A stretch of DNA of 64,000 nt from Theocolax elegans (Eukaryota; Arthropoda; Insecta; Hymenoptera; Cerocephalidae): NCBI GenBank assembly GCA_026168455.1, contig CM047426.1, forward strand, positions 70,032,916-70,096,915, read 5' to 3'. The notes under the pieces are model-generated. The model did no database searches. It was not told the origin of the DNA and worked only from the letters and a program-made list of their open reading frames with translations. The translations under genes were made by a program, and so were the position numbers. This document shows, piece after piece, positions 1 through 64,000 of this stretch. The first letter of the stretch is position 1. Each line of letters opens with the position of its first letter.

Positions 1-245
1 CACAAACAAAAAATTATCAAAATAAAGTCTTATAAGGCACTAAAATTAAATGGTGGCAAACCATATAGAAAAGAAGAAGAAAGATTTTAAAATGTGAATT
101 TTGAATCTATTGCTTGTTTACTTATTAGTTATATGATAAATGAATATTTATTATTAATGTTTGTTATCGGTAGTGCATATATACCCCATGTCTTCCTCGT
201 CGGAGTAGAGCTGTTTTTCAAAATTATTATATTATATCATTCATC
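1..245. other. AT-rich DNA, nothing recognised
   Basis: There is no coding sequence, RNA gene or repeat end that I recognise. This is the 5' flank of the hammerhead motif. If the ribozyme belongs to a retroelement, the element would have to extend through here or start left of the window. Confidence 0.4.
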
Positions 246-312
246 TGTATCTAGAGACAAGATGCCTGGATTCTACTGATGAGCCCACCAGGCATACTCA
301 GGGCGAAATACA
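246..312 (+). ncRNA. Type III hammerhead self-cleaving ribozyme motif
   Basis: All conserved core elements are present in order. Stem III is TGTAT (246-250) paired with ATACA (308-312). The cleavage nucleotide is C251 in an AUC (NUH) site. Stem I is TAGAG (252-256) with TTCTA (271-275), one G-U pair included. The core CTGATGA is 276-282. Stem II is GCCC (283-286) with GGGC (301-304), giving the canonical G-C first pair. GAAA is 305-308. Both ends leave through stem III, so the fold is type III. Loop I contains ATGCCTGG (262-269) and loop II contains its exact reverse complement CCAGGCAT (288-295), so the loops can form an 8-bp Watson-Crick contact. Predicted cleavage is between C251 and T252. 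In the family such motifs process RNAs of retroelements, retrozymes and satellites; the host element here is unknown. Confidence 0.88.
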
Positions 313-780
313 ATAATTTTTTTTCTATTGCTTTCTGTTTTGTTTAATTTTATACTCCAATCAATTAAATTTTTTATTTTTTCGACTTAGCTTGTCTTGG
401 TCTTTTTTCAAACACTCATCCAGTGAGGTTTTTCAAGTGACTGGTATTAATACAGTCCGCCTTACTGAGTTGTGAGGAATAGTCTTTGGCATGTGGAGAT
501 CAATGAAGAAAGATTTTGTTGAATCAAATGAAGTACGATTATTGAATGAAATAACGTTTTCTCAAATCAAGTAAATGATTTATTAGAATTAGCTGCTCTA
601 TTTAGTTAAGTAAAAAATATTAATTAATGAAGTTATCGAAATAAATATCTTGGTTTCATCAAATTAAATAAATCATTTATTCAATTCCAGGAGAAGAAAA
701 GCAGTTCATTTGGTGTACATAATCAAGAATGCTCAATTAAAAGGAAATTGGATATCAAAGGAAAATAAATTGAAAACAAT
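313..780. other. AT-rich DNA, nothing recognised
   Basis: This stretch starts with a T-rich run just after the ribozyme, then mixed sequence without a supported ORF or RNA gene. ATCAAAGGAAA at 754-764 recurs at 1009-1019 and may be a target duplication of the following SINE. Confidence 0.4.
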
Positions 781-786
781 TAAATG

Positions 787-1000
787 AGGCCTGCGATGGC
801 TTGGTCGATTAGGGCATCGGGCTCATAATCTGGAGGCCCCAGGTTCGATTCCCGGCCCCGGCCGATTGATACAAACACCACTAGGGAATGTATTTTCAAC
901 AAGTGCTTTCTTTACGAAGACATCGTATGACTTCCATCGCTAATTAGCACCAGTTGGGAGCATAAAAAGACCGACGTTAAAATAATAAAAAAAAAAAAAC
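787..1000 (+). mobile_element. tRNA-headed SINE (SINE-t1)
   Basis: The head resembles a tRNA with an A-box-like segment (797-815), a CAT-anticodon-like loop (about 822-828) and a perfect Pol III B box GGTTCGATTCC (842-852). An unrelated body follows (about 868-985) and then an A-rich tail (983-1000). The 3' body matches the tail of the minus-strand SINE at 8120-8564, including CGCTAATTAGC-like and GAGCATAAA-like blocks, although the heads differ. ATCAAAGGAAA occurs at 754-764 and 1009-1019, but the left copy lies about 22 bp before the head, so a target duplication is only possible. The acceptor arm does not pair well, so this is not a functional tRNA gene. Confidence 0.8.
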
Positions 1001-2010
1001 AAATAATCATCAAAGGAAATAATATTTTTTTTTATATTAACCAAACAATTTATTTCACTCAGAAAAAGATTTCTTTGTTTTAAACGTATATTTGAATTAA
1101 ATAAAGTAAACGTTTTATTAAAATAAATATATCTTTAATAAGATTTACAGAAGAATAAGTATAGGATAAGAAATAATTAATTGTGTTAAACAAAGTTTTT
1201 ATTGCAACAATTAACATGAACATTTAATTTAAATAAACGTTTCTATAAAATACTTAAATTAATTATTAAAATGTTGGACAACCATAAATGATAAAGGAAA
1301 TATTTATTTGTTTTTAAAAAAGTTTACATTAAAGCAAATAAATTAATTATTAATATGATTACTAAATATTATCAAATTAAATAAATATTTTATTACTATC
1401 AGGTAAATTAAAGTGATTGAATAAAACAAAGATCTTTTAAAACAACTAAATAATTCCTTTAATTTCAACAATTACTGTTATAAGGCAGTGAAATATTTTG
1501 TATGATTAAAAAATTATTTTGTTGATTTAATAAAATATTTGTTACAAATAATTGTTTATGGTAATTCAACGCAATATTTGTTTGCATTAAATTACACATT
1601 AATTTAAATCAAATAAACATATTTTAATAATTTAATTGTTTCATCGGAGCCAAAGAAAAAGCCCAATGCCGTAACCGACGGAACCATCGCAGGTCTTAGT
1701 AATAACTTATCAAAAACACCTTCCAAGAAGGTGTCAAAACCCGCAAGTATTGTTATTCTAATCAAACTTTGAAAATTGTTATCTGATAAATAAATTCTGC
1801 AATTGAATCTGACATTGTTATATGATAAAAAAATAATTTTAATTCTAACTCCCTTATTTTATCTATTTCTTTGAATTTTAATTAAACATTTTTTTTAATA
1901 TTACAAAAATTACATATAAAAAATTTCTGCAATTGAAAGAACTGAAATCAAACTGAAATCGACAAGTATTTTGAATCGTACCATAAATTTATATTTTAAA
2001 TAAACATTTT
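1001..2010. other. AT-rich DNA, no gene seen
   Basis: This is very AT-rich sequence without a credible ORF. It contains a short hairpin (ACACCTTC/GAAGGTGT, around 1707-1726). Around 1915-1985 it carries an imperfect duplicate of the start of the foldback arm at about 2030-2095 (shared core TTTCTGCAATTGAAAG). Confidence 0.4.
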
Positions 2011-2816
2011 TATATATATTACTTAAACTTCGTAAAAAGTTTCTGCAATTGAAAGCACTGAAATCAAATTGTAATCGACAAGTATTTTGAATCATGCAAA
2101 AATATCTATACCAATCTGAATACAGATTTTTTTTATTAAAAGTATCTTATACTTTTACTTTTCATTTCTGGCCCTGCCATGTCTTACAGTAATAAATAAA
2201 TAATATTCTAATGATGTTAATTTGTGGAAAATTAATTTCTGCAAAACTAATAAAATGGACATTTCTTCTTTTTTATTCTTTTAAATAAAATAATACTTGC
2301 ACCACAAATTATTTTATTAATAATAAATTATTGGTTTATAGTATACAGTCTTGTTTCCACGCGTGGGTCTTTGCACTATTTAATAATATGCCACAAGTCG
2401 CTTTGCATAATATATTAGGCCCCTTAAATTTTAAAATAAGATAATAGCTAAGATGTATGTAATGATTCATAAAATGTAACATCAGTTAATATAGTCAGAA
2501 TTAACACCTATATGAAGCGGTAACACCTATTAACCAACGGTGCTGCAAGTATTATTTTATTTAAAAGAATAAAAAAGAAGAAATGTCCATTTTATTAGTT
2601 TTGCAGAAATTAATTTTGCACAAATTAACATCATTATAGAATATTATTTATTTATTACTGTAAGGCATGGCAGGGCCAGAAATGATAAGTAAAAGTATAA
2701 GAAATAAAAAAAATCTGTATTCAGATTGGTAGACATTTTTGCATGATTCAAAATATTTGTCGATTACAGTTTGATTTCAGTGCTTTCAATTGCTGAAACT
2801 TTTTATGAAGTTTAAG

Positions 2817-2830
<14 letters not shown>
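2011..2830. repeat. Foldback element with about 290-bp inverted arms
   Basis: The left arm (about 2011-2304) and right arm (about 2539-2830) are near-perfect reverse complements around a spacer of about 235 bp. Both arms carry the AATGTCCATTTTATTAG block and the GGCCCTGCCATG/CATGGCAGGGCC block. No ORF lies inside, which suggests a non-autonomous foldback or MITE-type element. The left edge is blurred by a partial duplication of the arm (about 1915-1985) and the right edge by an AT microsatellite, so no target duplication can be called. Confidence 0.7.
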
Positions 2831-2898
<68 letters not shown>

Positions 2899-2900
2899 TT
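2819..2900. repeat. (AT)n microsatellite
   Basis: A nearly uninterrupted AT dinucleotide run abuts the right arm of the foldback element. Confidence 0.95.
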
Positions 2901-3942
2901 ACATACTCATAATAGTGCACTTTTTAGGTAGCCTCTCGTCACTTAAATTTAAATTTGTTTTGCTGTATCTTCAGAGATTTATGATAATATTTACAAGGTA
3001 AAATGTTCCTCACAGCAAATTTGCTTTAATTTTACTTTGTACTAATAATTTTTCATTTCAGAGACATTATTTGCTTAAAATTAATATACTTTAAAAATAA
3101 CCCTTTCTTATTCAGTGAATTTAATGTGATACACTTATAGTTTTAATTAAGCTAAATTTATTTGTAACAAATTAAATTCTATATTATTGGGTTACTATAA
3201 TAATTAATGACATCAGTACAATTTAATATTATAATTTTAGTACAACACAAGAAATTCTATTTAATTACTTAACTATATATGTTAGTTAGTGTCACTATCA
3301 AACATTTTATAGGCATGTGAAAGTTACAAAATTATTAAATGCCTTTTACACTTACCAAACAACTGACACATTGATTTTATTTAAATATTAAAAAAGGTAT
3401 TCAATAAATATATGTAAAGAGAACAATAACTTATCAACATTCTTTTAAATTATTTAAGTCAGTACATATAACTATTAAGCAATCATTTCACAGAATATCA
3501 TTCTACATATGTTATAGTCCATATAATTATTACATATTATACTTGGCAAAGTATCGAACACATATATTGGCTTTATATAGAAAATAAAATATTCAGTAAT
3601 TTTAATTAGGATAGAGAACAATAAAGCATCCACTTAATTATACTATATTGTAGTATATAATTATAATATAATGTCAATGTGGAAAACATTGAGATATCAC
3701 GAGGGATTCATTATAAAAATACAAGCATAAGTCCTTTCAAATAATATAAACTTAAAGCAAACGCATCAAATTATATAAATAAAATGAATTAATAATATAA
3801 TAAATATAATTAAAATAATGTAATAAAATATACATTTATTTTTTGTGCAATTCTTATAATATTATACTTTAAGATTAAAAAAAGTTATACCATCACTTGC
3901 ATGGAAATGAAAACATTGTTTTCATGGTTAGAATTTTATCAA

Positions 3943-3946
<4 letters not shown>
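2901..3946. other. AT-rich DNA, nothing recognised
   Basis: No coding potential, RNA gene or recognisable repeat boundary was found on either strand. Confidence 0.4.

Positions 3947-4002
<56 letters not shown>
3947..4002. repeat. (TC)n microsatellite
   Basis: About 28 TC units are followed by a short CA run. The Arg/Glu-repeat ORF on the minus strand here is an artefact of this repeat. Confidence 0.95.
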
Positions 4003-4009
<7 letters not shown>

Positions 4010-4204
4010 CTCTTTCTCTCGTCGAGATGTCAAAGGTCGACATGCTAGTATAGGATATGGGCGAATATGAAATCTTTACCTTACAATAGTATCTGCATTG
4101 CACTACAATAAAAAATACCGAAACGGAATAATGTGAGGTATTGGAAATAATTACGTAAATAAATAATTTTAATTCATAACTTTTCACACAAAATCAGCCA
4201 GATG

Positions 4205-4655
4205 ATTCAGCTGTGACAAAAGTATTCACCTGAAACTAGCTCCCTCTCGTGGCCACGTTTGAACTTCTTCTATAAGTTTTTATTTCTGTACGCGCTCTCT
4301 CACGGGCTGGAAAGCATTGTTTCTCTTTCTATCTCATGCCTTTCCTATACTATCTCTATCTCATTTTGTTTAAAGTTGACTATATATTTCAAAAGGGAGA
4401 AGACGAAAATTGAGGAAAGGAAATCAGCAAGCAATATCTTTGGCATTGATTTTCTTAATTGTGCGTAAATGAATTCGTGTAAAACTTGTTGTGCAGTAAA
4501 GATTAATAAATAAGGAACGTAATGCATGGCCAATAGCACAAGTAAATAATGTAATATTGAAGTGGTTAAAAAGTAAAAATTTGGGGTGGTTAGTTATTTG
4601 TATATAATGGCTCTCGCTCCTATACTTGCGTCAGGCGCTATCGCGCCTTTTAATT
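4205..4655 (+). repeat. Copy 1 of a hairpin-ended repeat family
   Basis: The blocks AGCTCCCTCTC, CTCTCTCACGGGCTGGAAAGC and ATAATGGCTCTCGC, and the terminal hairpin GGCGC-TATC-GCGCC followed by TTTT (about 4634-4651), all recur in reverse orientation at 29862-31330. The right end is cut by the TTAA-flanked MITE. The 3'-terminal hairpin recalls Helitron ends, but there is no CTRR terminus, so the class stays open. Confidence 0.5.
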
Positions 4656-4813
4656 TTAACCTTTAGAGTGCCGGAATTTGCACTGCGGTTTTTGAGATAT
4701 TCAGGTGGAAGTTCACAGACATAAATAACCCTTCAAGACCCACTTAGGTGTGCTAAATTAATAAAAAAAACATATGACGCCTAAAGGCGTTATCCCGACC
4801 CTCTAAAGGTTAA
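4656..4813. mobile_element. piggyBac-like MITE (short copy)
   Basis: TTAA at 4656-4659 and 4810-4813 brackets a sequence with inverted ends of the form CCTTTAGAGKGYCGG. The same ends and TTAA target occur in the longer element at 33794-34622. TTAA target duplication with short inverted repeats is the piggyBac superfamily pattern. At 158 bp it has no coding capacity. Confidence 0.75.
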
Positions 4814-4903
4814 ATAAAAATAAATTTTAATTTCTAAATGACCTTCCCTTTTGATAAATATTTTTTAAATGTAAATTCATATACTAACAATGAAATGTAC
4901 TTA

Positions 4904-5569
4904 CAAGGGGAGTACTAAACCTCCGGGAAACGGATCTTATCGTAACTTTGGCATGTCTTTTATAATATAAAAATATGAAGAAAGCCAAGTTATCTCTTGC
5001 CAATGGCCACTTTTACGAGAGTTATTCGATATTTACTAATAATATTTGTATAAATTACTTCCAATTTGATCGCTTATAACTCGAAAACAAATAAAGATAG
5101 GCACTCAAACCAAAAAACCAGAAAAAAGTTGAGTTCAAGTACATATGGTTTGAAAAAAGAGAAGCTCAAATTGCTTAATTTGGAACAAAGTTATAAAGAA
5201 AATAAGAAATTGAAGAAATTTTAACCAAAATTTAATATGAAAAATGTATTTAATAATCTTTTATTTCTTATTTTCTTTATAGCTTTGCTCCAAATTAAGC
5301 AATTCGAGCTTCTCTTTTTTCAAACCATATGTATTTGAACTCAACTTTTTTCTGGTTTTTTGGTTTGAGTGCCTATCTTTATTTGTTTTCGAGTTATAAG
5401 CGATCAAATTGGAAGTAATTTTTAGAAATATTATTAGTAAATATCGAATAACTCTCGTAAAAGTGGCCATTGGCAAGAGATAACTTGGCTTTCTTCACAT
5501 TTTTATATTATAAAAGACATACCAAAGTTACGATAAGATCCGTTTCCCGGAGGTCAAGCACTCCCCTTG
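4904..5569. mobile_element. Long-hairpin MITE with TTA target duplication
   Basis: Arms of about 310 bp (4904-5212 and about 5255-5569) are close to perfect reverse complements around a spacer of about 45 bp. The ends are CAAGGGGAGT and ACTCCCCTTG. The trinucleotide TTA flanks both sides (4901-4903 and 5570-5572). A 3-bp TTA duplication is typical of PIF/Harbinger elements, but the termini alone do not settle the superfamily. There is no transposase, so it is non-autonomous. The ORFs reading outward from each arm are mirror images of the repeat, not genes. Confidence 0.78.
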
Positions 5570-5572
5570 TTA

Positions 5573-7396
5573 GAGGACTTGTAAATTTGTTTAAAATTCT
5601 TATAAAATATTGTCTAAGGTCTATATATATTCAAGATTATTATATGTTAACTGTATTATATAGGAACAAAATTATTTTTCGCAGATCAGAAGCAGCAGTA
5701 ACGACATTAAAAGTTAAAGAAGTATCATATTGAGGGTTGAATCTTAGCGTAAACAAGAGGGTAGACGGGGAAACCATAGCCTTCTTTCTTTCCTTATTTG
5801 AGTGGTATACAGATATATATTGTATCATAAGAAAGCACGCGCTAAAAAGAGAGGTATAACCATGTAGTGACGCGTCATTGCCGGCCGGGCCGGGTGATCG
5901 ATGGCACTAGCCGTTATCTCTCTCCACCCTTGTAGCTTCCCACTTACCCTCCTATTCTTCGAGCAATTCATCATCTCCGTCTGTTTTTCACTTACTTTAT
6001 ATGCAACGTATTCCATAATTTTTATTCAGTCAAGTTTTCTCCTTCTATTTCTACTTTTCGTTCCTCTTCTCTCTCTCTCCTTCTCTCTCCGATTTACACT
6101 ATCTTTCCTTTCTTTTTCTTTCATGACGTTTGCTCGTTCTTCATGAGTTAAGCAGCCAGTATATATTTTATTATTTTTTGTAAATATAAAGTTTGATGTA
6201 ATTGTTTTTGTCATAATTTAATGCAAGTAATGCATAAGCAATTAAGTCTATATAAATTAAAAAACTTCTTTATCATTTTTAGAAATTTTGGTCAAAAGAA
6301 GTAATTGGACTTTTCTTTATATAAAGTTATATGACAAAGTATAAATGTATATATTAGTGTTATTTTAATAATTATTTTTAATATTAAAGACAGTGATTAA
6401 AGATTTTTGGTGTATAACAAATTATACCCTTTCAAACTACATAACTTATTCTCTTCCTATTTTAGGCCCGTCAAATTAGCTTAAAAACGAACCGTTTCGT
6501 GAAGAAATTATATTTTAGATAAAAAATATGTTAATATAGTACTAGCCTGAAACGCTCGCTAAGCTCGCAATTCAATAATTGGGTTTTATGCATACAGTTC
6601 CTTACAGTTATAAATATAATTCATTTTAGTATTATTTTTTTATTTGATATGAATTATAAATATTCTATATAAATTTTAATCCATGCATTCTTATTAGAAT
6701 TGTATATGTCTAGCAAATGCGACAGTTTCAACCCTGTAAATGCAGAACATTTTTCCAAATATTTACTTTTCCTTTATGTTTAAAGCATACACAACACAAG
6801 ACACCATAATATTATTATATTATATTACAATTGTATCATTATTATCATCATATTACACATGTACAAATAACTACGTTTACTAAACCATTAAATACTTTTC
6901 CTAAGGACAATGTTAAAGACTATAGAAAACGAAGGTAAGGAGATATTTTGGAAAAAAGCGCAATATTACAAAAGACACTGTGTAAAGAATGAACAATATA
7001 TTCCTAAAAATGCAATCAACGTACCTCAGGGTACCATACTAAAAAGATAGCGTTTAAGAGACACGACATCCCAAAATATATTTTACAAAAAACGAACAAT
7101 CAATACCTAAAGACGATGTTTAGATATTTTAAGTAAGATCACAATAATATGGCATTCTATAAAAATCGCAAATTCAAAACCAAAAATTCCATACCAAATT
7201 TTTTAAATTCTTATGCATGATGTTCATATGATTAATCACTACTATAATAATACTACATAAAAGCGGATAATAAACACTATTTTTATGCCAAAATTTCCTA
7301 CAAGAAAAATTATATAATTCATGCCAAATTTTCCATGATAAAGAAAATAATGTATTTCTTATTTATTCACTACTTATATTTATTTATTTACTTATT
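5573..7396. other. No gene recognised
   Basis: This is moderately GC-richer DNA to about 6150, with pyrimidine-rich stretches, then AT-rich DNA. Short ORFs at 5825-6214 have Arg/Lys- or Leu/Ser-rich low-complexity translations and no domain I recognise. Confidence 0.4.
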
Positions 7397-7401
7397 ATTT
7401 T

Positions 7402-7786
7402 TGTTGGAATATACAAGTAAAATTATGTAAATAAAATGTACTTTACAAAAATCACTCGACTATAGCTTGAATGTTTCTTTCGGCAAAGGTGACAAAAAGA
7501 AGGGTTTTATGGCACTGCCTGTGAGTGCATCGGCGTACTCGGCGGACGGTCTAACTGACCATTTCTATAACTAGCTTATTGTCCATATGCGTGCAGTATG
7601 AGCATAATGCGTAGTATTTTGGATGCTTTCTTAGTTTTAGGCATCGTTCTTAGTTCAGTCTCGAACCGCTTCTCGTACAGTAAAAACCTATCCTTTCTCG
7701 TGATATTATAATAAAGTGCCTAAGTTTGTTTATTAAATATTGTCATCTTTTATTTATTCCAATCCCCATATGTATAAAAACCTACA
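7402..7786 (+). repeat. Copia-A1 5' LTR
   Basis: The LTR starts TGTTGGAATATAC and ends AAAACCTACA, immediately before the primer site. It is 385 bp, the same length as the Copia-A2 3' LTR at 9349-9733. The start is strikingly like that of Drosophila copia. Confidence 0.85.
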
Positions 7787-7800
7787 GGTTATGGGCCCAG
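7787..7800 (+). promoter_or_regulatory. Copia-A1 primer binding site
   Basis: GGTTATGGGCCCAG lies directly after the LTR. It is complementary to the anticodon region of initiator tRNA-Met, the half-tRNA primer used by copia-type elements. Confidence 0.85.
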
Positions 7801-9160
7801 ACATGGTTGTCTTAAATCTGTGTTTTGTTAAAATTGATATCGCGTTGATTAAAGTTATATCAGTTATAGTTCATTTAAAAATAAAAATTTCGTGAAGTGT
7901 TGTTAAGAGTATATGATAGGCAGAAATTAATTTACCTTGGACCAATAAGCCTTTGATCAACCGAAATAAGTGGACGACATTCTGATGTCTTGGATTTTCA
8001 ACCCCCAATCCAAGATAAACGTCATTTGTCAAATATATTTGTCATATATATTAGAGAAAAAGGAGGTATAACGTGTTCGTTAAATACTTGTGTTTGCAAT
8101 TCTTTTTGAAATAATTACGTTTTTTTTTTTTTTTATGTTATTTAACGTCACTCTATTTATGCTGCCAGGGCTAATCAGCGACGGAGGTGAACGGTGTGTC
8201 TGTAAACAAAGCACATGTAGTTGAAACAGTGGTGCTTGTGTCCATCGGAAGATATCATCGGTCACTGTAATTAGTCTAATAATTACAGTTTCCTGTCCTC
8301 CCGATGGAACCACCGCGATCCTCTTTACATCTTCGCGTCCCTAACGTTCCCTATGGTTCAGATGCCCGTGCCTCTCATGCACTGACAAGTGCACGAAACG
8401 CACGCGCACCTGAACTGGCGTCACATTATAGTGACACGCCGAGCCACTGAGTCGCGGTGTTCGAAAAATGCACATGAAAAAATTTTCAGAGGTACACGTC
8501 TGGGATCGAACCCACGACCCTCGGTGTGAGAGTCGGGAGCTCTACCCATGAGCCACCGCGGCTCAAATAATTACGTAATGTAGTTGAATTTTTTTCTTAT
8601 GTTTAAACATGACAATATTAATATAATATTGTATAACTTAAATAAGTAAAATTATATTTATACTAGTTTTTGCAATAAAATGGATTTATATAATAGTACA
8701 CGAATGTATTGTAAAGAAAAACAGAAACTAAATAATGAATTGAGACTATGCAAGTTTAGTTAAACGTAATTACAATATTACTTACCCATTTATTAAATAT
8801 ATTTAATAAATATATTTTTAAGAAATAAATTTAAATTAAAAAAAATACACGTGTAAAATATCGATGAAATTGAAGTTTGTATACAGTGAAAATATTTTAA
8901 TTTTTTTGGAGTAGTAAATCAGATAAAGTTTAATCGTTGGTACTAGACCAAGTAAGAACTGAATTAAGGTAAAATCAGGTAAAACTTAATTTCTGCTGTG
9001 AAATTAAATTATTAAAATCTTTAATTACTGAAAAAAATTAAAGATTATTTATTTAAAATTTATTAGTAGCAAATTTATTTCGTATCAAAAAAAAGGAATC
9101 GGAAACTAAGATTAAATATGTTGTACAAATAGCATATTAAAAAAAATATGTATATATGGG
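7801..9160 (+). other. Copia-A1 untranslated leader (contains a SINE)
   Basis: This is reverse-complementary to the Copia-A2 leader, which lies at 19830-20120 and about 12185-12842. Outside the SINE at 8120-8564 the two leaders align from end to end. No ORF is shared between them. Confidence 0.7.
8120..8564 (-). mobile_element. tRNA-headed SINE (SINE-t2)
   Basis: Read on the minus strand it has a tRNA-like head with an A-box-like segment (8539-8555) and a perfect B box GGTTCGATCCC (8502-8512), a long body, and a poly-A tail (poly-T at 8120-8134). A perfect 11-bp target duplication AAATAATTACG flanks it (8109-8119 and 8565-8575). The paralogous Copia-A2 leader near 12717 is the empty site. 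Its 3' domain matches SINE-t1 at 868-985. Anticodon-stem pairing is poor, so it is not a tRNA gene. Confidence 0.9.
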
Positions 9161-9343
9161 ACATTCCATGTGAAATCAGGAAATGAAAATTTTAAAATTA
9201 CTGATATTCTGCTAAACAACTCTTTTTTCAACCTAGAATATGTAAAAAAGTTTTTAGATGCTTTACTTAGATAGGAAAAAAGTTATTAATAACCAAAAAA
9301 TACATATTTTGCTGTTTTCTACCTATATGACCAATTTTTATGA
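9161..9343. repeat. Left arm part of hairpin element H
   Basis: The part from 9262 to 9343 is the reverse complement of 33711-33793 joined to 34623 onwards. It belongs to the hairpin element into which Copia-A2 inserted. It preserves the uninterrupted site TTATTAATAACC that is split by a MITE in the other arm. Confidence 0.65.
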
Positions 9344-9348
9344 CTTTA

Positions 9349-9733
9349 TTTTGGTTTTTATACATATGGGGATTGGAATAAATAAAAGACGACAATATTT
9401 AATAAACAAACTTAGACACTTTATTATAATGTCACGAGAAAGGATAGGTCTTTACTGTACGAGAAGCGGTTCGAGACTGAACTAAGAACGATGCCTAAAA
9501 CTAATAAAGCATCCAAAATACTACGCATTATGCTCATACTGCACACATATGGACAATAAGCTAGTTATAAAAATGGTCAGTTAGACCGTCCGCCGAGTAC
9601 GCCGATGCACTCACAGGCAGTGCCATAAAACCCTTCTTTTTGTCACCTTTGCCGAAACATACATTCAAGCTATAGTCGAGTGATTTTTGTAAAGTACATT
9701 TTATTTACATTATTTTACTTGTATATTTCAACA
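9349..9733 (-). repeat. Copia-A2 3' LTR
   Basis: It is 385 bp and, on the minus strand, starts TGTTGAAATATAC and ends AAAACCAAAA. It is highly similar to the Copia-A1 LTRs. Confidence 0.87.
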
Positions 9734-9745
9734 CGCCCCCTTAAA
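9734..9745 (-). promoter_or_regulatory. Copia-A2 polypurine tract
   Basis: The minus strand reads TTTAAGGGGGCG directly before the 3' LTR, the expected plus-strand DNA priming site. The same tract precedes the Copia-A1 3' LTR. Confidence 0.75.
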
Positions 9746-10537
9746 AATTAATCGACTTCACTTTTTTAAACATTAAATCATTATTTGACTGTGCAGATTT
9801 TAACATTCTTAATTCCATAATAATCAATAATTTAATTTACCTTTTTCTTTCTCGTGACCTCTGGGAATATTACACATATGGGCCAACATTTGTTGCAAGG
9901 GATAAGGGAAACCCAGTAATACCTTTCCAGACCATGTTCAGTTGTTCATACATACAACTTCCAATACAATACAATACTTTATAATATTTATCATTTTTGT
10001 CGTTGAATATTTGCATAATTTCATATTGCTACTTTACATATCTACATAGTTTAATATCATCCCTTTTTTTACATCATTGTTTGTAATAAAATACATCAAC
10101 TACGTATTGATACTGATTTGAATAGTATAGATTTATAATTTGATTTCCTGTAACACAAATGCAAATGATATTAATTTCTGCTTTATGGTTAACACTTTTC
10201 ATAACAGGAATTACAATAACCCTTAAAACATTCAATAACGTATGCTCTGCTTTAGCAACTTCAAGTACAAAATGATTTGATTTTCTTAATCAATCAATTT
10301 AACATATTGCATTATGTTATTCTTTATTAATCATAAATTTACAGCAAATAAATACACTTTGCTTTCGTGAGGAACTGAATCCATAAACCTTTCCTTTTTC
10401 TTCGTACAATTTTAGAGGAATCCCTTATAATCCTCAGGTAAAATCTTATAACATGTATAAACCAAAAATTAATAAAACATTTATCTAGCAAAATATTTTA
10501 ACAAGTAATTTGGGAAATTCCCTTCAGAACATTGTTT

Positions 10538-12062
10538 TTACTTAGTCCTTTGCAGATTTGTCCATAATTCTTTATTATTTTTATTTGTGAATCTACTTAA
10601 AATGTTTACAGCTGTACTTAGATCAGGTCTTGTACAAACCATTATATACATTAAGCAACCAATTAGATTACGGCAAGGGGCTTCATATTTTTCATCAGAA
10701 TTCAAAGCTAAGTAATCAATTTTGCTTGGAAGTGGCGTGCTTACGGTTTTACAATCATTCATGTTAAATTTTTCTAAAACAGTTTTTTTATATAAGTACT
10801 TTGATTTAATGATATTGTATTTTCATTTCATTCAATTTTAATTCCGAGAAAAAGCTGAATTTCTTTTAAATCAGTCATGCAAAATTTATTCACAAGATAT
10901 TGTTTAAAATCATCCATTACTTTAATATCAGCAGTAGCAATCACAAGATCATCCACATACAAAACAACATATATATTTTTAGATATATCTCCTTTATCAA
11001 GTATATATATGCAACGAGCAACTGATGAATTTCGAAAGCCCTTATCAATTAGTACTTTTTTAAAAACTTCAAACCAACATCTTGCGGCTTGTTTTAAACC
11101 ATATAAAGCTTTGTTTAATTTAAAAAATTGATTTACATTATTTTTAACTCCTTTAGGTACTTTCATATAAATTTCTTCTTTTAATGTACCATTTAGAAAT
11201 GCAGTTTTAACGTCCATATGGTGAATTAATAAGTTAAACTTATTTATAAAAGCAATTATAAATAAAAAACTTGAAATTTTGGTAACGGGAGCAAACGTTT
11301 CGTTATAATCAATTTGATATTTTTGACTGGACTCGCGAGCAACAAAACGAGCTTTGTATTTTACTAACTTTCCAAATTCATCGTTTTTATTTATTTTCTT
11401 TGGCTTTTGGAACTAATGTCCAAGTATTATTAATCAAAAGAGAATTTATTTCACTATTTATTGCTTGTAACCATTTATTTTATCGTTCCTTTCTTTTATT
11501 TCATCAAAACAAGTAGGTATATTATAAATAAGAGAATTTGTGATCATTACGTAATCATACTTTGTATTATATTCATTATATGAAATAGGAGGTTATTGTT
11601 TAATCCTATCACTCCTTTGCTCACAATTTTCTTTCAAATTTTTTTATTTAAATTTTCTTTTGGTTCTAAGGATTTTATATTTTCTGTAATTTTATTCGAC
11701 CCATCATTATTAGATTTTTCTGAACGTTTCCACTCGATTGACTCATTCTCAAACTCTTGTGAATTGCCACGTGATATACAATCAGTTCTGCGCTTTAATA
11801 TTATTGACTCATCCTCAACGTCTTGAGAACTGCCACCTGATATACAATCAGTTCTGCGCTTTAATATTATTGACTCATTCTCAACGTCTTGAGAACTGCC
11901 ACCTGATATACAATCAGTTCTGCGCTTTAATATTATTGACTCATTCTCAACGTCTTGAGAACTGCCACCTGATATACAATCAATTCTGCGCTTTAATATT
12001 ATTGACTCATTCTCAACGTCTCGAGAACTGTCAAAATCTTTAATGATCGGTCTAGAGTTCAC
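10538..12062 (-). pseudogene. pol: Copia-A2 pol remnant (reverse transcriptase)
   Basis: The minus strand encodes pieces of a copia-type reverse transcriptase. 10828-11217 has the MDVKTAFLNG start block, ALYGLKQA and the catalytic YVDD motif (in VVLYVDDLVIAT), and its frame stays open upstream to about 11410. 10538-10762 has the SLIGCLMY-like and CTRPDLSTAVNILSR blocks that follow the palm. A frameshift separates them at about 10763-10827. 11634-12062 is a linker made of 22-residue repeats between integrase and RT. RNase H and everything upstream of the linker are gone. The resemblance is to the Drosophila copia lineage. Confidence 0.88.
11737..12052 (-). repeat. 66-bp coding tandem repeat in Copia-A pol linker
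   Basis: About five units of 66 bp encode 22-residue repeats containing ENESIILKRRTDC in frame. The first unit (about 11737-11802) is diverged and the middle three are nearly identical. Related, more decayed units lie in Copia-A1 at 35580-35960. Confidence 0.88.
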
Positions 12063-12842
12063 ATCTATTTTTTTATAATAAACAATACTAATTCATTAAT
12101 TTATTTTCCTCCAGAAATTTCTTTTTATCATTACATTCCAAAATAATTCTGACTTTATCATCATTATTTTTTATAAGGTATCACATGTTCGAATCATATA
12201 CATATATACATTTACTTTATTTTAATATGCTATTAAAAAAATACAACATATTTAATCAAGTTTATCAATTCAATTTTTCTTGGCAACAAAATAAATTGCT
12301 ACCAGTAAATTTTAAATAAATAATCTATAATTTTTACAGTAATTAAAGGTTTTAATAATTTAATTTCACGTCAAAAATTAAATTTCACCTGAATTTACCT
12401 TAATTCAGTTCTTACTTGGTCTAGTACCAACAACAAAACTTTATCTGATTTACTACTCCAAAAAAATTAAAATATATTTCACTGTATACAAACTTCAATT
12501 TCATCGATATTTTACACGTGTATTTTTTTTAATTTAAATTTATTTCTTAAAAATATATTTATTAAAGGGGTAAGTAATATTGTAATTACGTTTAACTAAA
12601 CTTGCATAGTCTCAATTCATTATTTAGTTTCTGTTTTTCTTTACAATACATTCGTGTACTATTATATAAATCCATTTTATTGCAAAACTAGTATAAATAT
12701 AATTCAACTACATTACGTAATTACTTCAAAAAGAATTACATACACAACTATTTACCGAACACGTTATACCTCCTTTTTCTCTAATATATTTGAAAAATAT
12801 ATTTGACAGATGTCACATTTTTCGAGAGTTTGTAACTCATAT

Positions 12843-13101
12843 TGTTGGAGTTTTATAAATAACCAGAACAGAGTTCAATAAAAGATATTTATTTATATAC
12901 GTTGTATCTGTAATACAAGTAACTCGTCTATCTCTCTTCTAATCAAAAGAACGAACAAGCAGCGAACCGTTCGTCACGACAGTTATCGACGAAGTGAAGT
13001 CTGAGAACCGAGCCGAAAAGGAGTAGCTCGGTTAGTTATGCTACTGTAGCACAGGGTGCGGTAGGGTAGGAGAGAAGTCGAAGTGGACGTATATTCTAAC
13101 A
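12843..13101 (-). repeat. Copia-B 3' LTR
   Basis: It is 259 bp with TGTTGGAG and TTCTAACA as plus-strand ends, and it appears identical to 19566-19824. Confidence 0.95.
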
Positions 13102-13110
13102 CTCCCTCCC
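13102..13110 (-). promoter_or_regulatory. Copia-B polypurine tract
   Basis: The minus-strand GGGAGGGAG abuts the 3' LTR. Confidence 0.8.
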
Positions 13111-13225
13111 GGCCACTGGTCGATTTCTCTCGTCATTGATCGATCACATCTTCATTTAGTACCTATAACAAAGAGAGCAACAACAATTAATAAATTAATT
13201 ATAATTACATTATTCATAATCACAT

Positions 13226-14266
13226 CTATTTAATATTCATAATCTCATCCAATAAATGTTTATGTGTGTCAAACGGTAAAGGTTTTGTAAAAATGTCAGC
13301 TATTTGATCTTTGGATTTGATCCACTCTATTACAATCCACTTTCTCTTAACGCATTCTTTGACATAATGCTCTTTAACTTCAGTCATATGCCTCAACTTA
13401 TTACCGCCATTAGTCTCAGCACTTGCAGCAGCAGCTTTATTATCACACCAAAGCGTCATTGGCCAAAAAGATTCTGTTAGTATTAAAGTCAATGAATTTC
13501 TCATAGAAATCATTTCTTGACACGTCTCGCTCATCGCAACATATTCTGCTTGACAAGTAGATAATGACACATATGACTGTTTATGTGTACGCCAATTTAT
13601 CGAATCTCCGTACAGTTTAATTACATATCCGCACGTCGTTAGAGAATTCTTGCAATCAGCAAAACTCGCATCTGAATAAGCTTCAATATTATTCTTTTCA
13701 CCTAAGTATCGTAAGCTTAAATTAATTGTGCCTTTCAAATATCTAAAAACCCTCTTTACCATTTTCCAATCATCTTCAGTAGGGTTGATTTGATGCCTGC
13801 TTAACACGTTTACAGCATATGAAATATCTGGTCGAGTAGCTCCAGCCAAATATAACAAGCTACCTACAGCTTCTCTATATTTCGTAGTCTCACTGTTTAC
13901 AAATTTATAACTATATACATTGTCTCCATCATTCTCTCGCATCTTTCTGTTTCTGTTAGCTACTTGTGTTGTGATCATAGGTGTTCTTTGTGCATGTGAC
14001 TCATCAAAATTAAATCTTTTCAAGATTTTCTCCACATATTTTCCTTGGTTTAACTCTATAATTTTATTTTTCCTATCTCGTTTAATTAAAATGCCAAGAA
14101 ATTCTTTAGGTTCACCCATAACGTTCATTTCAAATTCTTCACTAAGTCTGATTTTTACTTCATTCATTTTATTATTATCATTACTTGCAAGAAGTATGTC
14201 ATCCACATACAAAAGCAAAATTAAAATTTTATTTTTATTTCGCCAAATAAACATACATGGTTCCAA
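13226..14266 (-). CDS. pol: Copia-B Pol C-terminal part: RT palm end and RNase H (truncated)
   Basis: The protein begins inside reverse transcriptase just before the catalytic LLYVDDILLA motif and continues through the FLGILI block, the EAVGSLLYLAGATRPDI block and a complete copia-type RNase H (SDASFADCKNSLTTCGYV, LSTCQAEYVAM, WCDNKAAAA, HMTEVKEHYVKE, KSKDQIADIFTKPLP). The nominal first codon is TTG and no ATG start makes sense, so this is the tail of a longer Pol. The roughly 250 residues that normally join integrase to YVDD, including the DVKTAF catalytic aspartate block, are absent. Its frame differs from the upstream ORF, which ends 11 bp before it. RNase H looks intact, but the RT cannot be active. 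Confidence 0.92.
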   Translation of the reverse strand: MEPCMFIWRNKNKILILLLYVDDILLASNDNNKMNEVKIRLSEEFEMNVMGEPKEFLGILIKRDRKNKIIELNQGKYVEKILKRFNFDESHAQRTPMITTQVANRNRKMRENDGDNVYSYKFVNSETTKYREAVGSLLYLAGATRPDISYAVNVLSRHQINPTEDDWKMVKRVFRYLKGTINLSLRYLGEKNNIEAYSDASFADCKNSLTTCGYVIKLYGDSINWRTHKQSYVSLSTCQAEYVAMSETCQEMISMRNSLTLILTESFWPMTLWCDNKAAAASAETNGGNKLRHMTEVKEHYVKECVKRKWIVIEWIKSKDQIADIFTKPLPFDTHKHLLDEIMNIK

Positions 14267-14277
14267 ATCGGAATTCC

Positions 14278-17200
14278 TTAAATTAAGACCAATTTTTCAT
14301 TAAATCGGGCATTTCTGCTTTCGTAATATTTTCCTTCATCTGGCTTTAGAAATTGGTAACCTGTAGGAGTGTAACCTACAAAAATAACTCGTCTTCCTTC
14401 ACATCTGAATTTTGGACCAATTTTCCTTTGGACCTTTATATATGCAACACATCCAAATCGTTTAATTTGATTTATGTCGAAGCTGTGATGAGAAGCAAAT
14501 TTTTCCAATGGAGTAATCATATTATTTGATTTATGTGGTGTACGATTATAAGCATAGACCGCAGCAGTCAAGGCTAAATCCCACATACTTTCAGGTAATC
14601 TTGAATCATACATATATGCTCTGATCTTCTTTTGTAAGGTTTGATTTAGGCGCTCAGAAACACCATTATGTTCAGGTGTGTCTGGACAGGCCAACTGTAG
14701 CTCTGCTCCTAATATCTTCAAAACCTCTACAGTATAACCTCCTGTATACTCTGTACCCTGATCAGTACGTAAATAACACATTTTTGCATTATAACCCAAA
14801 AGATTACGTGCACTTCTTACAAACATTTCGAGATAAAAACCAGTTTCGTCTTTAGATTTCATCGGGTAACACATCGTGAGTCTCGAAAAGTCATCAGTGA
14901 ATGTAGAAATAAATCTGTAACCTTTCGGATGCGAAGCTGGAGAGATTGGACCCATCAAATCTGAATGAATAATCTGCAATGGTGCAGTTGCTCTTCTTCG
15001 TGTTGATTTAAAGGGAAGTTTATTAAATTTCGAGATTTGGCATACATCACAATCGAGTAAAGACTCATCGAATATCGCATCATTTAATTGTTTATTTTCA
15101 GGAAATTTTCTCTGTAAAGCTTTTAGATATGCGACTGAGGCATGTCCAAAACGTACATGCCACAGCAAGGCTTTATTGTTGTCTAGGAACTTTTTATATG
15201 TACTTACAAATGGTGATTCTTTATCGGGGATTTCTGTAATTGGTAACTCATCGATATCATGGAATTGTCGATCCCATATTGTCGTGTCAAAGTTAGATTG
15301 TTCATACATATTTTCTTTCTTTTCTATCACACCTATTACCGTTTTGCTATTTAAATTCAAATTTTTCTCATCTCTCCCTCCGAAGTTTTCAATTTCGACC
15401 GATTCATTTGAAATTTGCATCTCATTTGTTTTAGGAATTTTAGTCTCATCAGTTTCGCTTACTTCATTATTTATTTTAGAGTTTTCTAATAGTTTTTCTT
15501 TGGCTACTACACTACGTGTAAAATGCTTTTTCACATCTGTACTCTTTTCAATTAAATTTGCAAATATTCGTTTATTAATTAATACAGAAGAATTGTCGTT
15601 AGTCTCATCGCATTTATTTGTTTCTAGTTCGATTACCCAGTAAGGTCTTTTATACACACCGGTAATAAACAACTCGTTTGATGTTGGATCAAAAATATCT
15701 ATTTTCTCATCGTCTAGATAAATTCCAAGACCCATCTCAGCAAATTTTCTTAGTGACAATAAATTTTCTGTAAGCGCGTCTGCATAAACTACTTTATCAA
15801 TATTAAATAATTTACCACTTTCTAACCGTATTTGAACATTACCCACGCCCTTAGTTTTAAGATCCGCTTTCGTATCATTATTAGCGCATTTTATTATACC
15901 CTCGTCATTCTCATCAAATGATTTAAAGATAATTTTTGATTTTGTCAAGTGTTCGGTTGCACCGGAATCTGCTAAAAATTCAGTTACAAACTGACCTCCG
16001 TTCGCGTCTGATTTATCATTAGTTAAAAACTCAGCATTTGCAGTGAATACATTTGTGTCAAAATTTTGCTTACCTTTATCATTATTTTTATTCGAGGAGT
16101 GACTATTCCCTTGTTGCTTCGCGTTATTGTTAGACTTGTCACCGTTTCCTCGTTCATTGCCATTATTTTTTCCACGTTTAAAGTTTTTGTAATTATTCGA
16201 CTTTTTGTTATTATAGTTGTTTCTCATCCGTTTAATTTTTCCATAATTTGAGTTCTCATCATTGTTTTTGGGTTTTAAATTTTTACTATTATGACTATTC
16301 GATCCACGTGAATAATTATTGTTTCTAAAGTACCTGTTATTTCCTCTTTGATCGGAATCTCTTCTGTAATTGCCAGAGTTGGTACAATCAGGAGCTTTGT
16401 GTCCAAATTTGTCGCATCGGTAGCATTTTAATCCTTTCCCTTTATTTGGACAGTTTGCTCCAATATGTCCAAAGTCATGACATTCATAGCACCGTCGAGT
16501 CTCTTGGGTTAGATTCGCAGCTCTCACATCAGTTTTGTTCCCATCCAATTGTTTCCGTGTTGCCTCATCCTGTATAACAATCAATTTTAATTGTTCATAG
16601 GAAACACCTTTATTATGAACATTTTTAGAGACATATTCGATTGTTTGAACTTGTGGTACTGAGACCATCACAGCATTGTAGAAGGCATCGCGTTTTTCAT
16701 TTTCAGTTAAAGGAATAGCTTCCGGAGAATTTTCGTAGTTTCTAATCACTTCTTCGAAACTTTCGCAAAATTCACCAGCAGTAGTTTTTCCAATAATATA
16801 TTGCATTGTATACAACTGTTTCCGTACAGAATGAGAAGTTAAGTTAATTTCACATCGTTTTATTTCTTTTAATTTATCTAAAATTTCTATTGGATCTTGA
16901 AGGTGTAATACCCTAGAGTGGTAATTTTGATCTAAATGATTTATTAAAATGTCGCGAACTTTATATTTGTTTTCAATTTTAGTTTTCTCATCTAAGTTAG
17001 ATTTTTCTACGCTCTCATCTATAACGTATAATAAACCACATGTTCTTAATTCAGATGATAAATAGTCGTAAAAATGTTCAAATTTTAAACTATTATTCAA
17101 TTTGTAATCGCGTCTAATTCCCGAATTTTTATTAACAATTTCAAATTTTAATGTTTCTTTCACATCTTCAATATTACAAATATTTTGTTCATTACTTTTA

Positions 17201-17993
17201 TTTGTTTTTGTAAATTTCAGTTTTTCTACCTGTTCTTTAATTATTTGCATATCTTTTCTTAAATTAGAAATTGGTGAATCAGAGTGTACCTGTGATTCCT
17301 CGTCTTCGTCTTCTGATCTCGTAGATTCATTTACGATTTGATCAAGTTGTTCCCATCTTTCAGACCACTCACTTCTTTGCCTTTTCAGATCGCTTTGCAA
17401 ATTATCCAGAAATTCCTTATGCTCTTTTCTCTCATCTTGCAACTCATCCGTAGCATAATTTATTTTCGTGTATATGTTTTTGATATGCTCAATCGAATTT
17501 TGGAAGCTGTTGACAGCTGTACCCAATTGACTCATGGTTTTATTACAGACAGATGTTAATTTCTGTATAGCTTCAGTTATTGCTGTTATTTTTCGATCAA
17601 TATCCAAATTTTTGTCAGCATCGCTATTTTCAACTTTGTTTATAGAATTATCATTTTTCAAATTCAATAAAGAAGATATGTATTCTTGTTTAAAATGAAC
17701 TTTGACGTTCTCAGTGACTTTAGGCTTTTCAATCGTGTTATCTCTTCTCAAGACATCGACATTTTTAAACATTTCACCTCCCTCTTCTTTATTGCCGGCC
17801 ACGTCTTTCTCCTCATTCACCTCTTCATTATTTTCTTTATCGTTTTCAATTTCATTATTTCCATTCGCATCAATTTTTGTTGTCGAGTCACTCCCTGGTA
17901 GAGTTGGCGTATAATATGAACATTGGTCTGTAGATTTGTCTTTCATCCAGTCGACCACACATTGCCACTCTTCGTCCGAAAACATTCTTTTCT
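14278..17993 (-). CDS. gag-pol: Copia-B Gag-protease-integrase polyprotein (exon 3)
   Basis: This single long frame (1235 codons from the internal ATG at 17985) encodes the capsid and processing/integration enzymes of a Copia element. In order: an acidic, coiled-coil-like N-terminal region (about residues 100-260), a Gag body, two CCHC zinc knuckles (CYECHDFGHIGANC and CYRCDKFGHKAPDC, about 495-530), an Asn/Lys/Gly-rich linker, an aspartic protease with DSGATEHL (about 670), an integrase with a zinc-binding HVRFGH...CDVC block, and catalytic D/D/E positions in HSDLMGP (about 1007), RTDQGTEY (about 1075) and HNGVSERLNQ (about 1110). The exon opens at a splice acceptor (TTTTCCACAG before 17993), and the frame is open from there, so the real start is probably in exon 1. 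It ends with a stop just past integrase, where the RT is deleted. Confidence 0.93.
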
Positions 17994-18340
17994 CTGTGGA
18001 AAATGTTAATTTATAAATAAACTTGTATAGTTATTGGACGATTATCTAAAAGTAAGTAAACCGAATATCAAGTATAACTAACTTCAAGATGACTAGACAC
18101 ACGATAGATTCGTACTGCAAAACCTTCGTATGCCCGTCTGTCTGATGGGCGGTCTGTTACTGAACAACAAGCACACACCTACCCCAGACACTTCAGGGTT
18201 AAAGTTATTAAATGAGTCAGAAATTAACATCGATAGGTTATAAACATTTGACAGGTTATGTTATTTGCATCGCATAATTCACGAGTTTAAAGAGGTTAAA
18301 CATGCAAGTACTTATTTAATGTGCAGGCGTCCCCGCAATA

Positions 18341-18342
<2 letters not shown>

Positions 18343-18377
<35 letters not shown>
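18343..18377. repeat. (TC)n microsatellite
   Basis: A CT dinucleotide run lies inside the predicted second intron of Copia-B. Confidence 0.95.
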
Positions 18378-18381
<4 letters not shown>

Positions 18382-18478
18382 GCGCACATTAAAAGAAATA
18401 AACCAACAATCACGTCTCACATCGTTTATATTCAATGAACTATGCTCACCAAAATAACAGCACTGAATAAATTGTTAC

Positions 18479-18616
18479 CTGTTCTATAACCCTCGCCCGA
18501 CTCAGGTATGATGAATAACGATTGGCCTTCAATTCTCATCAGCAATTTTTCATCTTCATGCATCTCACTTAATTTGAACATTTGATTTACACGATCCCAA
18601 ATCGTGTTTAAAGTAG
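18479..18616 (-). CDS. gag: Copia-B predicted coding exon 2
   Basis: This 138-nt (46-codon) open segment is flanked on the minus strand by an acceptor (TATTCACAG before 18616) and a donor (AACAG/GTAACA after 18479). It is phase 1 at both ends, so joined to exons 1 and 3 it keeps one continuous frame. It encodes a hydrophilic segment with TIWDRVNQMFKLSEMHEDEK. No domain is recognised. RNA evidence is lacking, but phase and consensus fit at all four splice sites. Confidence 0.72.
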
Positions 18617-19435
18617 CTGTGAATACATTCAAATTAATTACTTTCAATTTTTAAATTAATAAAAAAATATAAAAATGTTCAGTATTTTTAAATTTAAATC
18701 CGTATTTATTAACAAAATAAATTTAGTATTAAATATATTAATTTAACCAAACAAGATGTAATTTTTTAAAGAAAAACTTTAATAGTAATAGTATAATAGT
18801 AATATTTTAAAAAGATATAAAATATTACTCGTCATTGTTCGAAAATAACAACTGTCTGCATAACATTGAGCATCTTTAGTATACGATGTTTACATTCTTT
18901 CCGAGAATAGCCAAAACGTAAATGTGATCGAAGGGGCGCACACGCCTAAAAACTCGGACCGATAACAAACGCATCGAGATCGGTAAGGAGAGAGCGCGCA
19001 CAACACACATCGCGCGCCTTCACCGGTTCACGACAGTCAGGCTTCCCTTTTTCCCCTCTTCTTTCAGCCGTCTGTACTCTCTCCTACATGTATCGGCCGG
19101 CGTTGCGCGCTCTGCCGTCTCTGCATCGAATTCTGAGAAAAAGGCCAATACAGCCTTTTACGATTTTTTTACGTTTTGATAATCTCGATTAACAAACACC
19201 GCATTTATAATTTTATGATGTGTAATATAATTTCTTAACACATACAATTTACTTAATTAACTTTCAACGAATATCGACACATCTATACACTCGCAATTTG
19301 TAAATCAAAAACCGCCATCTTTCAGTTTTCCATGAAGAAGAAACAAAAACATTTAAGCGAGTTTTACCTGCCGTTTGTCTGTTGATTTATATTTGATTTG
19401 TGTTGTCTTTTTAGTACTGAATTAAATCAGCTTAC

Positions 19436-19475
19436 CTTTCGTATCCTGCTCATCTCGTTTCTTGTTTAACTCCAT
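19436..19475 (-). CDS. gag: Copia-B predicted coding exon 1 with ATG
   Basis: The minus strand has ATG (19475-19473), thirteen codons (MELNKKRDEQDTK) and one extra base, then a strong donor AAAG/GTAAGC at 19436. The exon lies about 90 bp inside the 5' LTR. Phase 1 matches exon 2. The predicted introns are 19435-18617 and 18478-17994. Confidence 0.72.
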
Positions 19476-19522
19476 TCTTTCTGTACTCACACAATTTCAC
19501 AATTGTAAAAGAAAAATCGTAT

Positions 19523-19565
19523 GCGCGGTGGAAGCGTAAGGCACTATACCGCTGGTCCCATAACC
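19523..19565 (-). promoter_or_regulatory. Copia-B primer binding site plus second tRNA-iMet match
   Basis: The minus strand GGTTATGGGACCAG (19552-19565) follows the 5' LTR and is complementary, with one mismatch, to the anticodon region of initiator tRNA-Met. Fourteen nucleotides further in, 19523-19537 reads on the plus strand like the D-arm side of the same tRNA (GCGCGGTGGAAGCGT, one mismatch by my recollection of the insect sequence). The leader is therefore complementary to two adjacent tRNA segments. Confidence 0.72.
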
Positions 19566-19824
19566 TGTTGGAGTTTTATAAATAACCAGAACAGAGTTCA
19601 ATAAAAGATATTTATTTATATACGTTGTATCTGTAATACAAGTAACTCGTCTATCTCTCTTCTAATCAAAAGAACGAACAAGCAGCGAACCGTTCGTCAC
19701 GACAGTTATCGACGAAGTGAAGTCTGAGAACCGAGCCGAAAAGGAGTAGCTCGGTTAGTTATGCTACTGTAGCACAGGGTGCGGTAGGGTAGGAGAGAAG
19801 TCGAAGTGGACGTATATTCTAACA
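19566..19824 (-). repeat. Copia-B 5' LTR
   Basis: It is 259 bp and appears identical to the 3' LTR at 12843-13101. On the minus strand it starts TGTTAGAATATACG. Confidence 0.95.
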
Positions 19825-20120
19825 CATATTAATAAATCCATTTATACTTATCTCCAGTATAATTCGCTGGTCCGATTATTTAAGCCATTTTTCAAATACT
19901 TATTTATCTTTGATTGGGGGTTGAAAATCCAAGACATCAGAATGTCGTCCACTTAATTCGGTTGATCAAAGGCTTATTGGTCCAACGTAAATTATTTTCT
20001 GCCTATCATATACTCTAACAACACTTCACGAATTTTAAATTTTTAAATAAACTATAACCGATATAACTTTAATCAACGCGATATCAATTTTAACAAAACA
20101 CAGATTTAAGACAACGATGT

Positions 20121-20134
20121 CTGGGCTCACAACC
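20121..20134 (-). promoter_or_regulatory. Copia-A2 primer binding site
   Basis: The minus strand GGTTGTGAGCCCAG abuts the end of the Copia-A2 5' LTR (20135 onwards). It differs from the Copia-A1 site by two G/A changes. Confidence 0.75.
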
Positions 20135-20149
20135 TTTTGGTTTTTATAC

Positions 20150-21286
20150 TGTAACAGGGTTATTCTCGTACGTCAGGAGGGTTATGTTCGTCCTGTACAT
20201 CTATTCAATGTACAGGAAATCAGTGCAATACCGAGGTCAGCTGTCTCACCGTACAGCCGACAAATCGGTGAAAATTACCTTTCGGGACGACCGGAGCTAG
20301 CCTCAAGCTCCGAACGACGACGTTGACCCTGTGTACAATGTGTGCACTTACTTAGTGCACACTTATCCTCCGATGATGCTCGTACTCGGCTACTCAGTTA
20401 AGTGTGTCGTGCTGAGTACAATGCACGACACCCGCGGGGCATGGCGGTATTCGCCTTTGGGATAGGAACTACTCGCGGGTTTAATGAATCGACACTCGCG
20501 ATTAAAAATGTCAGTATAATTTATTCTATATAAACAAAAATTAATAGGATACAGAAGTTGATAAATTATGCCGGGGCGAGCCAAGGCAATGCTAAACCTT
20601 GGCTCAATAACAGTTAAATAAGAAAATGTAAACAAACGTGGGCACATAAAATGTATACAGTGTGCGTGTGTGTGTGCGCCCGCCGCAAACTACGGTCCGA
20701 GACACGGCGTCTCGATATGTTCGCGGGAACGAGATTACACCAGGTATCGAGCACCTGGTTGAGCCGAAGACCTAGTATGGGCAAATTATTGCCGGAGTGT
20801 GGAGCACTCCGGCTTACCAAATGCGTGTCTACGCAATAGAGAGAGACACGGCGAGAGTATCCGGACTCTCGCCCGGGCGGTATGGTGCGTCGGGGTACCG
20901 CGCGTATCCCGATGCCGCTCGCGGATCGCGTCGTAATTTCGAAACGGCGCACGCCTGGCCAGGACTTACTTGTCTTTTCGACGTTGAAGCTTAGCACTCG
21001 CGGTGTCCGCCTTTTCTCGCTTTCGCTCTCTCGGACCCTCTCTCTCTCTCTCTCTCTCTCCTTCGCCACAGTTCGGAATCGCGGGGCCTTGATTGGTCTC
21101 ACTCTAGGTCGAGCTACGAACCGAACGGTGTTGCCGATCCCGTGTTGTTCGAGGTTCGAACGATACTGCCGGTGTGTCGTGCACACCGGCTCTCCGACGC
21201 GCTCGCGCATGCGCCTTACGCGTCTTCAACGGTAGACTCACGCGATCGGTACGATTTTCGACTCGCGTGAACCGTTTACCGTTACA
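20150..21286 (-). repeat. Gypsy-1 3' LTR
   Basis: It starts TGTAACAGGG and ends CCGTTACA on the plus strand. It is packed with short perfect inverted repeats with 7-10-bp stems, for example 20191-20217, 20340-20362, 20404-20431, 20578-20605, 20791-20813, 20850-20873 and 21168-21190, plus a (CT)n run near 21040-21060. ORFs of up to 198 codons here are low-complexity or antisense and are not genes. Confidence 0.95.
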
Positions 21287-21296
21287 CCCCCCTTCC
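21287..21296 (-). promoter_or_regulatory. Gypsy-1 polypurine tract
   Basis: The minus-strand GGAAGGGGGG abuts the 3' LTR. Confidence 0.88.
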
Positions 21297-21653
21297 AGAC
21301 GCAAGGTATATTTCCATATACCATGCTCTGACCTTTCCTAGACGCGTCAGGATGTGGTTAGGGGTCTGATACTGAATGAAATCGCTTTATTTCACGATTT
21401 CGATAGCCAGGGGATTTTTACCCTGGTGATCTCGTCCTGACTCAGATTTGTCAGGAGCTATCGGCTCTTTCTGACTTAGCTAGTGGTGGTTCGACCGACT
21501 GGGGCATGTACATATGTTATGTATCCCCTGCCAACCACACACAGAATAGCGTTAGTGCTTTTTCGTTTTTTCGACGGCGAACTCGTTGAATCGGGTTCAG
21601 TGTTGGCATCCGTCTACGTCAGCAAATTATTTATACAGTGATTAATATATTTT

Positions 21654-24600
21654 TCACTGCCGCTTCGCTTGCGCGCGCGTCTTTCTACGGACTATCGACG
21701 ACTCTGATCTCCCGAGTACGGATTCGACGTCATTATTTTCTACACCGCGTTTCACTATGTTCTTCTCGTGGGGTCTCGCGACGGTCTTTGCTGATTTTCG
21801 CGGACGGCCGCGCTTTCGTGCTTTCGGCGTTTTGACTCTCGCAGGAGTCTGTTTTCGCACGCTGGTGTCACCCGCTATGACTCGCGCAGGAGTCCGCACG
21901 CGATCTGGTGACTGTACGCTCGCACGGGGCGGGTCGCGCGTTGCCCCTTCTCCCACGATGTCCCTCGGCGGATGTTCTTCTTCCTCGTCTGCGTCGAGAT
22001 CCGGTGAGATGCAGTGTTTAAGGTGTTCGGCGTGTGCCAGGTCGGTCACCTTACCGTCCTTATCCAACAACGTGTAAGTATTGGATCCTGGTTGGCCTAT
22101 GATGATGTACGGACCGGTCGCCTTCGGAGCCAGCTTAGCCGAAATACCCTGAGCTGCTGAGGACAGGACTCTGTTTTTCTTCCACACCATGTCTCCTACG
22201 GTGAAAGGTGTGTCCCTCCTTTTAGCGTTATAATAGCTTGCTTGCCGCTCATGTTGTTGGTCTGAGCGTGCGGCTGCAGACTCGTGTACTTCCCTGAGCT
22301 TTCGAAGTCGCTCTTGCCACAAGTTTATTTTATGGTGCTGCTCCTCTTCTATGCCAGTCTGTTCTTGGTTCCTCTTGATGGTACCGGGGGGCATAGGCTC
22401 TCGTCCGTAATTCAGCATTGCCGGAGTTGTACCCGTCGACTCGTGTACGGTGTTGTTCAGCGAGAATACAAGCTCCGGCAACTTCTCGTCCCAGGTATTG
22501 TGGTTTTCTTCGATGAAGGCCACAATCCTGGTTTTCAGCGTTCGGTTGACGCGTTCAACCGGATTCGCTTGGGGGAAATATGGCGGGGTGGTGGTATGAT
22601 GTATCCCCACCTCCTGTAGGTATTCGTCGACGGCCTTATTCTTGAATTCGGTACCGTTATCCGATAGGAATACCTCAGGAGTACCAAATCTTAGAACTAT
22701 TCTCTCTTTGAACTCCTTGAGAATGGTTCTCGCGTTGGCTTTGCGAATTGGTACACACTCCGCCCACCGGGTGAATAAATCCAAGAATACGAGGATGTAT
22801 TCGTACCCGCCCTTGCTCCTTACAAAGGGTCCGGTGATATCCCCTGCCACGACTTGCCAGGGACGCTCGACCGTGCGTTTTCCCATCAGTCCTGCAGGTG
22901 GTCGCTGATCCACCTTGCATTGTTGACAGACGAGACAGCGACGCACGTAGTCCTTCACGTCGGCGTAATAACCTGGCCAGTAGTAATACTTAGCCAGACT
23001 GGCAAACGTCTTCTCACGTCCAGCATGGCCAGACGTAGGAGAGTCGTGGCTTTCCTCGAGGACCGCTTTTCGGTGTTCCTTTGGAATCACTAACTTCCAC
23101 GCATCCTCGTCTCCGAGTGTTTCATCGATTAACTCGTTCGGCTTGTGGAAGTATAGTCGTCCTCCGACGCACTTCCAACGAGGGAAATCTCTTGGACTAG
23201 ATTTTACTCGTTTCAGCCAATTCTGAAACCACTCGTCTTGGGACTCTTCTACCCAAGATATTGCGTTGATGGCGAGGGCCTCCTCCTCGCTCATCCGTGA
23301 TAGCGCGTCGGGTACGTAGTTCAGGGCGCCTTTTCGATGCTCCACATCAAAGCTGTGTCCCTGCAACTCTAACGCCCATCGCGCTAACCTACCCGTTGGG
23401 CTGTGTAAGCTACGCAGCCAACGTAAGCTACTGTGGTCGGTTATGACGCGGAAATGATAGCCTTCGATATAAGGTCTATATTTCCCAATCGCCCATATAA
23501 CCGCCAGGCACTCTCGTTCCGTAACGCTATAATTGCGTTCGGCCTGGTTTAACGTCCTACTGGCGAATTCCAGTACTCTCTCTTCTCCATTAATCACCTG
23601 GAGAAGTACTGCGCCAATGCCAGTGTCGCTTGCATCCGTCTGTATAACGAACTGCACGTCGAACTCCGGCCTCGCTAGGACGGGAGCAGTTGCGATCAGC
23701 GCCTTAATCTGATCGAATGCCTGTTGCTGCTCCTCGAGCCATTCAAACTTACGATCTTTCTTGGTAAGCCTGGTTAGCGGCTCGGCCAAGGTAGCGAAGT
23801 CTCGTAAGAATTTCCGGTACCACGAACCCATACCAAGGAATCTTCTAAGTTGTTTTAGATTCTTTGGCGCCGGATAATTAATGATCGGCTCGATTTTCTC
23901 GGGGTCTGGCCTGATTCCATCGCGATTCACCAGCACTCCGAGATATTTTACCTCAGTACGTCCAAACACACTTTTATCCCGATTCACCGTGAGACTAGCC
24001 TCGTTAATTCTCTTCAGGACATACTTTAGCCACTTTTCGTGTTCCTCGAAGGTCTCTGTGGCGATGATTATATCATCGAGGTACGAAAATGCATAGGGCT
24101 CGAGCTCAGGCCCTATGATTTTGTCCACTAACCTTTGGAACGTGGCTCCCGCCTGGGATAGGCCATAAGGCATCCTTTTAAATTGGAATAAGCCTAGCCC
24201 AGGTACTGTGAACGCGGTAATAGCCGCTGACTCCGGTCTTAGCGGTATCTGGTGGTACGCGCTACTCAAGTCTAGCGTGCTGATGTACCTCGCGTTCTTG
24301 AGCTTCCGTAGTATGCCGTCCATGTTAGGCAGCGGGTAAGCATCGGTTTTCGACACTGCATTGACCTTCCGATAGTCAATACAGAACCGATACTTCCCGT
24401 TAGGTTTACGGACCATTACTACGGGGCTCGACCATCCACTGGTTGATGGCTCGATCACCCCTGCGTCGAGCATCTCTTTAACCTGGGCGTGCATCTCCTC
24501 CTCTATTCGCTTAGAGACGGGATAATATTTCTGCTTGATCGGCCGCGTCGCACCCACGTCGATCGCGTGCTCAATCAAGGAGGTACACCCCAACGGCCTC

Positions 24601-25382
24601 CCCGTTGTACCCAGGTATCGGTCAGCCAGTGTATGCAGTCTTTCTTGCTCCTCTGGCAATAAGTCTGCAAGTCCTATCGATGCTATCTCGAATGCATCGA
24701 TTCGCGATATGCTCGCTACTTCCAGATCTACGGACTTGTTGGCCGCTTTGATCCAAAGTTTATTCTCGTTTGGATCCAAAACTGCACCAAAACCACGAAT
24801 GAAGTCCGCTCCGACGTAACAGTCGATTTGATCGTCCGGAAGTACGGCTACGCGAATATCTCGCTTTATCCCGGCAACCTCGAAAGGCAGGTCTACGTAA
24901 CCAGCGATTGACACCGTCTGGTTTCCTGGCACTTTTGCTTTCCTTCCGTTGCTCGGGATGAGTGGACAGCCGCAGGCCGTGGCCAATTGTAGGCCAATCG
25001 AGCCCATTACCGTGCGCGATGCTCCTGTGTCGAACAAGGCGCGTACGCGGTAGCCGGCAATGCCCACTTGGACCCACCAACGAGTTTCTTTTTCACTCGG
25101 AGGGTCTTCTCCTCCAGCCCTATCATCCAGATCTCCAGTAGCGGCCGCTATCTGGTGTTGATCCGACTTTTCCGTCGATCTCACAGAATTCGGGCTGAGG
25201 CAGCCGCTATCTTTCTCAGACTCGGCTGATATCGTCGGCATTCCCGACGACTCTTTTGCTGCCGAGTTCTCCTCACAGCGCTCGGCTGTAGTTGGGATAT
25301 CTGTTCGGGTCTTACGCGGGGCAGGAACGGGAACGACCCTTTTCAACCGCTCCTGTTTGCGTTTCCCGAACAGTCCGGACAA
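21654..25382 (-). CDS. pol: Gypsy-1 Pol (protease, RT, RNase H, integrase)
   Basis: This is an uninterrupted Pol of about 1242 residues. Domains in order: aspartic protease with LFDTGASRTVMG (about 118), reverse transcriptase with YPLPNMD, LDLSSAYHQIPL and catalytic YLDDIIIA (about 435), RNase H with QTDASDTGIGAVL (about 582), ERECLAVIWAI and TDHSSLRWL, and an integrase with an HHCC zinc-binding region (HDSPTSGHAGREK to CLVCQQCK) and catalytic D/D/E in VAGDITGP (about 847), LSDNGTEF (about 906) and NPVERVNRTL (about 942). A GPY/F-type module (ATGPYIIIGQPGSNTYTL) follows. The C-terminus has KRGRPRK (about 1192), an AT-hook-like motif. The first codon of the frame is TTG with no ATG, consistent with expression only by -1 frameshift from Gag. 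Confidence 0.97.
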   Translation of the reverse strand: MSGLFGKRKQERLKRVVPVPAPRKTRTDIPTTAERCEENSAAKESSGMPTISAESEKDSGCLSPNSVRSTEKSDQHQIAAATGDLDDRAGGEDPPSEKETRWWVQVGIAGYRVRALFDTGASRTVMGSIGLQLATACGCPLIPSNGRKAKVPGNQTVSIAGYVDLPFEVAGIKRDIRVAVLPDDQIDCYVGADFIRGFGAVLDPNENKLWIKAANKSVDLEVASISRIDAFEIASIGLADLLPEEQERLHTLADRYLGTTGRPLGCTSLIEHAIDVGATRPIKQKYYPVSKRIEEEMHAQVKEMLDAGVIEPSTSGWSSPVVMVRKPNGKYRFCIDYRKVNAVSKTDAYPLPNMDGILRKLKNARYISTLDLSSAYHQIPLRPESAAITAFTVPGLGLFQFKRMPYGLSQAGATFQRLVDKIIGPELEPYAFSYLDDIIIATETFEEHEKWLKYVLKRINEASLTVNRDKSVFGRTEVKYLGVLVNRDGIRPDPEKIEPIINYPAPKNLKQLRRFLGMGSWYRKFLRDFATLAEPLTRLTKKDRKFEWLEEQQQAFDQIKALIATAPVLARPEFDVQFVIQTDASDTGIGAVLLQVINGEERVLEFASRTLNQAERNYSVTERECLAVIWAIGKYRPYIEGYHFRVITDHSSLRWLRSLHSPTGRLARWALELQGHSFDVEHRKGALNYVPDALSRMSEEEALAINAISWVEESQDEWFQNWLKRVKSSPRDFPRWKCVGGRLYFHKPNELIDETLGDEDAWKLVIPKEHRKAVLEESHDSPTSGHAGREKTFASLAKYYYWPGYYADVKDYVRRCLVCQQCKVDQRPPAGLMGKRTVERPWQVVAGDITGPFVRSKGGYEYILVFLDLFTRWAECVPIRKANARTILKEFKERIVLRFGTPEVFLSDNGTEFKNKAVDEYLQEVGIHHTTTPPYFPQANPVERVNRTLKTRIVAFIEENHNTWDEKLPELVFSLNNTVHESTGTTPAMLNYGREPMPPGTIKRNQEQTGIEEEQHHKINLWQERLRKLREVHESAAARSDQQHERQASYYNAKRRDTPFTVGDMVWKKNRVLSSAAQGISAKLAPKATGPYIIIGQPGSNTYTLLDKDGKVTDLAHAEHLKHCISPDLDADEEEEHPPRDIVGEGATRDPPRASVQSPDRVRTPARVIAGDTSVRKQTPARVKTPKARKRGRPRKSAKTVARPHEKNIVKRGVENNDVESVLGRSESSIVRRKTRAQAKRQ
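25343..25382 (-). promoter_or_regulatory. Gag-Pol overlap with -1 frameshift heptamer
   Basis: Pol is in the -1 frame relative to Gag over this 40-nt overlap. The minus strand carries GGGAAAC at 25367-25361, placed as G GGA AAC in the Gag frame, a canonical X XXY YYZ slippery site. The Gag stop follows 16 nt later. I did not establish a downstream pseudoknot. Confidence 0.88.
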
Positions 25383-27163
25383 TCTGCGCGCTTATACCCT
25401 AGCCGTCCACAACCAAAGCATTTCAGTGGTTGTGTGGCTTGCGGTCTTGCGCTCACGATCTGATTGTCTTTTTCCACCTTCGATCCGCCGTACGTCCTTT
25501 CGGCGGAACCCTTCGCATTCTTCGTCCGGTTTGGTTCCCTCGGTTTACCAATTCCGCTCCGGGATGTGGTCATTGAAAGGACGAATTCTCTCATCTTCTC
25601 TTCCAGAACTTTGGCCAGGGTTTTCGCCAAGTCCTCTGGCGGATTCTTCTTAGTCTGCAGATTTGGTGCTGTCGACTGCACCGCTGCAATCTTCGTCTTG
25701 GCCCTTCTTTCCTCCTTCGGTTTATAAGCCGACTCGGGGATTAGGGCAGTCTCGGGTGGTGGAGGGTGTCTATACGCTTTCTGTCCCTCCAGCGTAAGTT
25801 CGGCTTCGACAGCAAGATCAAGAAGAGTATGGATTGAATCGCAATCCGTCCTGCGCACCAAATTCTGTATCTCGGGGCGCAGGTTGCCGTGCAGTGTATC
25901 TAACTGCTGCTCGATCCTTGGGATTGGATCGAGTCTTCTTATCATGTGCACTAAACACGTAATATAGTCCCGTGTTTTCTCGCCGGGTCCTTGATAGCGA
26001 GAATTTATTTCGGCAATCAACCTCTTCTGAAACCGCCTATTTGTTCCGAACCAGTGACGAGCTTCTTTTTGGAATTCGGACCACGTCGACCACGTATCTC
26101 TTTCGTTTTTGAACCAGAGTGCTGCAACGCCTTTGAATAACTCTGGCAGTGAGCTTAGCAATTCGGATTCTGAAAGATTGGCCAGAATCCGACATTCCTC
26201 GACTCGTTCGAGAAATGAGTCTATGCTCTGGTCGCCATCTGCTGAGAACTGTAGTCCCCATTTCCGGACAATTTGACCGACGTCTCTCAGTGACTGTCCT
26301 GCACTTCTCTGCCAGGTGCTGTTCTCGGTCCTGGTACCACTCGTATTTCCAAGTCTTTCCTGACCTTGGAAGTTCCCCCCCTCCCAGGCTTGGCCGACTC
26401 TCCTTGCGAGTGGTGCTGGGGGGTCAGGTTGTGGTAATTCGGTTGTATTGTCCAGGTAATGGTACGTCATTGTGTCCTGGAATCCTACTTGCTGTCGTTG
26501 GCTCCGGACTTCGTGTCGTGGCTGGTCCAGTCTAGTGCTTGTTAAAATAGGCTGAGCTTGCGCAGCCGTTAGCGCATTTACTTTTTCAGTTAATTGCTTA
26601 ACTGTGTCCGACATTCCTTGCATAAAATTTGCGAATTCGAGTGGGATTTCGAATGATCCTCCGTCTGTTGCAGTGAGTCTTATTCTGCTTGAATTTTTAT
26701 CATCGTTTGTAATACTGTCGGCAGCTTTGTCATTCGTTGATGTTGATTCCGTGGTTTCTTGCAATATTGCCGTGGTTTCATTGTCTTTGAGGTGTTGAAC
26801 TCTTCTACGACTTGTTTCCATATTTTCTTTAACTTTTTCGTCGTTGTTAAGAGTTAATAATGGATGGCTTGTGTTGTCGTCAATTGTCGAGTTCTCCCAC
26901 GGGTGTTCTGCCGAGCTATATTTTGTGATGAAATTTTGCCTGAGTTCTTCCCGATGGTACCAGACGGTGATTTCATCCTGCTCAGGTTCTTCAACGAAAT
27001 CCCTTGGCTCGTAATCTCCTAGGAGCCATTTTGTCAGACGACTTAATTTGTCAAATTTATTGCCTGTATCTTTAAGTGACAGGTCGTTAAGATATTGACA
27101 AATATCTTTGTCTCTATAAAACAAACACCAGTCTTCGATCTTCTGTTGTGTCGAACACGCCAT
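25343..27163 (-). CDS. gag: Gypsy-1 Gag
   Basis: This Gag of 606 residues forms the virus-like particle and binds the RNA. The N-terminal third is hydrophilic. The middle (about 300-470) contains a retrotransposon Gag/capsid-like region (WFKNERDTWSTWSEF, YQGPGEKTRDYITCLVHMIR). The C-terminus carries one CCHC zinc knuckle, CFGCGRLGYKRADC, in which the usual histidine position is tyrosine (C-x2-C-x4-Y-x4-C). The start is the ATG at 27163, the only ATG opening this frame. Its 3' end overlaps pol by 40 nt. Confidence 0.92.
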   Translation of the reverse strand: MACSTQQKIEDWCLFYRDKDICQYLNDLSLKDTGNKFDKLSRLTKWLLGDYEPRDFVEEPEQDEITVWYHREELRQNFITKYSSAEHPWENSTIDDNTSHPLLTLNNDEKVKENMETSRRRVQHLKDNETTAILQETTESTSTNDKAADSITNDDKNSSRIRLTATDGGSFEIPLEFANFMQGMSDTVKQLTEKVNALTAAQAQPILTSTRLDQPRHEVRSQRQQVGFQDTMTYHYLDNTTELPQPDPPAPLARRVGQAWEGGNFQGQERLGNTSGTRTENSTWQRSAGQSLRDVGQIVRKWGLQFSADGDQSIDSFLERVEECRILANLSESELLSSLPELFKGVAALWFKNERDTWSTWSEFQKEARHWFGTNRRFQKRLIAEINSRYQGPGEKTRDYITCLVHMIRRLDPIPRIEQQLDTLHGNLRPEIQNLVRRTDCDSIHTLLDLAVEAELTLEGQKAYRHPPPPETALIPESAYKPKEERRAKTKIAAVQSTAPNLQTKKNPPEDLAKTLAKVLEEKMREFVLSMTTSRSGIGKPREPNRTKNAKGSAERTYGGSKVEKDNQIVSARPQATQPLKCFGCGRLGYKRADCPDCSGNANRSG

Positions 27164-28702
27164 ACTTACAGCAACGATTTAAATAAATAAATTATAACAA
27201 ATACAAAAGAAAATAATTTATTCCGCTTTACCAGAGCAGTCCAATTGCGCGGCTATCGTGGGGTCGTTCGCTCGCGTTTTCCCTAAGGCACACAATTATA
27301 ATCGCAAAATACAAAGAATATATATGATTGGACTATACGGCCTAACTATTGGGTTGCTCTGGCTTTGTCCTACCGTGTACGCTAATGCAAGGTTGTGTGG
27401 GTTACTTCGACTCTGGTTGTACCAAGTTGTAACAATATCGGCTTGATATTGCCAGAGTAAGGATTTAATAATTAAATATGAAATATTAATTGTGGGTACT
27501 ACAAACACCTCTTTAATTTAAAACAGTTAAAATAACCCGAATAAAACAATAAGTGTTTTATTTTTGCCCACACAATCTTTCAGCACGTCAATTAAAACTT
27601 ATTGAAACGTGTATCAAGATAATTCTAATTGATAAACGAAATTAAAGACGAATTATAAATAAAATGAAGACTTCAATTATACGTCTTTTTATTTTTATAG
27701 TACTAAATTAGTGCCAATTAATTATCTAGTTAATTAATTGGTTAAAGCTTAGCGTACACTTTACACCAAATCTATTGTCTCTCTCTCGCCTATTATGCTA
27801 CGCAGAAATATATAACGAGAAATTACAATTCTAAGGGTATCGTTCTAGCACTCGTATTTTTCCGACGCACACACTTTATTTTTCGATTTGTGAAATCGTA
27901 TTATTCACTTCGAAAATTTTCCAGATTACCGTAAAAAAAAATAAAATACCTTTACGAGGATTACAAAATAATTCGAAAGATTCAGAAAGATTTACGAATT
28001 CCGAGAAAATTGGAAAAATTGGAAAAATTCCAAAAACCTACAAAAATTTTGCAAATGTGAAAAATTTGAAAATTTTCTAGAAATCTAAAAAATTATGAAA
28101 GATTTTTAAATTTCGAAAAATTTAAAAAAATCTTGAAAATCTCGAAAATTTTGAAAACCTCGAAAAATTTAAAAATTTCTAAAAAAATTTGAAAATTTCA
28201 GAAAATTTGAAAATTTTGAAAAATTTTGAAAAATTTTGAAAAAACTTGAAAGTTCTGAAAATTTTGTAAAATTTGAAAAGATTGAAAATTTCGGAAAATT
28301 TGGAAAATTTTTAATTTTTGGGAAAATTTGGAAACTTAATTTGTTTATAAAATTTATGTCTGTTATGAATTATTACTTTAAGAAATTTATTTAATTCGAA
28401 TTTTAAATTTAATTTAACTCGAAAATAATAAGTCTTATTTCGAAAATAATAAGTATTATTTCGAGTCAATTCCGAGAATTATGTTCGTTTGTACTCGGCT
28501 CGTGTTGTTGTTTACATATGTTCGTCGCGACGAACTCGCAACGTACTCGCAACCACTCGTTGCGATTTATATGTACAACAACGTCCGCAGTATAAAATTC
28601 AACTAAATGGAAAATTTTTCCTATCCCGAGGAAACTCACGTGTTGGGTATCACTTGCTCTAATTTTCCCTATCCCAAGGAAACTCACGTGTTGGGCGCCA
28701 GT
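27164..28702 (-). other. Gypsy-1 untranslated leader
   Basis: About 1.5 kb lies between the primer site and Gag. The segment 27930-28340 is a strongly biased run of GAAAATTT-like words. 28600-28702 holds a 48-bp near-duplication of the primer-site region. No supported ORF is present. Confidence 0.7.
28613..28702 (-). promoter_or_regulatory. Gypsy-1 primer binding site with an upstream degenerate duplicate
   Basis: The functional site is minus-strand TGGCGCCCAACACGTG next to the 5' LTR, a tRNA-Lys-type Gypsy primer site. A 48-bp-shifted near-copy (28613-28656 compared with 28661-28704) keeps CCTATCCCRAGGAAACTCA and CGTGTTGGG but has TATCACT where the real site has CGCCAGT. Confidence 0.82.
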
Positions 28703-29839
28703 TGTAACAGGGTTATTCTCGTACGTCAGGAGGGTTATGTTCGTCCTGTACATCTATTCAATGTACAGGAAATCAGTGCAATACCGAGGTCAGCTGTCTC
28801 ACCGTACAGCCGACAAATCGGTGAAAATTACCTTTCGGGACGACCGGAGCTAGCCTCAAGCTCCGAACGACGACGTTGACCCTGTGTACAATGTGTGCAC
28901 TTACTTAGTGCACACTTATCCTCCGATGATGCTCGTACTCGGCTACTCAGTTAAGTGTGTCGTGCTGAGTACAATGCACGACACCCGCGGGGCATGGCGG
29001 TATTCGCCTTTGGGATAGGAACTACTCGCGGGTTTAATGAATCGACACTCGCGATTAAAAATGTCAGTATAATTTATTCTATATAAACAAAAATTAATAG
29101 GATACAGAAGTTGATAAATTATGCCGGGGCGAGCCAAGGCAATGCTAAACCTTGGCTCAATAACAGTTAAATAAGAAAATGTAAACAAACGTGGGCACAT
29201 AAAATGTATACAGTGTGCGTGTGTGTGTGCGCCCGCCGCAAACTACGGTCCGAGACACGGCGTCTCGATATGTTCGCGGGAACGAGATTACACCAGGTAT
29301 CGAGCACCTGGTTGAGCCGAAGACCTAGTATGGGCAAATTATTGCCGGAGTGTGGAGCACTCCGGCTTACCAAATGCGTGTCTACGCAATAGAGAGAGAC
29401 ACGGCGAGAGTATCCGGACTCTCGCCCGGGCGGTATGGTGCGTCGGGGTACCGCGCGTATCCCGATGCCGCTCGCGGATCGCGTCGTAATTTCGAAACGG
29501 CGCACGCCTGGCCAGGACTTACTTGTCTTTTCGACGTTGAAGCTTAGCACTCGCGGTGTCCGCCTTTTCTCGCTTTCGCTCTCTCGGACCCTCTCTCTCT
29601 CTCTCTCTCTCTCCTTCGCCACAGTTCGGAATCGCGGGGCCTTGATTGGTCTCACTCTAGGTCGAGCTACGAACCGAACGGTGTTGCCGATCCCGTGTTG
29701 TTCGAGGTTCGAACGATACTGCCGGTGTGTCGTGCACACCGGCTCTCCGACGCGCTCGCGCATGCGCCTTACGCGTCTTCAACGGTAGACTCACGCGATC
29801 GGTACGATTTTCGACTCGCGTGAACCGTTTACCGTTACA
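28703..29839 (-). repeat. Gypsy-1 5' LTR
   Basis: It is 1137 bp and appears identical to the 3' LTR, including all ORF shadows and hairpins. Confidence 0.95.
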
Positions 29840-31047
29840 ATACATATGGGGATTGGAATCAAAAGGCGCGATAGCGCCTGACTCAAGTATAGCGCGAGAG
29901 CCATTATAGACAGCTAATTTAACCCCTCAGATTTTTGATGTCTTTTCTTACTATTACATTATATTCAATATGTAATCGATCAAACCTCGTATTCTCTATT
30001 TATTTATCTTCAATTTACATCCAATTCTATGTAAATTCATTGAAGGATATTGAAGAAATCATGACAAAGAAATTGCTTGCTGATTTCCTTTACGAAATAT
30101 TTTTCCTCTTCCCTTTTTTTCGTCTCCCCTCATATATATATATATTTTCAGCCTACTAATTCGTACAACGACTCTTACGTGCAGAGCGCGCTCCGCTTGT
30201 AAATACGTTGCGTACATACAAGTGGCTCCTCGCTTGTATGAGAGCCCTCTATACATCCTCCTAGGACGTATAAGGTTTCTATACATCCTAGGAGGCTGTA
30301 TGCAAAGCGCTCCGTAGGATATATGCGGCGAGCAATATAACCTTTGCCGCGCGAACGGTATAGAGTCAACGTGTTTGAAACGCGTAGTACATGTATCGGA
30401 GATATATCTATGGCTTTTCAAACGTAAACACAACTAGTTTAAACGTAACGTTTGCGTTACTTTAATCATAGTTATCTTAATATTGCTCAGATACGAAAGT
30501 ACTATATATTATACATATATATATTAGAATATTATATTTTAGAAATAATATAGTGTGTATATATATATATATATACACGGAGAAAAATTTGAAGTAAAAA
30601 TTACAATGTTGTCTAGTAATGCGGAGAAAAAGTAAAATTTACTAGAAAGTTATTAATTTTTACTACAATTCTGGTAATATTTACTACAACTTCAGTTAAA
30701 TTTATTATACACTATAGTAAATTTTTGGATTGTGTCAGTCTGTCTCCGCATACATATATATAATAACGCAAAATGAGTCCTATATCTTTAATAACTGCAA
30801 TGTTACGATTAATATAATAAGTAATTACTAAATATTTAATATTCTCTGATACTAAATGCAGAATTTAAAAAGTTAAAATGTTTTATAAGCGTCAGTATAC
30901 AAATGTTTAAAAATTATTGACATAATATATAATTATTTATATTGTTTAAAAAAGTGTTTATTACATTACTTTTAAATGTATAATAAATTACTTTGTGAGC
31001 AACGAAAGAGTCGTATGTACGAATTATAAGGCTGAAAAATTGTTTAC

Positions 31048-31207
31048 GTACCATGGGTAAGCATCGCGTCATTACAGTTCTCGGCTCAAATTTCGTGGAT
31101 GGTAGTAACATCCTTGGCCGCTCGCTGCGCTCGCGACCGCGGATGTACTAACCATCCACGAAATTTTCCGCCTCGAACAGTAATGACGCGAGGCTCACCC
31201 AAGGTAC
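31048..31207. repeat. Small foldback with GTACC ends
   Basis: Arms of about 60-75 bp are nearly perfect inverted repeats (GTACC at 31048 and GGTAC at 31203-31207; TTTCGTGGATGGT/ACCATCCACGAAA inside). The apex is a GC-rich palindromic run of GCTCGCTGCGCTCGC type. It is probably a tiny MITE; no clear target duplication. Confidence 0.65.
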
Positions 31208-31512
31208 ATAAATAACTAATATATATGTCTAATTGCTTTCCAGCCCGTGAGAGAGTGCGGACAGAGGTAAAAACCTCCAGTCAGACTCTGAAAAATTTCT
31301 TGAGAGGGAGCTGCTGCTACTCTTTTTCAACACAGTTGTCACGTATTATTATATATAATTTTTTTGGTTATACTTATTATTAGAAAAAGATGTAAGTAAT
31401 TATATCGCTTAGTATTTCGTCTGACATGTTCACGCGTGAGCCACATCTACTTCTAAATAAGATAACAATACACCCACGCATGTTGCGCGTGTGTTTAAGT
31501 ATAAAAATTAAA

Positions 31513-32540
31513 TTAAAAATTACGTCTTCGAGGTATCGGCTGGTTGTCGACACCATCAGCACCAGCTCCAGCCCCGTTGACGCCAGGAGGAGCTACAGGT
31601 GCGTCGCCTACAGCAAGAGCTACACCTGTGTCGCCTTCGGCAACAGCTACGCCTGCGTCTGCGTCGCCAACGGCAGGGGCTATGGCTGCGTTGCCTACGG
31701 CAGAAGCTACAGCTGCGTCGCCTGCAGCAAATGCTGAAAAAAATATTTTTAATAAAATAATAAAAAAAAGCATAGAATAATTTAATTTATTTCTTAACTC
31801 ACCTCTTTGAGCACCTCCAACAGCAAAATTATAAGGTGGAGGTATTCTTTCGCCTGGTCCAGCAGCAACTGTAATAATTATGTTATTAATAATTATGTGT
31901 AATAACAATTGTAAAGAGTTTGAAAGTCATTATACCTTGTGCACCCCAAGCTGCAGGTGCTCCTACTGGCCAAGCTGGAGGTGCTCCTTGCACCACTGCC
32001 CCGGCATCATTAGGCACAGAAAAACAGGAAATTTTGTTAAATTTAATTTTTAAATTATAAGTTAAAAAAGTCAAGTAACAATGTTTATTGTTATTGTTAT
32101 AAATATAAAAAATAGTCTTGCGAATTAAGTAATAGTATATTTTAATTTTATTAAAGTAGTAGTATTTATACTTATATAATTTTAAGGTGGAAATTAACTC
32201 TTGTCAAAAGTCGATCCAATTTTAAGTTAATTTCTACCTTACAATTTTAGTATAGTGATTTTTAAATTATTTATAATGAAAAATAATGGATATTATATAT
32301 GCTTGTTTGTTGCAAACCACTTTAATTGTTTATTTTTTTAAATACAGATTAATTTTTTTTATATTCTCTTACAGTGTTTAGCACCCACAGCAGGTATTAC
32401 TGCTTGACCAGGAGGAACACCACCACCTTCAGCTACGTCACCAGCAGCAGCTTGTGCTGCATTTTCTTCAGCAGGTGTAGCTTGTGGTGCGTTTATAGAA
32501 GGTACACCCGGTCTGGGAGGTCGTCTATCAGCTCCTTCTT
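31513..32540 (-). CDS. Ala/Pro/Gly-rich protein gene, 3' exons (5' end missing)
   Basis: Four predicted exons lie on the minus strand: 32540-32373 (168 nt), 31995-31936 (60 nt), 31868-31803 (66 nt) and 31733-31513 (221 nt, ending in TAA). All begin and end in phase 1, so the frame is continuous. Splice sites are good, e.g. ATTATTACAG before 31868, GAG/GTGAGTT after 31803, CAAG/GTATAA after 31936, and TTTTTTTCAG before 31733; the acceptor of the 60-nt exon has a weaker pyrimidine tract. The protein is low-complexity, with GAPPAWPVGAPAAWG-like and repeated AVGDA/AVGNA units and a basic C-terminal end (PRRRNF). Upstream exons are lost or lie beyond the Copia LTR. I do not recognise the protein; a structural or secreted repeat protein is a guess. 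Confidence 0.55.
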
Positions 32541-32570
32541 CTATCAAAATTATTTTGTTTGTTTATATAT

Positions 32571-32715
32571 TGTAACAGTTTGGTTGCCGTACGGATGTTT
32601 ATTTTAATATCGCGGCTGCTCAGCCGTGCGGTTTAACTTTTTTTCCCCGCGTTGGGGCGGCGGTTACCTGTCCGCTCTACCAAATCTGTTAAGTGTTAGA
32701 CCGAAACCGAGATAC
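32571..32715. other. GC-richer segment with TGTAACAG start, unassigned
   Basis: It starts TGTAACAGTTTGG, like the first bases of the Gypsy-1 LTR, then diverges, with a short hairpin (GCGGCTGCTCAGCCGTGC). It may be a Gypsy LTR fragment or the end of the 2.9-kb insertion. The similarity is too short to decide. Confidence 0.3.
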
Positions 32716-32726
32716 TGTTTCAGATA

Positions 32727-33081
32727 TAAATAGAAAACGACAATATTTAATAAACAAACTTAGACACTTTATTATAATGTCACGAGAAAGGATAGGTCTT
32801 TACTGTACGAGAAGCGGTTCGAGACTGAACTAAGAACGATGCCTAAAACTAATAAAGCATCCAAAATACTATGCATTATGCTCATACTGCACACATATGG
32901 ACAATAAGCTAGTTATAAAAATGGTCAGTTAGACCGTCTGCCGAGTACGCCGATGCACTCACGGGCAGTGCCATAAAACCCTTCTTTTTGTCACCTTTGC
33001 CGACACATACATTCAAGCTATAGTCGAGTGATTTTTGTAAAATACATTTTATTTACATAATTTTAATTGTATATTCCAACA
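32727..33081 (-). repeat. Copia-A2 5' LTR, main part
   Basis: On the minus strand it starts TGTTGGAATATAC (at 33081) and is collinear with the other Copia-A LTRs. Its distal end is split by the 2.9-kb insertion and by Gypsy-1. The CTTTA duplication follows at 33082-33086. Confidence 0.82.
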
Positions 33082-33086
33082 CTTTA

Positions 33087-34665
33087 TAACTCAAAATATG
33101 TGCACCCTAAAAAAAATGATAAATACCTTTAAGACTGGATATTACATCAAGATTTTAATAAAATTTTTAATTATAACCATTAATTAAATATTATTGCACT
33201 TTTATTGACTTTAAGTCACTAAAAAGTCATATATTTTGATTTTTGACATTGTTCAGCACAATTGATATTACTGAAAAAAATCACAGATACTTCAAATTAC
33301 TTTATGTACTTTATGTGTACCAAACCGCTTAGTGGCATAATTAATAGTATAAAAGATATACACTTTTTCTGTAAAGCTAACTGCAAAAATAAAAAAGTTC
33401 AACATGGCTGTCAGTTGCCGATGAACATGAACTTTTTTAATTCAAGATAATTAGTAATTTTAAAAATACTGATAGATTCTACTTTTTATTTGTAACAAAA
33501 AATATCTGTATTAATTTTCTCCCGAGATTAATAATTTTATAGAAAAAAATTTATAAAGCTATTATATAATACAAAAATTCATAAAAAGATATTCTTATCA
33601 TATTTCTATATGAATTTTTTTCTCTATAATATTCAATTATTGGTTATAATTAAAAATTTTATTAAAATCTTGATGTAATTTTCAGTCTTAAAGGTATATA
33701 TGATATTTTTGTAGGGTGCATATATTTTGAATTATAAAGTCATAAAAATTGGTCATATAGGTAGAAAACAGCAAAATATGTAATTTTTGGTTATTAACCT
33801 TTAGAGGGCCGGGGTTTTGAAAAATTTGAATATTGCATTTTTCTATAGGAATGTGGTCTAAGGTCCCTGCGTTAGAGCCAAACTAAGTTGCGATGTTGGT
33901 GAGTCAGACCCCTTACGCCTAGAGGCATATTCCGGTTCGGTATGGTAAGGCCAAATGTTGAAAATTACAAAATTTCAGAAAAACGTTAACATGCACAATT
34001 TATTTCATTTTATATCAATATTACTTGAAAAATATTACAAAGGACGTATCAACCGGCGATATCTGAGTTACTTTATTCTTTACATTTGAAAACTACACAA
34101 CACAGACGCACACATACACACACATACATACACACACACATGGAATCAGGAGTTCGCCACGTCCACGTCGTTGATTCTGGGTAAAGCCAAGAGCGAGCAT
34201 GTTTACTAATTTTTTCCCTCAAGCATTCTTCGGGTTATTGCTAATCATAATTTTCAAACGAAATGGATATTTTGCAAATTTGACCTTCAAATGACCCTGA
34301 GGTCATGAGGTCAATTCGACTTCAGATTCGGATTCAGCGACCCCAAAATCATGAGCATTCTGAATGAAAAATTGTAACTAGTGACTTCTGAAACTCCTAC
34401 ACATAATTTTCAAGTAGGATTGACATCGAAACTAGAAATGTCTTTGAAACTTAGCCATATTGCATCCCCCATTTTGAATTCAATTTTTTTTGGTTGCAGA
34501 ATCATGTTTGGAGACTTCGTTAACCCTCACACCTAAATTGAGTTATTTAAATGAAAAAAATTGAGTACTTATGAAAAAAAATGTTTACCTCTCTAGGCGT
34601 TTTCCGGTCCTCTAAAGGTTAATAACTTTTCTCCTATTTTCCTATATTCCTAATAAAAATGATCT
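33087..34665. repeat. Hairpin element H, remaining part
   Basis: The arm at 33087-33184 is the reverse complement of about 33641-33739 (TCAAAATATRTGCACCCTA and ATTACATCAAGATTTTAAT blocks). The arm continues outward as 33740-33793 plus 34623 onwards, matching 9343-9262 on the other side of Copia-A2. It is a long-armed hairpin element with Copia-A2 in one arm and a piggyBac-like MITE in the other. The outer ends are not resolved and no ORF is present. Confidence 0.65.
33794..34622. mobile_element. piggyBac-like MITE (long copy)
   Basis: TTAA (33794-33797 and 34619-34622) flanks inverted ends CCTTTAGAGGGCCGG and CCGGTCCTCTAAAGG. The uninterrupted paralogous site at 9262-9280 has a single TTAA in the same context, which shows TTAA duplication on insertion. 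It is 829 bp with a CA-rich microsatellite (about 34093-34140) and no transposase ORF. Confidence 0.88.
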
Positions 34666-36424
34666 AGAAGAACCATATGTTTGATTTTATATTGATTATA
34701 AAATTCGATTTAAAATATGTAGATAAATCAATATATCAAGTAAAATGTGGTATAAAGAAATTCTATGTATCGATATTAAAAAATGGTCAGTAAAATATAG
34801 TAATATTTGTTAATAAAATATATTTTAACGAGTCAGTTGTATAAAATCATAAGTATGTGGAGTGATTATTAAATCTGATGATTAATTCTTATATTAAGTG
34901 TGATATTACAAAGAAAACAGATGTTTATTAACCAGTAAATAAAAATTTGATGTTAGAAAATCAGGTATGATAATGCTTATAAATAAAGTCTGATATTGGG
35001 AAATCAAATCTCTTAAAGCTCATTATTCAAGTCTAACATTGATAAATTACATACTAAAAAAAATCATAATATAATTATTGATGAATATAATTAGTGAATA
35101 TGATTTTATATGTATTTTATATTTATATATTAATACTGATACATTGGATAAAAATCAGATATTATCTGATAGATTAATAAATCTGATTCTGTTGAGAAAT
35201 CACATAAGACAACAAATTTAATGTATTTTTCACAAAGAACAATTATTTTATTGATGATTGAGATAATCAGATAAATTAATATTAAAAATCTGATATTGAA
35301 TTTGTTAATAGTTTATGTAATAAATTCTTTGGCGCTTCAAACTCAGATATATTAAAATAATGAAACAAAGTTGAAATTGATACGAAATAAAAGTAGGGAT
35401 ACATTGGTTGATACAATGAACTAAGAATTGGTAATAGTTAAAAAAGTTATATTGATAAAATATTATTGATATGAATATGAATGGAATAAATAAATTCAAG
35501 TACCATAAATTTGAAATCAGTTTATTAAAGGCATATCTATATAATTTGAATTGTAGCGCGAAATTGGACTGATATTTATCAGATGACAACTCTCAAGACG
35601 TTGAGAATGAGTCATGGAAATTAAACTGCAGGGTTGGCAATTAAATGTCAACTGACAACTCTCAAGACGTTGAGAATGAGTCAAGGAAATAAAAGTGCTG
35701 GACTGATAAAGTTTTATCAGGTGACAACTCTCAAGACGTTGAGAATGAGTCATGAAAATTGAACTGCAGTATTGATAATTAAATATCAGTTGACAACTCT
35801 TAAGTTATTAAGAATGGGTCAAGTTAAAATTGTGCGCAAAAATTATAATTTACATGACAATTTTCTAGTATTTGAAAATGAGTATAAATTTTTGCTAAAT
35901 TTAAAGTGAGCAAAAATAATTCTATAAAATGACTATTCTAGTGTTTGAGAATGAGTCATATTAACTTGCCTGTAAAGGCCATGTTTTAATATTTTCTGGA
36001 ATTAAGAAAATATTGTTAAAGATAAATGATTGAAAGTGTAAATTGTGTTTGAAAATTTGATACCAATGCAAAAATTTTAATTCTACACTGATAAGTAACC
36101 TATATTTTAATACGTACAATTCAAGAAACAGTTATAAAAGTATAACAAAGAAATCATAATTAATGCATTATATTTATTAATGTTAAAACTATGAAGAAAA
36201 CATTAAGTATGTTGGTGTACACATTGAGAATGTTAAACAAAAGGTTGTATTTTTGAAAGATTATGTTATACATAATATTCCAATTATGGCCTTTATAATT
36301 ATAGATTATATCTTGTAATCAAAATTGGAATAGTTTAAAATCAACCTTTATGAATATTATTAATGCTAGTATGAAAAAGCATTGTGTAAACAAAAAAAAA
36401 CAAGCTTGTATTGAAAACCGTTTC
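34666..36424 (+). pseudogene. pol: Copia-A1 degraded internal region
   Basis: No open frame survives. Between 35580 and 35960 are about six decayed units of the tandem repeat seen in the Copia-A2 pol linker (CTCAAGACGTTGAGAATGAGTCA three times, then more diverged). This anchors the stretch to the integrase-RT junction on the plus strand. The rest is AT-rich and not individually identifiable. Confidence 0.55.
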
Positions 36425-36438
36425 AATAATATTTTATA

Positions 36439-36897
36439 ATTTTTTTTTAAAATTTTTGGTAGTTTCCACGTACACCTTTTTACAGGTTTTTACGTATCCC
36501 CTACACCTTTATTATTCCATTTCATTCCATTTCCAATTTTTACCCCCTCTTTACCCCACCTTCTCGCATTCGCCCGGGGTTATGCCCGTGGAGAGAGGGA
36601 AAACCTGTGGCCAAACCCGTTGGGATAAATGCCATTTTAGGAAAACCTCCTCCGAGAAGGGCGGTGTATTCGAGAACAATTCTGTTTGGGTGGCAAGGTC
36701 ACATTGCGTAGACTTTAACACCGAAACCGAATGCCTCACACCTCCCGCTCACGTTGTGTAATGTGAAAAAACACCTAACCGATCATTTAAGCTAAGTCCG
36801 AGAACGGTCACCCATCCAAGTGCCAACCGCGCTCGGTGCTGCTTAACTTTCATGACCGGCCGAGGTGCATTTCCGCCAGTCCGCCACCGTGTCGGTT
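36439..36897 (-). mobile_element. 5S-rRNA-derived SINE
   Basis: On the minus strand the segment 36861-36791 resembles the internal half of 5S rRNA, including AGTTAAGCAGC (A box) and GGATGGGTGACC (C box), the Pol III internal promoter. An unrelated body and an A-rich tail (T-run at 36439-36448) follow. A perfect 14-bp target duplication AATAATATTTTATA flanks it (36425-36438 and 36898-36911). It lacks the 5' third of 5S rRNA, so it is not a 5S gene. The ORFs at 36411-36761 are shadows. Confidence 0.9.
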
Positions 36898-36911
36898 AAT
36901 AATATTTTATA

Positions 36912-37360
36912 TTTGATTTAAATTTTATTTTTAGTATAGTAATAAGAAAAGAACTAAGTAAAAACAATGTTCTGAAGGGAATTTCCCAAATTACTTGTTA
37001 AAATATTTTGCTAGATAAATGTTTTATTGTTTTATGATCTTACACACGTTATAAGATTTTACCTGAGAATTAAAAGGGGTTGCTCTAAAATTGTACGAAG
37101 AAAAATGAAAGGTTTATGGATTCAGTTTCTTACGAAAGCTAACTGTATTTATTTGCTGTATGTTGTAATATGTTGAATTGATTGATTAGGAAAATCAAAT
37201 CATTTGGTACTTGAAGTTGCTAAAGCAGAGCATACGTTATTGAATGTTTTAAGGGTTATTAACGGGAAAAGTGTTAACCATAAAGCATTGAAAAGTTAAA
37301 AATTGTAATGATTATATACATAAAGAATAATGATAATAATTGCACGTCTAATCAATATAC
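36912..37360 (+). pseudogene. Copia-A1 3' untranslated/RNase H remnant
   Basis: It is reverse-complementary to about 10200-10550 in Copia-A2, with many small changes. The gag-only LTR element inserted at 37360/44586, and the Copia-A1 sequence resumes at 44586. Confidence 0.65.
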
Positions 37361-38840
37361 TGTGACGCTGCACTGGGGATCAGGGTGCAGGTCAATTAGG
37401 GTCAACTATTTAATATAAATAAAACAAGTATTTATTATAATAAACAACTAAGTGAAAAGGTGGGCGCCAGCCGCGTTAACACGCGACGAATAACGATAAC
37501 ACGCGGGTTATCTTAACCGGACACTATATACAGAGCAGTACTCTCGCCGCACCGGGTTATGCTGTAAGGAGGGGAAGGGGAAGGAGGGGACCAGGATCTC
37601 GCACACACTAGTACGGGTACTCGGCGGTACCGTACGCAGCTAGAGTGAATAATTCACCAACCTTTATTAGAGGAATCGGCACTCGTCCCTCAATGGCGAT
37701 GTCACTCTCTCTATCTCTCTCGCTAGCTACTTATTAACCTAGTCGGTAGTCGGCGGCTTCGCTACGCTGGCTATTATCCGTTTAGGACGGCGGACCGTAG
37801 AGCTCTGACTCTCGGCGTGCTCGAGAGTCCCGTGTTCGTACCGCGCGCCTGCGCAGTACGTACTCGTGCGCGGCACCTCGATCTCGCGTCGTGCGAGCGT
37901 GTCGAGTGCCGCAGTGTTCAGGCTGTATCGGTACGAATCGGCTGTATGGTGTTTGTTGACCTGGTGCAGTGTACCTCTCGGCGATGCTGTAGGACTTCCT
38001 CCTGGGTAATTATTACGTCGTTCCGTCTTGCTTATCTCAACTAATTGGTACGGCGTGAGTTTCAGGTACGAAGCTCACCCGCCGCTGCATTGCTGCCCGA
38101 CGCCGCCTCGATCATCTCTCCACGACGACGACATACCAGAACGACCGGTCCCAGGTCTTCAACTACTCCAGGTAATTCATTCAGTGTTGGGGTCACGCTA
38201 GTGTGCGTGTTCAGGTGTATAGTATTTTACAAGGTCTGTTGTACACGTTGTTTGTGTACAGCAACCTAACCTCTTTGTCCTATACTTTCCTTGTACAGCT
38301 GTAGTGATTATATACAGCTGTACACGTATTCCCTTGTCTTTGGCTTCTGCCGATTGCTGTTGATCCTCTTCCTTGCTCCTTACCCTTTTAATGCGTATTT
38401 GTTCTTATAAATATCTGTTTTACAGCTGTATCTTGCTTGGCGTTGGAGGTTCTTCGGCTTCCTGCCTGGGTACCATCTCATCGCCTTGGCTGCTATGCTG
38501 TGAGGCTTCGGAGGGTCCTGGAGACTTCGTAGTGATCGCCTCCCTTGACTATCCTGTTGGCTGTGCCAGACTCGGAGGAGCCCACCTGATGATTTGAGCT
38601 CGCCCAAGATCCTCATCGCCAGGATCACCTAGTGCTTCGGCTGCATGTGTGTGTTGCGCTTGAGGTGGGGTTATTAGACTGTGAGGGTAGGTAGGGCGTA
38701 GTTAATGTGCGGGTAGGTAACTAGGAAATAGTATATGGGTAGGTAGTATAGCTAGGGACTCGTGTAGCTTGTACGGGTAGGTAGGTGTTTAGGGGTTTCT
38801 CAGCTCGCCTTTGACATGTGCAAAGCACATTGTCACAACT
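37361..38840 (-). repeat. Gag-only element 3' LTR
   Basis: The plus-strand ends are TGTGACGCTGCACTG and TTGTCACAACT. It contains several hairpins, such as GACTCTCG/CGAGAGTC near 37807-37828. ORFs at 37817-38628 are repeated in both LTRs and look non-coding. Confidence 0.92.
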
Positions 38841-38850
38841 CCCCCCCACC
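38841..38850 (-). promoter_or_regulatory. Gag-only element polypurine tract
   Basis: The minus-strand GGTGGGGGGG abuts the 3' LTR. Confidence 0.85.
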
Positions 38851-39683
38851 AAACCGAAATTACGCGGAAGTCGTAATTTCAATATTATGCTAACAGTAAT
38901 GCTAAGCTAAAAAAAAAAAAATATAACAAATGCTGCTAATTACTATTTTGCTTAAAATTTTCTATGCTTATGATGCTAAAGTTGGTGGGGGTAATTACGC
39001 TAGCTTACTTAAAACTATGCATATAGCCGGCGCTATATGTACGGGGTATAAGTGTATAGTCTCCTTGACTAGCTGCTTGGCTGGACATCTGTGTATGTAT
39101 CGCGCTGTATGGTGTATAACTTTTTAGCTGCTTTTCCATAATTTAAAATTACTTAATATCTAACGACGACTGGCCCCAATACAGAAAATATACATAATAA
39201 TATAGAATATTCGCATTTGTTTGAGAGCTCTATCCCTACTCGCGATACTCTCATACCTCATACTTACATAATTAGCAGTCATACTCATTCTGTTATATAA
39301 TTTAATATATAATTTAGGAATTGATGAAAAATAATAAAATCATAAACATGAAATAATATAAAATACAAAAAGAAAATTAATAAGGTGTGGTGGATTATTA
39401 CCTTCTGCTGCTTGTGGGTTCCTTGTTTTAAACTCTTTCTTTTACCGATTCATTTAATCATTACATACAATTTAAATTATTTGCTCTGCTTTCCTCACCA
39501 CCCTTATTGTTTGGGAAACTTTGCCATTTTGGGTTGGGGTCTTAATAATTATACTGCATGGATTACGTTATATATAAACCTTTATTTTTATTTAAAATAT
39601 ATATTTTCGTCCAGATCTCTTGTTATTTAGCCGGGTTAATGTAGTTGGAGGGAGGTGTTATGGGGAGCTGTAGAGGAGGGAAT
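38851..39683 (-). other. Non-coding interior between gag and polypurine tract
   Basis: This AT-rich segment has only short ORFs and no pol motif on either strand. In a complete element this is where pol would usually lie. Confidence 0.55.
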
Positions 39684-41732
39684 TTATTTCCTCCCTCCCA
39701 TTTTCCTCTGCATCTCCCAATAGCTGTCCGAGCAGCGGGAACAATTTTTGGAGAATACTCCCTTCCTCCCGCAGTTTCTGCAGAAAACTGCGTTTGGAGA
39801 AGGGCAGATCCTCCAGCTATGTCCCAGTCCCCCGCAATTCCAACATCCCGGGCGACATTTGCTCGGGTTGGGGCGGGACATACGTGCTTCTGCCGGGATA
39901 CTCCCGCTCGTCCTTAGGATTGTCCCCGCTGCGGCAGACTGCGTAGAGGTGCCGGGGAGGTCCATGAGAGAGGGGAGGGTTGTAGGGGGCTGTACTGGTT
40001 GGGACATAAGGGATGGTAGAGTCGTGAGGGCGGATGGTTGCGGTTCTTTAAATTTTCTTGGGTAAATTGGCTTTTGCTCTACGTAGTTTGGCGTGCTGAC
40101 TTTATTTAGCTTGAATTTCTGCTTTTTGGGTGATTCAGCCCTTTGCTCATTACTTTGTGTTCGCTGCCAATAACTGCTGGATTTATTATTCTTTACAGCT
40201 TCGCTGTACCGCTGCTTAGGCTCTTGCTTGGGAGGTGCTGCATATTCCGTTGCTGCTTGAGGGCTGTTCGGCTTCCATGGGTACTGGTGCTGTATTTTCC
40301 TTTGTGGGTTGCTAGCTATGAGGGCTATAGACTTTGCAGGTACTCCAATATCTGTCCTCTGCTCTGAGGAAACTGCTGCTGATTTACGGGTATACCTGAA
40401 TGCTGGATTAAACGTACTTTGTTGCTGCTGTATGCGTGGGTTAGCTGGGATTGAGTACGTTTCGTTGTTCTCCTTGTGCACTGGCGATCTGCTATTCTGT
40501 CTATGTTGCTGTTGGTTATTTTGCTGACTGCTATTTTGTTCTATCAGTTTGCTGAATAACTGCTGCATTTGCTGTATTTGCTGCTCCAATCGCCTGAATT
40601 GTTCATCATATTTGCTTTCGAGCTCTTTGTCGGTATTTTGCGTCTCTTTTGGAACGTTGGGTTCTGTAACTCCATCGTCTTCCCAATGGACACTTTGTAC
40701 ATTCCTATGTACATTGCTTAATTGCGTGCTGCTTCTGGGGTTATGTCTGTTTTCGCGTGCTTGATTGACTCTTTTTCCTTGGGTCGCTATTTCGGGTTCT
40801 TCATTGCTGTGTGGCGTATTTGTTCGGCTTACTGTTCTAGGTACGAGTGCAATAGGGGAAAAAGGGCTTGTGCTTATTTGACGAAAAGCTGAGGGTTGGA
40901 TAGTTTGGGTTGGTCTCGGTCGGGTATCTGTATAAATGTTGGTACTGCATGTGGTAACTGGAGCTGTATATTGGGTAAATGGGTTATCTGTGAGGTCTGG
41001 GTTTGTGGGAGATGAAGGGGCTAATGTGTGGATGGGGTAATAGGAAGTCGAATTTATGCTCAACTGTGTTGTCGTTAAGCTTGGGACTGTATGCGTTAAT
41101 TCCATCATCGAATTATCGCATACTGGTGACGGTAGACTCAATCTATATGCTGTAGACTGTGCTTGAGGACGAATTGCTGCGCTGCTTATTCTTAAATTTT
41201 CATTATTTAATCGCTGTAAATTTTCTCTCGTGTTGCTGTTTTCCCTTACAGCCGATTGTGTTTCCGATCCGTATTCCATTTCTGGTAATGACAACAAATT
41301 CTCATTACTTATGGAGATAGGATCTCGGTATTGTCCTCGCGATTGACCGGTTGGCAATTGTATGTAAAGCATCCGTCTTGCTTTACTGCTTCTTTCTGGG
41401 GCTGTATCTATAGCGATAGTGGGGATATTTCCTCTTTCCGATTGCGTAAGGGATAAATCTGTATCAATAATCGGGTTAGCCTCGTCTACTGCTGCATTCC
41501 AGTCAGCAGACGATGGTCCGAAATTACGTCTAATTTCGTACCTAGCTAACCTATCTCTAATAATTTTGCTATCTGCGTCTATGTTTATTCCGACTTTGCT
41601 CGCGTATACCGAGATTCTACCATCACTGGTATTATTAATGCTGCGTCTTATTACACCGGCACCTACTGCTGGTTGTAATACCGATAAATCTTCTCCTAAA
41701 ATTAAATCAAGGTCATCACCGTTGTGAGACAT
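39684..41732 (-). CDS. gag: Gag of the gag-only LTR element
   Basis: The protein has 682 residues. The N-terminal 350 are Ser/Thr/Pro/Asn-rich. A Gln/Glu-rich coiled-coil-like stretch (RRLEQQIQQMQQLFSKLIEQ) is near 385-410, followed by Gln/Asn- and Lys-rich regions. The C-terminus has two zinc-binding units: CWNCGGLGHSWRIC (CCHC knuckle) and CRNCGRKGVFSKNCSRC (C-x2-C-x9-C-x2-C), then a short basic tail. The paired pattern is typical of arthropod LTR-element Gag proteins and recurs in the ORF at 49241-50805. The start is the ATG at 41732. The frame is intact, so it may still make particles; enzymes would have to come from another element. Confidence 0.87.
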   Translation of the reverse strand: MSHNGDDLDLILGEDLSVLQPAVGAGVIRRSINNTSDGRISVYASKVGINIDADSKIIRDRLARYEIRRNFGPSSADWNAAVDEANPIIDTDLSLTQSERGNIPTIAIDTAPERSSKARRMLYIQLPTGQSRGQYRDPISISNENLLSLPEMEYGSETQSAVRENSNTRENLQRLNNENLRISSAAIRPQAQSTAYRLSLPSPVCDNSMMELTHTVPSLTTTQLSINSTSYYPIHTLAPSSPTNPDLTDNPFTQYTAPVTTCSTNIYTDTRPRPTQTIQPSAFRQISTSPFSPIALVPRTVSRTNTPHSNEEPEIATQGKRVNQARENRHNPRSSTQLSNVHRNVQSVHWEDDGVTEPNVPKETQNTDKELESKYDEQFRRLEQQIQQMQQLFSKLIEQNSSQQNNQQQHRQNSRSPVHKENNETYSIPANPRIQQQQSTFNPAFRYTRKSAAVSSEQRTDIGVPAKSIALIASNPQRKIQHQYPWKPNSPQAATEYAAPPKQEPKQRYSEAVKNNKSSSYWQRTQSNEQRAESPKKQKFKLNKVSTPNYVEQKPIYPRKFKEPQPSALTTLPSLMSQPVQPPTTLPSLMDLPGTSTQSAAAGTILRTSGSIPAEARMSRPNPSKCRPGCWNCGGLGHSWRICPSPNAVFCRNCGRKGVFSKNCSRCSDSYWEMQRKMGGRK

Positions 41733-43089
41733 TTTGAATTAATTTGTTGTTGCTTAATTTATCTTAATAATTAAATAAATATTATTATTGATAGCTCTTA
41801 TTAGCTCGATTGCCGTGAAACATCTTAGCTCTTGTTTAATTATACTTAACTTAAATTAAACATGCCAATCAAAAATCCAAAAAATAAAATACCAATGAAA
41901 GGAAAAAAAAAAAAATTTTCACGCTAAGCTAATTAAATTAAATTTACTTCACTAAGCAATCCACAACAGCAAAAAAAAATTAAACAAGCTTGTTTTATTA
42001 TCGGCTGGGCAGTATAGCAATAAATACAGCGGAAAATATGTATATATATATATATATATAGGTTCAATTATTATATTATATTTGTACAGCTTATTATTCA
42101 GGGGAATTAATATATACAGCTTTTGTATACACCACAATATTCCTCAAATATATATTGTTATTATTATTACAATCAATAAATATCGGGTAAATGTGCAAGG
42201 GAAACGTGCAAATTGTGCTTATAAAAATAAATTATACACTGGGTTAGGCAGGCAGCAAATAATAATAAACAAAAATTATTCAGTATTATTTTTGTAACTA
42301 TTATTATGGGAAGCAATGAGGGAGAAATTAAATTTTGTTGCAATGGTGTAGCAGGTCAAGCAAATTTAATTATTAATATTTATTCAGCTAACAATAACTA
42401 ACTAGCAAATGTGTGATTTAATTCACTAAGCATTAATTGTATATAAACAACAGAAAAACCAATTTAATCAAACGTGATAATAGCAGTAGGGATATTAAAT
42501 AGCATTAATATGTTAATATATGTCACCAAGGAAATTAATATGCTTAAGAAAATATATTAATAATGCTCAAAGCAGCTTAAATTATTATTATAATTATAAA
42601 TGCCAATTTAAAAGAAAATTAATAAAATTTTATTTTCTTATTGAAGCACTTACAAAAAAAATGTCATGAATACTCGGTTAATATAGCTGTATGGGTTAAT
42701 ATTGCTGTATGGGTTAGAAGGAGAGGGAAAATGAATTATTTATATTTTTATTAACCAGCGTACCCACAAAAAAAAACAACTATACATAACCAAATATGTA
42801 AAGCAGTGCAAATAATATATTCAAAAGAAAAAACAAATTTATATTTTTCGTGCACGTGCTCAATTAATAATTATCAAAATGGCCGTCAAAATGGCCGACC
42901 GGCTTCTTCCGGTGTGTGTGCGAGCTTTTCTTAAAGGGGAGGAAAGGCAATATGGCCGCTTATTTGCGTCGCGCTTCGACGCTTACAATAATTATTGCTC
43001 GCTTTATTATGCACAAAAAAAAAAACTATTTCTGTACGCCACTTTATGCAAAATTATTTTAATAAAAAGATCCCTTAAAAAAAAAACAA
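41733..43089 (-). other. Gag-only element leader
   Basis: About 1.36 kb of AT-rich sequence has no supported ORF. I found no clear splice acceptor just upstream of the Gag ATG. Confidence 0.55.
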
Positions 43090-43105
43090 CCACGTTGGGC
43101 GCCAA
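43090..43105 (-). promoter_or_regulatory. Gag-only element primer binding site
   Basis: The minus strand TGGCGCCCAACGTGG lies one base from the 5' LTR. It is the same primer class as Gypsy-1. Confidence 0.85.
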
Positions 43106-44585
43106 TGTGACGCTGCACTGGGGATCAGGGTGCAGGTCAATTAGGGTCAACTATTTAATATAAATAAAACAAGTATTTATTATAATAAACAACTAAGTGA
43201 AAAGGTGGGCGCCAGCCGCGTTAACACGCGACGAATAACGATAACACGCGGGTTATCTTAACCGGACACTATATACAGAGCAGTACTCTCGCCGCACCGG
43301 GTTATGCTGTAAGGAGGGGAAGGGGAAGGAGGGGACCAGGATCTCGCACACACTAGTACGGGTACTCGGCGGTACCGTACGCAGCTAGAGTGAATAATTC
43401 ACCAACCTTTATTAGAGGAATCGGCACTCGTCCCTCAATGGCGATGTCACTCTCTCTATCTCTCTCGCTAGCTACTTATTAACCTAGTCGGTAGTCGGCG
43501 GCTTCGCTACGCTGGCTATTATCCGTTTAGGACGGCGGACCGTAGAGCTCTGACTCTCGGCGTGCTCGAGAGTCCCGTGTTCGTACCGCGCGCCTGCGCA
43601 GTACGTACTCGTGCGCGGCACCTCGATCTCGCGTCGTGCGAGCGTGTCGAGTGCCACAGTGTTCAGGCTGTATCGGTACGAATCGGCTGTATGGTGTTTG
43701 TTGACCTGGTGCAGTGTACCTCTCGGCGATGCTGTAGGACTTCCTCCTGGGTAATTATTACGTCGTTCCGTCTTGCTTATCTCAACTAATTGGTACGGCG
43801 TGAGTTTCAGGTACGAAGCTCACCCGCCGCTGCATTGTTGCCCGACGCCGCCTCGATCATCTCTCCACGACGACGACGTACCAGAACGACCGGTCCCAGG
43901 TCTTCAACTACTCCAGGTAATTCATTCAGTGTTGGGGTCACGCTAGTGTGCGTGTTCAGGTGTATGGTATTTTACAAGGTCTGTGTACACGTTGTTTGTG
44001 TACAGCCAACCTAACCTCTTTGTCCTATACTTTCCTTGTACAGCTGTAGTGATTATATACAGCTGTACACGTATTCCCTTGTCTTTGGCTTCTGCCGATT
44101 GCTGTTGATCTCTTCCTTGCTCCTTACCCTTTTAATGCGTATTTGTTCTTATAAATATCTGTTTTACAGCTGTATCTTGCTTGGCGTTGGAGGTTCTTCG
44201 GCTTCCTGCCTGGGTACCATCTCATCGCCTTGGCTGCTATGCTGTGAGGCTTCGGAGGGTCCTGGAGACTTCGTAGTGATCGCCTCCCTTGACTATCCTG
44301 TTGGCTGTGCCAGACTCGGAGGAGCCCACCTGATGATTTGAGCTCGCCCAAGATCCTCATCGCCAGGATCACCTAGTGCTTCGGCTGCATGTGTGTGTTG
44401 CGCTTGAGGTGGGGTTATTAGACTGTGAGGGTAGGTAGGGCGTAGTTAATGTGCGGGTAGGTAACTAGGAAATAGTGTATGGGTAGGTAGTATAGCTAGG
44501 GACTCGTGTAGCTTGTACGGGTAGGTAGGTGTTTAGGGGTTTCTCAGCTCGCCTCTTGACATGTGCAAAGCACATTGTCACAACT
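43106..44585 (-). repeat. Gag-only element 5' LTR
   Basis: It is 1480 bp and nearly identical to 37361-38840, with four compensating 1-nt indels and a few substitutions. Confidence 0.92.
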
Positions 44586-45030
44586 GGTAACATACAATAA
44601 AAAAATATATTGATAAAAACCTAATGTTGAAGAATATATCGAAAGAATTATAATTCAAAGAGATTAATATTATTTGCATTTATGTTACAGGAAATCAAAT
44701 TGCAAATCTACTGTTCAAATCAGTATACGTGGTTGATGTATTTAAGGTAGCAATATGAAATTATGCAAATATTCAACGACAAAAATGATAAATATTATAA
44801 AGTATTGTATTTATTGAAAGTTGTATGTATGACCAACTGAACATGGTCTGGAACGGTATTACTGGGTTTCCCTTATCCCTTGCAACAAATGTTGGGCCAT
44901 ATGTGTATATTCCCAGAGGTCACGAGGAAAGAAAAAGGTAAATTACATTATTGATTATTATGGAATTAAGAATGTTAAAATCTACACAGTCAAATAATGA
45001 TTTAATGTTTAAAAAAGTGAAGTCGATTAA
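44586..45030 (+). pseudogene. Copia-A1 3' region remnant
   Basis: It is reverse-complementary to about 9746-10190 of Copia-A2. No reading frame is preserved. Confidence 0.7.
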
Positions 45031-45044
45031 TTTTTAAGGGGGCG
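45031..45044 (+). promoter_or_regulatory. Copia-A1 polypurine tract
   Basis: TTTTTAAGGGGGCG directly precedes the 3' LTR. Confidence 0.78.
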
Positions 45045-45367
45045 TGTTGAAATATACAAGTAAAATAATGTAAATAAAATGTACTTTACAAAAATCACTC
45101 GACTATAGCTTGAATGTATGTTTCGGCAAAGGTGACAAAAAGAAGGGTTTTTATGGCACTGCCTATGAGTAGCAGTATGAGCATAATGCGTAGTATTTGG
45201 AATGCTTTCTTAGTTTTAGGTATCGTTCTTAGTTCAGTCTCGAACCGCTTCTCGTACAGTAAGGCCCTACTCCTTTCTCGTGACATTATAATAAAGTGTC
45301 TAAGTTTTGTTTATTAAATATTGTCATCTTTTATCTATTCCACTCCCCATATGTATAAAAACCAACA
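45045..45367 (+). repeat. Copia-A1 3' LTR (internal deletion)
   Basis: It starts TGTTGAAATATAC and ends AAAACCAACA. At 323 bp it is about 60 bp shorter than the other Copia-A LTRs, because the block corresponding to about 7523-7588 is missing. Confidence 0.85.
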
Positions 45368-45420
45368 ATTTGATTATTTTTTTATTTGTTTATATGTTTT
45401 GTGGTTTATATGCTCATTTT

Positions 45421-45609
45421 TTCATTTGTTCATTTGTTCATGTGTTCATTTGTTCATATGTTCATTTGTTCATTTGTTCATTTGTTCATTTGTTCATTTG
45501 TTCATTTGTTCATTTGTTCATTTGTTCATTCGTTCATTCGTTCATTCGTTCACTCGTTCATTCGTTCATTCGTTCATTCGTTCATTTGTTCATTTGTTCA
45601 TTTGTTCAT
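45421..45609. repeat. 8-bp minisatellite (TTCATTTG)n
   Basis: About 23 octamers TTCATTTG/TTCATTCG in tandem, with the TTCATTCG variant clustered at about 45523-45580. All overlapping Phe/Cys/His ORFs are readings of this repeat. Confidence 0.95.
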
Positions 45610-45805
45610 TTTTCTCTTTCAAGGGATTTTTCGAATGGTATCCCTTGGAAGGCTTATGGAAGGATTGTCGAATGTTTTATCCTTCACAAGCTATAGCGTA
45701 CAAGCCTTTTGGCTTGTACGCTTTTTTATCTTTCAGGGGATTTTTCGAATGGTATCCCTTAGAGAGTTTGTGACGGGAGTGACGAATGCTTTAACCTTCA
45801 CGAAC
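45610..45805 (+). repeat. 83-bp imperfect duplication around a terminator-like hairpin
   Basis: The block with TTTCARGGGATTTTTCGAAT and GGTATCCCTTRGA occurs at about 45615-45690 and about 45728-45805. Between them is a perfect hairpin GCGTACAAGCC-TTTT-GGCTTGTACGC (45696-45721) followed by six T. The shape resembles an intrinsic bacterial terminator, but nothing else here looks bacterial. Confidence 0.75.
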
Positions 45806-46439
45806 GTTCGAACGTTAGACCACCTACCGCAAAACCTCCGCGGGGATCAGGGGAGTAATAGAAAGACGTGTTTCGGCATGTCGGCAGTTGGACCAGGATG
45901 ACTTTACTCTGGTACGCAGGGACTGGGAACCGAGCCCCACGTCGGCGTACCTCTGAGTCAAAGTGAAACGCCAGCATGTCCTCAGTATTGGGTTGGACTC
46001 TGCGGGGTATGTGGTTGCAAGCAGGCTTTACGGGTGGAGCGAAGTTGACCCGGATGCCGCTTATGTTCGAAAGCGGCCGACGGCGGTGAGCTAAAACCGC
46101 CGCATGCACACCGAGAATTACGACTCTAGGCTAGCCGTTGCAAGGCGGTGGGCCCCAGTAACGAGTTTCGGTACACTGTTTTAAGTGGCCTCAGATCGCG
46201 GTTAACCGATCCCAAAATTCGACTCTTGACGACTTCGTAACTCAAAAAAGTTATCGAAATCTCGAATCGAATTCGAAACGCTTGGGACCATTTAGAACAA
46301 AGCTACTGGATCCTGAGGGGTTGCCAAAGTCGAATGACGGAGGAACCAGGGCGACCAAATACTGCCAGCTAGACGGTGCAATGTTGCCCTATGGAAAGAC
46401 TCTAAAACAGTCATAGAATACATACAGGACGACCAGTGG
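45806..46439. other. Unassigned GC-richer sequence
   Basis: No convincing ORF was found; the minus-strand 103-codon ORF has no recognisable domain. It may be the degraded 5' part of the Gypsy-2 remnant that follows. Confidence 0.35.
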
Positions 46440-47483
46440 AAACAAGTCAAAGAGTTAGTTGAAAGCCTACTCTTGCCCTCAGGAGACGTCCACGGCTTTA
46501 CGACATTAACGGAGCACCACATAGAGGTTGAGCCTGGTGCAAGACCGGTTTGTCATAAGCCAAGACTTATGTCTCCCAAGGTCCTCGAATTGCCCAGAGT
46601 GAGGTCAAAAAGATGTTTGACAAGGGCATTATTGAACCGAGTGCGAGTGATTGGTCAGCTGCTCCGGTCATCGTTCGCAAGGACGAATGAAGTTATCGCT
46701 TTCTGTATCAATTTGCGAGACCTTAATGCAGTCACCAAACGTGATTCTTAGTCCAATTCCTAATATGGATACCATATTGGATAGCTGCATAATGCAAGGT
46801 ACATATCGAAAATTGATCTTAAGAAAGCGTATTTCCAAATATTAATGGCCGAGGCGAGCCGGCATTATACTGAATTTGCTGTACCAGTGTTGGGGCTGTG
46901 TGGCAGTTCACGAGAATGCCTTAGGCCTCATGAATGGTCCCATGACCTTTGCACGGCTTATAGATGCTATTTTCGGGCCTAAGGTGGAACATCATGTGTT
47001 TGGTTACCTAGACGACTTGATCGTCATTACCGAAACTTTTGAGGACCATCTAAAATGGCTCGAATACGTACTAAGGACGTTGAATGACGCTAGATCTTGA
47101 AGTGAATCGAGAGCAGTGTGAGTTTTGTTGTTCCAGTGTAACGTTCCTTGGGTACAAATTGGACGCGGACGGCTTGAGGCCTGATGAGGAACGAGTCGCT
47201 CCAGTCCTTAACTACCCTACCTCCTCGAATTTCAAACAGCTGAGATCCATTCTCGGGATGGTAGGCTGGTACTCCCGATTCATTAATCGAGAAGCTGACA
47301 TTAAAGTTCCCCTTACCAATTTGCTGGGATTGGGGCGAGGAGCAGGAGTTTGCGTTAGCTGAAGCGCCTGTAGTTAGCCCCGTCCAGATTTTTCTAAGCC
47401 ATATACCGTCCAAAAAGACGCTAGTGACTTAGTAATAGGTGCGGCGTTGACGCAACTGGACGACGAGGGTTTCGAGCATCCAA
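46440..47483 (+). pseudogene. pol: Gypsy-2 pol, frame-broken RT part
   Basis: Translated pieces in changing frames spell out a Gypsy reverse transcriptase: HHIEVEPGARPVCHKPRL (about 46512), CINLRDLNAVTKRD (about 46710), IPNMDTILD (about 46756), a catalytic YLDDLIVITETFEDH block (about 47005), then FLGYKLDADGLRPDEERV and the FKQLRSILGMVGWYSRF thumb region. There are several frame breaks and a stop. Protease is not identified, so the element is truncated or decayed at the 5' side. Confidence 0.85.
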
Positions 47484-49016
47484 TTGTCTACGTCACGCCA
47501 ATTATTAAATCGCGCTGAACGTAATTACATGACAACGGAAAGAGAATGCTTGGCTCTCATACGGGCTATTAAGAGATTGAGACCATACATTGAGACCTAT
47601 CGATTCACGGCTGTGACAGACCATAGTGCTCTCAAATGGTTCAAAAATCTCAGAGAGCCGTCGGGTAGGTTGGCACGATGGATACTTGAAATGCAGCGAT
47701 GGGACTTTGAAATAGTGCATAAGAAAGGAGCCTTGCACTATGTCCCGGACGCGCTTTCTCGTGCCGTCAACCCAGACCCCGACAAAGAAGAGATTGCCTC
47801 ATTCGAAGTAATTACAGACCCATGGTATATTGCTAGATTAAACGATGTACGCTCATGCCCTCAGAAATTTCCGGAGTGGAAAATTGAGGATGATATGCTA
47901 TATCGTTTTACAAGTGATAAACTCTTGGACTCTGTAACAGAACGAGAAGAAGGCTGGCGCCTTGTTCTACCCTTAGAGCAGAGGAACCGAGTCTTAGTAG
48001 ATTCTCATTTCCACCCATCAATGGGTCATATGGGAGTCGAAAAGACTTACGAACGTGTTGCAAGAGACTATTATTGGCCAGGTATCTACCACGATACCCA
48101 CCAATTTGTTTTACAGTGTCTGATCTGTAAGAGCTATACGACGTCTCAAGCAGGTCCTCAAGGCTTGATGGGTAAATGTAACATTGAGACACCCTGGGCT
48201 GTTGTGGCAGCAGACGTAATGGAGCTTCCACGTAGTAAAAGTCAATACAAATACATCATAGTATTTCAAGACTTGTTTACAAGGTGGATAGAGCTCAAAC
48301 CATTACGTACGGCGACCGGTAAGTCGGTGTCGAAAGCATTCGAGGAACTCGTAGTCTTCCGTTGGGAAACACCAGATTTCCTAATAACGGATAATGGAAC
48401 TGAGTTCGTCAACGGCATCATGTCGCGAATGCTGGAGGAATATGGCATAAAACATGTCAGAACCCCTCCTTACCGACCACAAGCCAACCCGGTGGAGAGA
48501 ACAAATAGAACGTTAAAAACGATGATTGCGACGTTTGTGGATTCGGATCATCGTGGGTTGGACACACACTTGCACGAATTTCGCCATGCAATAAACACGG
48601 CAATGCAGTCAAGCATCAAAGTCTCACCCGCGTTCTTAAACTTCGGGCGTCATCCACAACCTGTGAAGAGTCTCCGCAGGGAAGTGGAAAAACAGGAATT
48701 TAAGATCCTGGACAATCCCGAAGTATGGCTAGATCGTCTTAAAAGACTTGATGCTCTACGCGACTTGGTCAAGAAATACATTGACGAGGAGCAAAGACGT
48801 CAAGAAAAGACCTACAACAGAAACAGACGTATTGCCTCGTTTCAGGTAGGAGATCTAGTCATGAGGAAGTGCCGAACGCTTTCCCAAGGTGCGAAGGGCA
48901 TATCTGCTAAACTGGCACCAAAGTATGACGGACCCTTCGAAGTTAAAGAAGTACTATCTCCAGTAATTCTGAGACTAGAAGAGTCCGGTCGGAAACGGAC
49001 CGAGGTACATATCTGA
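47484..49016 (+). CDS. pol: Gypsy-2 pol, intact RNase H-integrase part
   Basis: The open segment of 510 codons continues the broken RT. It has RNase H blocks (TTERECLALIRAIKRLRPYI, VTDHSALKWF, HYVPDALSR), then an integrase with an HHCC zinc-binding module (HPSMGHMGVEKTY to CLIC), catalytic D/D/E in AADVMELP, ITDNGTEF and NPVERTNRTL, and a GPY/F-like end (YDGPFEVKEVLSPVILRL). The nominal start is not a real start codon context; the piece is the C-terminal half of Pol. Sequence and domain order match the Gypsy-1 Pol but are clearly diverged, so it is a different family. Confidence 0.9.
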   Translation: MSTSRQLLNRAERNYMTTERECLALIRAIKRLRPYIETYRFTAVTDHSALKWFKNLREPSGRLARWILEMQRWDFEIVHKKGALHYVPDALSRAVNPDPDKEEIASFEVITDPWYIARLNDVRSCPQKFPEWKIEDDMLYRFTSDKLLDSVTEREEGWRLVLPLEQRNRVLVDSHFHPSMGHMGVEKTYERVARDYYWPGIYHDTHQFVLQCLICKSYTTSQAGPQGLMGKCNIETPWAVVAADVMELPRSKSQYKYIIVFQDLFTRWIELKPLRTATGKSVSKAFEELVVFRWETPDFLITDNGTEFVNGIMSRMLEEYGIKHVRTPPYRPQANPVERTNRTLKTMIATFVDSDHRGLDTHLHEFRHAINTAMQSSIKVSPAFLNFGRHPQPVKSLRREVEKQEFKILDNPEVWLDRLKRLDALRDLVKKYIDEEQRRQEKTYNRNRRIASFQVGDLVMRKCRTLSQGAKGISAKLAPKYDGPFEVKEVLSPVILRLEESGRKRTEVHI

Positions 49017-49210
49017 TGTAAAAAGATATGTACCACCTCGGGTTGTCAAGTAAGCAGTAAGGGTTGCGTATCGGTTCGCATGAGAACAGTTATCGAAGGT
49101 TGGGCCTGGTAACTGTATGCCATGCATTGAGAGTGTGATGTTTGAGAATACTTGTGTGTGAGTGAATGGGCAATCCTCCCTTATTCGTAATTTACCTTTA
49201 ATTATGACTA

Positions 49211-49240
49211 ATTAACCTTTTGTTTTCTTTCAGCTCCCCG
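49211..49240 (+). promoter_or_regulatory. Predicted splice acceptor upstream of the downstream Gag ORF
   Basis: ATTAACCTTTTGTTTTCTTTCAG ends at 49233 with a strong pyrimidine tract and a branch-like TTAAC. It lies 7 bp before an ATG (49241). A donor ACCG/GTAAGT is at 51481-51490 in the LTR-like segment; the 5' LTR copy would supply it in a full element. Confidence 0.6.
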
Positions 49241-50805
49241 ATGGACCAGAACCGAGACCTGGAGGCAGGAGACGGTGTTGATCCATCGTCGCCTCCGATC
49301 ATTCTGCTGGGGGAAGACACTCCGACGTCGGGTGTTGCCGAAGAGGTCGTCGGAGTGGCCTCCGACTGTCTCGAGGTGCCCGTTGATGACCCACTCGCTG
49401 GATGTGACCAGTCCGTGCGGAAATCGACGAAGTACTCATCGAGATGGAAGGACCATCCCGAACCTCGACGATTGATATCCCGTCATCGGGTGATACGACC
49501 CAGGTGGAGCAGATGGAGGTGGACGTACCTGCGGTGTTAGCACTGGGGTCGTCCACCAATATCTACCCCGCCGACTACGTAGAATATCTACGCGAGGCAG
49601 AACGGGAGCGGCAAAAGGCCGCCGCCGATAATCGCCCACGCCGCAAGAAGAAGAAGAGCAGCGGCAGACGGCAGTTGACGATGGATGACTATGAGTCAGG
49701 AGTCCCAGCCAACCCCCAAGTGACGGAGAGTCCGTGCTTGAGGGCGGGAGCTGTGTCCGTCATAGTCCCATCAACCGCAGGGAAACTCGATGTTGGGGTC
49801 GAGACCCTGACGGAACAAGCCAAGGCTGGGCCATCGTCATCCGGCCCAGTCATTACTAGGGGGATCGTCCTCCGTCGATTGGTTCCTCTACCTTTCGATC
49901 GGTCGGTAGATCCGCCTAAAATGGCTTGTTTTAACTGCTGGGCGATGGACCACAGCCACCGGAGTGCGGGCCCGCAATCGATATACTGTTTCAATTGCGG
50001 CCGCCGAGGGGTGGCAGTGAGTGAGTGTCCAAGATGCTCTCGATCCTATGCCATCTGGATCCAAGAGCGGGGATACTCGCCGTTCTCGACGGTTGCTTCC
50101 CAGGTTTCGGTTGCCAAGGTCCCTGCACCTCAGCAGAGACCGAAGCGGTCGAAGCAACGGGACAGTCAGAACGAGTCCAAAAAGCGGCGGATGGAGACGC
50201 CCACCCGCAGGGAGGGACCCAAGAAGGGCTCGTTTGTGAAGCCTTCTGGGCCCAAGCCCTCCTATGCGGAAGTGGTGGTGGGTCGCCGAGTAGAAGAGGC
50301 GACTCGCCGCCAGGCTGCTGCCTTCGGCTTAGACAGCACGGGCCCTTCGAACAGGTGAAGGTTGCCCTCAGTGCTGTCGTCCAAGCTAAGGCAGACCAGA
50401 AGTTGAGGGAAAACCAAGAGAATCAAACTACTCCCTCAGCCAACCAGTCAGCAGCCGAATCATCACGGGCGGGACGAGAAGAGAGCAGTGCTCAACCAGT
50501 CCCTGCCCAACTACCAGTCGGAAAGGAACCCGATCAACGTTGACGCCTCTACGAGCGTGGCTAGACCACCTCGCAAGCCGACACAGAAACAGGGGGTTGG
50601 GTCCAAACACCGTACTGTTCCAGAAGTACGGGCTTCATCTGCTGGGTCACCGGCGACGGCCGACCAATCCAGAAACGAGACGGACATTCTCAGGGAATGT
50701 CGTCTGTTGCTGGAGGCCGCCGCCAACCTCCCTTCCGACATTGCACGAGAGATAGGGCAGGGGGTGGTCCGGATCCTTAGGGACCGTATTCCTTCCCGAC
50801 CTTAA
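49241..50805 (+). pseudogene. gag: Gypsy-2 Gag-type zinc-finger ORF located 3' of pol
   Basis: The frame starts at ATG 49241 (MDQNRDLEAGDG), shifts near 49430-49445 into the longest open piece (49444-50358), and shifts again to reach the stop at 50805. The protein has an acidic N-terminus, a basic run (RPRRKKKKSSGRR), then CFNCWAMDHSHR and CFNCGRRGVAVSECPRC. The second unit is C-x2-C-x9-C-x2-C, as in the gag-only element; the first has lost its last cysteine. PKPSYAEVV and a helical C-terminus (ILRECRLLLEAAANLP) follow. Gag normally precedes pol. Here it takes the env position between pol and the polypurine tract. It is decayed by a few frameshifts. Confidence 0.72.
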
Positions 50806-50885
50806 GAAGAGAAGCCTACAGCGCGCAGTCGTGGATAGATTGTGCCATTCTTTCGACTCGGCCTTCCCGAGGAAAGTGGTGTCTA

Positions 50886-50900
50886 GGGGGGGGGGGGGGG
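50886..50900 (+). promoter_or_regulatory. Gypsy-2 polypurine tract
   Basis: A run of 15 G follows the last ORF and directly precedes TTTGTGACG, the likely LTR start. Confidence 0.75.
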
Positions 50901-51636
50901 CTTTGTGACGCAAATCGCCACACAATCTATTCACGACGAATAGATTACTTAAATTCGCGAATTGTAAGTCGTCGGAGCCTTTCGTATGTCAAGGCCAACC
51001 GACGACACTTGTTTATTTTTCTACGAGTGTACAATTACGCGCGCGACTATACGTATGGATGGGAGCGCGAAAGAGTGTGTAAGTTTCCCCACTCCCATCC
51101 CTTTTTCGAGAAATTAGGCGATCGCCTAATCAGTGTGTAATGATCCGTCGATCGGAACGGATTATTATATTGTATATACGTTCTGTACTGCTCGTGAGTG
51201 CCGAGAGTACATACCAACCATCTCTGTAGAAAGCTCTGTGAACGGTTGTTCCAGAGCAGAGCTAAGTGCGGAGACCTGGGTGGACACACGCGTGTCCCGT
51301 ATAGTTTTGTGTGTGTTTGTGTGTGTGTATCAAGGCCGGGGTCGTGCGCGGGTGATACCGCGGATCGCGACTCACTCGCCGCGGCAAGGGCCGCCTTCAC
51401 CACCTCAAGCACCGGTCGTCCCCTTGTCAAGGAGGTCGACCAGTCGCCGAGGATCGGCTGGGCCATCCCCAAGGAGCGTCACCGGTAAGTCTTTTAGTTT
51501 ACTATCGTAACCTTCCCCCCTCCCTTGTGTGTGTGTACATCAGGAGTGTGTTCGGGAACGACGGTACTCGAACAGTGGTTCCTGGGAGCGAAACCTGTCG
51601 CAGGCGAGGATCTCGATCAGATAGGTTTACCGGGAC
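50901..51636 (+). repeat. Gypsy-2 3' LTR (partial)
   Basis: The segment begins CTTTGTGACGCAAATCG after the polypurine tract, similar in position and start to the gag-only element LTR (AGTTGTGACAATG on its strand). It has a donor-like GTAAGT at 51485. No matching 5' LTR is in the window and the end is not defined; the satellite takes over at about 51637. ORFs here are not credible genes. Confidence 0.6.
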
Positions 51637-51944
51637 TTGTCTAGCATCGCAGATATACATCGAGAAGTAAATAGCAAATACATAACTTATTTTAACAAAT
51701 TTTATATTCTTTTTATAACAGTGTTGTGTAGCTAAACCGAAAATTATTTTTAGTATGATATACATAAAAATATTTTTTCTCGGAAGGCTGTCGCGATTGA
51801 TTGTCGTCACGTAGAACCTGCAAGGCGAGACAGTCTCGGCGCGCCGTTCAGTTTGTCACGCTCGCAGATATCCATCAAGAACTAAAACGAAAATACATTA
51901 ATTATTGTAACAAATTTTATAAATTTTTTATACCAGTGTTTGTG

Positions 51945-52720
51945 TAGCTAAACCTAAAATTATTTTTAGTATGATATACACGAAAAATACTTTTTTCGGA
52001 AGGCTGTGGCAATTGATTATCGTCACGTAGAACCTGCAAAGCGAGACAGTCTCGGCGCGTCGTTCAGATTGTCTCGCCTCGCAGATATACATCGAGAACT
52101 AAAAAGCGAATACATAAATTATTGTAACAAATTTTATATTCTTTTTATAACAGTGTTTGTATAGATAAAATAAAAATTATTTTTAGTAAGATATACACAC
52201 AATAAAACTTTGCTCGGAACGCAGTGGTGATTGATTTTTGTCGCGTAGAACCTACGAGACGAGACACTTTCGGCGCGTCGTTCAGATTGTCTCGCCTCCA
52301 GATATGCATAGAGAAGTAACAAGCAAATACATAATATATTCTAACAAATTTTATATTCTTTTTATAAGCGTGTTTGTATAGATAATATCAAAGTTATTTT
52401 TAGTAAGATATACACACAATAATACTTTGCTCGGAAGGCAGTGGTGAATGATTTTTGTCGCGTTGAACCTACGAGGCGAGACACGTTCGGCGCGTCGTTC
52501 AGATTGTCTCGCCTCGCAGATATCCATCGAGAACTAAAAAGCAAATACATTAATTATTGTAACAAATTTTATAAAGTTTTTATACCAGTGTTTGTGTAGA
52601 TAAATCAAAAATTATTTTTAGTATGATATACACAAAAATTACTTTTTTCGGACGACTGTGGCGATTGATTATTGTCGGGTAGAACCTACGAGGCGAGACA
52701 ATTTCGGCGCGTCGTTCAGA
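51945..52720. repeat. Satellite segment duplicated 4775 bp away (copy 1)
   Basis: It is nearly identical, including private variants (GTATAGATAAAATAAAAATT, TATAAGCGTGTTTG, TTGTCGGGTAG), to about 56720-57495. The offset of 4775 bp is 22 monomers. Confidence 0.8.
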
Positions 52721-55700
52721 TTGTCTCGCCTCGCAGATATCCATCGAGAACTAAAAAGCGAATACATAAATTATTGTAACAAATTTTATATTCTTTTTAT
52801 AACAGTGTTGTGTAGCTAAACCGAAAATTATTTTTAGTATGATATACACGAAAAATACTTTTTTCGGAAGGCTGTGGCAATTGATTATCGTCACGTAGAA
52901 CCTGCAAGCGAGACAGTCTCGGCGCGTCGTTCAGATTGTCTCGCCTCGCAGATATACATCGAGAACTAAAAAGCAAATACATTAATTATTGTAACAAATT
53001 TTATAAATTTTTTATACCAGTGTTTGTGTAGCTAAACCGAAAATTATTTTTAGTAAGATATACACACATAAAACTTTGCTCGGAACGCAGTGGTGATTGA
53101 TTTTTGTCGCGTAGAACCTACGAGACGAGACACTTTCGGCGCGTCGTTCAGATTGTCTCGCCTCGCAGATATCCATCGAGAACTAAAAAGCGAATACATA
53201 AATTATTGTAACAAATTTTATAAATTTTTTATACCAGTGTTTGTGTAGATAAATCAAAAATTATTTTTAGTATGATATACACGAAAAATACTTTTTTCGG
53301 AAGGCTGTGGCAATTGATTATCGTCACGTAGAACCTGCAAGGCGAGACAGTCTCGGCGCGTCGTTCAGATTGTCTCGCCTCGCAGATATACATCGAGAAG
53401 TAAATAGCAAATACATAACTTATTTTAACAAATTTTATATTCTTTTTATAACAGTGTTTGTATAGATAAAATAAAAATTATTTTTAGTAAGATATACACA
53501 CAATAAAACTTTGCTCGGAACGCAGTGGTGATTGATTTTTGTCGCGTAGAACCTACGAGGCGAGACAATTTCGGCGCGTCGTTCAGATTGTCTCGCCTCG
53601 CAGATATCCATCGAGAACTAAAAAGCAAATACATTAATTATTGTAACAAATTTTATAAATTTTTTATACCAGTGTTTGTGTAGCTAAACCGAAAATTATT
53701 TTTAGTAAGATATACACACAATAAAACTTTGCTCGGAACGCAGTGGTGATTGATTTTTGTCGCGTAGAACCTACGAGACGAGACACTTTCGGCGCGTCGT
53801 TCAGATTGTCTCGCCTCGCAGATATCCATCGAGAACTAAAAAGCGAATACATAAATTATTGTAACAAATTTTATAAATTTTTTATACCAGTGTTTGTGTA
53901 GATAAATCAAAAATTATTTTTAGTAAGATATACACACAATAAAACTTTGCTCGGAACGCAGTGGTGATTGATTTTTGTCGCGTAGAACCTACGAGACGAG
54001 ACACTTTCGGCGCGTCGTTCAGATTGTCTCGCCTCGCAGATATCCATCGAGAACTAAAAAGCGAATACATAAATTATTGTAACAAATTTTATAAATTTTT
54101 TATACCAGTGTTTGTGTAGCTAAACCGAAAATTATTTTTAGTAAGATATACACACAATAAAACTTTGCTCGGAACGCAGTGGTGATTGATTTTTGTCGCG
54201 TAGAACCTACGAGACGAGACACTTTCGGCGCGTCGTTCAGATTGTCTCGCCTCGCAGATATCCATCGAGAACTAAAAAGCGAATACATAAATTATTGTAA
54301 CAAATTTTATAAATTTTTTATACCAGTGTTTGTGTAGATAAATCAAAAATTATTTTTAGTAAGATATACACACATAAAACTTTGCTCGGAACGCAGTGGT
54401 GATTGATTTTTGTCGCGTAGAACCTACGAGACGAGACACTTTCGGCGCGTCGTTCAGATTGTCTCGCCTCGCAGATATCCATCGAGAACTAAAAAGCAAA
54501 TACATAACTTATTTTAACAAATTTTATATTCTTTTTATAACAGTGTTGTGTAGCTAAACCGAAAATTATTTTTAGTATGATATACACGAAAAATACTTTT
54601 TTCGGAAGGCTGTGGCAATTGATTATCGTCACGTAGAACCTGCAAGGCGAGACAGTCTCGGCGCGCCGTTCAGTTTGTCACGCTCGCAGATATCCATCGA
54701 GAACTAAAAAGCAAATACATTAATTATTGTAACAAATTTTATAAATTTTTTATACCAGTGTTTGTGTAGCTAAACCGAAAATTATTTTTAGTAAGATATA
54801 CACACAATAAAACTTTGCTCGGAACGCAGTGGTGATTGATTTTTGTCGCGTAGAACCTACGAGACGAGACACTTTCGGCGCGTCGTTCAGATTGTCTCGC
54901 CTCGCAGATATCCATCGAGAACTAAAAAGCGAATACATAAATTATTGTAACAAATTTTATAAATTTTTTATACCAGTGTTTGTGTAGCTAAACCGAAAAT
55001 TATTTTTAGTATGATATACACGAAAAATACTTTTTTCGGAAGGCTGTGGCAATTGATTATCGTCACGTAGAACCTGCAAGGCGAGACAGTCTCGGCGCGC
55101 CGTTCAGTTTGTCACGCTCGCAGATATCCATCGAGAACTAAAAAGCGAATACATAAATTATTGTAACAAATTTTATAAATTTTTTATACCAGTGTTTGTG
55201 TAGCTAAACCTAAAATTATTTTTAGTAAGATATACACACATAAAACTTTGCTCGGAACGCAGTGGTGATTGATTTTTGTCGCGTAGAACCTACGAGGCGA
55301 GACAATTTCGGCGCGTCGTTCAGATTGTCTCGCCTCGCAGATATCCATCGAGAACTAAAAAGCAAATACATTAATTATTGTAACAAATTTTATAAATTTT
55401 TTATACCAGTGTTTGTGTAGCTAAACCGAAAATTATTTTTAGTAAGATATACACACAATAAAACTTTGCTCGGAACGCAGTGGTGATTGATTTTTGTCGC
55501 GTAGAACCTACGAGACGAGACACTTTCGGCGCGTCGTTCAGATTGTCTCGCCTCGCAGATATCCATCGAGAACTAAAAAGCGAATACATAAATTATTGTA
55601 ACAAATTTTATAAATTTTTTATACCAGTGTTTGTGTAGATAAATCAAAAATTATTTTTAGTAAGATATACACACAATAAAACTTTGCTCGGAACGCAGTG

Positions 55701-56719
55701 GTGATTGATTTTTGTCGCGTAGAACCTACGAGACGAGACACTTTCGGCGCGTCGTTCAGATTGTCTCGCCTCGCAGATATCCATCGAGAACTAAAAAGCG
55801 AATACATAAATTATTGTAACAAATTTTATAAATTTTTTATACCAGTGTTTGTGTAGCTAAACCGAAAATTATTTTTAGTAAGATATACACACATAAAACT
55901 TTGCTCGGAACGCAGTGGTGATTGATTTTTGTCGCGTAGAACCTACGAGACGAGACACTTTCGGCGCGTCGTTCAGATTGTCTCGCCTCGCAGATATCCA
56001 TCGAGAACTAAAAAGCGAATACATAAATTATTGTAACAAATTTTATAAAGTTTTTATACCAGTGTTTGTGTAGATAAATCAAAAATTATTTTTAGTAAGA
56101 TATACACACATAAAACTTTGCTCGGAACGCAGTGGTGATTGATTTTTGTCGCGTAGAACCTACGAGACGAGACACTTTCGGCGCGTCGTTCAGATTGTCT
56201 CGCCTCGCAGATATCCATCGAGAACTAAAAAGCAAATACATAACTTATTTTAACAAATTTTATATTCTTTTTATAACAGTGTTGTGTAGCTAAACCGAAA
56301 ATTATTTTTAGTATGATATACACGAAAAATACTTTTTTCGGAAGGCTGTGGCAATTGATTATCGTCACGTAGAACCTGCAAGGCGAGACAGTCTCGGCGC
56401 GCCGTTCAGTTTGTCACGCTCGCAGATATCCATCGAGAACTAAAAAGCAAATACATTAATTATTGTAACAAATTTTATAAATTTTTTATACCAGTGTTTG
56501 TGTAGCTAAACCGAAAATTATTTTTAGTAAGATATACACACAATAATACTTTGCTCGGAAGGCAGTGGTGAATGATTTTTGTCGCGTAGAACCTACGAGA
56601 CGAGACACTTTCGGCGCGTCGTTCAGATTGTCTCGCCTCGCAGATATCCATCGAGAACTAAAAAGCAAATACATAACTTATTTTAACAAATTTTATATTC
56701 TTTTTATAACAGTGTTGTG

Positions 56720-57495
56720 TAGCTAAACCTAAAATTATTTTTAGTATGATATACACGAAAAATACTTTTTTCGGAAGGCTGTGGCAATTGATTATCGTCA
56801 CGTAGAACCTGCAAAGCGAGACAGTCTCGGCGCGTCGTTCAGATTGTCTCGCCTCGCAGATATACATCGAGAACTAAAAAGCGAATACATAAATTATTGT
56901 AACAAATTTTATATTCTTTTTATAACAGTGTTTGTATAGATAAAATAAAAATTATTTTTAGTAAGATATACACACAATAAAACTTTGCTCGGAACGCAGT
57001 GGTGATTGATTTTTGTCGCGTAGAACCTACGAGACGAGACACTTTCGGCGCGTCGTTCAGATTGTCTCGCCTCCAGATATGCATAGAGAAGTAACAAGCA
57101 AATACATAATATATTCTAACAAATTTTATATTCTTTTTATAAGCGTGTTTGTATAGATAATATCAAAGTTATTTTTAGTAAGATATACACACAATAATAC
57201 TTTGCTCGGAAGGCAGTGGTGAATGATTTTTGTCGCGTTGAACCTACGAGGCGAGACACGTTCGGCGCGTCGTTCAGATTGTCTCGCCTCGCAGATATCC
57301 ATCGAGAACTAAAAAGCAAATACATTAATTATTGTAACAAATTTTATAAAGTTTTTATACCAGTGTTTGTGTAGATAAATCAAAAATTATTTTTAGTATG
57401 ATATACACAAAAATTACTTTTTTCGGACGACTGTGGCGATTGATTATTGTCGGGTAGAACCTACGAGGCGAGACAATTTCGGCGCGTCGTTCAGA
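56720..57495. repeat. Satellite segment duplicated (copy 2)
   Basis: This is the partner of 51945-52720. The same order of rare monomer variants shows that a multi-monomer block was copied. Confidence 0.8.
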
Positions 57496-58349
57496 TTGTC
57501 TTGCCTCGCAGATATCCATCGAGAACTAAAAAGCAAATACGTAATTTATTGTAACCTATTTTATATTATTTTTATAACAGAGCATGGTAGATAAACCGTA
57601 AATTATTTTTAGTATGATATACACAAAAGATTCTTTGTACGGAAGGCTGTGACGATTGATTATCGTCACGTAGAACCTGCAAGTCAAGACAGTCTCGGCG
57701 CGCCGTTCAGTTTGTCTCGCTCGCAGATATACATCGAGAAGTAAAAAACAAATACATTAATTATTTTAAAAAATTTTATTAATTTTTTATACCAGTGTTT
57801 GTGTAGATAAACCGAAAATTATTTTTAGTATGATATACACAAAAATTACTTTTTTCGGACGACTGTGGCGATTGATTATTGTCGCGTAGAACCTACGAGG
57901 CGAGACACTTTCGGCGCGTCGTTCAGATTGTCTGGCCTCGTAGATATCCATCGAGAACTAAAAAGCAAATACATAATTTATTGTAACCTATTTTATATTA
58001 TTTTTATAACATTGCGTGGTAGATGAACCATAAATTATTTTTAGTATGATATACACAAAAGATTCGTTGTTCGGAAGGCTGTGGCGATTGATTATTTTCA
58101 CGTAGAACCTGCAAGGCGAGACAGTCTCGGCGCGTCGTTCAGATTGTCTCGCCTCGCAGATATACATCGAGAAGTAAAAAACAAATACATAACTTATTTT
58201 AACATATTTTATATTCTTTTTATAATAGTGTTTTTATAGATAAAATTAAAATTATTATTAGTAAGATATAAACACAATAATACTTTGCACGGAACGCAGT
58301 GGTGATTGATTTTTGTCGCGTAGAACCAACGAGGCGTGACAATTTTGGC

Positions 58350-61300
58350 GCGTCGTTCAGATTGTCTCACCTCCAGATATCCATAGAGAAGTAACAAGCA
58401 AATACATAATATATTCTAACAAATTTTATATTCTTTTTATAAGCGTGTTTGTGTAGTGAAACCGTTAATAATCTTTAGTATGATATACACAAAAAATATT
58501 TTTTTCTCGGAATGCTGCGGCGATTGGAATTCTAGCGTAGAACCTGAGAGGCGAGACTCTTTCGGCACGTCGTTCAGATTGTCTCGCCTCGCAGGTATCC
58601 ATCGAGAACTAAAAAGCAAATACATAAATTATTGAAACAAATTTTATATTCCTTTATAACAGTGGTTGTGTAAATAAATCAAAAATTATTTGTAGTAAAC
58701 TCGAAGCACTAACAATCCTTTTTCTCGGAAAGCTGCGGCGATTGGTATTCTCCCGAAGAACCTGCGAGGCGAGACACTTTTGGAGCGTCTTTCAGATTGT
58801 CTTGCCTCGAAGTTATCCATAGACAAGTAAAAAGCAAATAAGTAATTTATTGTTACAAATTTTATATTCTTTTTATCACATTGTTTGTGTAGATAAACCG
58901 AAAATTATTTTTGTATGATATACATAAAAAATATGTTTTCTCGGAAGGCTGTCGCGATTGATTATTGTCGCGTAGATCCTACGAGGCGAGACATTCGGCG
59001 CGTCGTTCAGATTGTCTCTCCTCGCAGATATCCATCGAGAACTAAAAAGCAAAAACATAATTTATTGTAACCTTTTTTATATTATTTTTATAACAGTGCG
59101 TGGAAGATGAACCATAAATTATTTTTAGTATGATATACACAAAAATTACTCTTTTCGGAAGACTGTGGCGATTGATTATTGTCGCGTAGAACCTACGAGG
59201 CGAGACACTTTCGGCGCGTCGTTCAGATTGTCTCGCCTCCAGATATGCATAGAGAACTAAAAAGCAAATACATAACTTATTTTAACAAATTTTATATTCT
59301 TTTTATAACAGTGTTTGTGTAGCTAAACCGAAAATTATTGTTAGTATGATATACACGAAAAATACTTTTTTCGGAAGTCTGTGGCGATTGATTATCGTCA
59401 CGTAGAACCTGCAAGGCGATACAGTCTCGGCGCGCCGTTCAGTTTGTCTCGCTCCCAGATACCCATCGAGAACTAAAAAGGAAATGCATTTATTATTGTA
59501 ACAAATTTTATAAATTTTTTATACCAGTGTTCGTGTAGATAAACCGAAAATTATTTTTAGTATGATATACACAAATATTACTCTTTTCGGAAGACTGTGG
59601 CGATTGATTATTGTCGCGTAGAACCTACGAGGCGAGACACTTTCGGCGCGTCGTTCAGATTGTCTTGCCTCGCAGATATCCATCGAGAACTAAAAAGAGA
59701 ATACATAACTTATATTAACAAATTGTATATTCTTTTTATAACAGTGTTTGTGTAGCTAAACCGAAAATTATTTTTAGTATGATATACACGAAAAATACTT
59801 TTTTCGGAAGGCTGTGGCGATTGATTATCGTCACGTAGAATCTGCAAGGCGATACAGTCTCGGCGCGCCGTTCAGTTTGTCTCGCTCCCAGATGCCCATC
59901 GAGAACTAAAAAGCAAATACATAAATTATTGTAACAAATTTTATAAATTTTTTTACCAGTGTTTGTGTAGATAAACCAAAATTATATTTAGTATGATATA
60001 CACAAAAATTACTTTTTTTCGGACGACTGTGGCGATTGATTATTGTCGCGTAGAACCTACGAGGCGAGACATTCGGCGCGTCGTTCAGATTGTCTCACCT
60101 CCAGATATCCATAGAGAAGTAACAAGCAAATACATAATATATTCTAACAAATTTTATATTCTTTTTATAAGCGTGTTTGTGTAGTGAAACCGTTAATAAT
60201 CTTTAGTATGATATACACAAAAAATATTTTTTTCTCGGAATGCTGCGGCGATTGGAATTCTAGCGTAGAACCTGAGAGGCGAGACTCTTTCGGCACGTCG
60301 TTCAGATTGTCTCGCCTCGCAGGTATCCATCGAGAACTAAAAAGCAAATACATAAATTATTGAAACAAATTTTATATTCCTTTATAACAGTGGTTGTGTA
60401 AATAAATCAAAAATTATTTGTAGTAAACTCGAAGCACTAACAATCCTTTTTCTCGGAAAGCTGCGGCGATTGGTATTCTCCCGAAGAACCTGCGAGGCGA
60501 GACACTTTTGGAGCGTCTTTCAGATTGTCTTGCCTCGAAGTTATCCATAGACAAGTAAAAAGCAAATAAGTAATTTATTGTTACAAATTTTATATTCTTT
60601 TTATCACATTGTTTGTGTAGATAAACCGAAAATTATTTTTGTATGATATACATAAAAAATATGTTTTCTCGGAAGGCTGTCGCGATTGATTATTGTCGCG
60701 TAGATCCTACGAGGCGAGACATTCGGCGCGTCGTTCAGATTGTCTCTCCTCGCAGATATCCATCGAGAACTAAAAAGCAAAAACATAATTTATTGTAACC
60801 TTTTTTATATTATTTTTATAACAGTGCGTGGAAGATGAACCATAAATTATTTTTAGTATGATATACACAAAAATTACTCTTTTCGGAAGACTGTGGCGAT
60901 TGATTATTGTCGCGTAGAACCTACGAGGCGAGACACTTTCGGCGCGTCGTTCAGATTGTCTCGCCTCCAGATATGCATAGAGAACTAAAAAGCAAATACA
61001 TAACTTATTTTAACAAATTTTATATTCTTTTTATAACAGTGTTTGTGTAGCTAAACCGAAAATTATTGTTAGTATGATATACACGAAAAATACTTTTTTC
61101 GGAAGTCTGTGGCGATTGATTATCGTCACGTAGAACCTGCAAGGCGATACAGTCTCGGCGCGCCGTTCAGTTTGTCTCGCTCCCAGATACCCATCGAGAA
61201 CTAAAAAGGAAATGCATTTATTATTGTAACAAATTTTATAAATTTTTTATACCAGTGTTCGTGTAGATAAACCGAAAATTATTTTTAGTATGATATACAC

Positions 61301-63540
61301 AAATATTACTCTTTTCGGAAGACTGTGGCGATTGATTATTGTCGCGTAGAACCTACGAGGCGAGACACTTTCGGCGCGTCGTTCAGATTGTCTTGCCTCG
61401 CAGATATCCATCGAGAACTAAAAAGAGAATACATAACTTATATTAACAAATTGTATATTCTTTTTATAACAGTGTTTGTGTAGCTAAACCGAAAATTATT
61501 TTTAGTATGATATACACGAAAAATACTTTTTTCGGAAGGCTGTGGCGATTGATTATCGTCACGTAGAATCTGCAAGGCGATACAGTCTCGGCGCGCCGTT
61601 CAGTTTGTCTCGCTCCCAGATGCCCATCGAGAACTAAAAAGCAAATACATAAATTATTGTAACAAATTTTATAAATTTTTTTTACCAGTGTTTGTGTAGA
61701 TAAACCAAAATTATATTTAGTATGATATACACAAAAATTACTTTTTTTCGGACGACTGTGGCGATTGATTATTGTCGCGTAGAACCTACGAGGCGAGACA
61801 TTCGGCGCGTCGTTCAGATTGTCTCACCTCCAGATATCCATAGAGAAGTAACAAGCAAATACATAATATATTCTAACAAATTTTATATTCTTTTTATAAG
61901 CGTGTTTGTGTAGTGAAACCGTTAATAATCTTTAGTATGATATACACAAAAAATTTTTTTTCTCGGAATGCTGCGGCGATTGGAATTCTAGCGTAGAACC
62001 TGAGAGGCGAGACTCTTTCGGCACGTCGTTCAGATTGTCTCGCCTCGCAGGTATCCATCGAGAACTAAAAAGCAAATACATAAATTATTGAAACAAATTT
62101 TATATTCCTTTATAACAGTGGTTGTGTAAATAAATCAAAAATTATTTGTAGTAAACTCGAAGCACTAACAATCCTTTTTCTCGGAAAGCTGCGGCGATTG
62201 GTATTCTCCCGAAGAACCTGCGAGGCGAGACACTTTTGGAGCGTCTTTCAGATTGTCTTGCCTCGAAGTTATCCATAGACAAGTAAAAAGCAAATAAGTA
62301 ATTTATTGTTACAAATTTTATATTCTTTTTATCACATTGTTTGTGTAGATAAACCGAAAATTATTTTTGTATGATATACATAAAAAATATGTTTTCTCGG
62401 AAGGCTGTCGCGATTGATTATTGTCGCGTAGATCCTACGAGGCGAGACATTCGGCGCGTCGTTCAGATTGTCTCTCCTCGCAGATATCCATCGAGAACTA
62501 AAAAGCAAAAACATAATTTATTGTAACCTTTTTTATATTATTTTTATAACAGTGCGTGGAAGATGAACCATAAATTATTTTTAGTATGATATACACAAAA
62601 ATTACTCTTTTCGGAAGACTGTGGCGATTGATTATTGTCGCGTAGAACCTACGAGGCGAGACACTTTCGGCGCGTCGTTCAGATTGTCTCGCCTCCAGAT
62701 ATGCATAGAGAACTAAAAAGCAAATACATAACTTATTTTAACAAATTTTATATTCTTTTTATAACAGTGTTTGTGTAGCTAAACCGAAAATTATTGTTAG
62801 TATGATATACACGAAAAATACTTTTTTCGGAAGTCTGTGGCGATTGATTATCGTCACGTAGAACCTGCAAGGCGATACAGTCTCGGCGCGCCGTTCAGTT
62901 TGTCTCGCTCCCAGATACCCATCGAGAACTAAAAAGGAAATGCATTTATTATTGTAACAAATTTTATAAATTTTTTATACCAGTGTTTGTGTAGATAAAC
63001 CGAAAATTATTTTTAGTATGATATACACAAATATTACTCTTTTCGGAAGACTGTGGCGATTGATTATTGTCGCGTAGAACCTACGAGGCGAGACACTTTC
63101 GGCGCGTCGTTCAGATTGTCTTGCCTCGCAGATATCCATCGAGAACTAAAAAGAGAATACATAACTTATATTAACAAATTGTATATTCTTTTTATAACAG
63201 TGTTTGTGTAGCTAAACCGAAAATTATTTTTAGTATGATATACACGAAAAATACTTTTTTCGGAAGGCTGTGGCGATTGATTATCGTCACGTAGAATCTG
63301 CAAGGCGATACAGTCTCGGCGCGCCGTTCAGTTTGTCTCGCTCCCAGATGCCCATCGAGAACTAAAAAGCAAATACATAAATTATTGTAACAAATTTTAT
63401 AAATTTTTTTTACCAGTGTTTGTGTAGATAAACCGAAAATTATATTTAGTATGATATACACAAAAATTACTTTTTTTCGGACGACTGTGGCGATTGATTA
63501 TTGTCGCGTAGAACCTACGAGGCGAGACATTCGGCGCGTC
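58350..63540. repeat. Higher-order repeat: three copies of a 1728-bp, 8-monomer unit
   Basis: The same sequence landmarks recur at 58403, 60131 and 61860, and at 58876, 60604 and 62332, a period of 1728-1729 bp. Copies differ by only a few bases, whereas monomers within a unit differ much more, the signature of higher-order amplification. Confidence 0.92.
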
Positions 63541-64000
63541 GTTCAGATAGTCTCGCCTCGCAGATATCCATTGAGAACTAAAAAGCAAATACATAATTTA
63601 TTGTAACCTATTTCATATTATTATATAAGAGTGCGTGGTAGATAAACCATAAATTATTTTTAGTATGATATACACAAAAGATTCTTTGTTCGGAAGGCAG
63701 TGGCGATTGATTATTGTCACGTAGAGCCTGCATGGCGAGACAGTCTCGGCGCGTCGTCCAGATTGTCTCGCCGCGCAGATATACATCGAGAAGTAAAAAG
63801 CAAATACATAACTTATTTTTACAAATTTTGTATTCTTTTTGTAAGTGTTTGTGTAGCTAAACCTAAAATTATTTTTAGTATGATATACACGAAAAATACT
63901 TTTTTCGGAAGGCTGTGGCGATTGATTATCGTCACGTAGAACCTGCAAGGCGAGACAGTCTCGGCGCGTCGTTCAGATTGTCTCGCCTCGCAGATATACA

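Follow-up and report, generated by a model that had tools for sequence, protein, structure and literature searches.

Introduction

Metazoan non-LTR retrozymes, as described in PMC7229834, carry type I hammerhead ribozymes (HHRs) within repeats of 150-450 bp. The same account names Penelope-like elements (PLEs), on indirect grounds, as a strong candidate for the mobiliser of animal retrozymes; the word "inverted" is absent from its main text. Plant retrozymes are described there as elements with type III HHRs, LTRs and 4-bp target duplications. It is from plants that the type III form is best known. PLE insertions are reported as head-to-head pseudo-LTRs with an optional tail on one arm, with target duplications of 8-10 bp in several insertions and none in others (PMC3846280), and the HHRs of PLEs as minimal type I motifs (PMC7761336). 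Reverse transcription of a PLE starts at two internal sites that match the tail, and extension takes place on both target strands (PMC11167929).

Type III HHRs with Watson-Crick pairing between loops have been reported from Drosophila pseudoobscura, other dipterans and termites (PMC7936874). The termite examples are presented in that report as isolated motifs without recognizable ORFs, no element being named, and it records no type III HHR from hymenopterans, hemipterans or a cockroach. Pseudoknots are predicted, according to PMC3088659, in about 40% of HHRs and in all HHR types. Insect elements with type III HHRs are mentioned in PMC7761336 as work in preparation by the PMC7936874 group, so such elements may be known to others. 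Among the open-access PubMed Central papers found, mostly as titles and abstracts, none mentions a type III HHR carried by an animal element, and at that depth we found no element that joins such an HHR to a retrozyme-like unit and Penelope-type insertion.

The locus examined here lies in a 64,000-nucleotide stretch of the Theocolax elegans genome (the window) and shares features with each of these systems. Like the metazoan non-LTR retrozymes of PMC7229834, it belongs to a small, AT-rich, non-coding HHR unit with tandem copies, target duplications longer than 4 bp and co-occurring PLEs; unlike them, as they are described there, it has a type III HHR, a unit of 552 bp, head-to-head twins and two fixed 3' ends. 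As in plant retrozymes, by the same description, a type III HHR lies in a non-coding element some hundreds of bp long, but we saw no LTR pair, the duplications are 9-15 rather than 4 bp, the sequence is AT-rich and the ends are of Penelope type. The inverted head-to-head repeats, the tail at one arm, the two start sites and the target duplications are like those reported for PLEs (PMC11167929, PMC3846280); in contrast to PLEs, no ORF was found in the unit, the HHR is of type III and the tail is about 66 nt long rather than 30-40. The dipteran and termite HHRs of PMC7936874 have the type III topology, the pairing between the loops of helices I and II and the insect setting in common with ours. 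Their helix I, as described there, has an extra hairpin of about 20 nt that is absent here, where 8 bp join two 14-nt terminal loops.

Results

A predicted type III hammerhead ribozyme

By sequence, positions 246-312 of the forward strand are a complete type III HHR, an assignment drawn from the core, the stems, a motif descriptor and the Rfam type III alignment, and self-cleavage is predicted between C251 and T252. Stem III (246-249/309-312, 4 pairs) is open, while stems I and II are closed by loops. U250 follows the 5' strand of stem III, giving the NUH triplet A-U-C, and the cut site C251|T252 was read from the window sequence. Stem I (252-256/271-275; TAGAG/TTCTA) has 5 pairs, the last of which is G.U in the window copy and G-C in the majority of copies. 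The core element CTGATGA (276-282) is followed by stem II (283-286/301-304; GCCC/GGGC, 4 pairs, the first G-C) and by GAAA (305-308), all on the forward strand. The first-pass annotation had listed every conserved core position, stems I to III and the G-C first pair of stem II, and all were found again in the sequence.

Counting the fifth pair of stem I, loops I (257-270) and II (287-300) are 14 nt each. Loop I contains ATGCCTGG (262-269, forward strand), the exact complement of CCAGGCAT in loop II (288-295, forward strand), so the perfect 8-nt complement noted earlier is confirmed. It had been called rare by chance; shuffling the two loops 200,000 times agrees with this, with a complementary run of 8 nt or more in 90 cases.

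A strict type III descriptor matched once in the window (both strands) and not at all in 9.6 Mb of simulated first-order Markov sequence, also scanned on both strands. At gathering thresholds, Rfam gave no match anywhere in the window. By E-value on positions 1-1000, the type III model RF00008 aligned over its whole length at 29.8 bits (E 0.00042), short of its cut-off of 48.5 bits. The covariance check thus upheld the type and placement of the motif and not the curated threshold. Eight other loci yielded 10 Rfam matches up to E 0.1, all to RF00008 and all below the same cut-off (29.7-34.2 bits). A model built from the element copies scored the window site at 120 bits, by construction; its three weak matches (E 0.5) in the satellite of the window were taken as chance.

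Folding, conservation and covariation

When 246-312 is folded for minimum energy, the two halves of the 8-nt complement pair into a nested hairpin (-14.8 kcal/mol) instead of the hammerhead. In the window copy the three HHR stems without the loop contact amount to -4.1 kcal/mol and the 8-bp contact alone to -12.8 kcal/mol; in the majority sequence of the copies the nested hairpin has -20.3 and the hammerhead -6.9 kcal/mol. Because the two loop halves pair with each other in the favoured fold, the loop contact may form first or may compete with the HHR fold. The segment folds no better than its own shuffles (z -0.59).

Among 44 distinct HHR rows (from 50), the core was kept in 39, the exact 8-nt complement in 17 and both in 15. 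The majority sequence retains all core positions and the three stems, and in the majority of copies the complement can be extended by three pairs across a one-base bulge, with 92.5% of cells paired. Covariation was scored on 34 aligned rows, 31 of them distinct, drawn from the 50 rows plus one locus repeated; this set was picked by hand, with several damaged or second copies omitted. The core was present in 27/31, the exact complement in 12/31 and both in 10/31. None of the 24 pairs of the HHR stems and loop contact was changed on both sides in the 31 distinct rows, and 95.2% of cells were paired, a result that speaks neither for nor against the fold since the copies are too alike for compensatory changes to be detected. 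The contact between loops I and II proposed in the first-pass annotation has its complement in place, yet no doubly changed pair accompanies it, and because of this lack of covariation we regard the kissing contact as no more than plausible.

Divergence in 37 copies was 3.5% inside the HHR compared to 5.7% outside, and the HHR window ranked 27th lowest of 295, only mildly more conserved than its flanks. Of 32 subfamily-level sites, 3 fell in the HHR, where about 6 were expected (p 0.11). The idea that the HHR is under strong purifying selection finds no support in these values.

A multi-copy repeat with a 552-bp unit

The genome from which the window comes (658 Mb, 1277 contigs) was searched for copies. 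Positions 200-400 of the window gave at least 44 matches (best 40 of 1347 candidates scored) at 85-100% identity, the window included. Searching with a different part of the unit gave at least 45 matches (best 40 of 1994 candidates scored) that were 94-100% identical to the query copy, and some element copies are therefore young. Mapping of 20 wider loci defined a repeat unit of 552 bp in tandem and inverted arrangements. The reference unit is L045:2998-3549, in which the HHR core lies at unit position 309 and cleavage is predicted after 284. At three loci (L045, L049 and L050) units follow one another head to tail with no ORF between them. The suspicion of an unrecognised element at the left edge of the window was thus well founded: the HHR lies in a multi-copy 552-bp repeat, and the window copy has a 13-bp target duplication. 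A small non-coding unit with an HHR, tandem arrangement, many copies and target duplications, the hallmarks of a retrozyme, were all found.

A crude motif scan of loci L001-L050 and the window returned one doubtful CxxC match (L048) and no GIY-YIG motif. Element copies at L031, L032, L033, L034 and L044 lie within local tandem duplications of 1.8-3.2 kb. These tandem units were considered as element interiors; their frames differ between loci, and they were taken for local duplications.

The copy in the window

The whole copy spans 85-504, with both arms homologous to the 552-bp unit and with a flanking duplication. The 13-bp sequence GAAGAAAGATTTT is repeated exactly at 76-88 on the left and 505-517 on the right and occurs on the forward strand of the 64 kb at 76 and 505 only; a 13-nt match was obtained in 5 of 3000 random 20x20-base pairs from the window. 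The terminal TTTT of the element (85-88) overlaps the left duplication, placing the left edge at 85 or 89. A short inverted left arm (85-150, reverse strand) has a tail-class 3' end that points left, as seen when the reverse complement of 61-175 was aligned to the unit. About 20 bp are missing inside its tail relative to the reference unit, and because of this gap the end was left unclassed by the end-class script. The right arm (151-504, forward strand) bears the HHR and covers unit positions from about 184 to 545; its 3' end stops within the 3' motif GTGGAGATCAATAAA, short of the proximal site described below. The window copy is a partly decayed head-to-head twin.

Insertion ends and head-to-head twins

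The outer 3' ends of many copies fall at two fixed sites, about 66 nt apart. We collected 64 distinct downstream junctions, a set in which some loci are local duplicates: 24 fell at the proximal site (unit 8-18), 24 at the tail site (70-84) and 9 read into the next unit, while 4 stopped short (the window copy included) and 3 lay between the sites (one of these cut by N). The tail region folded no better than shuffles in L045 (z 1.41) and in L055 (z 0.18), and slightly better in L049 (z -1.37).

Head-to-head twins were found by script in 26 rows, 14 with both ends classed and 12 with an unclassed end. Thirteen of the 14 fully classed twins were mixed, with one proximal and one tail end; one had two proximal ends and none had two tail ends. 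This excess of mixed twins has a p of 0.0009 against equal, independent use of the two sites. The arms of twins are unequal in length and their inner junctions are variable. When the flanks of 17 insertions were compared, 4 shared 13-15 nt, 4 shared 9-10 nt (one of low complexity) and 9 shared less; random flank pairs of equal size shared 9 nt in 15/2000 cases and 13 nt in 0/2000. Twins with two outward 3' ends inside a target duplication argue that both target strands were primed and that the products met at variable points.

Six of 52 arms were longer than one unit (564, 591, 596, 644, 690 and 734 bp). Many arms run through the HHR cleavage site, with a frequency that is uninformative in loci picked with an HHR-containing query. 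Arms that exceed one unit and pass through the cleavage site require a multimeric or circular template. Head-to-head arms, an optional tail between two fixed 3' ends and target duplication are the features expected of a Penelope-like insertion and all were present; by analogy with described PLEs, the twin ends together with the fixed sites are a PLE signature.

Resident Penelope-like elements

A search of the genome for GIY-YIG domains gave at least 98 matches (best 150 of 1713 candidates scored), with open frames of up to 884 aa. The 566-aa frame at L057 scored 29 bits for GIY-YIG, above the cut-off, and 22.7 bits for RVT_1, below the cut-off of 29.6. PLE family A (L055, L056, L068 and L069) carries a short type I HHR, read from its motif, and ends at ATATCAAA or about 30 nt further. 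By eye, the family A twins L055, L056 and L069 each have one end of each kind (3/3). L059/L060 of family D, taken as a twin from their places, also have mixed ends, making 4/4 mixed PLE twins in all. These four PLE twins share the proximal and tail pattern of the ribozyme element.

An Rfam scan of 8 PLE loci up to E 1 recognised none of their short type I HHRs, and its one microRNA match was taken as chance. The family D HHR motif is degenerate. In L057, L058 and L059 (about 2312-2350, element strand) and in L065, stem II and GAAACGTC are kept, and the site reads CTTGAAAAG in place of CTGATGA, although L057 and L059 have almost identical frames. On the minus strand of L068, a 51-bp tandem repeat lies in frame from about 2250, beside a PLE copy.

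No PLE frame joined to the 552-bp unit was found among the best-scored candidates. Among the best candidates, compared by eye, about 12 kb separate the closest pair of a unit and a GIY-YIG place (C6, 9.63/9.65 Mb). When 20 PLE loci were compared with the unit by blast, the matches listed were AT-rich only.

A 3' motif shared with PLE family D

The sequence immediately preceding the proximal end is GTGGAGATCAATAAA in the element, GTGGCGATCAATAAA in family D and GTGGTGATCAATAAA in L065. Within 716,984 positions on two strands, a set of overlapping loci selected because they matched the element or PLEs, GTGGNGATCAATAAA occurs 70 times: 65 times in element copies (59 by script and 6 by reading flanks) and 5 times in PLEs. 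These 5 occurrences, from 20 PLE loci, are all at the 3' ends of family D or D'. With ACRARCAATAG on its far side, the motif was seen in 22 places beyond the PLE loci and, within them, in L058 and L060. The 20 PLE loci offer 128,238 positions; 6 of these match the 3' motif of the element at 15 or more of 21 letters, 5 of them being D or D' ends. Shuffled queries usually reach 15/21 somewhere in these loci, and 18/21 in 1 of 400. At 18/21 or better, 31 of the 552 windows of the unit match the PLE loci, mostly elsewhere and in AT-rich sequence.

The stem around the proximal start site is GCUUGU/ACAAGC in the element and GUUCGU/ACGAAC in family D, so that 2 of 6 pairs are changed on both sides and none is broken, in a comparison of two families with no control. 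Aligned without gaps, the 67-nt 3' region is only weakly like family D, reaching 36/67 in the PLE loci; shuffled queries averaged 36.7, and the match is not above chance. A gapped alignment of the 3' end to the PLE loci was rejected as AT-rich noise, its query having omitted part of the motif. The likeness at the 3' end is read as a short, putative shared binding site, rather than as a sign that the entire 3' end descends from a recent common ancestor.

Discussion

The reading that we think probable is a non-autonomous, retrozyme-like element with a type III HHR that is copied by PLE machinery. In this account, RNA of a non-autonomous retroelement whose unit is 552 nt long would be processed at the HHR. 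A genomic copy would give rise to a tandem-unit RNA or a circle, as the arms longer than one unit suggest, and the type III HHR would cut this RNA to unit length and may circularise it, helped by the loop I-loop II contact. A resident PLE would then supply an enzyme that binds a stem-loop at about unit positions 530 to 30 and cuts both target strands, and on each strand reverse transcription would begin from one of two internal start sites separated by about 66 nt. We observe the two end classes and propose the enzyme. The two cDNAs would meet at variable points to leave the head-to-head twins with outward 3' ends that are observed, often within an observed target duplication of 9-15 bp. Insertion of a PLE in vitro did not need HHR cleavage (PMC11167929), which counts against this reading. 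So do the lack, among the best-scored candidates, of a PLE frame joined to the unit, the weak likeness to family D, the HHR stems that show no covariation and only mild conservation, and the competing minimum-energy fold.

A more specific form of it, which we offer tentatively and as one that could well turn out wrong, is that the family represents a third kind of retrozyme: an animal type III HHR with a kissing contact of 8 bp (up to 11 bp) would produce 552-nt RNA circles, to be copied in trans by a resident PLE that recognises the shared 3' stem-loop, with one start site used per target strand.

Other readings must account for the same copies. An autonomous PLE with its own type III HHR might have the unit as its pseudo-LTR, the copies being solo or 5'-truncated remnants. 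The PLE-like architecture of the copies would fit this, and the unit and PLE searches cover the best-scored candidates only; we nevertheless judge it unlikely, given the units that run head to tail with no ORF between them in L045, L049 and L050, the short type I motifs in those PLE loci that have a readable HHR core and, among the matches listed, a blast likeness between 20 PLE loci and the unit that is confined to AT-rich sequence and no GIY-YIG place within about 12 kb of a unit. A DNA transposon of the foldback or MITE kind, with long inverted repeats and a hammerhead-like sequence by accident, would likewise have inverted outer ends and target duplications. It is very hard to reconcile with twin arms of unequal length, variable inner junctions and two alternating fixed outer sites, or with arms longer than one unit, and we give it almost no weight; unequal arms, two fixed sites and overlong arms indicate reverse transcription rather than cut and paste.

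The remaining alternative concerns the ribozyme and not its host. The 8-nt complement could be a hairpin with another role in the cycle, such as protein binding or a switch, the hammerhead being a fossil or inactive. That the nested hairpin is the minimum-energy fold of the majority sequence (-20.3 vs -6.9 kcal/mol) would be as expected, as would HHR stems that lack covariation support. Against this, 39/44 distinct copies retain the core, and the majority sequence has the core and all three stems. The two readings are also compatible, as the 8 pairs of the hairpin are those of the kissing contact; a hairpin in place of a working ribozyme seems to us rather improbable.

The HHR itself adds a member, one whose loop contact is long, to a class already known. 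The first-pass annotation was right about its type and its Watson-Crick complement, and less so in holding such a motif unusual for an insect, as insect type III HHRs with loop pairing were already published. The host element, as far as we searched, is apparently undescribed in the open-access literature found, and insect type III HHRs, reported as isolated motifs in termites (PMC7936874), here gain one. On the question of what mobilises animal retrozymes, the family adds evidence at the level of sequence: an element with a ribozyme has ends of Penelope type, and it has a short 3' motif in common with a PLE of the same genome. Since the ends were mixed in 13/14 classed element twins and in 4/4 PLE twins, our results suggest that PLEs use one of their two start sites on each target strand. 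This one-site-per-strand pattern is in tension with the published assay, in which the start site showed no apparent difference between strands (PMC11167929).

Other features of the window

At 788-990 a tRNA-Met-like sequence (ARAGORN; Rfam tRNA 22.9 bits, below the cut-off) is followed by an A-rich end, with a second copy in L005; this is probably a tRNA-derived SINE. A long imperfect inverted repeat was noted by eye at 1875-2220 and 2540-2840. Polyprotein frames judged by reading to be Copia-like and Gypsy-like are present at 13226-17985 and 21654-27163 on the reverse strand and at 47484-49016 on the forward strand. An identical 198-aa frame occurs at 20614-21210 and 29167-29763, and the two probably mark the LTR pair of the 21654-27163 polyprotein element. 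A 12-kb satellite array with a period of 217 or 433 bp occupies 51637-63997.
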